Shown here in pieces: positions 1 to 47,427 of a stretch of DNA of 47,427 nt. The stretch covers positions 1 through 47,427 of the IMG/VR virus record IMGVR_UViG_3300028284_000012, one strand, 5' to 3'. Both the position numbers and the translations under genes were made by a program. Under the pieces are notes generated by a model. It saw only the letters and a list, made by a program, of their open reading frames with translations, did no database searches and was not told the origin of the DNA. Positions within the stretch are counted from its first letter, which is position 1, and every line of letters starts with the position of its first letter. The stretch is from a virus.

Positions 1-99
1 TGTTATATCTTTTTTGTTAGTGAAAGAGATTACTGTATTAGAACCGAGTAATGATTTTCTGATGACAAATCTTTTAGTAGTTAGTTTATTATTATTCAT
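1..99 (-). CDS. N-terminus of an unknown minus-strand gene, cut by window edge
   Basis: Reading the minus strand from an ATG at 99 gives 33 codons without a stop up to the window edge (starts MNNNKLTTKRFVIRKSLL). The ATG is preceded on that strand by an A-rich tract, the same initiation context as the plus-strand genes here. No family can be named from 33 residues. Its orientation, opposite to the late operon that starts at 796, is the main information: it makes 100-795 a divergent intergenic region. It could be a chance ORF, because 33 open codons in AT-rich DNA are not decisive. Confidence 0.5.
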   Translation of the reverse strand, partial: MNNNKLTTKRFVIRKSLLGSNTVISFTNKKDIT

Positions 100-158
100 A
101 GTTTTTATTTTTATTTGTTATTAATTTAGTTTAGTTATTATTATTATCTTTAGTTAGT

Positions 159-392
159 CGTAATTAGTTTGTAAGAGTGTAACTTTATTTGTATGTTTAT
201 TTTAGTAGTAAAGTCTTACACTTGTTCTCTCAGTAACTTACATCTGATATTATCCAAGATATTATGTTAATGATAGTGAAAGTAGTTAGTATATATATTA
301 AAGAAGTTATCATGTTTGTTTTATTTATTTAGTTAATTATTTATTTATCTTATACTATTATTATCTAACATGCATCGTACTTAGTTTGTAGG
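159..392. repeat. Pair of 17-bp direct repeats in the control region
   Basis: CGTAATTAGTTTGTAAG at 159-175 recurs as CGTACTTAGTTTGTAGG at 376-392, matching at 15 of 17 positions with unrelated flanks. They could be two copies of a promoter or protein-binding site on either strand. In DNA this A/T rich a chance match of this length is possible, although the shared CGTA is harder to explain by composition. Confidence 0.35.
176..222. other. Long hairpin in the control region
   Basis: AGTGTAACTTT (176-186) pairs with AAAG (210-213) and TTACACT (216-222), leaving a two-base TC bulge (214-215) and a 23-base loop. This gives an 11-bp stem. No U-run follows, so it is not a typical terminator. It may be a leader structure or operator. 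Confidence 0.45.
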
Positions 393-436
393 AATATCTC
401 AATAAAATATATAAAATAAAAGGAAAAGGTAAAACA

Positions 437-519
437 TAACTCGTTGATTATCAAAACAATAGGGGGCTGGTGATCATGGAATCCATTTTGTAACTGGTTG
501 ATTATCAGTCAGATAGGGG
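437..519. repeat. Two ~29-bp direct repeats, 54 bp apart, with palindromes between
   Basis: Both copies have the form TAACT(C/G)GTTGATTATCA followed by a variable five to six bases and ATAGGGG: copy one 437-465, copy two 491-519. Each contains the near-palindrome TGATTATCA. Between them lie the palindromes TGATCA (471-476) and ATGGAATCCAT (476-486), and just after copy two is GGTA-TAG-TACC (518-528). Equally spaced copies with dyad cores look like iterons or operator sites for a dimeric regulator. Function is inferred only from layout. Confidence 0.55.
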
Positions 520-563
520 TATAGTACCTTACTTCTACTTAACTAATATGGTTATGAAAAACA

Positions 564-609
564 GTGACATTAGGCCGTTAGACCTAGCCTAGTAACAGGC
601 TATTGTCAC
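564..609. ncRNA. Compact three-way-junction element, possible structured RNA
   Basis: GTGACA (564-569) and TGTCAC (604-609) form a perfect closing stem. Inside are two hairpins: TAGG (571-574) with CCTA (583-586), extendable by C576-G581 across one mismatch, and GCCT (587-590) with AGGC (597-600), loop 591-596. The second can extend to TAGCCT/AGGCTA (585-602) in competition with the first. The 46-base unit thus folds as a cloverleaf-like three-way junction, but is too short for tRNA and has no T-loop sequence. Whether it acts as RNA or as DNA cruciform is unknown. Confidence 0.45.
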
Positions 610-795
610 ACTTTTGCTATTTCAATAATCATCTTTATTATTTTAAGTATGTTCAATATTATTTCTGTTATTTTCTTTATTGTATCTTTCTTATTCATAT
701 ATATTATATAGATTTATTTAGTTTTGTTTCACTAAACAATAAGTAAAAATGAATAATTCTATGTAATATACTAACTTAAGACAAAAGAATTAATT

Positions 796-1233
796 ATGGC
801 TAAGAAATTAAAACAAAAAAGCAGCGCTAAGAAAGGTAGCAGTTCTGAAACTACTCCAGAGCAAAACTTTGCTAAAGCTTTTTACCAAGGAGATATAAAC
901 ACTCAGCAGATGAATGAAATAATGAGTGGAGAAACTAATAGAGCAACTGGTAAGTCAGGTACGAATTACATACAAGTACCAGGAAGAGGAAATTCAAACC
1001 CTTACTCAAGCTTACAAAATAGAGGATTAATATCACCATTGAGAGAAGATGGAGAACCAGAAGCAAAAGACAGTGCACCAGTTGAAGATGTTTCTACTAC
1101 AGAAATAAGTGGTAAGAAATTATCAGTGGATGCACCAACCAGTACTGAAAGTGATTTAGTAGCAGTTAGAAAAGCAGGTAGAGTTGTAGGTTACATGAGA
1201 GGTAGTAATAAAAGTACTTTTAAACCTAACTAG
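796..1233 (+). CDS. Unknown small protein, first gene of the late operon
   Basis: 145 residues, not recognised. The N-terminus is Lys/Ser rich (MAKKLKQKSSAKKGSSS), the middle is low complexity with many Ser, Thr, Gly and Asn, and the C-terminus is basic again (RKAGRVVGYMRGS). No signal peptide or membrane segment is visible. The ATG has an A/T-only upstream context (gaattaattATGG) as in the other genes. It is followed after two bases by the next ORF, suggesting coupled translation. The disordered, charged composition would suit a small virion-associated or DNA-associated protein, but that is a guess. Confidence 0.75.
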   Translation: MAKKLKQKSSAKKGSSSETTPEQNFAKAFYQGDINTQQMNEIMSGETNRATGKSGTNYIQVPGRGNSNPYSSLQNRGLISPLREDGEPEAKDSAPVEDVSTTEISGKKLSVDAPTSTESDLVAVRKAGRVVGYMRGSNKSTFKPN

Positions 1234-1235
1234 TA

Positions 1236-2009
1236 ATGGCATACAATCAATCAGGGTTAAAAAACATCGGAGATATAAGAGGTAAGATACTTAAAGGTAA
1301 GACTAATACTGACATGTCCACTCAAGAAATGAAGGATGTAGTTAGCGAAAGGCTTAGACAAGACATGACAGGTCCTCAGAGTATTAGACAAGTAAGAAAC
1401 AATAGAGTTCAAGATGTTACTATAACACCTGGTAGTCCTGGTAAATCTGGCTACATACCTGAAGGAAAAGGTACTAGCATGAAAGATATTAAAAGAACTT
1501 CAGGCTACAAAAGCCAAAAAGCTATTGAGTTCAAGCAAAGAGAAAAAGCAGACAGATCTAATAAGATGAAAGAGTCTGTTAGTAAGGTAGGTAAAGGACT
1601 AAAATATGGTGCAGTTGAGTTAGGTAATATTGCTTTAGATAAAATGCCTTTTTCTGGCATGACAACAGGTAAAAGAAGGTACTTTGTTGGTCCAGAATCT
1701 GGAAGTCAAGACAGAGTGTTTGGAAGCGATGAGAAAGGACACCATAGAAGATATTTGGCAGGTGGAGCTAAAACAACTCACTACCCAAGGATGACTAATA
1801 AAGAGTGGAAAAAGACTAAAAAAGCTAATTATACAGTAGGTGAAAGAGCTAGGAACTCAATAGATCAAACAGGCATGAAGTCACTAGGCGCTGCATTTAT
1901 AGGACTTGCTGGAGTAACACTTGATAACAGTGGATTTGGTGGAAAAAAAGGTAAAAAACCTGGACAATGGCAAAAGAACATTATAAATAAGGTTAAAAGT
2001 ATTTTTTAA
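1236..2009 (+). CDS. Unknown basic protein
   Basis: 257 residues, no family recognised. It is strongly basic with Gly/Lys-rich stretches (for example GKKGKKPGQ near the C-terminus) and a His cluster GHHRRY around residue 168. One modest hydrophobic stretch, LGAAFIGLAGVTL near residue 217, could be a short membrane-active segment or a buried helix. The stop TAA overlaps the next ATG as TAATG, so it is translationally coupled to the following basic protein. Neighbouring fibre and head genes suggest a virion component. Nothing in the sequence shows an enzyme. Confidence 0.75.
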   Translation: MAYNQSGLKNIGDIRGKILKGKTNTDMSTQEMKDVVSERLRQDMTGPQSIRQVRNNRVQDVTITPGSPGKSGYIPEGKGTSMKDIKRTSGYKSQKAIEFKQREKADRSNKMKESVSKVGKGLKYGAVELGNIALDKMPFSGMTTGKRRYFVGPESGSQDRVFGSDEKGHHRRYLAGGAKTTHYPRMTNKEWKKTKKANYTVGERARNSIDQTGMKSLGAAFIGLAGVTLDNSGFGGKKGKKPGQWQKNIINKVKSIF

Positions 2010-2269
2010 TGCCTTATTTATCACCAAAAGCTAAAAGAGATAAAGCTGCAAGAGATTTAAAAGCTGCTAAAACTCCAGCTAGACGTAAGAAAAAAGCAGA
2101 GAATCAGCGTAAGAGAAGAGCAGCAGCAAAGAAACATGGTAAGTCTTGGTTAAAAGGTAAAGACTATGACCATGAAGATAAGAAATTTGAGTCCGTTAAG
2201 CGAAACAGAGGCAACGACGGCAATGGAACTAAAAAAGAAGGTAAGAAAACTAAACGTAAAAAGAAATAA
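2009..2269 (+). CDS. Small, extremely Lys/Arg-rich protein
   Basis: 86 residues, of which roughly 40 percent are Lys or Arg. The order is a basic helix-like N-terminal half (AARDLKAAKTPARRKKKAEN), a central KDYDHEDKKFESVKRNRGN motif, and a Lys tail ending KTKRKKK. The DYDH...NRGN core resembles a motif in small conserved proteins of marine phages that are sometimes labelled HNH-like, but the full HNH ligand set is not visible, so nuclease activity is not claimed. The charge makes DNA or RNA binding, or packaging with the genome, likely. TAATG overlaps join it to both neighbours. Confidence 0.75.
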   Translation: MPYLSPKAKRDKAARDLKAAKTPARRKKKAENQRKRRAAAKKHGKSWLKGKDYDHEDKKFESVKRNRGNDGNGTKKEGKKTKRKKK

Positions 2270-3633
2270 TGGCTATAATATACACATATCCAATAAAAAC
2301 AACACTAGCAGATAGTGATTTAATACTTATATCAGACTCTGCAGATGCTAACAAAACTAAAAACGCTACAGTAACATCGATAAAAGATGCTATTGACGTT
2401 GTAGATAGCTTAACTGCTACTTTACCATTGTTATCTTCTTCAGCTACAGGATCACCAGATTTATCCATAAGCGGAATATCAGGATATGGCACTGCTGGTC
2501 AAGTGATGAGGATGAACACTGGTGCTACAGCTCTTGAGTGGGCTACTGTTAGCGGTGGGTCTGGAGACGGCTTGACAATATATAACGATGGCAGTGGTAT
2601 AGGTTTAAATATTACCAAGTTAGACTTTATAGGATCTGGAGTTTTAGCTACTGTAGATGTTAATGACAACGCGAGAGTAAATGTAACTATATCTGGTGGC
2701 AGTGGTGTTGATTCTGTAGTTACTACAAATGGCACATATATTGATTTAACACCTACCTCTGCTTCTACAGGAGCTGTAACTGTTACCGCTGATTTATCAG
2801 CCGCTGATGGCACTTCAGATGCTACAACTAGGTTTTTAAGTAAAAACAATACCTGGGACGTTCCTACTAATAATTTAGGTAGCAACAACCAAACTTTAAC
2901 TGCTGGCAGAAGCATTGATATGGCTGGTTTTGATTTAACATTAACTAACAATTCAGCAGTTAGACTTTTTGACTTTGAGCATAACACTAATAAATTAACA
3001 GTTGGCAACTCGGTTCAAGACAAAAAAGGAACTGTTAAAATAGAAGGTCAATCAGGAGTTAATAGAGGTGGTATACTTGAAATGGGTGCTGGTGGAAGCA
3101 CTAACCATGTCCAAATAAAAGGTCCTGATACTCTTGCCACAAATTACGATTTAACATTACCTAATGCTCAAGGTGCTACAGGCACTTTTCTTCAAAACGA
3201 CGGAACTGGAGTATTGAGCTTTGTTCAAGGTGTTACTTATCAAGAAGGAACATGGAGTCCAGTTATGTTTGGAGCAGGATCACCTAGTGTCACAGCTACT
3301 GGTCAATATGTTAAGATCGGAAAAAATGTTACTGTTTGGTTTAGTTTAATTTGCACTGCTGGTGACACACTTGTCAATGCTAGAATATCGGGTCTTCCAT
3401 TTAACGGAGTGCCATCCGGTACTTACGGCTATAATGGAGGAGCTAGTATATCTCAAAACACTAGCACTCAAAACATAACAAGATACGTTACAGGTGTAAG
3501 TGGTGGTGCTACAACTTTAGATTTAAGAATATTTACAAGTGGAACAGATTATCAATATGCTTTGGGTTACTGGCCAAGTTCGTCTAACAGCTTTACAGTC
3601 AGAGGAAGTTATACATATAAATCAGTAAATTAA
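2269..3633 (+). CDS. Tail fibre / receptor-binding-like protein
   Basis: 454 residues, rich in Gly, Ser, Thr and Asn with almost no Cys, typical of beta-structured trimeric fibres. The N-terminal 50 residues (IYTYPIKTTLADSDLILISD) resemble the virion-anchoring start of many marine phage fibre proteins. The middle contains repeated short beta motifs, including LTLPNAQGATGTFLQNDGTG around residue 298. The C-terminal ~130 residues start at EGTWSPVMFG and contain GQYVKIGKNVTVWF and ISGLPFNG, a pattern seen in receptor-binding jelly-roll tips of phage fibres. It is followed by a short gene similar in context to fibre accessory genes. Host target unknown. Confidence 0.8.
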   Translation: MAIIYTYPIKTTLADSDLILISDSADANKTKNATVTSIKDAIDVVDSLTATLPLLSSSATGSPDLSISGISGYGTAGQVMRMNTGATALEWATVSGGSGDGLTIYNDGSGIGLNITKLDFIGSGVLATVDVNDNARVNVTISGGSGVDSVVTTNGTYIDLTPTSASTGAVTVTADLSAADGTSDATTRFLSKNNTWDVPTNNLGSNNQTLTAGRSIDMAGFDLTLTNNSAVRLFDFEHNTNKLTVGNSVQDKKGTVKIEGQSGVNRGGILEMGAGGSTNHVQIKGPDTLATNYDLTLPNAQGATGTFLQNDGTGVLSFVQGVTYQEGTWSPVMFGAGSPSVTATGQYVKIGKNVTVWFSLICTAGDTLVNARISGLPFNGVPSGTYGYNGGASISQNTSTQNITRYVTGVSGGATTLDLRIFTSGTDYQYALGYWPSSSNSFTVRGSYTYKSVN

Positions 3634-3643
3634 TATAAAAAAA

Positions 3644-3904
3644 ATGGCAATTACAAAACAAAAAACAATAGAAGAAATACAAGTAGCTGGAGAATATAAA
3701 CAGATATTTGTGTTAGAAGTTACTAAAATACTAGAAGATGGTGTTGAAATATCTAGTAACAATCATAGAACAAGCTATTTACCTAGCGAAGATGTTTCAT
3801 CTTTAGATCCTCAAATAGTGGCTATAGCAAATGCAGCTTGGACACAAGATGTTAAAGACGCTTGGCAAGCTCATTTAGACTCTATACCTCAACCTGTTGA
3901 GTAA
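3644..3904 (+). CDS. Conserved small protein downstream of fibre gene
   Basis: 86 residues. It reads as one beta-rich domain (YKQIFVLEVTKILEDGVEIS) followed by a short Trp-containing helix (ANAAWTQDVKDAWQAHLDSI). The layout, with an EDGVEIS...HR...P segment and a C-terminal AAWTxxVKxAW helix, matches small proteins found next to fibre genes in marine phages. A role in fibre assembly or as a minor fibre part is plausible from position only. The A-run before ATG (aaaaaaATGG) is the initiation context. Confidence 0.75.
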   Translation: MAITKQKTIEEIQVAGEYKQIFVLEVTKILEDGVEISSNNHRTSYLPSEDVSSLDPQIVAIANAAWTQDVKDAWQAHLDSIPQPVE

Positions 3905-3908
3905 AATA

Positions 3909-3947
3909 TTTCTACCATGTAGAAACCACTACTATCAAGTGATAGTA
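3909..3947. promoter_or_regulatory. Two tandem perfect hairpins upstream of the chaperonin module
   Basis: TTTCTAC (3909-3915) pairs with GTAGAAA (3919-3925) around a CAT loop, and TACTATC (3930-3936) pairs with GATAGTA (3941-3947) around AAGT. Both seven-base stems are perfect and neither is followed by a T-run. They separate the fibre genes from the module starting at 3982. They could be an RNA processing or stability element, or weak terminators. Confidence 0.5.
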
Positions 3948-3981
3948 TATAATAACCAACGTTTAACTAAAACCAAATACA

Positions 3982-4272
3982 ATGACGTTTTTATATACCC
4001 GTACCAATACGTGGAGTAGTACACCACAACCAAATGAAGAAACCATTAAGCTATGGGAACATATCTCACAGAAGAAAAACTGGAGAATAACTCAACTACC
4101 TAATGGATTTTTACAAACCGAATACAAAGATATGAACTCAAATGAATGGGTTGATGTAACCAGAAGAGAAACAATAGCTGGAGCAGAGCAAGCAATAGAT
4201 AGTTCTATTGAGCATTATGCTAAAAAGCTAGAGTTTACCAAAGGACCGAAAGTTGTAAAAACCTTCGAATAG
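3982..4272 (+). CDS. Conserved unknown protein preceding groEL
   Basis: 96 residues, no named function. The core WRITQLPNGFLQTEYKDM followed by EWVDVTRRET and EQAIDSSIEHYAKKLEF looks like a small beta sheet with a C-terminal helix. Related sequences occur as small genes in marine phages, from memory. No membrane segment or signal peptide is present. It sits alone between the tandem hairpins and groEL, with a 31-base gap to groEL, so it probably shares a transcript with the chaperonin genes. Confidence 0.75.
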   Translation: MTFLYTRTNTWSSTPQPNEETIKLWEHISQKKNWRITQLPNGFLQTEYKDMNSNEWVDVTRRETIAGAEQAIDSSIEHYAKKLEFTKGPKVVKTFE

Positions 4273-4303
4273 TATTCAAATCAATCATATTTAATCAAAT
4301 CAA

Positions 4304-5851
4304 ATGCAAGAATTAAAGTTAGTTAAAAACCTGACTTTTGGCGATACAGCTAGGAGTCAGGTATTAACTGGGGTAGAAAAACTTACTAATGCAGTGGGTT
4401 CAACCCTAGGAGCAAGTGGAAAATGTGTTATACTAGAAGATAGCAATGGCGCACCACAAATAACAAAAGACGGAGTAACAGTTGCTAATAGCATAACGTT
4501 ACAAGAACCGTTACAAAATATTGGAGCTACGTTAATAAAGCAAGCAGCACAGAGAACTGTGTCAGATGCGGGTGATGGTACAACCACCGCCACTATATTA
4601 GCTAAAGCTATTTTAGATGAAGCAGACAAACACTCTGAAGCAGATACCTTAAGAAACATGAAAGATGGTATTGAAAAAGGTGTTGACAATGTCGTGAAGT
4701 ATCTAACAAAAAAGAGTAAGAAGGTAAGAGGAAATAAGATAGACCAAGTAGCTACTATATCGGCTAACAACGATAAGGAGCTAGGCAAGGTTATAGGAGA
4801 AGCATTCAGATTAGTGGACGAAACCGGAGTTGTTATGATGGAAACAAATGAACAACCTGAAACTGTCGTAGAATTAATAGAGGGTGTTCAATATGACCAA
4901 GCGTTAAAGAACAACCACTTTATTACCAACACAGAAAAAGGAACGGCTGAACTTGAAAATCCGTTGGTTCTAATCGTTGAATCAGTAATACCCAACGTGC
5001 GGAAGATTCAGTCAATCCTTGAATTTATTATAAAAAATGGTAAGAGTCTTCTTATCATTGCAGATGTTGACCCACAAGTAGTTTCCGCGTTAGCCATGAA
5101 CAAGAAGAAGGGTAATATAAAGGTCAATATCGTAGATGCGCCTACGTATGGAATCAGCAAGAAGGATGTATTATCTGATCTTTGTGCTGTTACTGGCGCT
5201 ACACTTATTAATGAAGATCTAGGAGATGATATGGATATTATACAACCTGAACATTTAGGTGCATGTATTAAGTCTGTAACAAATCACGAAGAAACAATAC
5301 TACAAGTTGATTTAACTGAAAACACAGAAGTTAAAGAAACTATTGCTTTATTAGAAAAGAATATAAAAGAAACTAAAAACCCTAACATTATAGTTAGACT
5401 AGAGAAACGATTAGCTAAGTTAAAAGCTAAAGTTGCTACAGTTAAAGTTGGGGCTAACTCTGAAATAGAACTGAAAGAGAAGAGAGATAGAGTTGAAGAT
5501 GCTATTTGCGCTACAAAAGCCGCGATTAAAGAAGGTATAGTGCCAGGAGGCGGTATAGCTTTATTAAACGCTAGTATGCATTTAGAGCCAAAGTCAATAG
5601 GTGAAGAGGTATTATACCAAGCTATAAAAGCTCCTTTTGATTTGATACTTAAAAATGCCGGTGTAGAAGGTTATAAAACTCCAGAAGTAGAAGGCTTAGG
5701 ATTAGATGTGGTTACAGGAAAAACGGTGGATATGGTAAAAGCCGGAATTATAGATCCTTTGTTAGTTACTAAAAGTGCACTAATGAACGCGGCTTCAGTA
5801 GCTACCACTATATTATCAACTGATTGTGTAATCAATAATGTGAGAGCATGA
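4304..5851 (+). CDS. groL: Phage-encoded chaperonin GroEL
   Basis: 515 residues, slightly shorter than bacterial GroEL (about 540). All three chaperonin regions are present. ATP-site signatures are intact: ITKDGV with Asp56, GDGTTT at 90-95, and VEDA with Asp399 at the position of the E. coli catalytic Asp398, followed by EGIVPGGG. The Gly-Met repeat tail typical of bacterial GroEL is missing; it ends NNVRA. It should form a folding ring with the GroES encoded directly downstream (ATGA overlap), helping fold capsid or other phage proteins in the cytoplasm. Divergence along its whole length argues against a very recent host capture. Annotation as a type I chaperonin is secure. Confidence 0.97.
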   Translation: MQELKLVKNLTFGDTARSQVLTGVEKLTNAVGSTLGASGKCVILEDSNGAPQITKDGVTVANSITLQEPLQNIGATLIKQAAQRTVSDAGDGTTTATILAKAILDEADKHSEADTLRNMKDGIEKGVDNVVKYLTKKSKKVRGNKIDQVATISANNDKELGKVIGEAFRLVDETGVVMMETNEQPETVVELIEGVQYDQALKNNHFITNTEKGTAELENPLVLIVESVIPNVRKIQSILEFIIKNGKSLLIIADVDPQVVSALAMNKKKGNIKVNIVDAPTYGISKKDVLSDLCAVTGATLINEDLGDDMDIIQPEHLGACIKSVTNHEETILQVDLTENTEVKETIALLEKNIKETKNPNIIVRLEKRLAKLKAKVATVKVGANSEIELKEKRDRVEDAICATKAAIKEGIVPGGGIALLNASMHLEPKSIGEEVLYQAIKAPFDLILKNAGVEGYKTPEVEGLGLDVVTGKTVDMVKAGIIDPLLVTKSALMNAASVATTILSTDCVINNVRA

Positions 5852-6108
5852 AAGCAGTAGGTAAGTATATAGTTATAGATCCTATCAAAGAAGTTGATAC
5901 GACTACAAAAGGAGGTTTAATTCTAGCTGAAAAGCAAAGAGAAGATATAAGATACAGAAGAGCTAAGGTTGTAGAACCTGGCTCTGATGTAGAAGTATTA
6001 AAAAAAGGTGATGAAGTTTATTATGACAAATCAGCTGGATTTAATATTGAAATAAATAAAGAAAACTATAAAGTCATTAAAGAGTTTGATATAGTTATTA
6101 TTTTATGA
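5848..6108 (+). CDS. groS: Phage-encoded co-chaperonin GroES
   Basis: 86 residues, slightly shorter than the bacterial 95-100. It starts GKYIVIDPIKEVDTTTKGGL, in which TTTKGGLIL (18-26) is the mobile loop with the Gly-Gly-hydrophobic motif that contacts the GroEL apical domain. The GDEVYYDKSAG segment and the C-terminal NYKVIKEFDIVIIL match the GroES barrel and last strand. The start overlaps the groEL stop (ATGA) and the stop overlaps the next ATG (ATGA), so the three genes are coupled. It caps the phage GroEL ring, and perhaps the host ring. Confidence 0.95.
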   Translation: MKAVGKYIVIDPIKEVDTTTKGGLILAEKQREDIRYRRAKVVEPGSDVEVLKKGDEVYYDKSAGFNIEINKENYKVIKEFDIVIIL

Positions 6109-6533
6109 GAAGATTAACATCTGGTGATTTAAAAGAACTAGGTTTACTCAAGCATTATAGAATAATAAGGAAATGGGCTTGTAAGACTAATGAATTAACA
6201 GATGCAGATCTAGAGCTACTAATTTACTTAGATGCTATAGATATGTTTACTAAAGATGATTTTAAAAAAGGTACGTACTCATTCAGCTGGGATAACAGGC
6301 GCTGGAACAGATTATTGAAACAAGGGTGGATTACAGTGTGGCGGAAAAGAAACCACACCACTCAAAAATATCATATATATAAAGTTTCCTATAAGTGCAA
6401 ACAGCTGATAAGTCGCATGTACCGTGTTATGTTAGGCGAAGAAAACATGCCTACAACTAAATTAGAAAATAGTAATAGATATAGTTACAAAGTAATAACA
6501 AAAGCAATTGAATATGCCAACAAAGACAAATAA
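6105..6533 (+). CDS. Probable small winged-helix-like protein
   Basis: 142 residues. The pattern of helices (KWACKTNELTDADLELLIYL, then TKDDF) followed by WNRLLKQGWITVWRKR and HIYKVSYKCKQLISRMYR resembles MarR/PadR-like winged-helix folds, where the WITVWR segment would form the wing strand. Similar sequences are common small genes in marine phages, as I recall, and are normally unannotated. It is coupled to groES by ATGA. A regulatory or nucleic-acid-binding role is inference from fold pattern and basic charge only. Confidence 0.7.
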   Translation: MRRLTSGDLKELGLLKHYRIIRKWACKTNELTDADLELLIYLDAIDMFTKDDFKKGTYSFSWDNRRWNRLLKQGWITVWRKRNHTTQKYHIYKVSYKCKQLISRMYRVMLGEENMPTTKLENSNRYSYKVITKAIEYANKDK

Positions 6534-7068
6534 ATCACCGCTACATATATCACCTGGAATGATAATGACTATTGGTAAGGGAATCCTTGGTGTTTCAGCT
6601 AGCAACTTAAGTAACATGCCAACTGAGTTTAAGCAGATAAGAGAAGAGGGTAAAGGTAATAGATCTTTCGGTGGATTTTTAAAAGGCACAGGTAGACTAC
6701 TTTTAACTTCTGGTCAGTCAACCATTAGTGGTTTATCAAAAGGCGTTTTAGGTACTGACTTTGGTTTAGGTCAAAAAGGTTATCTCGCTGATAATATACC
6801 TAAGACACCTCAAGAAGAAGCAGCTGAATCTGCTAAAAAATATTCAACTAATATAGATTTATATGGTGAAGAAAATTTACCAAATCAAGATTTAGTAAAC
6901 CCAACTGGAACATCAAATATAACAAATATGAAACCATTTAAACAATTAACACAAAACGAAGGTAATACAGCAAAAAACATGAGCGCTTTTCAATATAAGA
7001 GCGGTTTGAAAATGTCTGTAATATCTGGGTCTTCTAACTTACCAATGAGATCATCTTTAAAAATGTAA
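6514..7068 (+). CDS. Unknown protein ending just before an EF-hand-like tail
   Basis: 184 residues from ATG 6514; a TTG two codons upstream (6508) is possible but less likely. It overlaps the preceding gene by 20 bases. Gly/Ser-rich N-terminal half with a hydrophobic stretch (GMIMTIGKGILGVSA), a middle with QEEAAESAKKYST, and a C-terminus of short repeats such as FQYKSGLKMS and MRSSLKM. Such M-[KR]-S-x-L-K-M endings in marine phage proteins are often followed by an acidic Ca-loop-like segment, and exactly that is encoded in frame immediately after the TAA stop. The protein may therefore be truncated by one point change or extended by readthrough. Confidence 0.7.
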   Translation: MPTKTNKSPLHISPGMIMTIGKGILGVSASNLSNMPTEFKQIREEGKGNRSFGGFLKGTGRLLLTSGQSTISGLSKGVLGTDFGLGQKGYLADNIPKTPQEEAAESAKKYSTNIDLYGEENLPNQDLVNPTGTSNITNMKPFKQLTQNEGNTAKNMSAFQYKSGLKMSVISGSSNLPMRSSLKM

Positions 7069-7155
7069 GATTTATCCGGAGACGGTAAAAAAACAATGAA
7101 AGATGTGTTAATAGGTAGAGGAGTTATAGATAAAGAAGGAAACAAAATTAAATAA
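7069..7155 (+). pseudogene. In-frame EF-hand-like tail downstream of a stop codon
   Basis: Directly after TAA (7066-7068), the same frame stays open for 28 codons to TAA at 7153-7155. The first twelve residues, DLSGDGKKTMKD, fit the EF-hand/dockerin calcium loop: Asp1, Ser3, Asp5, Gly6, Thr9, Asp12. They are followed by VLIGRGVIDKEGNKIK. A single base (T7066 to A) would turn the stop into Lys and fuse it to the upstream protein. It could be a recent nonsense mutation, a sequencing error, programmed readthrough, or a separate 19-codon ORF from the internal ATG at 7096. Confidence 0.6.
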
Positions 7156-7161
7156 ATAATT

Positions 7162-7314
7162 ATGCCAAGTTACGGAGAATATCAAAAACCTGCGGGAGTA
7201 TTAAAATCTTGCGGATGTGACAGTATGTGTGAATGCCATACTAAAAAGAACATACCAGGTATTGAGAACAACATACCTTACAAAGGTAACGCTGTTCTTA
7301 ACGCTAACAAATAG
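7162..7314 (+). CDS. Small Cys-rich protein
   Basis: 50 residues from ATG 7162 to TAG 7314. The feature to note is SCGCDSMCECH at residues 17-27: a C-x-C-x4-C-x-C-H arrangement able to bind a metal such as zinc. The rest (IPGIENNIPYKGNAVLNA) is uncharged and without a membrane segment. It lies five bases before the next small ORF in a run of tightly packed short genes, which supports expression. Function unknown. A second CxC miniprotein occurs at 8765-8908. Confidence 0.65.
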   Translation: MPSYGEYQKPAGVLKSCGCDSMCECHTKKNIPGIENNIPYKGNAVLNANK

Positions 7315-7319
7315 TGGTT

Positions 7320-7478
7320 ATGCAAGACTTGAAGCTGTATTTGTTAAACGCTTCTTCATTTACTCTAGCTAGTATGAACTGGATAGAGCCAGCGTTAGAA
7401 GTTATACTACTAATGTTGACTATTGGATACACTGTACATAAGTGGATGCTACTACATAAGAAATATGATAATAAGTAA
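7320..7478 (+). CDS. Small single-span membrane protein, lysis-cassette candidate
   Basis: 52 residues from ATG 7320. One strong hydrophobic helix (ALEVILLMLTIGYTV, residues 25-39) is followed by a basic tail (HKWMLLHKKYDNK), an N-out/C-in topology by the positive-inside rule. It overlaps the M15 endopeptidase start by 14 bases. Its position right before the lysin gene makes a holin, pinholin or holin regulator plausible, though the sequence alone does not prove it. Confidence 0.65.
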   Translation: MQDLKLYLLNASSFTLASMNWIEPALEVILLMLTIGYTVHKWMLLHKKYDNK

Positions 7479-7923
7479 GCATATATCATATAAAGAAGCT
7501 ACAAGATCTATAACAGCTAAGAGATTAGGTGTAGAGAACGCTCCTAGTGAAGAGCATGTAACTAATATGCAGATTTTAGCAGAGAAAGTATTTGAGCCTC
7601 TTAGAACTCACGTAGGCAAGCCTATTTGCATTAATAGTATGTACAGATCAAGTGATCTTAACAAAGCTATAGGTGGGAGTAAAACTTCACAGCACTGTAA
7701 AGGCCAAGCTATGGATGTAGACGATAAGTATGGTCATGCTACTAACGCTGAGATGTTTGAGTTTATAAAAGATAATTTAAGTTTTGATCAATTAATATGG
7801 GAGTTTGGTACAGACGATAATCCAGACTGGATACATATTAGTTATGTGTCAGAAGAAAAGAATAGGAATATAATGCTTAAAGCATATAAGAATAAAGGTA
7901 GAACTGCATACAAAAAAATATAA
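7465..7923 (+). CDS. M15-family peptidase endolysin
   Basis: 152 residues from ATG 7465. A TTG at 7423 extends the frame but would overlap most of the previous gene. It is a zinc D-Ala-D-Ala carboxypeptidase-type (peptidase M15) lysin: residues 75-86 read SQHCKGQAMDVD, giving zinc ligands His77 and Asp84, and WIH at 122-124 gives the third ligand His124. The preceding INSMYRSSDLNKAIGG matches the family's substrate-loop region. No signal peptide is present, so export would need a holin; candidate membrane proteins flank it. It would cut the peptide stem or crossbridge of the host wall. The family call is firm; the exact bond cleaved is not visible. Confidence 0.92.
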   Translation: MIISKHISYKEATRSITAKRLGVENAPSEEHVTNMQILAEKVFEPLRTHVGKPICINSMYRSSDLNKAIGGSKTSQHCKGQAMDVDDKYGHATNAEMFEFIKDNLSFDQLIWEFGTDDNPDWIHISYVSEEKNRNIMLKAYKNKGRTAYKKI

Positions 7924-8325
7924 ATGAAAATATCTGAGTCAACTGAATTTAAAATTGATTTAAAAACTGTAATTGGTATAATAATGTTAACAACCACTTT
8001 AGTTGGTATGTACTACACATTGCAAGAGGATATACAGTTAGCTAAGACATTGCCACCTGTAGAGGTAGAAAGATTAGAATACGATTTAAAAGAACAGTGG
8101 AACAAGCAGAATATAGATGAACTTATAGAAAGAGTTGACATGCTTGAAGAAGCTAATGATATTTTAAAAGAAGAAATTAAGATAACTTCATCGATGTTAC
8201 AAGATGGTACTAAAGCAGATGACAAGTTTGAAGAGTTAAACAGGCAGTTAGAAGAATTACAAAACAAAAAACCTAAAACAACTGTTATAGTTAAAGAAGT
8301 TCAAGTAAGTAAGAAACGAAGATAA
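7924..8325 (+). CDS. Membrane-anchored coiled-coil protein, spanin-like
   Basis: 133 residues. A single N-terminal membrane helix (TVIGIIMLTTTLVGMYYTL, about residues 15-33) is followed by a long charged helical region (ERLEYDLKEQWNKQNIDELI, then ERVDMLEEANDILKEEIK and KFEELNRQLEELQNK) and a short basic end. This is the arrangement of an inner-membrane spanin or Rz-like protein. It starts immediately after the lysin stop. No partner lipoprotein with a lipobox was found nearby, so a two-component spanin is unproven; a virion or holin-accessory role is the alternative. Confidence 0.65.
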   Translation: MKISESTEFKIDLKTVIGIIMLTTTLVGMYYTLQEDIQLAKTLPPVEVERLEYDLKEQWNKQNIDELIERVDMLEEANDILKEEIKITSSMLQDGTKADDKFEELNRQLEELQNKKPKTTVIVKEVQVSKKRR

Positions 8326-8477
8326 TGGGGTATAGTGCAATACAAAAAAAGAAAAAAGATTCCTGCTGGCCAGGCTATGTAGCTAAAGGTAAGAAGAAAT
8401 CACCTAGCGGTAAAAAAACTAAAGGTGGTAAAGCTAAAATGGTTAATAACTGCGTTAAAGTAGGTAAAAAGAAATAA
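8325..8477 (+). CDS. Small Lys-rich protein with two Cys
   Basis: 50 residues from ATG 8325 (TAATG overlap with the gene before) to TAA 8477. About 20 residues are Lys. Short landmarks are KKDSCWPGYVAKG at 11-23 and MVNNCVKVG near the end, a pattern I recall from small proteins of marine phages. The two Cys could pair or bind metal. The next ATG follows without a gap. Function unknown; charge suggests nucleic acid or virion association. Confidence 0.7.
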   Translation: MGYSAIQKKKKDSCWPGYVAKGKKKSPSGKKTKGGKAKMVNNCVKVGKKK

Positions 8478-8762
8478 ATGTATACTCAACCAAGTAGCCC
8501 TTTTGAAAAGAAAGGTAAACTAAGAAAAACTACCAAAGGTAAGGGCCGTAACTTCAGGACAACTGAAGAAGGTGCTGGTATGACTGCTAAAGGAGTTAAA
8601 GAGTATAGGAAGAAAAACCCAGGTAGCAAGCTTAAGACTGCTGTAACTGGAAAAGTAAAACCAGGTAGTAAAGCTGCTAAAAGAAGAAAGTCTTTTTGTG
8701 CTAGATCTAAAAGTTGGACTAGTGAAAGAGGTAAAGCTGCTAGACGTAGATGGAAGTGTTAA
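8478..8762 (+). CDS. Small basic conserved protein (DUF5872-like)
   Basis: 94 residues, roughly a third Lys or Arg. The core GAGMTAKGVKEYRKKNPGSK, then LKTAVTGKVKPGSKAAKRRK, SFCARS and the C-terminal ERGKAARRRWKC are typical of a widespread small-protein family seen in phages and large viruses that I associate with DUF5872; the number is from memory. No enzymatic residues are apparent. It begins directly at the stop of the previous Lys-rich gene. Nucleic-acid binding or virion packaging is likely but inferred. Confidence 0.75.
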   Translation: MYTQPSSPFEKKGKLRKTTKGKGRNFRTTEEGAGMTAKGVKEYRKKNPGSKLKTAVTGKVKPGSKAAKRRKSFCARSKSWTSERGKAARRRWKC

Positions 8763-8764
8763 TT

Positions 8765-8908
8765 ATGGAGTCAAAAGGTTTAGGAGATACAATAGAAAAG
8801 ATAACTACTGCAACAGGTATAAAAGCTATAGCTGATAAAATACCAGGTGGATGTGGATGCGCTAAGCGTAAAGAAAAATTAAACAAAGCTTTTCCTTATA
8901 AAAAATGA
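8765..8908 (+). CDS. Small protein with Gly-Gly-Cys-Gly-Cys motif
   Basis: 47 residues from ATG 8765. It starts GLGDTIEKITTATGIKAIAD, predicted as one amphipathic helix, and then has PGGCGCAKRKEKLN (27-40), a CxC motif followed by a basic helix. The arrangement is a recurring small gene in marine phages as I recall, with no assigned role. The stop TGA overlaps the following ATG (ATGA at 8905-8908), which supports translation. Confidence 0.7.
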   Translation: MESKGLGDTIEKITTATGIKAIADKIPGGCGCAKRKEKLNKAFPYKK

Positions 8909-9228
8909 GTTTTAAATTAAAATCACCTTATAACATAGATAATACTCCTATATACTTTGTAGAAGAAGAAGACGGCGTTTTAGGTAGAACTAATATGAAC
9001 TGTAGCATTACTATAAATAGTAAAGTAAAAGATCCTAAGCAAGTAGAAAGCATTATAAAACATGAGAAAGTGCACGTTAAACAAATAAAAGACGGCAGAC
9101 TCGCTTATGACGATAACAATATTTACCATAGGAAAAATGGTAAAGGTAAATGGAAAGTTAAAAAAAGAAGTAAACAAGTGGATGGTTCTCCATTAAATTG
9201 GTGGGAAAAAGAAGCTTATAAAAAATAA
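8905..9228 (+). CDS. Putative small zinc metallopeptidase (HExxH)
   Basis: 107 residues. HEKVH at 53-57 is preceded by a hydrophobic SII and lies in a predicted helix, fitting the HExxH zinc motif. A C-terminal WWEKEAY (98-104) supplies a Glu in the position often used as third ligand in small gluzincin-like phage proteins. N-terminal strands (TNMNCSITINSK) precede the helix, as expected for a minimal zincin fold. No signal peptide. Substrate unknown; maturation of virion proteins or wall-related cleavage are possibilities. The catalytic reading is inference from the motif. Confidence 0.6.
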   Translation: MSFKLKSPYNIDNTPIYFVEEEDGVLGRTNMNCSITINSKVKDPKQVESIIKHEKVHVKQIKDGRLAYDDNNIYHRKNGKGKWKVKKRSKQVDGSPLNWWEKEAYKK

Positions 9229-9231
9229 ACT

Positions 9232-9453
9232 ATGAACGAAGAAAAAGAAGAGCCTTATAAAACTATATACAGAAAAGATGGTTCAAAGAAAAAAGAGTAT
9301 TACGACATGGAGGGTGGCAAGTCAATGGTTGCTAAGTACGATAAAGATGAGGAGTTGAAAAAAACTAAAGTTAAAAGAAGCGGTTTACTAAATAAAGGGT
9401 CAATATCTCCAATAATGGCTAAATGTGGTTCTTATAGACACAGTAAAAAATAA
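9232..9453 (+). CDS. Unknown small charged protein
   Basis: 73 residues, highly charged (Lys and Glu dominate) with no membrane segment. YRKDGSKKKEYYDMEGGKSM near the centre, and GLLNKGSISPIMAKCGSYRH at the C-terminus including a single Cys. Not recognised. TAATG couples it to the holin gene, so it is likely part of the lysis and small-protein transcript. Confidence 0.65.
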   Translation: MNEEKEEPYKTIYRKDGSKKKEYYDMEGGKSMVAKYDKDEELKKTKVKRSGLLNKGSISPIMAKCGSYRHSKK

Positions 9454-9905
9454 TGGCTGAAAAGAAAAAGCTAAGAGAAACTAAAGTAGGGAGCTTTCTA
9501 GCTAGCAAAGCCCCTGCACTTCTCAAAAAGATAGGCGAGGTATTACCAGATAAAGGTGGTCTTGCGATAGTAAAAAATCTTATAACAAGTGATACTAAGA
9601 TTAAAGCTGTTGACAAGGAACAAGCAATGAAGCTTATAGAACAAGATATAACAGAGCTTAAAGAAATTTCAAGTAGATGGAGAGTTGATATGAAAAGTGA
9701 TTCGTGGTTAAGTAAAAATACTAGACCACTTACTTTAATATACTTAACATTTGCTTCAACAATATTAATAATAATTGACTCATTCCATACTATGTTTGAT
9801 GTAGACACTGCTTGGGTTGAATTATTGAAAACTTTACTGATTACAGTATATGTAGCGTACTTTGGTTCAAGAGGCGCTGAAAAAATTACAAAAATAAATA
9901 AATAA
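9453..9905 (+). CDS. Holin, 3TM (GTA-holin-like) family
   Basis: 150 residues. The N-terminal cytoplasmic part includes LPDKGGLAIVKNLI and the helical KEQAMKLIEQDITELKEISS, followed by SDSWLSKNTRPLTL, the hallmark of the holin family described for gene transfer agent release (3TM holin). Hydrophobic helices follow: LIYLTFASTILIIIDSF and LLKTLLITVYVAYFGSRGA. It should oligomerise in the inner membrane to release or activate the M15 lysin encoded about 1.5 kb upstream. The family call is good by motif. Confidence 0.85.
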   Translation: MAEKKKLRETKVGSFLASKAPALLKKIGEVLPDKGGLAIVKNLITSDTKIKAVDKEQAMKLIEQDITELKEISSRWRVDMKSDSWLSKNTRPLTLIYLTFASTILIIIDSFHTMFDVDTAWVELLKTLLITVYVAYFGSRGAEKITKINK

Positions 9906-9910
9906 ATAAA

Positions 9911-10225
9911 ATGGCAGTAAAAGGATTAGCAGGTAATTTTCAAGCACAACCTAGAGTTTTTGCTCATGATGCTGTGGGATTAACAGCCGCTCAAATAAAT
10001 TCTGGAACTTATGTTATACCAGGAACTGAAAGTAGAGGAGTTTGCTTGTACGTGGGTAAAGCGATGGATACTATAACTGTAACTATGGAAAGTGGTTCTA
10101 CACCAGTGATATTCAAAGGTATCAATGCTGGGTCTTTCTTACCTATATTAGTTACTTCAGTTATAGGTGCACTTCCTTCAGATTCAGTAACTTTAGCAGA
10201 TAACGATATACTAGTATTATACTAA
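9911..10225 (+). CDS. Small beta-rich virion protein, spike/decoration-like
   Basis: 104 residues, Gly/Ser/Thr/Val rich with predicted strands throughout. The segments VYVGKAMDTITVTMESGS-like and VIFKGINAGSFLPILVTSVI, ending DNDILVLY, match a pattern common in small phage spike-base or decoration proteins, where a PVIFKGI-type strand precedes LP and the C-terminus ends in a D-I-x-x-L-Y/W strand. No catalytic residues. It lies directly before the LamG adhesin genes (three-base gap), so it may be their base or attachment partner. Confidence 0.65.
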   Translation: MAVKGLAGNFQAQPRVFAHDAVGLTAAQINSGTYVIPGTESRGVCLYVGKAMDTITVTMESGSTPVIFKGINAGSFLPILVTSVIGALPSDSVTLADNDILVLY

Positions 10226-10228
10226 GAT

Positions 10229-11419
10229 ATGTTTATAGGTATAGCTGGTACAATACCTAATTTACCAAATTTACCTGGTCAAGGTGGAGGTGGTGGAGTA
10301 GAGGTTCTTTTAGAGTATGATTCATCTAGTTTTTGTAAAGTAACAAATCCAAACTTAATTTCACCTACCGTAGCTGAGCCTGCTGGTGGTACTTTTTCTT
10401 ATACTGGTACAGGAACTTTAGGTATAGTACCAAATAGTGGTTTAATAAATGTTTTCGAGTCTGACTCTGGAAGTTACACTATAACTTACTCTGTTGGCGG
10501 ATCTTCTTCTAGCTTTCCTATAGCCATAGGAAACGAAATAATACTTTCTATAACGACTTCTCCTGGAGCTACAATATGCACAGGTGATACAGCTACTTTA
10601 ACTGCTAATGCTTCTGGTGGTTCTGGTGGTTTTACTTATTCTTGGGATACAAGCCCAGTTCAAACTATTCAATCTATAGATGTAACTACTTCTGGAAATT
10701 ACACCGTCACTGTTACGGACAGTGATGGTTGTTCCGTTTCAGCTGTACAGCAAATAACAGCTTCAACAAATGCAACTGCAATAGCTAGTATTAATAACGA
10801 TGCTGCTATGAGTTTTAATGGAACAGATTCTTATATAGATGCGGGAACTGGTTTAGGAAATTCTTTGGGCAATTCTTATAGTGGTGATTTAAGTATTTCG
10901 ATATGGTTTAAAGCTACGTCAATAGGAACGGCTCCTGGACTATTTTCTATTAATAATGGCAATGGTCTTTTTGGTCCTATACAAATATATTTTTTTAATA
11001 ATAGATTATATTTTAGAGTTCAACCAACTCAATCAGGTTGGAATTATATTAGTATTCCTTTTACAGATACAACAAGTTGGCATCATTTAACCGTTGTTTA
11101 TAAGTCAGGTAGTCAATCCAATTCTAAAATGTATTTAGACGGTGCTGATACTTCTACAAATTCTGGTGGTTCATTTCCAACAACATTAGATTTTGATGGT
11201 ATTAAAACTTTAATTGGCTACTATTTTTCTGATTCTTATCTTTTCAATGGCTCTATAGATGAAGTAGCAGTTTGGGATTCAGCATTAAGCTCTTGTGATG
11301 TTAAAGGAATACACGACGCTACAGTTACAGTAAATGGTCAGCCTAAGTCAGCTAACTTATTAGATACAAATACAACAATACCAGCTCCGGTATATTGGAA
11401 CAGAATGGGAGATAGTTAA
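10229..11419 (+). CDS. Adhesin with two Ig/PKD-like domains and one LamG-like domain
   Basis: 396 residues. After a Gly-rich linker come an Ig-like domain (about 30-105; FCKVTNPNLISPTVAEPAGG, then GSYTITYSV) and a PKD/SprB-like repeat (about 113-178; CTGDTATLTANASGGSGGFT, then GNYTVTVTDSDGC). The latter style is characteristic of Bacteroidetes surface and gliding adhesins. A LamG/concanavalin-like domain follows (about 190-372): AMSFNGTDSYIDAG, ISIWFK, WHHLTVVY, MYLDG, GSIDEVAVWDSAL. It ends PVYWNRMGDS, the same terminal motif as the next protein. Probably a host-binding appendage component; the domains may have been acquired from hosts. No signal peptide, as expected for a virion part. Confidence 0.85.
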   Translation: MFIGIAGTIPNLPNLPGQGGGGGVEVLLEYDSSSFCKVTNPNLISPTVAEPAGGTFSYTGTGTLGIVPNSGLINVFESDSGSYTITYSVGGSSSSFPIAIGNEIILSITTSPGATICTGDTATLTANASGGSGGFTYSWDTSPVQTIQSIDVTTSGNYTVTVTDSDGCSVSAVQQITASTNATAIASINNDAAMSFNGTDSYIDAGTGLGNSLGNSYSGDLSISIWFKATSIGTAPGLFSINNGNGLFGPIQIYFFNNRLYFRVQPTQSGWNYISIPFTDTTSWHHLTVVYKSGSQSNSKMYLDGADTSTNSGGSFPTTLDFDGIKTLIGYYFSDSYLFNGSIDEVAVWDSALSSCDVKGIHDATVTVNGQPKSANLLDTNTTIPAPVYWNRMGDS

Positions 11420-11429
11420 AAAATAGAAT

Positions 11430-14400
11430 ATGTCAGCAAAGTATAAAAGTCCAAGTTTTTTATTACCTAACGAGTTAAACACAAATACTAACCCGCTTAA
11501 TACGGATGGTAATCCTGCTACTGGTACTGGTATCAATAGTTTGTATTCTATGGATTTTGATGGAACAAACAACGTTGAATGTGGAAATATTTCAGCATTA
11601 AACGGAGCTACGCAAGCAACTTGGTCTTGTTGGTATAAAAGAACAGGTGGCGGTTCTACTTATTTTATGGGTAGTTGGGGGAATGGAGCAAATACAAAAC
11701 AATTTATTGCATATCAATTTGGCTCCCAAGGTGGTATGGATGTATATATGGGGAAAAATACCAGTGGTTCAAATGGAGAACATACAATGTTTCAAAATGT
11801 TAATTGTGGAATTAATCAAAATACTTGGCATCATATGGTTTTTGTTTTTGACGCGTCTGAGTCAAGCAATGCAGATAAATTAAAATTTTATCTTGATGGA
11901 ACGCAAATAACTAATACTTCAGCTGGCGGTTCTTTAACATCTTTAAATAGTGTAACAACAGATTTTATATTAGCAGCCCCGCTTTCATCAGGTAAGTTAA
12001 CTGGAAACCTTGACGAAGTAGCTGTATTCAACAGAGCTTTAAATACTACAGAAATAGCTGCACTATATGGAGGGACTAGTCCTAACATATATCCATCTAA
12101 CTTAATGGCTACAGATTTAAATCCTATAGCTTACTATCCATTAGGTGAGCAAGCACAAAACTCTGGTTATTTTGGTAATACAACTCCAGCTAATAATGTA
12201 TGGCAATTTCCAAATGGTGTATTGCAAGATTATGTAATGGATTTTGATGGAACAGGTAAAATAGACGCTGGAATTATTTCATCATTAAATAATGCTTCTG
12301 AATTTACTATATCAACTTGGGTTAAGTTAAATGATTTAACTAATAATTATAGAATATTTGGAAATAGAGAGTCTAGCTCACCTTATAAAGGTTTAGGTGT
12401 TGAAACAGGTAGTTCATCTAATGCAGGAAAACTTTTCTTTTATAGTATGAGTAATAATGGAGCTTATCCAAGCGTTGGTATAACTATGTCTAATGAAGGA
12501 ATAACTGCTAATAATTGGTTTCTTTTAACTTGTAAATACAAAAACTCTACACAAGAAATATTTATAAACGGAAGCTCAACTACAGTAACTTCTGGAAGTA
12601 AAACTTCAAATGTTGCCTCTACCACAGACACTACTACAGCTAATTTTTTAATTGGGGCTGACTCTATTTCGTCTTCAGGAAAATTAAATGGAGAATTAAG
12701 TAACTTTCAAATATTTAATACAGGTATTGACTCTACAGGATCTAACTCAATACAAACTATATACAACAACGGTTCTCCACTTACAGATATGTCAGGGTTT
12801 ACTTCTTTGACAAACTGGTGGAAACTAAATGCAGATTCTGTTTATACGCCTAGTGTGTCTAAGTATCCAACAGCTTTAGAATTTCCCGGCAATGCTGGAG
12901 CAAGTGAAATTAACACTGGAGTAATTTCAAGCTTAAATAATGCAAGTGCTTTTACTGTTTCTTTTTGGATGCTAAGAACCGCCACGCATAGTACTTTAAA
13001 TCCATTCTTTTTTGGGAATAGAGATTCTTCAAATAGTTACAAGGGTATTGCTTTTTATATGGGTAGAGATTCTCCATCTATTCGAACTCACGGTTTCTAC
13101 GTATATAGCGTTTCTGGCGGATATGCTTTTTATGAATTTCCAGCAAATTATTTTAGAGAATTAAATACTTGGCACCATGTTGTTTTAACTTGGGATACTT
13201 CAAGAACTCCTAATATGTTTGTTGGTTATTGGAATGGTGGTAATGCGGTTAGTAGTAACGGAACTCCTCCTGATACAAGTATTACTCAAACTGTGTCAAC
13301 TGGTGATTTTCACATTGGTACTGACTGGGCAAACACATCCCACTTTGGTGGTCAAATGTCAAATTTTGCAATATATGACTCAGCTTTAACTGCTGATCAA
13401 GTGTCAACGCTATTTAATTTTGGAACTCCAGAAGTTAATACATCTTTCTCTCCTACACATAATTGGAAATTAGATAATCTCACAACTGGGTTAAACGATG
13501 TAGGCTCATTAGCAAGTAATGATGGAAGTGATATAGCAGTAGTTGAAGTTAACAGTAATGTTGCTACTATCCCATCTTGGAAAATACCAAGTGAATTACC
13601 TATTACAAGTGCAAATTATACAACGGCTTTAGATTTTGATTCTGCAAGTAGTGATTATATAGATTGTGGTAATGATGCAAGTTTTAATTTTGGTACAGGA
13701 GATTTTACAGTTAGTTCTTGGATAAATATTTCAAGCGGAAATAGTTCTTATAGATGGATTTTTGGTTATGGACGAACTACAGGTCTTGAAATAGGTTTAC
13801 ATAATACAACTAATAATAATTTAAGATTATGGATTGCAGGTAGTCTATTAATTTCAAGTGAAAGCATAAGTTCAGATACTTGGCATAATTTAATTGTAAA
13901 AAGAGAAAGCGGTTCAATTTCAGCATTTTTAGATAATACTTCTTTAACACTTTCAGGAAGTGGAGGTGCTGGAAGTATTAGTAATGACAATGCTTATATT
14001 GGTGCTTGGGGTAGTGGAGTGGAAGATTATTTTGATGGCTCTATTTCAAATGTAGCAGTATATAACTCAGCTTTAACAGCTCCACAAGTTTCAACTTTAT
14101 ACAATAACGGAACACCTGAAACAGCTATTAGCTTTTTACCTGTTAGTTGGTGGAAATTAGATACTGGAGGTTCTACAATAACAGATTATGGTTCTGGTGG
14201 AAATACTGGAAATAATAACGGAGCTTCACCAATAACATCCGATGTATTAACTACTCAACCAGTAAATGGAGTAAGTACAACTTTACCAAGTACAGCTTTA
14301 CAACAAAGTGATTTACAATTTGATTCACCATATAGTAACTATAGTTTAAGTTTTGATGGAACGGGACAGTATATAAATTGTGGAACAAGTAATATTTCTG

Positions 14401-15767
14401 AACTACAAGTCTTAAGCTTGTCTTGTTGGTTTAAAGAAGTTGATTCATCAAATACAGGAACAAGAGCTATTATAGCTAACAAAAATTACTCAAGCAATAA
14501 TGGAGTTGCTTTATGGATTTTTGGGTCAGATTTAATTTTTCAAATTGCCGCTCAGAATGATAATCTTTCTTGGAATAATAGTAGAGTTGTTATATTTAGA
14601 AATTACGCTCCAATAGGTTCTTGGAACCATATATCTTGCACTTATGACGGTGCAGATGCTAAAATATACATTAATGGCGTATTAAGAAATACTTGGACGC
14701 CTACGCAGCCTTACACAGTTTATTATTCTCCTACATACAATGAATTAAGAATAGCTAATAGATCAGATACCACTGGTGCACCTTTTGTAGGTAAAATAGA
14801 CGAAACTGCTATTTTTAACACAGCTTTAACAGAAGCTCAAGTATTAGAAATATATAATAATGGTAGACCAAAAGATCTAACTACTTTCTCTGGAACTGCA
14901 CCTATTTCTTGGTGGAGGCTTGGTGAAAACGCTTATTTTATAAATAACGATATTACATTACCTAATTCAGTGTCTGGAGCACCTAATGGCGTAAGCTCTG
15001 GAACTGCTACTTCGATGCTATCAGCTGATGCGCCTGGAACTTATGCTAATGGTATAGGAGATGGTTTAGCTGTCACAGATCGTGTAGGAGAAGCTCCTTT
15101 ATCAGTTGCTAACTCACAGAGTTATAATATGATTCCAGATGACAAAGTACCTTATGTACCTGGATATGTTGGAGCACAAACTACCAACGCCTCTGAAATG
15201 ACATTTAACGGAGTGGATTCTTTCTTTGATACTGGAAACATAGATTTAGGAATCAACTCTACTTTATCAATGTGGTTTAAGCCTGGTACTAGTCCAGCTG
15301 TAAATGATTACGCTTTAATTGGTGAAGGTTCTAATGGTTTTGATTATTTAGTTAGAAGGGAAAGTGGAAAATTTTATATTTGGGTTGGATCTAGTTTTCA
15401 CAATTACGGATCAGTAATATCTAACAATATAATTGTTGGTAGTTGGAATTTTTTAGCAATACAAAAAGCTGGAGATACAATAACTGTTTATTTGAAAAAT
15501 ACAAATGGAGAATTTAACGCAACAGCTACTAATTCTGCATGGGCTACAACTTCTATGACTTTTGATAGAATAGGTTCTAGAACCATATCTCCACCTGCGC
15601 AAGTGTTCAGTGGCCAAATAGATGAAGTAGCAGGTTTTAGCGAGGCTTTAACGCCTGATCAGATTAAATTTGATTTATACAAAGCAACAACAACAGGTAA
15701 AACAGCAGATATAGAAAATAATACTAACCTACCAACGCCAGTGGCTTGGTACAGAATGGGAGATTAA
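11430..15767 (+). CDS. Giant adhesin with six LamG-like domains
   Basis: 1445 residues. Six LamG/concanavalin-like modules begin near residues 40, 270, 481, 732, 971 and 1255. Each starts with a strand such as SMDFDGT, VMDFDGT, ALDFDSA or SLSFDGT, followed by a W-containing strand (SCWYK, STWVK, SSWIN), a W-H/N-x-hydrophobic core strand, a Y-L/I-D/N-G turn, and a closing NVAVYNSALT-like segment. Between modules is a recurring link ending WWKL or YYPLG. It ends AWYRMGD, like the flanking proteins. LamG folds bind glycans or proteins, so this is a likely receptor-binding appendage. Copies differ greatly in sequence, implying old duplication and diversification. Length is far above a normal fibre. 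Confidence 0.88.
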   Translation: MSAKYKSPSFLLPNELNTNTNPLNTDGNPATGTGINSLYSMDFDGTNNVECGNISALNGATQATWSCWYKRTGGGSTYFMGSWGNGANTKQFIAYQFGSQGGMDVYMGKNTSGSNGEHTMFQNVNCGINQNTWHHMVFVFDASESSNADKLKFYLDGTQITNTSAGGSLTSLNSVTTDFILAAPLSSGKLTGNLDEVAVFNRALNTTEIAALYGGTSPNIYPSNLMATDLNPIAYYPLGEQAQNSGYFGNTTPANNVWQFPNGVLQDYVMDFDGTGKIDAGIISSLNNASEFTISTWVKLNDLTNNYRIFGNRESSSPYKGLGVETGSSSNAGKLFFYSMSNNGAYPSVGITMSNEGITANNWFLLTCKYKNSTQEIFINGSSTTVTSGSKTSNVASTTDTTTANFLIGADSISSSGKLNGELSNFQIFNTGIDSTGSNSIQTIYNNGSPLTDMSGFTSLTNWWKLNADSVYTPSVSKYPTALEFPGNAGASEINTGVISSLNNASAFTVSFWMLRTATHSTLNPFFFGNRDSSNSYKGIAFYMGRDSPSIRTHGFYVYSVSGGYAFYEFPANYFRELNTWHHVVLTWDTSRTPNMFVGYWNGGNAVSSNGTPPDTSITQTVSTGDFHIGTDWANTSHFGGQMSNFAIYDSALTADQVSTLFNFGTPEVNTSFSPTHNWKLDNLTTGLNDVGSLASNDGSDIAVVEVNSNVATIPSWKIPSELPITSANYTTALDFDSASSDYIDCGNDASFNFGTGDFTVSSWINISSGNSSYRWIFGYGRTTGLEIGLHNTTNNNLRLWIAGSLLISSESISSDTWHNLIVKRESGSISAFLDNTSLTLSGSGGAGSISNDNAYIGAWGSGVEDYFDGSISNVAVYNSALTAPQVSTLYNNGTPETAISFLPVSWWKLDTGGSTITDYGSGGNTGNNNGASPITSDVLTTQPVNGVSTTLPSTALQQSDLQFDSPYSNYSLSFDGTGQYINCGTSNISELQVLSLSCWFKEVDSSNTGTRAIIANKNYSSNNGVALWIFGSDLIFQIAAQNDNLSWNNSRVVIFRNYAPIGSWNHISCTYDGADAKIYINGVLRNTWTPTQPYTVYYSPTYNELRIANRSDTTGAPFVGKIDETAIFNTALTEAQVLEIYNNGRPKDLTTFSGTAPISWWRLGENAYFINNDITLPNSVSGAPNGVSSGTATSMLSADAPGTYANGIGDGLAVTDRVGEAPLSVANSQSYNMIPDDKVPYVPGYVGAQTTNASEMTFNGVDSFFDTGNIDLGINSTLSMWFKPGTSPAVNDYALIGEGSNGFDYLVRRESGKFYIWVGSSFHNYGSVISNNIIVGSWNFLAIQKAGDTITVYLKNTNGEFNATATNSAWATTSMTFDRIGSRTISPPAQVFSGQIDEVAGFSEALTPDQIKFDLYKATTTGKTADIENNTNLPTPVAWYRMGD

Positions 15768-15768
15768 T

Positions 15769-18700
15769 ATGAGTACAAAGTTTTTAAGTCCAGGCTGGCG
15801 AATGCCAAGAAATGCTAATCAGAGTAAAATTTCTAATTATAGTATTGAAAGTGTTTCAAATGTTACAGGATTTGTAAAAATACCTGGCCTAGCAAATAGT
15901 TTAAACTTAACAGATAAAGTTAGTATATCTATTTGGTGGAAAACTAGTACATTTCAAAATAACAGGTACATTATGGGTTTTAAAGGTCCAACCACTGCTA
16001 ATGGTTTTGATTTAGGAATGCATGGTAGTAATATTATATCATACGCTGCTTTTTCTGGTTCAAGTAGTGGAAACCCAACAGTAAATTTTGCTTACGATGA
16101 CGGTAATTGGCATCATTATGTTTTAACTTATAACGGAAGTATTCGTAAATTATATATAGATGGTATTTTAAAAGCAGAATCAGCGGCTTCTGGAAATATG
16201 TTGCTAGACTCTAACGGAGATTTTTATATGCTTGGAACTAATGCAGGTGCGTATGGTGGCATAGGCAAAGCAGTTGACAATTGTGTTTTTGATTATGCTT
16301 TATCAGATGGTGGTGTTTCAGTTGGTAGTACAGCCACTGGTCAAATAGCTGATCTTTATGGTGATGGTTTATCATTGCCTAATCCTATGGCTTTACCAAC
16401 CCCACCTATCGCTTATTATCCTTTAGGTACATCTGCTTGGAACGGACAATATTTAGCTGAAAACAATGCTATTGGAGATTATGTTTTTGATTTTGTTGGT
16501 ACTTCATCTCAAGAAATTAGCTTAACAACTAGTAACTTGCCAAGTGCAAATTCTTCTTTTAGTATGTCTGTTTGGTTAAATAGAGATTCTACAGTTCCAT
16601 CCTATGCAGGGGTTTTAAGCTTTGGAGATTTAGGATCAACAAATGTATTATCAATGGCTTATATTAATTTTGACACAAGCAATAACATTAAATATGGTTT
16701 TTACAATGGAGATGCTGGAAATACCGCAATATCAGCTAACAATTGGCATCACGTTGTTTTAACTTATAATGGAACAAATGCTACTTTTTATATAAATGGA
16801 CAAGTTGTCGGAATCCCAACCCAGCCAGGAACACTAGCTATACCTACTACAAGTACATTAAAAATTGGCGGTTTAAATACCTCAGCACAAACTTTTAACG
16901 GTAAAATTTCAAATGCTCAAATATTTAACGCAGTATTATCAGGACCAGAAGTAGAAACTCTTTATAACTACGGTTCACCAATACAAACTTTAGCTAATAT
17001 ACCTCAAAGCTCTAATCTTAAAGCTTGGTATAAACTCGATGCAACTGAGATTTATAATAGTACAAGTACAGAGTGGAGTGTAGATAATAATAAATATCCT
17101 TCTGCTTATCCAAGTTCTTTAAGTTTTGTACCTAATGATTATATAAATTGTGGAAGTCCAAGCTCTTTAGATTTTGAAAGAACAGATGCCTTTAGTATTT
17201 CAGCTTGGGTTAAAAGAGTTGGTTCAGGTTCTTATCAGTCCATAGTTTATAAAGCAAATAATAACAGTCCTTATAATGGTTACGCTTTTTATATAGATAA
17301 TAATAACAAAGTTGGGTTTAATATAACAATAGATTATACTTCAAATAATTATTTTGGTAAAGTTTGTACTTCTGTATTAAACACCGATTGGAATAATGTA
17401 TTAATAACTTACAACGGAAATTCTAATGTGTCTGGAGTAAATATTTATATAAATGGTAGTTTACAAACTGTTACCACAGTAGGAACTTCATCTGATTTAA
17501 CAGGTACATTATCAAATTCAATACCTTTTAATATAGGTGCAAGAAATAATACTGACGTTTTTCTTGATGGTAAACTTTCAAACACTCAAGTATTCAACAC
17601 GGCACTACCAGAAACAGGTTCTAACTCAGTAGAAACTATTTACAATAATGGAGCTCCTTTAACTGATATGAGCTCATTTAGTTCTTTGGTTTCTTGGTGG
17701 AAATTAAACAACACAACTACAGGTATTGGCAACTATTTAAGCAACTATACAACAGCGGTTGATTTTAACTATCTCAACACTGACTATCTTAGTTTAGGTA
17801 CGATGTCTACTTTATCGGCTGAAGCAGAGGTTACTTTTTCTATTTGGGCTAAAATAACAAAACCTGGTGGAACACAAGGTTTTAGTATGATTTATACTGA
17901 TAACTCTGACGGAGGAACTGGTAATAAAGGTACTATATTTATAGAACCTAGTGGAAATAATGCTAGAGTTAAGTGTACTTTAAGAAACACAAGCTCACTA
18001 AGGACTTCACTAGTTAACCACACGACCTTCAATAGTTGGCATAATATCACAGTAACATTTGGAACTACCTATGCTAAACTATACCTAAATGGACAACTGC
18101 AAGATACTGAAGCAGTGGGTACAGCTGCAAATTTAGGTGTAAATGCTTTTTTAGGTAGGTACTCAAGTACTAGTCCAGTTTATGCTACTGGTGGACTTTT
18201 AAGTAATTTTGCAATATTTAATTCTGAATTATCAGGTCCACAAGTCTTAACACTTTTTAACGGTGGAACTCCAGAAACCAGTATTTCTTTTTCTCCTGTA
18301 CATCACTGGAAACTAAATGATATTAACACAGGTTTAAATGACATAGGCTCATTAGCTAGCAACAACGCAACTCGTGGAGCAGCTGCTACAGGAACAGTTA
18401 GTTTAGGCCCAACAACTGCATCAAGTCTTGTTTCATCATTAAGCGGAACTAACAACGGAGCTACTGAATATGCTGGCTTTGTAAATACATTAGCTGGCGA
18501 TAGCACAGGAATGTCTCAATCAAACCTTGTTCAAAGTGACTTACAAACAGTTGCACCTTATAGTAAATATGCTATGAGTTTTGATGGATTATCAGATAAA
18601 ATAGATTGTGGTGTTTCTCCATTTGACGAAACAACTGGTGATATTACTATATCTGCTTGGGTTAAAAGAACAGCTGCAGCAGCTACATACGCACCTATAG

Positions 18701-19380
18701 TATCAGCAACTCAAGGTGTTGGTGGTGCTGATACTCAGTTTTCGTTTCAGTTTTATGGCAATTCATTAAGTCTCTTTTGGAAAGGCTTAACTGGTGGTGA
18801 TAACGAAATTGTACCTACTTCAGCTTTTACTGTTGCAAACGATGTTTGGTATTTAGTAAATTTTGTTAGAACTGGAACAACTGGTAGATTTTATGTTAAT
18901 GGAAATTTAATTCATCTATCCACTAAGACTTATGACGATTTTATTTCTACTGGTATACCAAATTTAAGTATAGGCGCTTGGTGGTTTTCAAGCAATGTAA
19001 GCGTTACTGGAAGTATATCAAATGTTTCAATCTGGAATACAGCTTTAACACCTGCACAAGTTAGAGAAATTTATAATCAAGGTAGTCCTAGCAATCTACA
19101 TAACTTTTCCGGCACAGCTCCTATAGCGTGGTGGCAGTTAGGTGAAAATAGTAGTTTCAATGGAAATGATTGGATATGTGCAGACGAAATAGGATCAAGC
19201 AATGGAGAAAGTGATGATATGGGTGTAAACGCTTTAACAAACGGCGTAGGTACAACAGCTAATGGAGTATCCACTGGAATGTCAGAAGGTAATTTAGTAG
19301 GTGATGCACCATATAGTACGGGTAATGCAATATCAAGTGGGATGCCGGTTACAGCTAGAGGAACAGATGTACCGTCGTAA
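15769..19380 (+). CDS. Giant adhesin with five LamG-like domains
   Basis: 1203 residues, paralogous to the preceding gene, starting one base after its stop. Five LamG-like modules begin near residues 25, 238, 450, 661 and 933, each with the SFDG-type first strand, SIWW/SAWVK strand, W-H-H/N core strand and closing N-F/S/A-I-F/W-N segment. Links include WWKL, AYYPLG and WKLNDINTGLNDIGSLASNN; the last is nearly identical to WKLDNLTTGLNDVGSLASND in the upstream protein, pointing to shared cassettes. The C-terminal ~120 residues after WWQLGENSSF are Gly/Ser/Asn rich with repeated STGMS/GNLV motifs. Likely a receptor-binding appendage subunit. Confidence 0.88.
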   Translation: MSTKFLSPGWRMPRNANQSKISNYSIESVSNVTGFVKIPGLANSLNLTDKVSISIWWKTSTFQNNRYIMGFKGPTTANGFDLGMHGSNIISYAAFSGSSSGNPTVNFAYDDGNWHHYVLTYNGSIRKLYIDGILKAESAASGNMLLDSNGDFYMLGTNAGAYGGIGKAVDNCVFDYALSDGGVSVGSTATGQIADLYGDGLSLPNPMALPTPPIAYYPLGTSAWNGQYLAENNAIGDYVFDFVGTSSQEISLTTSNLPSANSSFSMSVWLNRDSTVPSYAGVLSFGDLGSTNVLSMAYINFDTSNNIKYGFYNGDAGNTAISANNWHHVVLTYNGTNATFYINGQVVGIPTQPGTLAIPTTSTLKIGGLNTSAQTFNGKISNAQIFNAVLSGPEVETLYNYGSPIQTLANIPQSSNLKAWYKLDATEIYNSTSTEWSVDNNKYPSAYPSSLSFVPNDYINCGSPSSLDFERTDAFSISAWVKRVGSGSYQSIVYKANNNSPYNGYAFYIDNNNKVGFNITIDYTSNNYFGKVCTSVLNTDWNNVLITYNGNSNVSGVNIYINGSLQTVTTVGTSSDLTGTLSNSIPFNIGARNNTDVFLDGKLSNTQVFNTALPETGSNSVETIYNNGAPLTDMSSFSSLVSWWKLNNTTTGIGNYLSNYTTAVDFNYLNTDYLSLGTMSTLSAEAEVTFSIWAKITKPGGTQGFSMIYTDNSDGGTGNKGTIFIEPSGNNARVKCTLRNTSSLRTSLVNHTTFNSWHNITVTFGTTYAKLYLNGQLQDTEAVGTAANLGVNAFLGRYSSTSPVYATGGLLSNFAIFNSELSGPQVLTLFNGGTPETSISFSPVHHWKLNDINTGLNDIGSLASNNATRGAAATGTVSLGPTTASSLVSSLSGTNNGATEYAGFVNTLAGDSTGMSQSNLVQSDLQTVAPYSKYAMSFDGLSDKIDCGVSPFDETTGDITISAWVKRTAAAATYAPIVSATQGVGGADTQFSFQFYGNSLSLFWKGLTGGDNEIVPTSAFTVANDVWYLVNFVRTGTTGRFYVNGNLIHLSTKTYDDFISTGIPNLSIGAWWFSSNVSVTGSISNVSIWNTALTPAQVREIYNQGSPSNLHNFSGTAPIAWWQLGENSSFNGNDWICADEIGSSNGESDDMGVNALTNGVGTTANGVSTGMSEGNLVGDAPYSTGNAISSGMPVTARGTDVPS

Positions 19381-19440
19381 AAAAAGATTAAAACAAGTAA
19401 ATATATAAATAACAAGTAATTAACAAATAACAATTAAACA

Positions 19441-19692
19441 ATGGCAACAACTTATGTAGTAATTAACTTATCTGATACAAACGCTGTTTTGTTCAGTCAA
19501 GTGAATCAGTCTTCTGCTCAAACAATGAGAAGAAACATAGCTAACACAGAGGGTGTTTTGTCTTTTCAGGTAGAGCCTAGCTTTATTACAAACGGTTCGT
19601 TGACACCTGTTGGGACTTATACTCATGAAGAGATACTAGTCTTACTAGCTACTCCAGAATGGACACCTGCTGAACCAGAACCAGGAGAATAA
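19441..19692 (+). CDS. Small unknown protein after adhesin genes
   Basis: 83 residues. A beta-prone N-terminus (TTYVVINLSDTNAVLFSQVN) is followed by a helix, then GSLTPVGTYTHEEILVLLAT and an acidic Pro-rich tail (PAEPEPGE). The general form, a short beta domain with a Trp-Pro and acidic end, is like the small protein at 3644-3904 behind the other fibre gene, although sequence identity is low. That parallel position suggests a fibre accessory role. The ATG is preceded by an A-rich 60-base leader (contains aacaagtaa twice) with no G/C-rich signal. Confidence 0.65.
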   Translation: MATTYVVINLSDTNAVLFSQVNQSSAQTMRRNIANTEGVLSFQVEPSFITNGSLTPVGTYTHEEILVLLATPEWTPAEPEPGE

Positions 19693-19720
19693 ATAAAAAC
19701 AAACAATTAAATTAAATCAA

Positions 19721-19969
19721 ATGAAAATTAAAGAAGAAGAATTATTATTAATTCAAGAGCAACAAAAACAGCTTAACGAGTTAGTTCACAACATCGGATT
19801 ATTAGAAAGCCAAAAGCATGGACTACTTCATGAAATAGCTGGAGCTAATAAAGAAATAGAAGATTACAAAGAGGTTTTAGAAGCTGAGTATGGTGCTATC
19901 AACATCAATGTTGAAGATGGTGTTTATACTAAGATAGAAGAAGATGTCGAAAGTAATAAGGAAGATTAG
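19721..19969 (+). CDS. Small coiled-coil protein
   Basis: 82 residues, almost entirely helical and charged: EEELLLIQEQQKQLNELVHN, then IGLLESQKHGLLHEIAGANK, ending with an acidic tail (EEDVESNKED). The heptad pattern predicts a coiled coil through about residue 55, followed by a short EYGAININVEDG beta turn. Similar proteins occur near structural genes of marine cyanophages and others, from memory, with no assigned function. Its 3' end overlaps the next gene by 26 bases. Confidence 0.7.
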   Translation: MKIKEEELLLIQEQQKQLNELVHNIGLLESQKHGLLHEIAGANKEIEDYKEVLEAEYGAININVEDGVYTKIEEDVESNKED

Positions 19970-20171
19970 TATAGGTTCTGACTACAAGAACGATGCAATG
20001 CATTATTCAACTGGTCAGGAAGTGTACGGTGGACATACTATTAGTGATATTCTTTTTGAAGATCAAGATCAGTCATATAATATTTTTATAACTAAAAATA
20101 ATGAAGTCTTGCCTTGGAAAAAGTTTAATGCTAATATGGCAATATCTGTAGAGTACGATTTAAAGTACTAA
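19944..20171 (+). CDS. Unknown small protein upstream of GroES-like gene
   Basis: 75 residues from an ATG inside the end of the coiled-coil gene. Landmarks are KISIGSDYKNDAMHYSTGQE, GGHTISDILFEDQ and NNEVLPWKKFN. Aromatic-rich, no membrane segment, no recognised motif. TAATG links it to the GroES-like gene. The compact overlap with both neighbours supports that it is translated; its conserved-looking block order suggests a structural accessory or regulatory miniprotein. Confidence 0.65.
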   Translation: MSKVIRKISIGSDYKNDAMHYSTGQEVYGGHTISDILFEDQDQSYNIFITKNNEVLPWKKFNANMAISVEYDLKY

Positions 20172-20764
20172 TGAAAAGCTTATATAGCTTTATTGTAAAA
20201 CCTTTAAATGAAAGGTATGACAATGTTAAAAAAGTTGATGATAAAACACTCATCATTAATACAGGTATTGAAAACCATAGGTTTGTTAGTAAAAAAGCTG
20301 CTGTTGTATCTACTCCAGCGGCTTACACCTCAAAGATAAAAGTAGGTGATGAGCTTTATGTACATCACAATATATTTAGAAGATGGTATGATCAAAAAGG
20401 TAATGAAAGAAATAGTTCAACCTTTTTTAAAGATGACTTATACTTTGTTTCACCAGAACAAATATACATGTATAATCTTAAACCACATCTAGATTATTGT
20501 TTTGTTAAACCACTTAAAAACCAAAACTTATTAGAGAACAGGAAAGAGCAACCTAACGTTGGTGTAATGAAATATAGTAATAGTTCATTAGAAGCGCTAG
20601 GGATCACTCCTGGAACACTTATTACGTTTACCCCAAATTCTGAGTTTGAGTTTGTTATTGAAGGTGAACGACTTTATTGTATGAAATCAAATGATATAGC
20701 TTTAACTCATGAATACCAAGGAAACGAAGAAGAAAATAATCCAAGCTGGGCAAAAAGCAGTTGA
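20171..20764 (+). CDS. Tandem GroES-like domain protein
   Basis: 197 residues that read as two GroES-type barrels. First half (about 1-105): SFIVKPLNERYD at the start, AAVVSTPAAYTSKIKVGDEL then YVHHNIFRRWY, and a last strand YFVSPEQIYMYN. Second half (about 106-180): DYCFVKPLKN, NVGVMKYSN, GITPGTLITFTPNSEFEF and LYCMKSNDIAL. These follow the GroES order of N-terminal VKPL strand, V-x-x-P/N strand, GD/GT-L-hydrophobic strand and terminal D-I strand. It is separate from the true groES at 5848 and sits one gene before TerS/TerL. It may be a capsid-folding co-chaperonin like T4 gp31 or a GroES-fold virion protein. Fold call is inference from pattern. Confidence 0.6.
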   Translation: MKSLYSFIVKPLNERYDNVKKVDDKTLIINTGIENHRFVSKKAAVVSTPAAYTSKIKVGDELYVHHNIFRRWYDQKGNERNSSTFFKDDLYFVSPEQIYMYNLKPHLDYCFVKPLKNQNLLENRKEQPNVGVMKYSNSSLEALGITPGTLITFTPNSEFEFVIEGERLYCMKSNDIALTHEYQGNEEENNPSWAKSS

Positions 20765-20984
20765 GGAATTAATTAAGGTAGCAAAAGAAAAGATTGTAGA
20801 CTCAGACGACGATGTTAGCGCTGATAGATTAAAGAATGCTGCCGCTACTAAGAAACTAGCTATATTTGACGCTTTTGAAATACTTAATCGTATTCAACAA
20901 GAGGAAGATATACTAAATGAAAAGCCAAAGGAAATTAAAGAGCAAAAGTCTTTTAGAGGTTTTGCAGAGGGGAGAAGTAAGTGA
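20709..20984 (+). CDS. Putative terminase small subunit
   Basis: 91 residues, helical, starting inside the GroES-like gene (56-base overlap; no later ATG keeps the conserved helix). The segment SADRLKNAAATKKLAIFDAF followed by EILNRIQQEEDIL is typical of short proteins encoded directly upstream of TerL in marine phages and usually predicted as TerS. The Lys-rich N-terminus could bind DNA. Its stop overlaps the GTG start of TerL (GTGA). Position and helix pattern support the call; sequence alone does not prove it. Confidence 0.65.
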   Translation: MNTKETKKKIIQAGQKAVEELIKVAKEKIVDSDDDVSADRLKNAAATKKLAIFDAFEILNRIQQEEDILNEKPKEIKEQKSFRGFAEGRSK

Positions 20985-23203
20985 GTTACGAGCAGTTGCT
21001 TTGGAAAGAGATTAAGGACGTTGTAAATCCTAAGATATTAGCTAAAAACAATAGATTTAAAAAATGGGAGTATGGTTATAACTCTGATTATGATTTTATA
21101 GTAATAAGTAAAACTGGAAAAATTGGACAAATCATTGAAATACAGGATCTCAGGATTGCTTTACCGGCAACAGATGAACCGTTTAAACGAAGCGATAAAA
21201 AAGCGGAACAATACTGGGAAAGACAAGACTACCCAAAAGAGCTAAGTAAAATTAAAAGTAGATTTGACTGGGAAGAATATCCAGCTGAATTTAAAGAAAA
21301 GTGGTATGATTACATCGACGAAGAATTCAAAAGGCGAGAAAATGGTTATTGGTTTTACAATAACGGCGTGGCTAATTACATTACTGGTACTCATTACATG
21401 TACCTCCAATGGTCAAAGATCGATATTGGAGCACCAGACTATAGAGAAGCTAACAGACTCTTCTTTATATTTTGGGAAGCATGTAAAGCAGATGCAAGAT
21501 GTTACGGAATGTGCTACCTTAAAAACAGACGATCTGGATTCTCTTTTATGTCATCAGCGGAGCTTGTTAACCAAGCTACAATATCTTCCGATGCTAGATT
21601 CGGTATATTGTCCAAGTCTGGTTCGGATGCCAAAAAAATGTTTACAGATAAAGTTGTACCCATATCAGTCAACTACCCGTTCTTCTTTAAACCCATTCAA
21701 GATGGTATGGATAGGCCGAAAACGGAACTGGCATATCGTGTTCCGGCATCAAAGCTTACTAGAAGAAAGCTTGAGTCGAATGAACAGCTTAGAGAATTAG
21801 AAGGATTAGATACAACTATTGACTGGAAAAACACAGGTGATAACTCTTATGATGGTGAAAAGCTAAAGCTATTAGCTCATGATGAAAGTGGTAAATGGGA
21901 AAGACCTGATAATATATTAAATAACTGGAGAGTTACAAAAACTACATTAAGACTAGGAGCTAAGGTTGTTGGTAAGTGTATGATGGGCTCGACTTCAAAT
22001 GCTTTAGACAAAGGTGGAGACAATTTCAAAAAACTATACAATAATTCAACAGTTACAAAGAGAAATAGAAACGGACAAACATCTTCTGGCCTCTACTCTC
22101 TTTTCATCCCTATGGAATGGAACTACGAAGGATTCATGGATACTTTTGGATTTCCTGTCTTCATTGGACAAAAGAGTCCAGTCAAAGGAGTCGATGGTGA
22201 ACCAATTACAATCGGAGTCATTGAGCACTGGGAAAACGAAGTTGATGGATTAAAAGATGATCCTGATGGATTAAATGAATACTACAGACAGTTTCCAAGA
22301 ACTGAAGCTCACGCATTTAGAGACGAAACTAAAGATAGTTTATTTAATCTAACTAAGATATACGAGCAGATAGATTATAATGCAGAGTTAAATAATTCTG
22401 CAACAGTTACAACTGGTAGCTTTCAATGGGAAAATGGTATACAAGATTCAAGGGTTATATTTAACCCAAATAGAAACGGTAGGTTTCAAATAAGCTGGGT
22501 ACCACCTAAAAACTTGCAAAATCGAGTGATACTAAAGAATAACGGTAAGTATCCTGGAAACGAACACGTTGGAGCTTTTGGATTAGATAGTTATGATATA
22601 TCAGGTACTGTAGATGGTAAAGGATCTAATGGTGCTTTACATGGTTTAACAAAGTTTAGCATGGAAGACGCGCCGCCTAATCACTTCTTTTTAGAATATA
22701 TATCAAGACCACAAACTGCTGAAATATTCTTTGAAGATGTATTAATGGCTTGTGTATTTTATGGCATGCCTATACTTGCTGAGAATAACAAACCTAGGTT
22801 TTTATATTATTTAAAACGAAGAGGTTATAGAGGTTATTCTATGAATCGTCCTGATAAAGTTTGGAATAAACTTTCAACAACTGAAAAGGAGATAGGTGGA
22901 ATACCTAACTCAAGTGAAGATATTAAGCAAGCACACGCTGCTGCGATTGAATCTTATATAGAAACATATGTAGGATTAAAAGAAGATGGTTATGGAGACA
23001 TGTACCATCAAAAAACATTAGAAGACTGGGCTAAGTTCAATATTAACAATAGAACAAAGCACGATGCTTCGATAAGTTCAGGTTTAGCAATAATGGCTTG
23101 TAATAAAAATAGGTATACACCTGTTAATAAAAGACAAACTAAATCTGTAGCTTTAGGTATTAAAAGATATGATAACACGGGTTATAATTCAAAAATAAAA
23201 TAG
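20981..23203 (+). CDS. terL: Terminase large subunit
   Basis: 740 residues. The start is GTG at 20981, since an in-frame TAA lies immediately upstream. ATPase motifs: Walker A variant KNRRSGFS at 181-188; Walker B AHDE with Asp301-Glu302 after hydrophobic LL; coupling motif GSTSN at 336-340. The nuclease domain carries the acidic triad candidates Asp536 (FGLDSYD), Glu601 (LAEN) and Asp695 (KHDAS). It powers DNA translocation into the prohead and cuts the concatemer. The variant Walker A (R-R-x-G-F-S) is common in viral terminases. It overlaps TerS and abuts the portal gene (stop 23203, ATG 23204). Confident. Confidence 0.95.
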   Translation: MSYEQLLWKEIKDVVNPKILAKNNRFKKWEYGYNSDYDFIVISKTGKIGQIIEIQDLRIALPATDEPFKRSDKKAEQYWERQDYPKELSKIKSRFDWEEYPAEFKEKWYDYIDEEFKRRENGYWFYNNGVANYITGTHYMYLQWSKIDIGAPDYREANRLFFIFWEACKADARCYGMCYLKNRRSGFSFMSSAELVNQATISSDARFGILSKSGSDAKKMFTDKVVPISVNYPFFFKPIQDGMDRPKTELAYRVPASKLTRRKLESNEQLRELEGLDTTIDWKNTGDNSYDGEKLKLLAHDESGKWERPDNILNNWRVTKTTLRLGAKVVGKCMMGSTSNALDKGGDNFKKLYNNSTVTKRNRNGQTSSGLYSLFIPMEWNYEGFMDTFGFPVFIGQKSPVKGVDGEPITIGVIEHWENEVDGLKDDPDGLNEYYRQFPRTEAHAFRDETKDSLFNLTKIYEQIDYNAELNNSATVTTGSFQWENGIQDSRVIFNPNRNGRFQISWVPPKNLQNRVILKNNGKYPGNEHVGAFGLDSYDISGTVDGKGSNGALHGLTKFSMEDAPPNHFFLEYISRPQTAEIFFEDVLMACVFYGMPILAENNKPRFLYYLKRRGYRGYSMNRPDKVWNKLSTTEKEIGGIPNSSEDIKQAHAAAIESYIETYVGLKEDGYGDMYHQKTLEDWAKFNINNRTKHDASISSGLAIMACNKNRYTPVNKRQTKSVALGIKRYDNTGYNSKIK

Positions 23204-25615
23204 ATGATAAAAACTAATTACAATAGTTCTTTTCCAGATCAGGTCGTACCAGATGTAGAAAAAGCTTCTTATGATTATGGTTTACAAGTAGGTAGAGCAA
23301 TAGAATCTGAGTGGTTTAGAAGCGATAAAGGTTGGCAGGATAGATTTAATACGAACTATAATAATTTCCATAAGCTAAGATTATACGCTAGAGGAGAACA
23401 ATCTATTCAAAAGTACAAAGACGAATTATCAATCAATGGTGACTTATCTTATTTAAACTTGGACTGGAAACCCGTACCAGTTATACCTAAGTTTGTAGAT
23501 ATTGTTGTTAATGGTATGTCTCAAAGATCTTATGATATTAAAGCTTATGCTCAAGATCCTGAGTCTATAATGAAAAGAACTGCTTATGCTGAAGCTTTAC
23601 AAGTGGACATGATGCAGAAAAATTTTATCAATAAGATTAAACAAACTACAGGCTTAGACGTCTCAAGATCCCAAGGTAAAGGTTTAGATATGGAGAGTGA
23701 AGAGGATATACAGCTTCACATGCAGATGGATTATAAAGAATCTGTTGAAGTAGCTGAAGAAGAAGTAATTAACAATGTATTAGCTAAAAACAAATATGAT
23801 TTAACTAGAAGAAGATTAAATCAAGATTTAACTATATTAGGTATTGCAGCTGCTAAAACTTCTTTTAATAGATCAGAAGGTGTTACTGTTGATTATGTAG
23901 ATCCATCAAGTTTAGTTTATTCATACACTGAAGATCCTAACTTTGAAGATATATATTATGTAGGTGAAGTAAAGCCAATAAGCTTACCAGAACTTAAAAA
24001 ACAATTTCCTAACTTAACTACTAGTGAGTTAGAAGAAATACAAAAGTATCCAGGTAATCAAAGCTATACTAGAAACTGGAGTGGTCGCTATGATGATGAT
24101 ACAGTACAAGTATTATATTTTGAATATAAGACTTATACTAACCAAGTGTTTAAAATAAAGCAAACAGCATCAGGCCTTGAAAAAGCATTAGAAAAACAAG
24201 ATACATTTATAGATGCACCAGAGGGTGACAACTTTAAAAAAGCATTTAGATCAATTGAAGTACTATATTCAGGAGCTAAAATACTAGGACATGAAAAAAT
24301 GCTCGAGTGGAAGATGGCTGAAAATATGACTAGACCATATGCCGACACTGTTAAAGTTAATATGAACTACAACATCGTAGCTCCTAGACTATATAAAGGT
24401 CGCATAGAATCAATTGTAAGCAGAATAACTGGTTTTGCTGATATGATACAGCTAACTCATTTAAAACTGCAACAGGTGATGTCTAGGATAGTGCCTGATG
24501 GGGTTTATATGGATATAGATGGTTTAGCAGAAGTAGATTTAGGAAACGGAACTAATTACAATCCAGCAGAAGCATTAAATATGTATTTTCAAACTGGATC
24601 TTTAGTTGGTAGATCAATGACTCAAGACGGTGGTATGAATCCAGGTAAAGTTCCAATCCAAGAACTTTCTACTTCAAATGGTATGGGTAAAATACAGTCG
24701 TTAATACAAACTTATGAGTATTACTTAAAAATGATTAGAGATGTAACCGGACTTAATGAAGCTAGAGATGGCACATTACCAGACAAGCAGTCATTAGTTG
24801 GTTTACAAAAATTAGCTGCTGCTAATTCAAATGTAGCTACTAGACATGTATTACAAGCTAGTTTATATTTAACACTTAGAACTTGTGAAAATATATCACT
24901 AAGAGTTGCTGATGCTTTAATGTTTCCAATGACTAAACAGTCTTTGATGTCTAGTATATCTAGATACAACGTAGGAACATTAGAAGAATTGTCTAGATTA
25001 AACATGCATGACTTTGGTATATTCTTAGAACTAGAACCAGATGAAGAGCAAAAACAAATATTAGAACAAAATATTCAAATAGCTTTACAAGCTGGGCAAA
25101 TAGATCTTGAAGATGCTATTGACATTAGAGAAGTTGCTAATTTAAAGTTAGCAAATCAAATGCTGAAGAAACGTAGGAAAGATAAAGCAGCTAGAGATCA
25201 ACAAGCACAGCAGGCTAATATGCAAGCTCAAGCACAGTCTAACGCGCAGTTAGCAGAGCAAACAGCTATGGCAGAGGCTCAGAAGCAGCAAATACTTACT
25301 GAGCAAAAAATGCAACTTGAAAAAGCTAAGTCTGATTTTGAAGTTCAAAAAATGGAGAGAGAAGCACAAATTAAACAACAGTTAATGGAACTAGAGTTTA
25401 ATTATAATATGCAGCTTACTCAAGCTCAAGGACAAGCTAAAAAACAAGAAGAAAATTTTAAAGAAGATCGTAAAGACGAACGAACTAAAATACAAGCAAC
25501 ACAACAATCTGAGTTGATAGATCAAAGAAAAAATGATTTATTACCGAAGAACTTTGAATCCGCAGGTAATGACAATATGGGTGGATTTGGCTTAGAGCAA
25601 TTTGGCCCTAAGTAA
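23204..25615 (+). CDS. Portal protein
   Basis: 803 residues, long for a portal but in the range of podovirus and crAss-like phages. Early landmarks: YARGEQSIQKYKDEL and LNLDWKPVPVIPKFVDIVVN, a conserved portal-type block. A middle region with MNYNIVAPRLYKGRIESIVS and LTHLKLQQVMSRIVPDGVYM represents the wing/stem area. After about residue 640 comes a long Gln/Ala/Lys/Glu helix (AQQANMQAQAQSNAQLAEQT and onward), probably a barrel-type C-terminal coiled coil reaching into the capsid. It starts directly after TerL and is followed by scaffold and MCP genes. The portal ring is the packaging channel and the tail attachment point. Confidence 0.9.
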   Translation: MIKTNYNSSFPDQVVPDVEKASYDYGLQVGRAIESEWFRSDKGWQDRFNTNYNNFHKLRLYARGEQSIQKYKDELSINGDLSYLNLDWKPVPVIPKFVDIVVNGMSQRSYDIKAYAQDPESIMKRTAYAEALQVDMMQKNFINKIKQTTGLDVSRSQGKGLDMESEEDIQLHMQMDYKESVEVAEEEVINNVLAKNKYDLTRRRLNQDLTILGIAAAKTSFNRSEGVTVDYVDPSSLVYSYTEDPNFEDIYYVGEVKPISLPELKKQFPNLTTSELEEIQKYPGNQSYTRNWSGRYDDDTVQVLYFEYKTYTNQVFKIKQTASGLEKALEKQDTFIDAPEGDNFKKAFRSIEVLYSGAKILGHEKMLEWKMAENMTRPYADTVKVNMNYNIVAPRLYKGRIESIVSRITGFADMIQLTHLKLQQVMSRIVPDGVYMDIDGLAEVDLGNGTNYNPAEALNMYFQTGSLVGRSMTQDGGMNPGKVPIQELSTSNGMGKIQSLIQTYEYYLKMIRDVTGLNEARDGTLPDKQSLVGLQKLAAANSNVATRHVLQASLYLTLRTCENISLRVADALMFPMTKQSLMSSISRYNVGTLEELSRLNMHDFGIFLELEPDEEQKQILEQNIQIALQAGQIDLEDAIDIREVANLKLANQMLKKRRKDKAARDQQAQQANMQAQAQSNAQLAEQTAMAEAQKQQILTEQKMQLEKAKSDFEVQKMEREAQIKQQLMELEFNYNMQLTQAQGQAKKQEENFKEDRKDERTKIQATQQSELIDQRKNDLLPKNFESAGNDNMGGFGLEQFGPK

Positions 25616-25641
25616 TTTTTTATTAACTATTATATTATATT

Positions 25642-26790
25642 ATGTCAGAAGAAGTAAAAGAAGAAGGTTCTTTTAAAATAAAAAAGAAACCAGGTAGACC
25701 TAAGAAACTTACCAAACAACAAGAAACTATAAAAGTAGATTTATCTAAAAAAGAAGATCCTGTAGAAGAGGAAGTAGCAAAAGTTGTTATTGACGAAGCT
25801 AAGGAAGAGGCTGTTAAAGAAGAGCCAGTAAAAGAAGTTGTTGAAGAAAAAACTGAAGAAACTACTGAAGTAAAAGTAATCCCAATACAAGAGATTACTG
25901 AAAAAAAAGTAGAAGAAGTAAAAGAGCCAGTTATAGAAACTGCTCCAGAGCCAGCTAAGCCAGAGGTTAACTTACCAGAAAATGTAGAAAAGTTAGTTAA
26001 GTTCATGGAGGAAACAGGTGGTACAGTTGAAGACTACGTTAGATTAAATGCTGATTACAGCAATGTAGACGACAACGTTTTAATTAGAGAATACTACAAA
26101 CAGACTAAACCACATCTAGACATCGAAGAGGTAAACTTCTTATTAGAAGATAACTTTTCATTTGATGAAGATATGGATGAAGAGCGAGATATAAAGAAAA
26201 AGAAACTCGCCTTTAAAGAAGAAATTGCTAAAGCCCGTAAATTTTTAGAGGACACTAAGAGTAAATACTACGACGAAATCAAGTTGAGACCCGGCGTAAC
26301 TCAAGACCAACAGAAAGCTACTGACTTTTTCAATAGATACAACGAAGAACAGAAAATGGTTCAAGATCAACACAATAGGTTCCAAAGTAACACTAAAAAC
26401 TATTTTAACCAAGAATTCAAAGGTTTTGACTTCAATATTGGTGAAAAGAAATTTAGATATGGAGTTTCGGATACCGACGGTGTTGCTAACACCCAATCTG
26501 ATCTAACTAATTTTGTTGGGAAGTTCCTAAACGAAAAAGGTGAAGTAAAAGATTACGCTGGTTACCACAAAGCCATTTATGCTGCTGAAAATGCTGATAC
26601 AATAGCTAATCATTTCTATGAGCAAGGCAAAGCCGATGCTGTAAAAGATGTGATGGCTAAATCCAAAAATGTAAGTAACGAACCTAGAGTAACATCTACA
26701 GGTGATGTATTTATTAACGGGATGAAAGTAAAAGCAATTAGCGGTGTAGATAGTTCAAAGTTAAAATTAAGAATAAATAAAAACAAATAA
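25642..26790 (+). CDS. Capsid scaffolding protein (probable)
   Basis: 382 residues between portal and MCP genes, the usual scaffold position. The first ~110 residues are a Lys/Glu/Val-rich disordered stretch (KEEPVKEVVEEKTEETTEVK), then a helical middle (KKKKLAFKEEIAKARKFLED-like block around 190) and a C-terminal region ending TSTGDVFINGMKVKAISG near 355. High charge and helix content, absence of Cys and position support a scaffolding or assembly protein that leaves or is retained inside the head. No protease motif seen. The leader ATTATATTATATTATG also occurs before the gene at 28338. Confidence 0.8.
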   Translation: MSEEVKEEGSFKIKKKPGRPKKLTKQQETIKVDLSKKEDPVEEEVAKVVIDEAKEEAVKEEPVKEVVEEKTEETTEVKVIPIQEITEKKVEEVKEPVIETAPEPAKPEVNLPENVEKLVKFMEETGGTVEDYVRLNADYSNVDDNVLIREYYKQTKPHLDIEEVNFLLEDNFSFDEDMDEERDIKKKKLAFKEEIAKARKFLEDTKSKYYDEIKLRPGVTQDQQKATDFFNRYNEEQKMVQDQHNRFQSNTKNYFNQEFKGFDFNIGEKKFRYGVSDTDGVANTQSDLTNFVGKFLNEKGEVKDYAGYHKAIYAAENADTIANHFYEQGKADAVKDVMAKSKNVSNEPRVTSTGDVFINGMKVKAISGVDSSKLKLRINKNK

Positions 26791-26807
26791 CTTAAAACTA
26801 AAATAAA

Positions 26808-28274
26808 ATGGGAGACATAATAAGTAACTCACCGGGTTTAACTCCTGCTCCAATTAAAGGGCAAGCATTAAACTCTAATTACTTAAGCTTCACTGACGCA
26901 GCTGGCGGTGGAACTTTTGCAAAACAATATCTACCTGAGCTTTATGAAGCAGAAGTAGAAAGATACGGAAACCGAACTATTGGTGGTTTCTTGAGAATGG
27001 TAGGAGCTGAAATGCCTATGACTTCTGATCAAGTAGTTTGGTCTGAGCAAAATAGACTTCACATTTCTTATAAAGATGTAACTACAGGCACTGGAGCTGG
27101 TAATTTAGCTAAACTTAACATTACAACTGGTGTTGGTAACGAATGTGCTATTAAAGTTAATCAAACTATCGTTGTGCAAGGCGCTGAAGGCGAAATGACT
27201 GCTTTAGTAACAGGTGTTGGTGCTGTAAGTGGCGCTGGTGTTTGTATAATAGAAACTAAACCTTATACAAATGCTGACTTCTCTACAGGAGCTGCTGGTT
27301 TATTTTTAGCTGCTGGATCTCCAGTAACCGTGTTTGTTTACGGTTCTGAGTATGCTAAAGGATCTCCTGAAGCTAACGGAACGTTAACACCTGCTTTTAC
27401 TCAATATAATAACAAGCCTATTATATTAAGAGATGAGTTTGAAGTTAACGGTTCTGATGCTGCTCAAATTGGTTGGGTTGAAGTTGCTACTGAAGATGGT
27501 GCTTCTGGATACTTATGGTATTTAAAAGCTGAGTCTGAAACTAGACTAAGATTTGAAGACTACATGGAAATGTCTATGGTTGAAGCTGAGAAAAAATCAG
27601 GTACTTCTACTGTAGCTGTTGAAGGTTCTGAAGGACTATTTGCCGCTATTAAAGACAGAGGTCAAGTAATGGATGCTTTTTCTGGAGCTGGTTTAGGTTC
27701 TGGAGCTTTGGCTGATTTTGATAAAATCCTTAAGCAGTTAGATAAAGAAGGTTCTATTGAAGAAAACATGCTTTTTTTAAACAGAGAGCTAGCTTTAGAT
27801 ATTGACGATATGTTAGCATCTGTAAACGGTTCTACTCAAGGTGCTGATGGTACTGGAGCTTCTTATGGTTTGTTTAATAACGAATCAGAAATGGCTCTTA
27901 ACTTAGGATTTTCAGGATTTAGAAGAGGTTCTTATGACTTCTATAAGTCAGATTGGAAATACCTAAATGATGCTTCTACAAGAGGTGTTTTAGGCATGAC
28001 TGCTTTGGTTCCTGGAAGTACTGTTGAAGGTGTTTTAGTTCCTGCTGGAACTTCAACTGTTTATGATCAAATACTAGGTCAAAACATCAGACGTCCTTTC
28101 TTACATGTAAGATATAGAGCTTCTGAAACTGAAGACAGAAGAATGAAGTCTTGGATCACTGGTTCTGTCGGTGGTGCTTATACTTCAAGTCTTGATGCTA
28201 TGAAAGTTAATTTCTTATCAGAAAGATGTTTATGTGTTCAAGGTGCAAATAACTTTGTGTTATTCCAATCTTAA
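26808..28274 (+). CDS. Major capsid protein (HK97-fold, predicted)
   Basis: 488 residues. The N-terminal block has YLPELYEAEVERYGNRTIGG, MVGAEMPMTSDQVVWSEQNR and RLHISYKDV, a combination conserved in major capsid proteins of marine and crAss-related podovirus-type phages. Later blocks include FEDYMEMSMVEAEKKSG (spine-helix-like) and FGSDWKYLNDASTRG-like residues near 385, with the last strand VNFLSERCLCVQGANNFVLF. Ala/Gly/Ser rich, as expected for a capsid. It lies after the scaffold gene and is followed by a strong hairpin terminator, the usual arrangement for the most highly expressed virion gene. The HK97 fold itself is inferred. Confidence 0.92.
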   Translation: MGDIISNSPGLTPAPIKGQALNSNYLSFTDAAGGGTFAKQYLPELYEAEVERYGNRTIGGFLRMVGAEMPMTSDQVVWSEQNRLHISYKDVTTGTGAGNLAKLNITTGVGNECAIKVNQTIVVQGAEGEMTALVTGVGAVSGAGVCIIETKPYTNADFSTGAAGLFLAAGSPVTVFVYGSEYAKGSPEANGTLTPAFTQYNNKPIILRDEFEVNGSDAAQIGWVEVATEDGASGYLWYLKAESETRLRFEDYMEMSMVEAEKKSGTSTVAVEGSEGLFAAIKDRGQVMDAFSGAGLGSGALADFDKILKQLDKEGSIEENMLFLNRELALDIDDMLASVNGSTQGADGTGASYGLFNNESEMALNLGFSGFRRGSYDFYKSDWKYLNDASTRGVLGMTALVPGSTVEGVLVPAGTSTVYDQILGQNIRRPFLHVRYRASETEDRRMKSWITGSVGGAYTSSLDAMKVNFLSERCLCVQGANNFVLFQS

Positions 28275-28287
28275 ACAAAACAATTAT

Positions 28288-28315
28288 AAGGTGGTCGAAA
28301 GGCCACCTTTATTTT
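28288..28315 (+). terminator. Intrinsic terminator after the capsid gene
   Basis: AAGGTGGTC (28288-28296) pairs with GGCCACCTT (28301-28309) around a GAAA tetraloop, nine pairs with one G-U, followed by TATTTT. It stands 13 bases after the MCP stop. The GNRA loop and T-rich tail make it a good terminator or 3' stabiliser for the capsid message. Confidence 0.85.
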
Positions 28316-28337
28316 AATTATTATATTATATTATATT

Positions 28338-29087
28338 ATGGAAACAAAAAAAGAAAAGTGGGAAATGAAAGATAGACATTATCTTTTAAAAGGTATGAAA
28401 CCTTTAACTTTTATACTAAGATCTAGATCTAATAGAAGACAACCTTTGTTATATTTTGATGAAGAAAAAGGTCACAATAGAGAGTTAAGATACTCTACTA
28501 ATCAAAAATCCCCGTTTGTTGATGAGCAAGATGGTCAATCAATGCTAGGCCATATTGTATTTGAAAATGGAGTACTTCATGTACCTAAAAATCAACAATC
28601 ATTACAAAAATTATTATCTTTATACCATCCTTTTAAAGATAAAAAGTATTATGAATTTGACTCAGTGGTTGAAGCAGTCGATGAATTAGAAGATTTAAAC
28701 TTACAAATAGAAGCTTTAAATTTAGCTAAAGATATGGACGTGGATAAAGCAGAGGCTATAATGAGAGTTGAATTAGGTTCTGATGTAACTAAGATGAGTA
28801 CTAAAGAACTTAAAAGAGATTTACTACTATTTGCTCAAGACAGTCCAGAATTATTCATAGAACTTTCTAATGACGAAAATGTCGAACTTAGAAACTTTGG
28901 AATAAGAGCTGTTGAAGTTAGCATTATAAAATTAGCTAGTGATCAAAGAACATTTAATTGGGCTAGTAATGGTAGAAAACTAATGACAGTTCCTTTTGAT
29001 GAAAACCCATATTCAGCGTTAGCTGCTTGGTTTAAAACAGATGAAGGTCTTGAAGTTTACAAATCTATCGAGAAAAAGTTCAAATAA
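28338..29087 (+). CDS. Conserved head/connector-region protein, function unknown
   Basis: 249 residues. The N-terminal half is beta-like (HYLLKGMKPLTFILRSRSNR, SMLGHIVFENGVLHVPKNQQ); the second half is helical and contains DMDVDKAEAIMRVELGSDV, KELKRDLLLFAQ and the strongly patterned NFGIRAVEVSIIKLASDQRT, ending AALAAWFKTDEGLEVYKSIE-like helix (about 230-246). It resembles proteins placed between MCP and the tail-ring genes in related marine phages as I recall, without a described function. Bracketed by two terminators, it may be expressed separately. Candidate head-completion or decoration protein. Confidence 0.7.
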   Translation: METKKEKWEMKDRHYLLKGMKPLTFILRSRSNRRQPLLYFDEEKGHNRELRYSTNQKSPFVDEQDGQSMLGHIVFENGVLHVPKNQQSLQKLLSLYHPFKDKKYYEFDSVVEAVDELEDLNLQIEALNLAKDMDVDKAEAIMRVELGSDVTKMSTKELKRDLLLFAQDSPELFIELSNDENVELRNFGIRAVEVSIIKLASDQRTFNWASNGRKLMTVPFDENPYSALAAWFKTDEGLEVYKSIEKKFK

Positions 29088-29105
29088 CAAGTGACTATAA
29101 TTATA

Positions 29106-29131
29106 AGGGGCTACATTAGTAGCCTCTTTTT
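29106..29131 (+). terminator. Intrinsic terminator
   Basis: AGGGGCTAC (29106-29114) and GTAGCCTCT (29119-29127) form a nine-pair stem (one G-U) with an ATTA loop, followed by an uninterrupted T-run (29127-29131). It lies between the genes ending at 29087 and starting at 29144, and is the second strong terminator within 850 bases. Confidence 0.85.
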
Positions 29132-29143
29132 AAAATATTAAAA

Positions 29144-29848
29144 ATGGCAATAAGCGTAGATACTGTATATAAAACTGTATTACTTATTTTAAATAAAGAG
29201 CAAAGGGGTTATATGACACCTGATGAATTTAATAAAATAGGTAGTCAAGTACAAAGAGAAATATTTGAGGCTTACTTTGAAGACTTAAATCAACAGCTAC
29301 GTATTCCACAATCTGATGTAGAATATTCAGATAGAGTTGCTATTACGGATGAAAAAATTGCAGAATTTAAAACTGAACTAAATCCAACAGGTACTAATCC
29401 CTTTATAGTGCCTGATAATTTATATAGACTAGGTTCTATTACTTATGAGCCAAACGCTAGTACATATAAAGAAATACAAAGAGTAGGTAGAGCAGAAATA
29501 TATAATATTAGAAAAGCTCCTTTAACTGCACCTACTACTAACTATCCAATATACTTATACGAAGATAATAAAGCTTTAGTTTATCCAGATACAATAACTA
29601 ACGCAGCTCATGTCAAAATGCAGTACGTTAAAAAACCTACTGATGTAAACTGGGCGTATACTACAGGTAGTTTAGGTCAATTAGTTTACGATACAGCAAA
29701 CTCTATTGACTTTGAACTACATAACTCTGAAAGAACAGAAGTAGTTTTAAAAATGTTATTATACCAAGGTGTAGTAATAAGAGATCCACAAATAGTTCAA
29801 GTTGCAGCATCGAGAGTACAACAAGAAGAAGTAAACGAAAAATCATAA
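29144..29848 (+). CDS. Tail ring/adaptor protein
   Basis: 234 residues. Starts with SVDTVYKTVLLILNKEQRGY then MTPDEFNKIGSQVQREIFEA and YFEDLNQQL, a helical block typical of ring or adaptor proteins under the portal in crAss-like and related podovirus-type phages. The middle is beta-rich (PDNLYRLGSITYEPNAS; YPIYLYEDNKALVYPD; VKMQYVKKPTDVNW), and the C-terminus is a helix (RTEVVLKMLLYQGVVIRDPQ). Located between head and nozzle genes. Probably one of two stacked connector rings joining portal and tail tube. Confidence 0.75.
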   Translation: MAISVDTVYKTVLLILNKEQRGYMTPDEFNKIGSQVQREIFEAYFEDLNQQLRIPQSDVEYSDRVAITDEKIAEFKTELNPTGTNPFIVPDNLYRLGSITYEPNASTYKEIQRVGRAEIYNIRKAPLTAPTTNYPIYLYEDNKALVYPDTITNAAHVKMQYVKKPTDVNWAYTTGSLGQLVYDTANSIDFELHNSERTEVVLKMLLYQGVVIRDPQIVQVAASRVQQEEVNEKS

Positions 29849-29851
29849 TAA

Positions 29852-30730
29852 ATGGGACTTATAACAGAAACTAACGCTGAATACTACACTGGAAATAATT
29901 ACGGTAGTTACATATATATAAGTCTAGATGATATTATAAATAACTTTATAGTAGCTTATATTGGAGCTGGTAAGTTGATACCATCTGCTAAAAGAACTGA
30001 TATAATGTTTCACGCTAAAAGAGGCATGCAAGAGTTTAGTTATGATACTTTGAAAGTTATTAAATCACAAGAATTAACTATACCACCAAGTTTATCTATA
30101 ATAATACCACAAGACTACGTTAATTATGTTAAGTGTTCTTGGGTAGATGATGCTGGTGCTAAACATATTATTTACCCTACTAGAGTAACTTCTAACCCAA
30201 CTGAGCTACCAATACAAGATAACACTGGAGAACCAACTCAAGATCAAGCGGGTGATAATTTACTATCAGCACAGTCTCTAACTGAGGAGAGATGGCAGAG
30301 TCAAGATCAAACAAATAATTGGAGGCCAGATGATTACAAGCATCCATTTAATGAAGGTTTAGTAGGTCAAAGATATGGCTTGCAACCTGAAGAAGCTCAA
30401 GTAAATGGTAAATTTACTATAAATGAAAGAACAGGTACATTTTCTTTTTCAAGTGATTTAGCAGGTAAGTTAATTATATTAGAATACATATCTGATGGTT
30501 TAGCTGTTGACTTAGACATGAAATTACCTAAAATGGCAGAGCAAGCAATGTACATGCATATAGCTTATTCTATACTATCAGGTAGAGCTAATGTTCCTGA
30601 GTATATAGTTAATAGATTTAAAAGAGATCGTTCTAGCGCTCTTAGAACAGCTAAGATACGTTTAAGTAATATAAAGATTGAAGAGATAGCTCAAGTGTTT
30701 AGAAACAAATCTAAATGGATTAAACATTAA
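29852..30730 (+). CDS. Second ring/tail-tubular-A-like protein
   Basis: 292 residues, three bases after the preceding gene. Helix SLDDIINNFIVAYIGAGKLI, then RTDIMFHAKRGMQEFSYDTL, and a strand PSLSIIIPQDYVNYVKCSW represent the adaptor helical bundle and beta insertion as seen in T7 gp11-like proteins. The C-terminal AEQAMYMHIAYSILSGRANV and VNRFKRDRSSALRTAKIRLS forms the last helices. It most likely assembles as a ring below the portal and above the nozzle protein encoded next. Family placement is by pattern and gene order. Confidence 0.75.
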   Translation: MGLITETNAEYYTGNNYGSYIYISLDDIINNFIVAYIGAGKLIPSAKRTDIMFHAKRGMQEFSYDTLKVIKSQELTIPPSLSIIIPQDYVNYVKCSWVDDAGAKHIIYPTRVTSNPTELPIQDNTGEPTQDQAGDNLLSAQSLTEERWQSQDQTNNWRPDDYKHPFNEGLVGQRYGLQPEEAQVNGKFTINERTGTFSFSSDLAGKLIILEYISDGLAVDLDMKLPKMAEQAMYMHIAYSILSGRANVPEYIVNRFKRDRSSALRTAKIRLSNIKIEEIAQVFRNKSKWIKH

Positions 30731-30732
30731 GT

Positions 30733-33700
30733 ATGCCAGAAATTAAAAATACTTTCTTAAAGTCTAAGATGAATAAAGACTTAGACGCTAGACTTGTGCC
30801 TAATGGTGAATATAGAGACGCTCAAAATATTAGCATTAGTAGATCAGAAGGTTCAGACGTAGGCGCTTTAGAAAACGTATTAGGTAATACAAAGCTAACA
30901 AGCTTTAAAACAAATTTAGGTTATTTAGAAGATTCTAAAAATACTGCAAAGTATTTTGCTTCAGATGGCGACGTTGTTTTAAGTGGTTTAGAAGTTATTG
31001 GCTTTCATATGGACGTAGCTAATGATAGAATATTTTTATTTTTAACAGACTATTCAGACGCTTCTAATGATAACTTAAGTAATTTTGCGCCTGGAGACAT
31101 AACTACATCTGTTCCAAATCCGCCTAGTCCTCCCAATATAACATTCAATGCTAAAGGCGCTGCTTGTTATATAGTTCAATACAACGTTTCTAATAATAGC
31201 TACAGGGTTCTTTTAGGTGGGAAATTTCTTAACTTTTCTAAAACACATCCAATAATAAATATTAACATAATAGAAAACATGTTATTTTGGACTGATAATA
31301 GGAACCAGCCAAGGAAAATAAACATAGACTTTGCTAATAACAATAGTTATGAACTTTCAGGAGCTGATGATCCTTATTATTACAACGAAGACCACATATC
31401 AGTTGCTAAGTTTGCTCCATTTGAGTCTATAAGCTTTTTAGATACTTCAAATAAATCTGGACTAATAAATGTTTCAACAGAGTTTTTTCCAGCTCACATT
31501 ATAAACACTCTAGGAAGTGTTCATATCGCTGGTTCTAATGTATTTAATTTAAATTTCGAAGGAACATCCTATAGTATAACTGGTAATAATCCTGATTTAA
31601 AAATTGGTGATCAAATATTTTTTCCAGTGCAACTAGGTCTAGAAAACTCTATAGGTGATCCAGCTCCAATTGAAGAAGAATTAACATATGAAATAACAAA
31701 TGTTAGCGCTTCAAATCCTTTCATAGCAATAGTCGGAACTGATTCACCTCAAATAGTTCAAGATGCTGTTTTTCAAATAAGAAGAAAAAATCCTGATTAC
31801 GATGAAAACTACAAAGGTGATGAAAACTTATTAAAAGAAGAATTTGTTAGATTTAGTTATAGATTTAAATACGACGATGGAGAATATTCTTTAATAGCTC
31901 CGTTTACTCAAGCTGCTTTTATACCTGAGCAATTTGGTCATTTTATAGGTGATGATGAAAACGTTGTGCTTCAATCTGGAAATGTTAAGTTTATGGAAAA
32001 CGACGTTTCAAAAGTAAAGTTAAATATAAAACTTCCTGAAAACGCTAACTCTATAAATGACAAGTTAAAAATTAAAGAAATACAAATACTAACTAAAAAT
32101 TCAGACGATATAGCTGTTAGAGTTGTTGAAGATGTACCTGTTTCAAAGCTATCTTCTAATAGCACTGTTAACTATGTATACGAATATTTATCTTCAAAAC
32201 CTATAAAAACTTTACCAGAAGCAGATTTAATAAGAGTGTCTGATAAAGCGCCAATAAGAGCTTTAACTCAAGAGGTTGTAGGTAATAGACTTGTGTATGG
32301 TAACTTCATAGACAAGCACGCTACGCCTGATTACTTACAATATGATTTAAAGTACAAGGAAAAAACAAATAACAATTTCACTAAAGAATTTCCAAACCAC
32401 ACTGTCAAGCAAAATAGAAGCTACCAAGTTGGTGTTGTTCTTTACGATAGATATGGAAGATCATCAAATGTTATACTTTCAGATGCTGAATCAATTACTA
32501 GTGAATTTTTTAATTCAACTATATATGCACCTTACACTAATTTTGGAGCTAACTCTGTTAATTATTGGGGTAATTTTTTAGAATTTACTTTAAAAAACCC
32601 TATCCCACATTCTGATAAAATTGGTTACCCTGGATTATATTCAAGCACCAATCCAAATGGTTATTATAGTTATAGAATAGTTATAAAACAGCAAGAACAA
32701 GAGTATTACAATGTGTACACTCCAGGTGCTTTAGCTGGTGAATTAATATGGGATACTAAAGTTGAAAATAAAAGTAATTTAACAGTTGCTGATGTTACTG
32801 CCAATATAGCAGATTATTTGCCGAGTTTTCATAGTGAAAATAGAATAACATTACTAAACTTATTTGGAGACAACATAAATAAAATTCCAAGAGAACTTAA
32901 AGAAGTAAACGGTAATGACACTACTTTTGATAGTAGAGTTTTATTATACAACAGAGTTAATCCAGTTGTTATAAATCCTTCTGTTGGGAATATAACAATA
33001 AAAAATACACAATCTGTAGTAAGTGAAAAAGGTGAAAAAGTAGTTTCTATAGAGCCTTTTAGAGAATTAGGATCTTGGGCAAACACTAAAGGTAATATAT
33101 ACCCTTATCAAAGCGTAGAAACTCAACATAGTATTCCTCAACCTTTTTATCCTTATTTTGCTTCAGAAGACTCTAACAATGATTATTCTTATAATTTTCA
33201 TGACATATTTTTTAATTCTTCCGCGAATCCATTTATAGCTAAAATTGAAACTGACTTTAAAATAGGTGGTACTCCTGCATATAGTAACTCAGTGATAGAT
33301 GCTACATCTTCTTCAGATATGGCTGGTGCTAAAAGACAAATTGAAAGATCTTGGAAAAACTTAGGTGTTTTTGAAACTAAACCTACTGAATCAGTTTTAG
33401 ATATATATTACGAGACTTCTACATCTGGTTTAATATCAGATTTAAACTCTGCTTTTGAAGCTGGAGCACCTTACAGTTTAAGAGACGAAAATGGAAATGA
33501 CAGTGTAACTGGTTCTTTACAGTTTATATTATCAGAAAATGATGCTTTAGGTAGTCCTGCTACGCTTTGGTTAGAGTGTTTTGACATTAATGGAAATTCA
33601 GCTCCAGCTACAGCTATGAGTATGGATATAGTTATTGATGGATCTAGTCCTTTTAATGATAGAACTTTAGATTTTACTATAGAACAAGATGTAGCTCCTA

Positions 33701-34302
33701 ATTCAAATCGCTTTAGAATTAAAAGTAATGCTTTGTTCATGTATGGAGAAAATGCTAACACTTTAGAAAGCTATACTTTTCAAATACTTGTGACAGCTGG
33801 AGGTATAAGTAATATATTAACACTTAATAATTGTAGATTAGTAAACCAACCTCCACCAATATTTAACATGTTTATAGATGGTTCTTCTACTAATTATGAT
33901 TTAACTACACTTCCAATATTACCTAATCAGACAGAGCTGTATTCTTCTGTGATACCTACTGGCCAGTTATCTAATCTAATAGGTTTTGAAGTTGTTAGAT
34001 TTACAACAAGAAACGGTAGTGCTGATCCTGATAGAAGAAAAGATCAAATAATATGTAAGGTTTTGGACTCTAATGGAGATGCTCACCCTTACTTATATGT
34101 TGATAATATTAGAGGTAATGGCTCTAGTTTAAACCCTAATTTATTTGTAGTACATCCTAGATCAAATGCTATAAGAAAAGAGTTAACAACTCAAGGTCAA
34201 CAACTTACTACTTTATTTAATGTTGTAGTTTACGACAGTAATGGTAATGGTGGGCCTTCTGGTTTTACAGAATTTAGTAGAACTATAACTTTTGAAAAGT
34301 AG
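30733..34302 (+). CDS. Tail nozzle / tail-tubular-B-like protein
   Basis: 1189 residues. The N-terminus KNTFLKSKMNKDLDARLVPN followed by GEYRDAQNISISRSEGSDVG and ALENVLGN is the signature start of podovirus nozzle (T7 gp12-like) proteins in marine phages. Next come beta-propeller-like blades (for example MLFWTDNRNQPRKINIDFAN at about 178) and a DRYGRSSNVILSD motif near 575. The long C-terminal part (after about 760) is beta-rich, Asn/Ser/Thr heavy and may be an added tail-tip domain. Start is ATG 30733, two bases after the ring gene. Longer than the T7 homologue (about 794). Confidence 0.85.
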   Translation: MPEIKNTFLKSKMNKDLDARLVPNGEYRDAQNISISRSEGSDVGALENVLGNTKLTSFKTNLGYLEDSKNTAKYFASDGDVVLSGLEVIGFHMDVANDRIFLFLTDYSDASNDNLSNFAPGDITTSVPNPPSPPNITFNAKGAACYIVQYNVSNNSYRVLLGGKFLNFSKTHPIININIIENMLFWTDNRNQPRKINIDFANNNSYELSGADDPYYYNEDHISVAKFAPFESISFLDTSNKSGLINVSTEFFPAHIINTLGSVHIAGSNVFNLNFEGTSYSITGNNPDLKIGDQIFFPVQLGLENSIGDPAPIEEELTYEITNVSASNPFIAIVGTDSPQIVQDAVFQIRRKNPDYDENYKGDENLLKEEFVRFSYRFKYDDGEYSLIAPFTQAAFIPEQFGHFIGDDENVVLQSGNVKFMENDVSKVKLNIKLPENANSINDKLKIKEIQILTKNSDDIAVRVVEDVPVSKLSSNSTVNYVYEYLSSKPIKTLPEADLIRVSDKAPIRALTQEVVGNRLVYGNFIDKHATPDYLQYDLKYKEKTNNNFTKEFPNHTVKQNRSYQVGVVLYDRYGRSSNVILSDAESITSEFFNSTIYAPYTNFGANSVNYWGNFLEFTLKNPIPHSDKIGYPGLYSSTNPNGYYSYRIVIKQQEQEYYNVYTPGALAGELIWDTKVENKSNLTVADVTANIADYLPSFHSENRITLLNLFGDNINKIPRELKEVNGNDTTFDSRVLLYNRVNPVVINPSVGNITIKNTQSVVSEKGEKVVSIEPFRELGSWANTKGNIYPYQSVETQHSIPQPFYPYFASEDSNNDYSYNFHDIFFNSSANPFIAKIETDFKIGGTPAYSNSVIDATSSSDMAGAKRQIERSWKNLGVFETKPTESVLDIYYETSTSGLISDLNSAFEAGAPYSLRDENGNDSVTGSLQFILSENDALGSPATLWLECFDINGNSAPATAMSMDIVIDGSSPFNDRTLDFTIEQDVAPNSNRFRIKSNALFMYGENANTLESYTFQILVTAGGISNILTLNNCRLVNQPPPIFNMFIDGSSTNYDLTTLPILPNQTELYSSVIPTGQLSNLIGFEVVRFTTRNGSADPDRRKDQIICKVLDSNGDAHPYLYVDNIRGNGSSLNPNLFVVHPRSNAIRKELTTQGQQLTTLFNVVVYDSNGNGGPSGFTEFSRTITFEK

Positions 34303-34334
34303 TAATACAATATAAAAACAAGTGATAATATATT

Positions 34335-36029
34335 ATGGCAGCGATTGAAATAAAGTACTTTAACTCTTTTGTTTTAAAAAAGACAGTGAACGATGTATCT
34401 AGTAGTACAAGTAGTGCATCATTTAGAGCTGTTTTTCCTGGCTTGCCAAATAATCCTACTGATTATCCTAATTTTGGAGTTAGAGTTAGTAGCGATATAA
34501 ATGTTATAGGTGCTGGTTCTCTTAATAGAAACTGGATAATAGAAGAAGCTAGAATAAGAGGTGGTTATAACAATACTTCAACTAGTTATGGTCCTAGAGC
34601 TTACTTAGTAGAAGATTCTAATGATCAATCGGTTAGAACAAACGCTTTGATATACTCAGGAGTTTTTAATTCTAGAACTGAATTGAATGAAACTAATGTT
34701 TTTTCAGTTGGAGAGCAAATAACTAAAGCGGTTGATCCTAACTATGGTTCTATACAAAAAATACACGCATTAGATAGCAATTTAGCTATATTTCAAGAAA
34801 ATAAAGTTAGCAATGCTTTAATAGATAAAGATGCTATTTATTCAGCTGAAGGATCAGGAACTGTAACATCGACTAAATTAGTCATAGGGCAAATAACACC
34901 TTATGTTGGCGAATATGGAATAAGTAAAAATCCAGAAAGCTTTGCATACTACGGTTATAGAAGGTATTTTACAGATAAATATAGAAACGCTGTAATGAGA
35001 TTGTCTAGAGATGGTTTAACTGAAATATCTAGATATGGCATGACAGATTATTTTAGAGACGAATTTTCTGAAATAAATAGTAATTTTAAACAATTTGTTT
35101 TTAAAGCTTCTATATCTGGCTCGGCGTCTTCGCCTGCTAAATTAGTAGTTGGTTTATCAAGTAATTTAGTTTATTTAGAAAAAGGTATGATAGTGTCTAT
35201 ACCTCAATCAGGAGGAGGTTCTATATCGGCTAACATCATAGGTATAGTTAATACAAACACTTTGTATTTAAGTAATGACCCTGGAACGCCTGATGTTGGT
35301 AATAATGCTATTTTTACTAAGTATATAAAAGATAGAATAGTAGGTGGTTATGATGCTTATAACAATAATTATACTATTTCAATACAAAACAAAAGTGAAA
35401 GCCCAACTGTGCCTGACGTGTATAGCACATTGACTTTTGAAGATGATATAAATGGTTGGACAAGTTTTCACTCTTACGAACCTAAATATATAGGCAGTTT
35501 AAAAAGTAATTACTACAGTTTTTACGATGCTGAAATTTATAAGCATTATGACAAAAGTCCAAGCGGTGTGAGAGGTAGATACTATGGTGTTACATATAAC
35601 TCTAGCATAGAGTTTATATTTAACAGTAATCCAAGTATAATAAAGAATTTTAAAACTGTTAACTACGAAGGTGGTAACGGTTGGCAAGTTGAAAGCTTCT
35701 TGTCAGATGCTGAAGGTTTTGATCTTCAAAACGCGGCACAACAACAATATCAAGATTCTGCTAACCAAGTAAAAAGCTACGAAGAAGGTTTATATACTGA
35801 AAGTGGTGTTCCTTATAGAGCAGGATTTAACAGAAAAGAAAATAAATACTTTGCTAACTTAATTAACAATAGTGTAGCTAGACCTGGAGAGGTATTCTTT
35901 GGTGATGCTACGACAGGTGTTAAAGGTTATTTCGCAACAGTAAAAGTATCAACAGATGCAACTACAGATCCAGGTGGAGCTAAAGAATTGTTTGCTGTTT
36001 CTACTGAATTTGTAGTATCATCAAGATAA
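34335..36029 (+). CDS. Tail nozzle-associated / stabilisation protein
   Basis: 564 residues. Central block ITPYVGEYGISKNPESFAYY then GYRRYFTDKYRNAVMRLSRD, GLTEISRYGM and TDYFRDEF matches a conserved region that I recall in crAss-like phage tail stabilisation/muzzle proteins. Flanking blades (AIFQENKVSNALID; DRIVGGYDAYNNNYTISIQN; WTSFHSYEPKYIGSLKSNYY; EFIFNSNPS) suggest a beta-propeller. Probably continues the nozzle started by the previous gene, forming part of the same tail tip. No catalytic residues are apparent. Confidence 0.75.
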   Translation: MAAIEIKYFNSFVLKKTVNDVSSSTSSASFRAVFPGLPNNPTDYPNFGVRVSSDINVIGAGSLNRNWIIEEARIRGGYNNTSTSYGPRAYLVEDSNDQSVRTNALIYSGVFNSRTELNETNVFSVGEQITKAVDPNYGSIQKIHALDSNLAIFQENKVSNALIDKDAIYSAEGSGTVTSTKLVIGQITPYVGEYGISKNPESFAYYGYRRYFTDKYRNAVMRLSRDGLTEISRYGMTDYFRDEFSEINSNFKQFVFKASISGSASSPAKLVVGLSSNLVYLEKGMIVSIPQSGGGSISANIIGIVNTNTLYLSNDPGTPDVGNNAIFTKYIKDRIVGGYDAYNNNYTISIQNKSESPTVPDVYSTLTFEDDINGWTSFHSYEPKYIGSLKSNYYSFYDAEIYKHYDKSPSGVRGRYYGVTYNSSIEFIFNSNPSIIKNFKTVNYEGGNGWQVESFLSDAEGFDLQNAAQQQYQDSANQVKSYEEGLYTESGVPYRAGFNRKENKYFANLINNSVARPGEVFFGDATTGVKGYFATVKVSTDATTDPGGAKELFAVSTEFVVSSR

Positions 36030-36038
36030 AAAAATATT

Positions 36039-36821
36039 ATGGGATTAGAAGGTTTTTTAAGTAATATATCATCACAGATAGGAGATATGGATGGTGAAGG
36101 TAAAGCACAGCTAGCAATGACGGTAGCTAAAATTCTGCCTGCTGTTATTGGGATTGGTCAATCTAATAAAGCTAAAAAAAAACAAGCGGAGTACTTAGCT
36201 GAAATGAAGACTATAAAGGAGTCTAGACAAGCACCTATGAATCCTTATGCTAATGTAACTAATCCTTATGCTAATATGCAAGTGGCTACAAAGGCCGCTG
36301 AGATGCAGTCTGAACAAGCTGATATAGCTTTAGCAAACACGTTAGATGCTTTAAGAGAAACTGGAGCTGGTGGAGCAACTGCTTTAGCACAAGCAGCTTT
36401 AAAATCTAAACAAGGTGTTTCAGCTGAAATACAAAAGCAAGAAGTTAAAAACCAACAGTTGTTTGCTCAAGGTGAACAGAAAGTGCAACAGTTAAAAGCA
36501 GCAGGTGCTAACCTCGCTTTTCAAGCTCAAGAAAAAAGAGATTTAACTGATCTTGATAGATTACAATATGGTGCAGATTTAGAAGCTCAAAGAAGAGCTA
36601 GTTCTTTCTCTTCAGGTATAGGAAGTTTATCTTCTATGGCTCCTGGATTAGCTAAAGCATTTATAAATCCTGGAGATGGCGGAAACGAAGTTAATATTGG
36701 GTCTGGGTTCGATGATAGTCAATTATATAATAATTCAGACCAAGCTATGGAAGCTTTTGAAAAAGCTGATTTAGACACTATGATAGAAAGCGACATACCA
36801 TTTGGTGGGCTTCCTGACTAA
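36039..36821 (+). CDS. Internal virion protein, gp14-like position
   Basis: 260 residues. A hydrophobic N-terminal helix (AMTVAKILPAVIGIGQSNKA, about 26-45) is followed by a long Ala/Gln/Lys helix (VATKAAEMQSEQADIALANT; ALAQAALKSKQGVSAEIQKQ; ANLAFQAQEKRDLTDLDRLQ) and a Gly/Ser/Asp-rich tail. Such Ala/Gln-rich helical proteins with one membrane-active segment occupy the first internal-core gene in T7-like order. Followed closely by two more large internal-type genes. Expected to be packaged in the head and ejected into the host envelope. Confidence 0.7.
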   Translation: MGLEGFLSNISSQIGDMDGEGKAQLAMTVAKILPAVIGIGQSNKAKKKQAEYLAEMKTIKESRQAPMNPYANVTNPYANMQVATKAAEMQSEQADIALANTLDALRETGAGGATALAQAALKSKQGVSAEIQKQEVKNQQLFAQGEQKVQQLKAAGANLAFQAQEKRDLTDLDRLQYGADLEAQRRASSFSSGIGSLSSMAPGLAKAFINPGDGGNEVNIGSGFDDSQLYNNSDQAMEAFEKADLDTMIESDIPFGGLPD

Positions 36822-36832
36822 ATAAATATATT

Positions 36833-38440
36833 ATGGTAGACGATTACGATTACGAATACAAAAGAAGAAGACCTAGAAGAGATACTTATGAAGGTTCATA
36901 TAGAAGACCTGGGCAAAGTGAATATTTTGATCCTAGTGCTGATATATTAGCAGGTATAGAATCTGTAGAAAAAAGTATTGGTGAAAGAAAAAAGAAAGTA
37001 ACAGACTTTGAAAATACAGCAGCTTTAGAAAATCAAAAATATCAAGATGCTTTAGCAGATACTGAAAGCATGGAAGATACAGGTGTTGTAGACAGTCTTC
37101 AACAAAATTTATCGGATAAAATACTAGAATTAAATAGATTAAAAATAGCTTCTTTCGAAGGTGATCAAACAGAATATTTAAAGAAATCTTCAGAATTAAA
37201 TAGATACATAGAAACTTTACCTGTATTAATGGGTTTAATAGATGAAGAAGCTAAAACAACAAAAGACGCTAGGTTAAATGGTACTTTCAATAAAGAGTAT
37301 CTTAAAAGTAATAATAAACAATATCTTGATTTTATAGACGCTATAAACGACGGAGGCAAGGGGGTTACTTTTGATACTAAAAATGGCAATATAATAGCTA
37401 AGTTAAATGGTAAAGAAGTATTTAATGGTAATGCTTATATTAAAGGTAAAAAAGAAGGCTTTGATTTAATTAACTACGCTGATGGTTATCAAGAGCAAAT
37501 AGACCAAGCAGATGCTCAAGCTTATAAAGGTTTAGAAAACTTAGTGCGTAAAGATATAATTAAAGGCGTTGAAAAAGGTGATAAAATAACTGGTGAAATT
37601 GCTAAAAACTATGCGGAAGCTAGGCAAAAGTATAAAGAAAGACTACTTAGTGGCGAAATAGCTATACCTATAAACGAGTCTACCTATCAAAAATATACGA
37701 AATTTGGATCAGAAGACCCTAATATTCTATCGTTACAATGGGGTGAAGACATAGGTACTCAATCTAAATTAACCAAAAAAGCTATAATAGAATCTATGGT
37801 TGAAAATAGATTTCCTGGAGGTGATAGAGTAGTTGTCCAAACAACCGAAGAAGCAAAGAAAAAACCAACAGCTTTTGAAATTAGAGAGCAACAACAAAAA
37901 GAAATGGAGTTACGACTTAAAGAACAAGAGTCTAAAGCTAAAATTCTAGGATTAACTGAACCTAAGTTTGTAAATCAATTTAAAAAAGAATATACACAAT
38001 CACAACAAGTTGCATTTGAAGCCGCTTTACGTAGTTATAAAGAAATGAATATATTACTGGACCAACTTCAAGACCCTGAGTTTTCAAATAAAGAAGGTAT
38101 TATAAATGAAGAAGGCATAGCTAGAGCTAATAATTTCTTTCCAGGCATAAAAGATCTAGGCATGGAAAAAGTAAATACAAGATTAAAACTTAAAACAGTT
38201 TTAAATCAGGAGTTTTTAAAAGGTGACGGAAAAACAGAAGGTCTTTCTATTAATGTTTTTCGAGTTATGAACAAGGATTATGAAGAGTTATTAGAAAAGC
38301 AAGATAAAGCTAAATATCCTACTGTTGAATTAGCTTCAGATTTAAACGATAAAGAAATTGGCTCTATAGTTAAATATGATGATATTTTGTACACTATTGT
38401 AGAAGTAGGTGGTAAAAAACAATTAGAAGAAAAAAAATAA
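36833..38440 (+). CDS. Internal virion protein, helical
   Basis: 535 residues. Arg/Tyr-rich start (DYDYEYKRRRPRRDTYEGSY), then helix-rich text (KKVTDFENTAALENQKYQDA; LQQNLSDKILELNRLKIASF), a small beta unit (VTFDTKNGNIIAKLNGKEVF) and a long charged coiled-coil-like region (FEIREQQQKEMELRLKEQES). The C-terminus YPTVELASDLNDKEIGSIVK then YTIVEVGGKKQLEE is a small SH3-like fold candidate. No enzyme motif recognised. By position between the gp14-like gene and the giant protein it is a candidate ejected core protein. Confidence 0.7.
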   Translation: MVDDYDYEYKRRRPRRDTYEGSYRRPGQSEYFDPSADILAGIESVEKSIGERKKKVTDFENTAALENQKYQDALADTESMEDTGVVDSLQQNLSDKILELNRLKIASFEGDQTEYLKKSSELNRYIETLPVLMGLIDEEAKTTKDARLNGTFNKEYLKSNNKQYLDFIDAINDGGKGVTFDTKNGNIIAKLNGKEVFNGNAYIKGKKEGFDLINYADGYQEQIDQADAQAYKGLENLVRKDIIKGVEKGDKITGEIAKNYAEARQKYKERLLSGEIAIPINESTYQKYTKFGSEDPNILSLQWGEDIGTQSKLTKKAIIESMVENRFPGGDRVVVQTTEEAKKKPTAFEIREQQQKEMELRLKEQESKAKILGLTEPKFVNQFKKEYTQSQQVAFEAALRSYKEMNILLDQLQDPEFSNKEGIINEEGIARANNFFPGIKDLGMEKVNTRLKLKTVLNQEFLKGDGKTEGLSINVFRVMNKDYEELLEKQDKAKYPTVELASDLNDKEIGSIVKYDDILYTIVEVGGKKQLEEKK

Positions 38441-38443
38441 AAT

Positions 38444-41400
38444 ATGCCAGAAGATTCTTTAGAAAGTTTAATAATAAAAGAAACTCCAGAAAACTCTGAA
38501 AGCTTAGAAGATTTAATAATAAGAGAGCCTTTAGAAGAAACAGTTGAAGACGCTGAATTAGTCTCGGAAGATGTTTCTTTAGATAGTCAACCTGATACAG
38601 AGGTACTTACTGAAGATCAAATAATAAGATTTAATAAAGGAGAGTTTTTAACTGCTGAAAAAGATTTATTTACTGAGTTTATAAAACCAGAAAATAAAGA
38701 ATTAAGAAAAAAACAGTTGGCAAGTAAAACTTATAAAGAGTTAGAAACCTACATTAAAAATGTACCAGTAGAGTCTATTGAAAAAGAATTAGCTAAACAA
38801 TATTTTAAAGTTCCTGATTTAGAAGAAATGAAAACTAGATTTGAGAAAGGTAGTTTTTTAATGTCTGAAAAAGAAGCTTTAGCAGCATGGGAGGATACTG
38901 GAGAAATACCTTTAGACATATATATATCAGACCTCAAAAAGCAAGAACAATATAATAATTATTTAAAAACTGGTGTTTTAGAGCCGTATAGTGATCAAAA
39001 CGAGGCTGAGTTATATTCTTTAAGGAAACAAAGTAAGAACAATTTATATAAAAAAGAAGCAGAACTTTATTTAAGAAACATACCTGAAGATGTGCAGAAA
39101 TTAATGCTTCCATTCGGTAGCAACAAAGAGTATAAAAGTTCAGAAGAAGCTGTTAAAGCTTTAGATATCACTAGACAGGCTTTAATAGACAATAGTAACC
39201 AAATAAAAAAAGACTATAATTCTTATATTAAAGAAGCTAAACCTTACAATGATAGAATTAAAGAAATAAAAAAAGAAATAGGAGACATAGAGTCTACTAT
39301 AAAAAGCGGTAACATAAACGATGGTTCTGTTGAAGCAAAAGAGGCTTATTTAAGCTTATTAAACGAAGCTGAATTAATACAAGAAGAGTATACTAAAAAA
39401 GGCATTGATAAACTTTATAATAACATAGTTGAGTTTCAAGAGTTAAATAACTTAAATACAAAAGCATTTGAAGAAAAAGCAGAAAATGTAGAAACTAAAT
39501 CTATTTTAGAAAAAGCTATAGGATTAGATTACACTTTAAGTGCTAGAGCTGGCATGGCTATGGAAGAGTTTTTTGTAGGAGGAGCTTTAAACTTTGGATC
39601 TTTAACCTCGCAGGTATTATTAAAAGCCGCAGGCGCTTCTAGAGGGTCAACTAAAATATTTCAACCTTATATAGATATAATAAAAGAGTCAACAGTAAAT
39701 TACAATAAAAAGCTTGCTGAAAAAAGAGACACAAGTATACCTGAGGCTATTAGTTTAGATGACATTGAAAATGAAAATATAAACTTTTTTGATTGGTTTG
39801 GAGAGTCGTTAGCTAATAATTCACCTTCTATAGTAACTACATTTATACCAGGCGGCGCAGTTTTAAAGGGTTCTAGTTTAGTTAGAGGAGCAGCAGTAAA
39901 AGGAATAAGTAAACAAGCAGCTTTACAAGCTCAACAAAAGCTAATTAAGCAAGGAACTAGAACTGCTCAAGCTATATTTTTTACAGGTGAATCAGGAGGT
40001 AGATATGGTGATTTAGAAGTTCAACAAGCTAATGCTTTAGAAAGATTGCCGAAATTAAAAAAACAAATAGAAGAAGAATTAAATACTGATAAAAAAATAG
40101 AGCTACAAGAAGAGTATGAAGACTTAAAAAGAATAAGTGATTATAGCTTTGCTCAAAAAGCTTTTACGTCTTATGCTTACGGCGGTATAGCAACAGCTGC
40201 TGAGACTTTAGGTTCACTTAAGCTTATAACGGGTGGTAACAAGCTGGCTAAAGAAATAGGTAAGCAAAACTTTAAAGCAGGTGTTTATGGTTCTAAACTT
40301 AATTTTGCGGCTAATGTGACTGGTAAAACAATTTCTGGTATATCTAAATCAGCGGGTAAGGCAATAGCTGTAGAAGAACTTGAAGAAGGCTTAACTTTAA
40401 TTGGTCATAATCTAGTTGACATAGCTGTTTTAGGAGAGAATAAGTCAGTAATAGAAGGTTTAAATAAAGATTTTTTAGCTAATACAGCTGTAACTTCATT
40501 TGCTATAATGGCACCTAAGACTATGGGTAATACTCGAAACATGTTAAAAAGCGAGTTTGCTATAAGAGAAGATTTAAAAGAAACCGAAAAGAAAACTTTA
40601 GAATTAATACAGCTGCAAGAGCAGTTTTCAGCTTTAGATCCTGGCGTTGAAAGAGACGAGCTAAGAGACAGACGAAGACAATTGCTTAATGAACTAGCTC
40701 TAGACGACGCGATGAGCTTAAATAACTTAAACTACTTAACTAATGAGCAAATAGTAGAAGTTTCTGATATAAACAGGCAAATGAGACAGTTTCAAAACCA
40801 AATGATTGAACTGGGCAAGACTGGCGATCTGTCTGAAGGAGGTAAGCAAGCTAAAAAAAGAATACAAGATCAATACAAAGCACTAGACGATAAAAGAACT
40901 GACTTACTTAATACGAAAAAATTAAAAATAAGAGAAGATAAGAAAAAAATAGCTGAAAGTTTAGGTGGGAATTTTGTTAATTTAAGAGCTGAATATTACT
41001 TTGGTTTAAATGACTTTTATTCAGATGTAGCAATGACTTTAATGCCTAAAGACGGTAAGTATATAGCTGTAGAAACTTCTGAAAATGGAGATATAACAAC
41101 TGATTTATCTGATTTAAGCAAAGAAGAATTTGAAGCTGTAAATAATTTCGCTGCGTCAGGTCAAAATGCTACTATATTTGGAAACAATATATTAGTAAAT
41201 AATACTATTGTTAAAAAACAGATAGGTGCATCTGAGTATTTTGGAGATGCCGGTTACGCTGCTGCAGCACCTATAGAAGAGCTTTTTCACTTGCAGAATA
41301 AAGCAAAAAACATAGTAGATAAAGATGGTTTACTTAGCGAAGAGGCAACTAAAGCTGTTGATCAAGCTATAGAGTTTATCGGAAACAAAAAAGAATTAGG

Positions 41401-44400
41401 GCTAATAAGTGAAGAAGATTATAATGACTTAATAAAAAGATTTGAATTATACAAAACAGGTGGTAAAGGAAAGGTAATACTAAAGTCTGGAAAAAGAGGT
41501 AGCGCCACTGTAGATGCTGAAGAGCTACTGGCTCAAATGAACAACGCTGTTGCTTTAGGAGCTTTAACTTTAGATGATGTAGGTAACATGCCCTCGTTAA
41601 AAAGCTTTATAAACGACCTTGGAAAAGATATATTTGGTGACTCTAGCTGGATGTTTGATTTGAAAACTTCAGATGATGTATTTAAATTTATTAAAAACTA
41701 TCAGTCAAATATACAAGAAAAAGTGTCTTTAGCATTACCGGATGATGAAGATGAAACTGTAGAAAAGTTTTCTAAAATAGAAGATAATAAAAATATAAAA
41801 GAAATATTTGACAAGTTTACTGGACCAGCTGAAAATAGAAAATTTAAATCTAAAGAAGAATTTACAGGTATACCTATACTTAACAAAGAGGGTAATATAA
41901 TATCGTATGAAAAAGATCCTTCACCTGAGTTCTTTGATGCTTTATTAGAAATAGAACAAAGTAATACTTTAGACGCTTCTATACGTAATACTGTTAGCGA
42001 GTCGTATTTAGATATGAATACTGGCTTTGTTAAAGAAGTTAAAGAAAAAATAAGTGATAAGTTTAAATCTGAATACGATGCTTCTAAAAATAGTTTATTT
42101 GGTTGGTTAACTGGTAAAAACATTAGTGGACAACCATTAATAAATAGAGCATCTGGAGATATACAAATTAAAAGAGGTAAAAAACCTTCTACAGTTTCTG
42201 CTGATAAAAAAATAGGTGGTGAAGATGCTAAAACAACTGTAGCTGAAACTTTAGTGTCAGATGATATAAGTCCAGAAGACTACACTGACATGAAGCTTGC
42301 TCAAGACAAGTTAAAGAAAATTAAACCTCAACAATCTAAAATAGCTAAAAAAATAGATTTAACTGATAATGAAATTAACTTAGCTAAAAGAGATATAATA
42401 GGTTTTTTAAGAAAAACTGATAGGCCAGCGATGACTGATCCTAAAAAGTTTTTTAAATCTTTAATTGATCATACAACTGGTAAAGGTGTTCAGCCAGGTG
42501 GTTTTGCCAAAGTTATATATGATAAATTAAGTTTGCCAAAAGATGGTAAATTATCGACTAAAAATAAAGAGGCATTTATTAGAGAGATAGCTGAAGATTT
42601 AATAGCTTTAAATAAGGTAGATCCAGCTGTTATGAGAAGATCTAAATGGACACCTTTCTATGAGTTAGAGATAAAGAATATGAATCCTACTCAAACTCAA
42701 AAAGCTATTGATGAAGGTCGTATACCATCTACAACTAATTTAAAAGCTGGAAATGATTTATTTAAAACGCTAGATCCAACTGTAGATGAAGTAGTAGAGT
42801 ATTTAAATAATATTAGACCAGACGTTTTAAAAAGAAAAATGCCTAAGTTTTTAGGAGAAGTTATAGTTAAAAACGAATTTAACGAAATAGTAGATAATCC
42901 TAAACAACCTATTTACGATACTAAAGGAAATGAGACTGACAATACTATAGATTTATCAGAAAGTATAACAGAAAAAGAAATTACAAGAGGTGCACCACAG
43001 ATTAAAGAAAAAATAGCTAGACCGCAAGGTGTTAAGTTTAGTAAAACAAGTATAAATAATGCAGCTAGGTTTTTTTTAGAAAAAAATAATATAAAAGAAT
43101 TTAAATTCAATTTTGAAGGTGAAGAATTTATTTATGATGTAAATAAAGGGTATTTAAAAAACACTGATAATACAGCAATAAAGTATTACCAATATGTTAC
43201 ACAAGAAATATTACCTAAATATTTGCCAATATCTAATTTAGTAAATAGTAATAATTATGCTTCTAGGTCAGATAAATTTGGAAGAGGTCATTTTATGACA
43301 GGAAAGCGAAGAGCTAATATAGTCAAAAAAGGTTTAAAAAATGAAAAAAAATTTACTGACAGAGAAAGAAGTATAGTTAAAGAAGCTGTTAGCCAAAAAG
43401 CTTTCACTACTACAAAAAAAGGTAAAAAACAGCTTATTAATTTTGGAAGTAAAGAATATTTACAGAAAACAAAAAACAATTACGACGGATTAGAATATGT
43501 TTTATTTCAGCTGCAAGAAATGGTTAAGGATTACCCAGAAACATCATTTTATGTAGCGGGTTTATTTAATAGCGCTTCAGGTAATTCTGGACATTTTATA
43601 AGACAATCAGCAATGCCTAGAGGAGTTGATCAAGGTTTTATTGATGCAGGTTTTAAAGGAGAGAAAGAACATATATGGCAACAAAATCAAGCAGCTGAAA
43701 TGATGTTTGAAGATATAATAAACGGCACTGTTAAAGAAAACTTTAAATTTATTAGAGATAATTACTTTATGTTAGGCATTTCTAATTCTAATAATAATAA
43801 ACTAAAAGATTTATCGGGCAGATATGGTGAAAAATATAATTATGGAAATTTACCTCCTAGTATGTTTATTAAATCTTTAGCTGAAGCTTTAAAAACTAAC
43901 AACTTTTCAAAAGCTATGAGTATATGGGTAAGGTATTTTAACTCAAATGTTAATGGAAACAATGGTGGTATGAATCCTAACTCTTTGACTTTTGACGGTA
44001 AACCAGTATCTGAATTGTTTAATGTTGGCGTAGAGGCTAAATATAAAAACAATCCTAATGTTATAAAATTCCAAAACTCATTAATTGAAGATCAAATTGT
44101 TAATGGATTAAATCCTAAAAAAGCTAAAGAAAGATTAAATAAATATTTAAATCTAGCACCACAAAAAACAAAAGCTGGTAAGTTTTCAAAGTCTGTTCTT
44201 TCTAAATCTAAGGTTTTAAACTTAGATGGTGATTTAAGTATGCAGGAGTTATTAGGTAAAGCTGCTAGCATAGATGAAGCTTTGAGTATAGCTAGAGATA
44301 ATAATGCTCCAGTTAAAAAAATTAGAGTATTTGATTTTGATGATACATTAGCTACTACAAAATCTGATGTTTTATTTACAGAACCTAACGGAAATAAAGG

Positions 44401-46852
44401 TAAGCTTAACGCTGAAGAATTTGCTAAAAAAGGATCTCAATTATTAGACGAAGGTTATGTATTTGATTTTTCTGAGTTTAATAAAGTTACTAAAGGTAAA
44501 CCTGGCCCACTATTAGAAGTAGCTAAAAAAATACAAAAAGCAAGAGGAACTGAAGATGTGTTTGTGTTAACAGCTAGAGCTCCTGAAGCTCAAGTAGCTA
44601 TTAAAGAGTTTTTAGATAGTGTAGGATTAAATATACCATTAGAAAATATAACTGGATTAGGTAATTCTACTGGTGAAGCTAAAGCTAATTGGATGGTTGA
44701 TAAAGCTGCTGAAGGTTACAATGACTTTTACTTTGCTGATGATGCTTACCAAAATGTTAAAGCTGTTAGAGATGTAATGTCTGTTGTTGATGTTAAATCT
44801 AAAGTACAGCAAGCTAAGTTTTCTAAATCAAAAAATATAAGTTCTGATTTTAATAAATTAATAGAGGAGTCTACTGGAATTGGAGCAGAAAAAATATTTT
44901 CAGATGTTAAAGCTCAAGTAAGAGGTGCTAAAGCTAAAAGACAAAGATTCTTTATACCACCATCAGCTGAAGACATGCTTGGTTTAGTTTATACGACCTT
45001 AGGTAAAGGTAAGAAAGGTGAAGCTCACTTAAAGTTTTATCAAGAAAACTTATTTGATCCTTATACTAAAGCTATGGAAAACTTATCTACTGATAGAGTT
45101 AACTTAATGTCTGATTTTAAAGCTCTTAAAAAAGAGTTAGATGTTCCTAAAGACCTTGCTAAGAAAACAGAATCAGGGTTTACTAACGAGCAAGCTGTAA
45201 GAGTTCACTTGTGGAATAAAATGAGTGAAAAAATACCTGGATTATCTAAAACTGATTTAAAAGAATTAAATGACATAGTAGAGAATAATCCTAAATTAAA
45301 AGTTTTTGCAGATCAAATACTATCTATAACTAAAGGTGATGGCTATTCTACACCTAAAGAAGCTTGGGCTGTTGGAACTATAACCACTGATTTAATAGAT
45401 GTGTTAAACACTAAAAAGCGTGGTAAGTATTTAGAAACATGGAAACAAAACAAAGATCTTATATATTCTAAAGAAAATTTAAACAAGCTAGAAGCCGCAT
45501 ATGGACCTAAATATAGAGCTGCTGTTGAAAACTCCTTGAGACGTATGGAGTCTGGTAGTAATAGACTTGGTGGAGGTAATCAATTGAGTAATAAAGTTTT
45601 AGATTATATAAATAATTCTACTGGAGCTATAATGTTCTTCAACACTAGATCAGCTATACTTCAAACTATATCAGCAGCTAACTTTATAAACTGGGGATTT
45701 AATAACCCGTTGAGAGCTGGTAAAGCTTTTGCTAATCAACCTCAATACTGGAAAGACTTTGTTGAGTTAATTAATTCTGATTATTTAAAAGATAGACGTA
45801 ATGGTCTTAAACTAAATATAAACGAATCTGAAATAGCTAATGCTGCTAAAACAAGTGGTAATAAAGCTAAAGCTGCTTTAAACTATATACTTGAAAAAGG
45901 ATATGCACCAACTAAGTATGCTGATAGTTTCGCTATTGCCTCAGGTGGAGCTACATTTTACCGTAATAGAATTAATGATTTAATTAAAAATGAAGGTAAA
46001 ACAGAAGCAGAAGCTAAGGAAATAGCAATGAAAGAATTTAGACAAGTGTCTGAAACATCTCAACAATCTTCTGATCCATCTAAAATATCTCAACAGCAAT
46101 CTAGTGATTTAGGTAGAATGGTATTGCAATTCGCTAATACTCCAATGCAGTATGCTAGAATACAAAAAAGAGCTTTTCAAGATATAGTTAACAGAAGAGG
46201 TGATTTAAAAACTAACATAAGTAAGATAGCTTATTATGGCTTTTTGCAAAATATGATATTTAACGCCTTACAACAAGGATTATTTGCTTTAGGATTTGGT
46301 GATGATGAAATTGATGAAAAAGAAGAAGGTAAACTAATCAAAGCAGCTAATGGAATGTTGGATTCGTCTCTTAGAGGTTTAGGTATGGCAGGTGTTACTG
46401 TTCAGGTTCTTAAAAACTTAGGTATAGATATATATGATAGATCTAAAAGAGATAGACCTGAATACAGTGATTCTTATAAGAAACTACTAGATTTTTCACC
46501 AGCTGTAAAAAGTAAATTAGGAAAGTTTCAATCTGCTGCATATCCTTTTGATAGCAAGACTCGAAGAGCAGAGGTATTTGAAAAAGGATTTAGCTTAGAT
46601 AATCCAGCTTATGAGTCTATGGCTAAGGTTGTTACAGGTACAACTAACTTACCACTAGACAGAATGTATAGCAAAGTGAATAATTTATCTGCAGCTATGG
46701 ATCAAGAAACTGAAACATGGCAATCAATAGCTATGGTTTTAGGTTGGCCAGAGTGGCAAATAATGTCTAAAGAAGAAAAACAAAATACTTTTAGTAGAGA
46801 TAGTTTTAAAATTAAAAGAAATTCAATTAAAAAAAGAACTCTAAAAAGATAG
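38444..46852 (+). CDS. Giant polyvalent internal virion protein with HAD phosphatase domain
   Basis: 2802 residues, the last late gene. The N-terminus has two repeats (RFNKGEFLTAEKD near 62, RFEKGSFLMSEKE near 131). Near 945 PIEELFH resembles a degenerate zincin motif lacking the first His. Residues about 1950-2115 form a complete HAD domain: FDFDDT (nucleophile Asp1964, acid Asp1966), VLTAR (Thr2043), GEAKAN (Lys2080) and FADD (Asp2099-Asp2100). KFSK occurs at 1108, 1531, 1913 and 2125; the last two bracket the HAD domain. The C-terminal third (QQSSDLGRMVLQFANTPMQY near 2550) resembles large polyvalent protein-associated domains. Probably packaged and ejected, delivering enzymatic parts early in infection. 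Confidence 0.85.
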   Translation: MPEDSLESLIIKETPENSESLEDLIIREPLEETVEDAELVSEDVSLDSQPDTEVLTEDQIIRFNKGEFLTAEKDLFTEFIKPENKELRKKQLASKTYKELETYIKNVPVESIEKELAKQYFKVPDLEEMKTRFEKGSFLMSEKEALAAWEDTGEIPLDIYISDLKKQEQYNNYLKTGVLEPYSDQNEAELYSLRKQSKNNLYKKEAELYLRNIPEDVQKLMLPFGSNKEYKSSEEAVKALDITRQALIDNSNQIKKDYNSYIKEAKPYNDRIKEIKKEIGDIESTIKSGNINDGSVEAKEAYLSLLNEAELIQEEYTKKGIDKLYNNIVEFQELNNLNTKAFEEKAENVETKSILEKAIGLDYTLSARAGMAMEEFFVGGALNFGSLTSQVLLKAAGASRGSTKIFQPYIDIIKESTVNYNKKLAEKRDTSIPEAISLDDIENENINFFDWFGESLANNSPSIVTTFIPGGAVLKGSSLVRGAAVKGISKQAALQAQQKLIKQGTRTAQAIFFTGESGGRYGDLEVQQANALERLPKLKKQIEEELNTDKKIELQEEYEDLKRISDYSFAQKAFTSYAYGGIATAAETLGSLKLITGGNKLAKEIGKQNFKAGVYGSKLNFAANVTGKTISGISKSAGKAIAVEELEEGLTLIGHNLVDIAVLGENKSVIEGLNKDFLANTAVTSFAIMAPKTMGNTRNMLKSEFAIREDLKETEKKTLELIQLQEQFSALDPGVERDELRDRRRQLLNELALDDAMSLNNLNYLTNEQIVEVSDINRQMRQFQNQMIELGKTGDLSEGGKQAKKRIQDQYKALDDKRTDLLNTKKLKIREDKKKIAESLGGNFVNLRAEYYFGLNDFYSDVAMTLMPKDGKYIAVETSENGDITTDLSDLSKEEFEAVNNFAASGQNATIFGNNILVNNTIVKKQIGASEYFGDAGYAAAAPIEELFHLQNKAKNIVDKDGLLSEEATKAVDQAIEFIGNKKELGLISEEDYNDLIKRFELYKTGGKGKVILKSGKRGSATVDAEELLAQMNNAVALGALTLDDVGNMPSLKSFINDLGKDIFGDSSWMFDLKTSDDVFKFIKNYQSNIQEKVSLALPDDEDETVEKFSKIEDNKNIKEIFDKFTGPAENRKFKSKEEFTGIPILNKEGNIISYEKDPSPEFFDALLEIEQSNTLDASIRNTVSESYLDMNTGFVKEVKEKISDKFKSEYDASKNSLFGWLTGKNISGQPLINRASGDIQIKRGKKPSTVSADKKIGGEDAKTTVAETLVSDDISPEDYTDMKLAQDKLKKIKPQQSKIAKKIDLTDNEINLAKRDIIGFLRKTDRPAMTDPKKFFKSLIDHTTGKGVQPGGFAKVIYDKLSLPKDGKLSTKNKEAFIREIAEDLIALNKVDPAVMRRSKWTPFYELEIKNMNPTQTQKAIDEGRIPSTTNLKAGNDLFKTLDPTVDEVVEYLNNIRPDVLKRKMPKFLGEVIVKNEFNEIVDNPKQPIYDTKGNETDNTIDLSESITEKEITRGAPQIKEKIARPQGVKFSKTSINNAARFFLEKNNIKEFKFNFEGEEFIYDVNKGYLKNTDNTAIKYYQYVTQEILPKYLPISNLVNSNNYASRSDKFGRGHFMTGKRRANIVKKGLKNEKKFTDRERSIVKEAVSQKAFTTTKKGKKQLINFGSKEYLQKTKNNYDGLEYVLFQLQEMVKDYPETSFYVAGLFNSASGNSGHFIRQSAMPRGVDQGFIDAGFKGEKEHIWQQNQAAEMMFEDIINGTVKENFKFIRDNYFMLGISNSNNNKLKDLSGRYGEKYNYGNLPPSMFIKSLAEALKTNNFSKAMSIWVRYFNSNVNGNNGGMNPNSLTFDGKPVSELFNVGVEAKYKNNPNVIKFQNSLIEDQIVNGLNPKKAKERLNKYLNLAPQKTKAGKFSKSVLSKSKVLNLDGDLSMQELLGKAASIDEALSIARDNNAPVKKIRVFDFDDTLATTKSDVLFTEPNGNKGKLNAEEFAKKGSQLLDEGYVFDFSEFNKVTKGKPGPLLEVAKKIQKARGTEDVFVLTARAPEAQVAIKEFLDSVGLNIPLENITGLGNSTGEAKANWMVDKAAEGYNDFYFADDAYQNVKAVRDVMSVVDVKSKVQQAKFSKSKNISSDFNKLIEESTGIGAEKIFSDVKAQVRGAKAKRQRFFIPPSAEDMLGLVYTTLGKGKKGEAHLKFYQENLFDPYTKAMENLSTDRVNLMSDFKALKKELDVPKDLAKKTESGFTNEQAVRVHLWNKMSEKIPGLSKTDLKELNDIVENNPKLKVFADQILSITKGDGYSTPKEAWAVGTITTDLIDVLNTKKRGKYLETWKQNKDLIYSKENLNKLEAAYGPKYRAAVENSLRRMESGSNRLGGGNQLSNKVLDYINNSTGAIMFFNTRSAILQTISAANFINWGFNNPLRAGKAFANQPQYWKDFVELINSDYLKDRRNGLKLNINESEIANAAKTSGNKAKAALNYILEKGYAPTKYADSFAIASGGATFYRNRINDLIKNEGKTEAEAKEIAMKEFRQVSETSQQSSDPSKISQQQSSDLGRMVLQFANTPMQYARIQKRAFQDIVNRRGDLKTNISKIAYYGFLQNMIFNALQQGLFALGFGDDEIDEKEEGKLIKAANGMLDSSLRGLGMAGVTVQVLKNLGIDIYDRSKRDRPEYSDSYKKLLDFSPAVKSKLGKFQSAAYPFDSKTRRAEVFEKGFSLDNPAYESMAKVVTGTTNLPLDRMYSKVNNLSAAMDQETETWQSIAMVLGWPEWQIMSKEEKQNTFSRDSFKIKRNSIKKRTLKR

Positions 46853-46890
46853 GGAACAATAAAAATACTGGGCACCATACCCAAAGTTCC
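46853..46890. other. Nested inverted repeat at end of late operon
   Basis: GGAAC (46853-46857) pairs with GTTCC (46886-46890), enclosing TGGG (46869-46872) and CCCA (46880-46883). It starts directly after the TAG of the giant gene and is followed nine bases later by the strong terminator hairpin. Likely a 3' RNA structure; no separate function evident. Confidence 0.4.
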
Positions 46891-46898
46891 TGTAACCA

Positions 46899-46936
46899 AA
46901 AAGGGGAAGTCGTAAATGACCTCCCCTTTTATTATT
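46899..46936. terminator. Bidirectional intrinsic terminator between convergent operons
   Basis: AAAAGGGGA (46899-46907) pairs with TCCCCTTTT (46922-46930), nine perfect pairs, then after an A/C mismatch GTC pairs with GAC. Plus-strand transcripts meet TTTTATTATTTT after the stem, and minus-strand transcripts meet a T-run from the A-tract at 46898-46902. It ends the plus-strand late operon and the minus-strand arm together. Confidence 0.92.
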
Positions 46937-46984
46937 TTAATCCTTGCAGTATTCGCAAGTACCGCCTAGACATAGTCCGCACAT
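46937..46984 (-). CDS. 15-residue four-cysteine micropeptide
   Basis: MCGLCLGGTCEYCKD, from ATG (46984-46982) to TAA (46939-46937). Cys at 2, 5, 10 and 13 form C-x2-C-x4-C-x2-C, the classic spacing of a minimal zinc or iron-sulfur knuckle, though with only four residues between the pairs. It sits 11 bases after the membrane-protein gene on the minus strand, with an A/T-only context (aaaattATG), and ends just before the terminator T-run. Reality as a gene is supported by the motif and packing; proof would need conservation or ribosome data. Confidence 0.4.
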   Translation of the reverse strand: MCGLCLGGTCEYCKD

Positions 46985-46995
46985 AATTTTATATT

Positions 46996-47157
46996 TTAAA
47001 ATCTATAACTTAAACCAAACGCAACAAAGAATCCTCCAGTAGCTATTGCCATTGTATTAGGATTCATATTAAATTTTGGTGCGCTCTTGTGGTGTACCAT
47101 ATAACCGGTCCCAGCTGTCATCATGCTAAGACCGGCAATTATTGTTAGCTTTTTCAT
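46996..47157 (-). CDS. 53-residue membrane protein coupled to RNR gene
   Basis: Starts MKKLTIIAGLSMMTAGTGYM at 47157, where the ATG overlaps the stop of the ribonucleotide reductase gene (ATGA). Two hydrophobic stretches, LTIIAGLSMMTAGTGYM (4-20) and MAIATGGFFVAFGLSY (36-51), separated by a basic loop (VHHKSAPKFN), predict a helical hairpin, or a signal peptide followed by one helix. Function unknown; small two-helix proteins in phages can be holins or envelope modulators, but here it is coupled to a nucleotide-metabolism gene. Confidence 0.65.
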   Translation of the reverse strand: MKKLTIIAGLSMMTAGTGYMVHHKSAPKFNMNPNTMAIATGGFFVAFGLSYRF

Positions 47158-47427
47158 GTTATCTCACATGCTCCTCCTGCACAAGCTAATTCACCTGAAA
47201 GATCTGTTTCATCTTCAACTTCTACAATGTTGCTAAGATCAACTTCCTTTAAATGTTTCATAGCCATATCATAATATACTTTGCCTATATCTTCAAAAGG
47301 TGCTTGTGTATAAGTACCGCCATCATAAGGCAGTACAGATAAACCATTATAGTGTTCTCTGTTATTCCACATCCATTCACCTGCTTTATCCCATTCATCT
47401 TGTTTAAGACTAACAGTTGCAGACACA
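47154..47427 (-). CDS. nrdJ: C-terminal part of class II (B12-dependent) ribonucleotide reductase
   Basis: The frame is open at the right edge, so only about 91 C-terminal residues are seen; the rest lies outside. NGLSVLPYDGGTYTQAPFED is the conserved C-terminal barrel block of adenosylcobalamin-dependent ribonucleoside-triphosphate reductases, preceded by VSATVSLKQDEW. It ends with CAGGAC (C-x4-C), the dithiol that re-reduces the active site, spaced as in the Lactobacillus enzyme (Cys731/Cys736). It converts NTPs to dNTPs for phage DNA synthesis, using cobalamin from the host. It heads the minus-strand small genes toward the shared terminator. Confidence 0.9.
   Translation of the reverse strand, partial: VSATVSLKQDEWDKAGEWMWNNREHYNGLSVLPYDGGTYTQAPFEDIGKVYYDMAMKHLKEVDLSNIVEVEDETDLSGELACAGGACEIT

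Follow-up and report, generated by a model that had tools for sequence, protein, structure and literature searches.

In T-even phages, the gp38 adhesins carry hypervariable segments placed between conserved glycine-rich motifs, and recombination between these motifs swaps gp38 specificity (Tetart 1998 and Trojet 2011, as relayed in PMC12529663 and PMC8651126). In marine phages that are otherwise similar, the genes that vary most include those for tail fibres, lectin-like proteins and carbohydrate binding, as described for the metaviromic islands (Mizuno 2014, PMC3909814). The Hafunaviridae, which are archaeal viruses, possess a hypervariable, glycine-rich adhesin gene followed by the gene of a small protein, and their host range is better explained by adhesin type than by genome relatedness (PMC8651126). 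In phicrAss001, fibres are docked via short N-terminal peptides (PMC10172136). LamG matches also occur in cyanophages (S-PM2 and others), in proteins annotated as virion structural.

The locus described here lies in a 47,427-base record of an uncultured, podovirus-like marine phage; the whole of this stretch is referred to below as the window. Like gp38, the locus combines conserved motifs with exchanged variable segments; in the accounts of gp38 relayed above, however, the units are short loops of one small tip protein, whereas here they are whole LamG domains in three proteins, and the exchange reaches phages with unrelated portals and other gene slots. No member of the gp38 family with its glycine-rich motifs appeared among the Pfam and PHROG matches of the three genes. 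The metaviromic islands were shown as under-recruiting genes and domains (PMC3909814), whereas at the present locus single cassettes are resolved, their breakpoints located, silent sites tested and a constant frame recognized. The Hafunaviridae share with it the order of a hypervariable adhesin gene with a small gene after it, which does not imply kinship of the small proteins (PMC8651126). The likeness to phicrAss001 consists of crAss muzzle homologues in the window, and docking of the array is proposed by analogy, not from kinship of the fibres. The cyanophages are different phages, and their LamG matches to the window amount to single modules at 25-30% identity. What is new relative to gp38 and the islands is the use of whole-domain cassettes in several slots and in unrelated phage lineages, together with a dedicated small gene.

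The TerL, portal and structural genes of the window are nearest to those of Elemovirus, Cellulophaga, Maribacter and uncultured podovirus records. Among named phages, those that come closest by sequence matches rather than by a tree are Elemovirus, Cellulophaga, Tenacibaculum and Maribacter phages, and there is kinship with Flavobacterium phages as well. The window portal belongs to phrog_6547. The crAss muzzle protein is matched by PF25731 (4.4e-11) and PF25729 (6.1e-11) at 30733-34302 and 34335-36029, two adjacent genes of which the first holds the N-terminal part and the second MUZ_C. PHROG 14478 likewise extends across the two, which suggests that a pair of genes encodes the muzzle in this phage. 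The genome also encodes GroEL (4304-5851), adjoined by a GroES-sized gene (5848-6108), and a second GroES-like protein beside TerL (20171-20764), all of which are kept in relatives. A 2802-aa protein at 38444-46852, with no Pfam match and a weak PHROG match to a polynucleotide kinase (5.8e-06), stands where the relatives have a giant structural protein.

The array lies between the lysis genes and TerL. Its features are as follows (positions in the window; related loci bear L numbers; g2m1 denotes gene 2, module 1, and so on).

10229-11419, + strand: gene 1 (396 aa), an Ig-like region, then one LamG module and a constant C-terminus ending ...YWNRMGDS
10547-10816, + strand: weak SprB, Ig-like or Hoc-like region of gene 1 (sub-threshold Pfam; PHROG 2973)
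10835-11248, + strand: exchanged LamG body of gene 1, matching module 3 of a gene-3-type gene in L098
11430-15767, + strand: gene 2 (1445 aa), with constant N-terminus MSAKYKSPSFLLPNE, six LamG modules and constant C-terminus NTNLPTPVAWYRMGD
11559-12059, + strand: LamG module g2m1 (PF13385)
12255-12722, + strand: LamG module g2m2 (PF13385)
12903-13406, + strand: LamG module g2m3 (PF13385)
13647-14093, + strand: LamG module g2m4 (PF13385)
14355-14843, + strand: LamG module g2m5 (PF13385)
15255-15668, + strand: LamG module g2m6 (PF13385)
15769-19380, + strand: gene 3 (1203 aa), constant ends enclosing five LamG modules
15769-15843, + strand: N-terminal peptide of gene 3, MSTKFLSPGWRMPRNANQSKxSNYS, nearly the same in many relatives whose modules differ; candidate virion dock
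15868-16308, + strand: LamG module g3m1 (PF13385)
16354-16488, + strand: linker g3m1-g3m2, 82-93% nucleotide identity to L161, adjoining modules about 30% (aa)
16507-16953, + strand: LamG module g3m2 (PF13385)
16939-17073, + strand: linker g3m2-g3m3, 82-95% nucleotide identity to L161, adjoining modules about 30% (aa)
17137-17610, + strand: LamG module g3m3 (PF13385)
17776-18246, + strand: LamG module g3m4 (PF13385)
18592-19014, + strand: LamG body g3m5, exchanged, matching module 4 of L161 (PF13385 at 18613-19062)
19078-19377, + strand: C-terminal tail of gene 3, WWQLGENSSFNGNDWICADEIG...GDAPYSTGNAISSGM, constant, partly disordered by prediction; some relatives carry other tails instead
19441-19692, + strand: 83-aa companion protein, encoded after the LamG array at nearly every locus; may be a fibre chaperone or adaptor

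The profile PF13385 (Laminin_G_3) recognizes exactly twelve modules in the window, all of them in these three genes, with scores of 55.9-85.3 bits against a curated cut-off of 27.6 (E 1.6e-16 to 1.4e-25). The preliminary description, made from the sequence alone, had placed one, six and five LamG modules in three adjacent genes; this distribution is borne out by the profile, its coordinates are correct, and the share of the window, put at a fifth, is 19.3%. The linkers that it reported as shared, GLNDVGSLASND and GLNDIGSLASNN, are both present. A WHH core strand, by contrast, is exact in five of the twelve modules, the others having WFL, WHN, WNH, WNF, WNN or WYL. The Ig/PKD-like domains attributed to gene 1 are plausible rather than firm, because the Pfam hits are sub-threshold (SprB 19.5 bits against 28; Ig_7 17.4 against 27.3) and the Hoc-like match to PHROG 2973 has E=3.5e-5.

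The LamG assignment also holds at the level of structure: for gene-3 module 5, the one module modelled (together with the tail), AlphaFold2 predicts a LamG/pentraxin beta-sandwich jelly roll, with pLDDT mostly above 90 within the domain. HMMER and Foldseek searches agree with this fold, matching pentraxins, neurexin, PAPP-A and a Bacteroides carbohydrate-binding protein. LamG domains can bind proteins as well as carbohydrates. Both large genes (2 and 3) match PHROG 8510, "virion structural protein".

These modules are hypervariable within a constant frame. For example, L093 is 94% identical to the window in TerL and 96% in the portal, yet its LamG genes are only 33-40% identical. Across 34 phage pairs with TerL at least 90% identical, the 83-aa protein has a median identity of 96%, the gene-3 N-terminus one of 90% and the C-terminal tail one of 68%, against 30% for modules in corresponding positions (29% over all pairs). 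Near-constant N-terminal peptides are found in genes 2 and 3, and constant C-terminal motifs in all three genes; genes 2 and 3 thus have the constant N-terminal part and variable distal part of a tail-fibre adhesin. The linkers are better conserved than the module bodies, silent sites included. Where TerL is at least 88% identical, the best-matching linkers show 64% amino-acid and 67% third-codon identity, against 34% and 45% for the bodies; between lineages A and B, whose TerL proteins share 67% of amino acids (48% of third positions), the linkers show 52% and 55%, and single pairs reach 70-76% third-codon identity.

The frame has its own variants. The constant gene-3 tail gives way to a glycine-rich end in L093 (11168-14317), L135 (7617-9968), L143 (1549-4641) and L144 (1-2403), and in the first three this end is nearly identical despite differing modules. 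In L101, the gene-1 slot is occupied by a protein of 1969 aa (4655-10561) that combines five DUF285 repeats with a LamG domain at its C-terminus, so this slot tolerates quite different N-terminal parts. A four-module LamG protein in L056 (3-3053) lies upstream of GroEL, outside the usual slot and with no 83-aa gene. In L106, the gene-3 homologue is present as two overlapping ORFs (148-1779 and 1734-2984), through a frameshift or a sequencing error.

The slot itself is one of tail-fibre or receptor-binding adhesins. Relatives that have no LamG genes carry there an S74 chaperone with BppL_N, YadA_head or DUF285 proteins, and in phi38:1 the slot has an S74 protein along with a putative tail protein. 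No carrier of either genes 2 and 3 or the 83-aa gene at full length was found in the phage-record collection, in which searches with genes 1-3 gave weak single-module matches or none, and nothing on point about LamG arrays of Flavobacterium or Cellulophaga phages was found in the literature. We consider that the three proteins are virion-attached, multivalent, lectin-type receptor-binding proteins diversified by exchange of single module bodies between phages, a reading to which we give a probability of roughly three in four. The multivalent glycan-binding appendage of the preliminary description remains the best reading because of the slot between the lysis genes and TerL, the adhesins that relatives have there, and the constant ends with hypervariable interiors; the virion location and the ligand are the parts of it that we infer. 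The proteins would be tail fibres or, less likely, head fibres, and their ligands would be surface glycans of marine Flavobacteriia-like hosts.

The proteins might instead be capsid decorations, either Hoc-like or head fibres, which grip mucus, particles or algal polysaccharide and have no part in the receptor-binding apparatus. Such a role would suit multivalent lectins, and it is consistent with the weak Hoc-like match in gene 1 and with the head fibres of phicrAss001, docked via short N-terminal peptides (PMC10172136). But the S74-chaperone fibres and YadA-type proteins of relatives in the same slot speak for adhesins, as does the extreme turnover, which is like that of the genes for host recognition in islands of marine phages (PMC3909814), and we regard the decoration role as unlikely.

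With regard to the origin of the variation, the data show exchange of single module bodies (about 130 aa) out of a pool common to the phages, and not recent duplication in place. When 285 modules from related contigs were compared, 31 of the 33 pairs with at least 75% identity between loci and with comparable neighbours had all of these neighbours below 50%; in an enlarged set of 316 modules, 33 of 38 pairs were isolated in this way, counts that refer to pairs and not to independent events (the profile was built from 28 non-overlapping pairs). The alignment breakpoints are abrupt and fall within the opening and closing strands of the LamG domain, at the module edges, so that variable segments are exchanged between conserved motifs as in gp38-type adhesins. 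The gene-1 body, for instance, shares about 97% of amino acids and 98% of third-codon positions with module 3 of the gene-3-type gene in L098, while its flanks share 22-31% and 28-47%; the whole gene-1 module is also 88% identical (aa) to one in L131. The body of g3m5 is 93% identical to L161 module 4 (98% at third-codon positions), with flanks at 57-80% (60-72% at third positions). Since the portal of the L098 group (phrog_33693) cannot be aligned to that of the window, exchange crosses unrelated structural lineages, and it crosses gene slots too. Clustering at 70% sorts the 316 modules into 275 groups, of which 244 are singletons; because exchange is thus visible in a minority of modules, most exchange partners are unsampled.

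The preliminary description proposed repeated cassette duplication, and here the evidence points elsewhere. Tandem duplication of one LamG cassette in place would explain why all modules have the fold, edge strands and linkers in common, why linker DNA of genes 2 and 3 is about 70-73% identical (D2, D4, D6), and why complete gene-3 homologues vary in module number, mostly between three and five (three modules in 13 genes, four in 21, five in 4). However, the window's twelve modules are 16-31% identical to one another, one same-genome pair with at least 45% identity was seen among the 285 modules, and the close matches sit in other phages, which makes such an origin of the array quite improbable. 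Recent in-place duplication is largely refuted by the low identity within the window and the cross-phage matches; older duplication of the framework is possible.

Chimeric assembly could also produce isolated module matches, and every comparison was made on contigs from metagenomes, a good many of them broken off within an array. But most matches are at 75-97% and not at 100%, they come from different samples and lie within intact ORFs, and two independent contigs match the gene-1 module of the window; we therefore consider chimeras very improbable. Lastly, although hypervariable lectin-like domains are the typical targets of diversity-generating retroelements, variation by such an element or by an invertible shufflon is scarcely credible here, as whole bodies differ and match other phages; no inverted repeats were found within 9900-20200, which counts against a shufflon, and no reverse transcriptase was found among the window ORFs scanned, in a record that is possibly incomplete.

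One small gene, that of the 83-aa protein, regularly comes after the array. Seventy-six loci offer 900 bases or more of sequence upstream of the 83-aa gene, and in 73 of them a LamG gene occurs within 400 bases. Among the 32 TerL-anchored relatives for which 3 kb or more of upstream sequence exist, 31 lack the LamG and 83-aa genes alike, and one has both. The protein is near-identical across many virome contigs, its family has a mean column identity of 73% (56 sequences), and 355 stretches in IMG/VR that encode relatives were matched. It has no sequence match in Pfam, PHROG or PDB and none in 50,697 phage records, and a scan of bacterial genomes returned no relative. Its predicted fold (pLDDT 75) finds nothing in PDB at E 0.001 or below, and its low-E-value matches are confined to uncharacterised proteins of uncultured viruses. 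Compared with lineage B, it is 96% identical in amino acids and only about 58-64% at third positions, which indicates strong purifying selection; a recent transfer as the source of the 96% identity was considered and dropped, given these third positions. The gene stays when the gene-3 C-terminal tail is replaced, so its partner is more likely to be the N-terminus or the modules than the tail. The 83-aa protein is probably a dedicated assembly partner of the array, perhaps acting as a chaperone or adaptor.

Taken together, the array might work as follows. In genes 2 and 3, the constant N-terminal peptide would probably serve as a dock that attaches the protein to the virion, by analogy with phicrAss001; several LamG beta-sandwich beads are strung by constant W[WY]xL linkers and closed by a constant C-terminus, whereas gene 1 has a single bead behind a variable N-terminal part. 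The swapped unit is the body of about 130 aa, which opens with the first strand and stops short of the last; it passes between co-occurring, perhaps co-infecting, phages, even where their portals are unrelated, and from one gene slot to another. The joints, structural and probably also recombinational, are the conserved edge strands and linkers. A bead swap would renew binding specificity while docks and joints keep working. The 83-aa protein encoded downstream would probably assist in assembly.

As for the joints, the conservation of the linkers makes homologous recombination within them likely. Raised silent-site DNA identity at the joints or edge strands of unrelated module pairs was looked for and not found, and strict DNA-homology-driven recombination at the joints is for this reason unproven. 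Alternatively, the sharp module edges could reflect selection for foldable junctions.

A wider reading is that lineages, some with unrelated portals, share a multi-slot frame (N-terminal docks, linkers, C-terminal tails and the 83-aa partner protein) and fill it from a very large LamG pool, forming a community-wide combinatorial lectin system; here we see the chances as evenly balanced. If this is true, the lectin repertoire would be almost independent of phage genome ancestry. The swapping of modules between constant connectors probably allows the host-gripping surface to be rebuilt quickly. The variation of metaviromic islands is thereby resolved to single lectin-domain cassettes with measurable joints, and the 83-aa gene provides a compact marker for finding LamG arrays in viromes. 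Both the speed at which host recognition is rebuilt and the travel of modules between unrelated phages with common hosts have thus been made testable.
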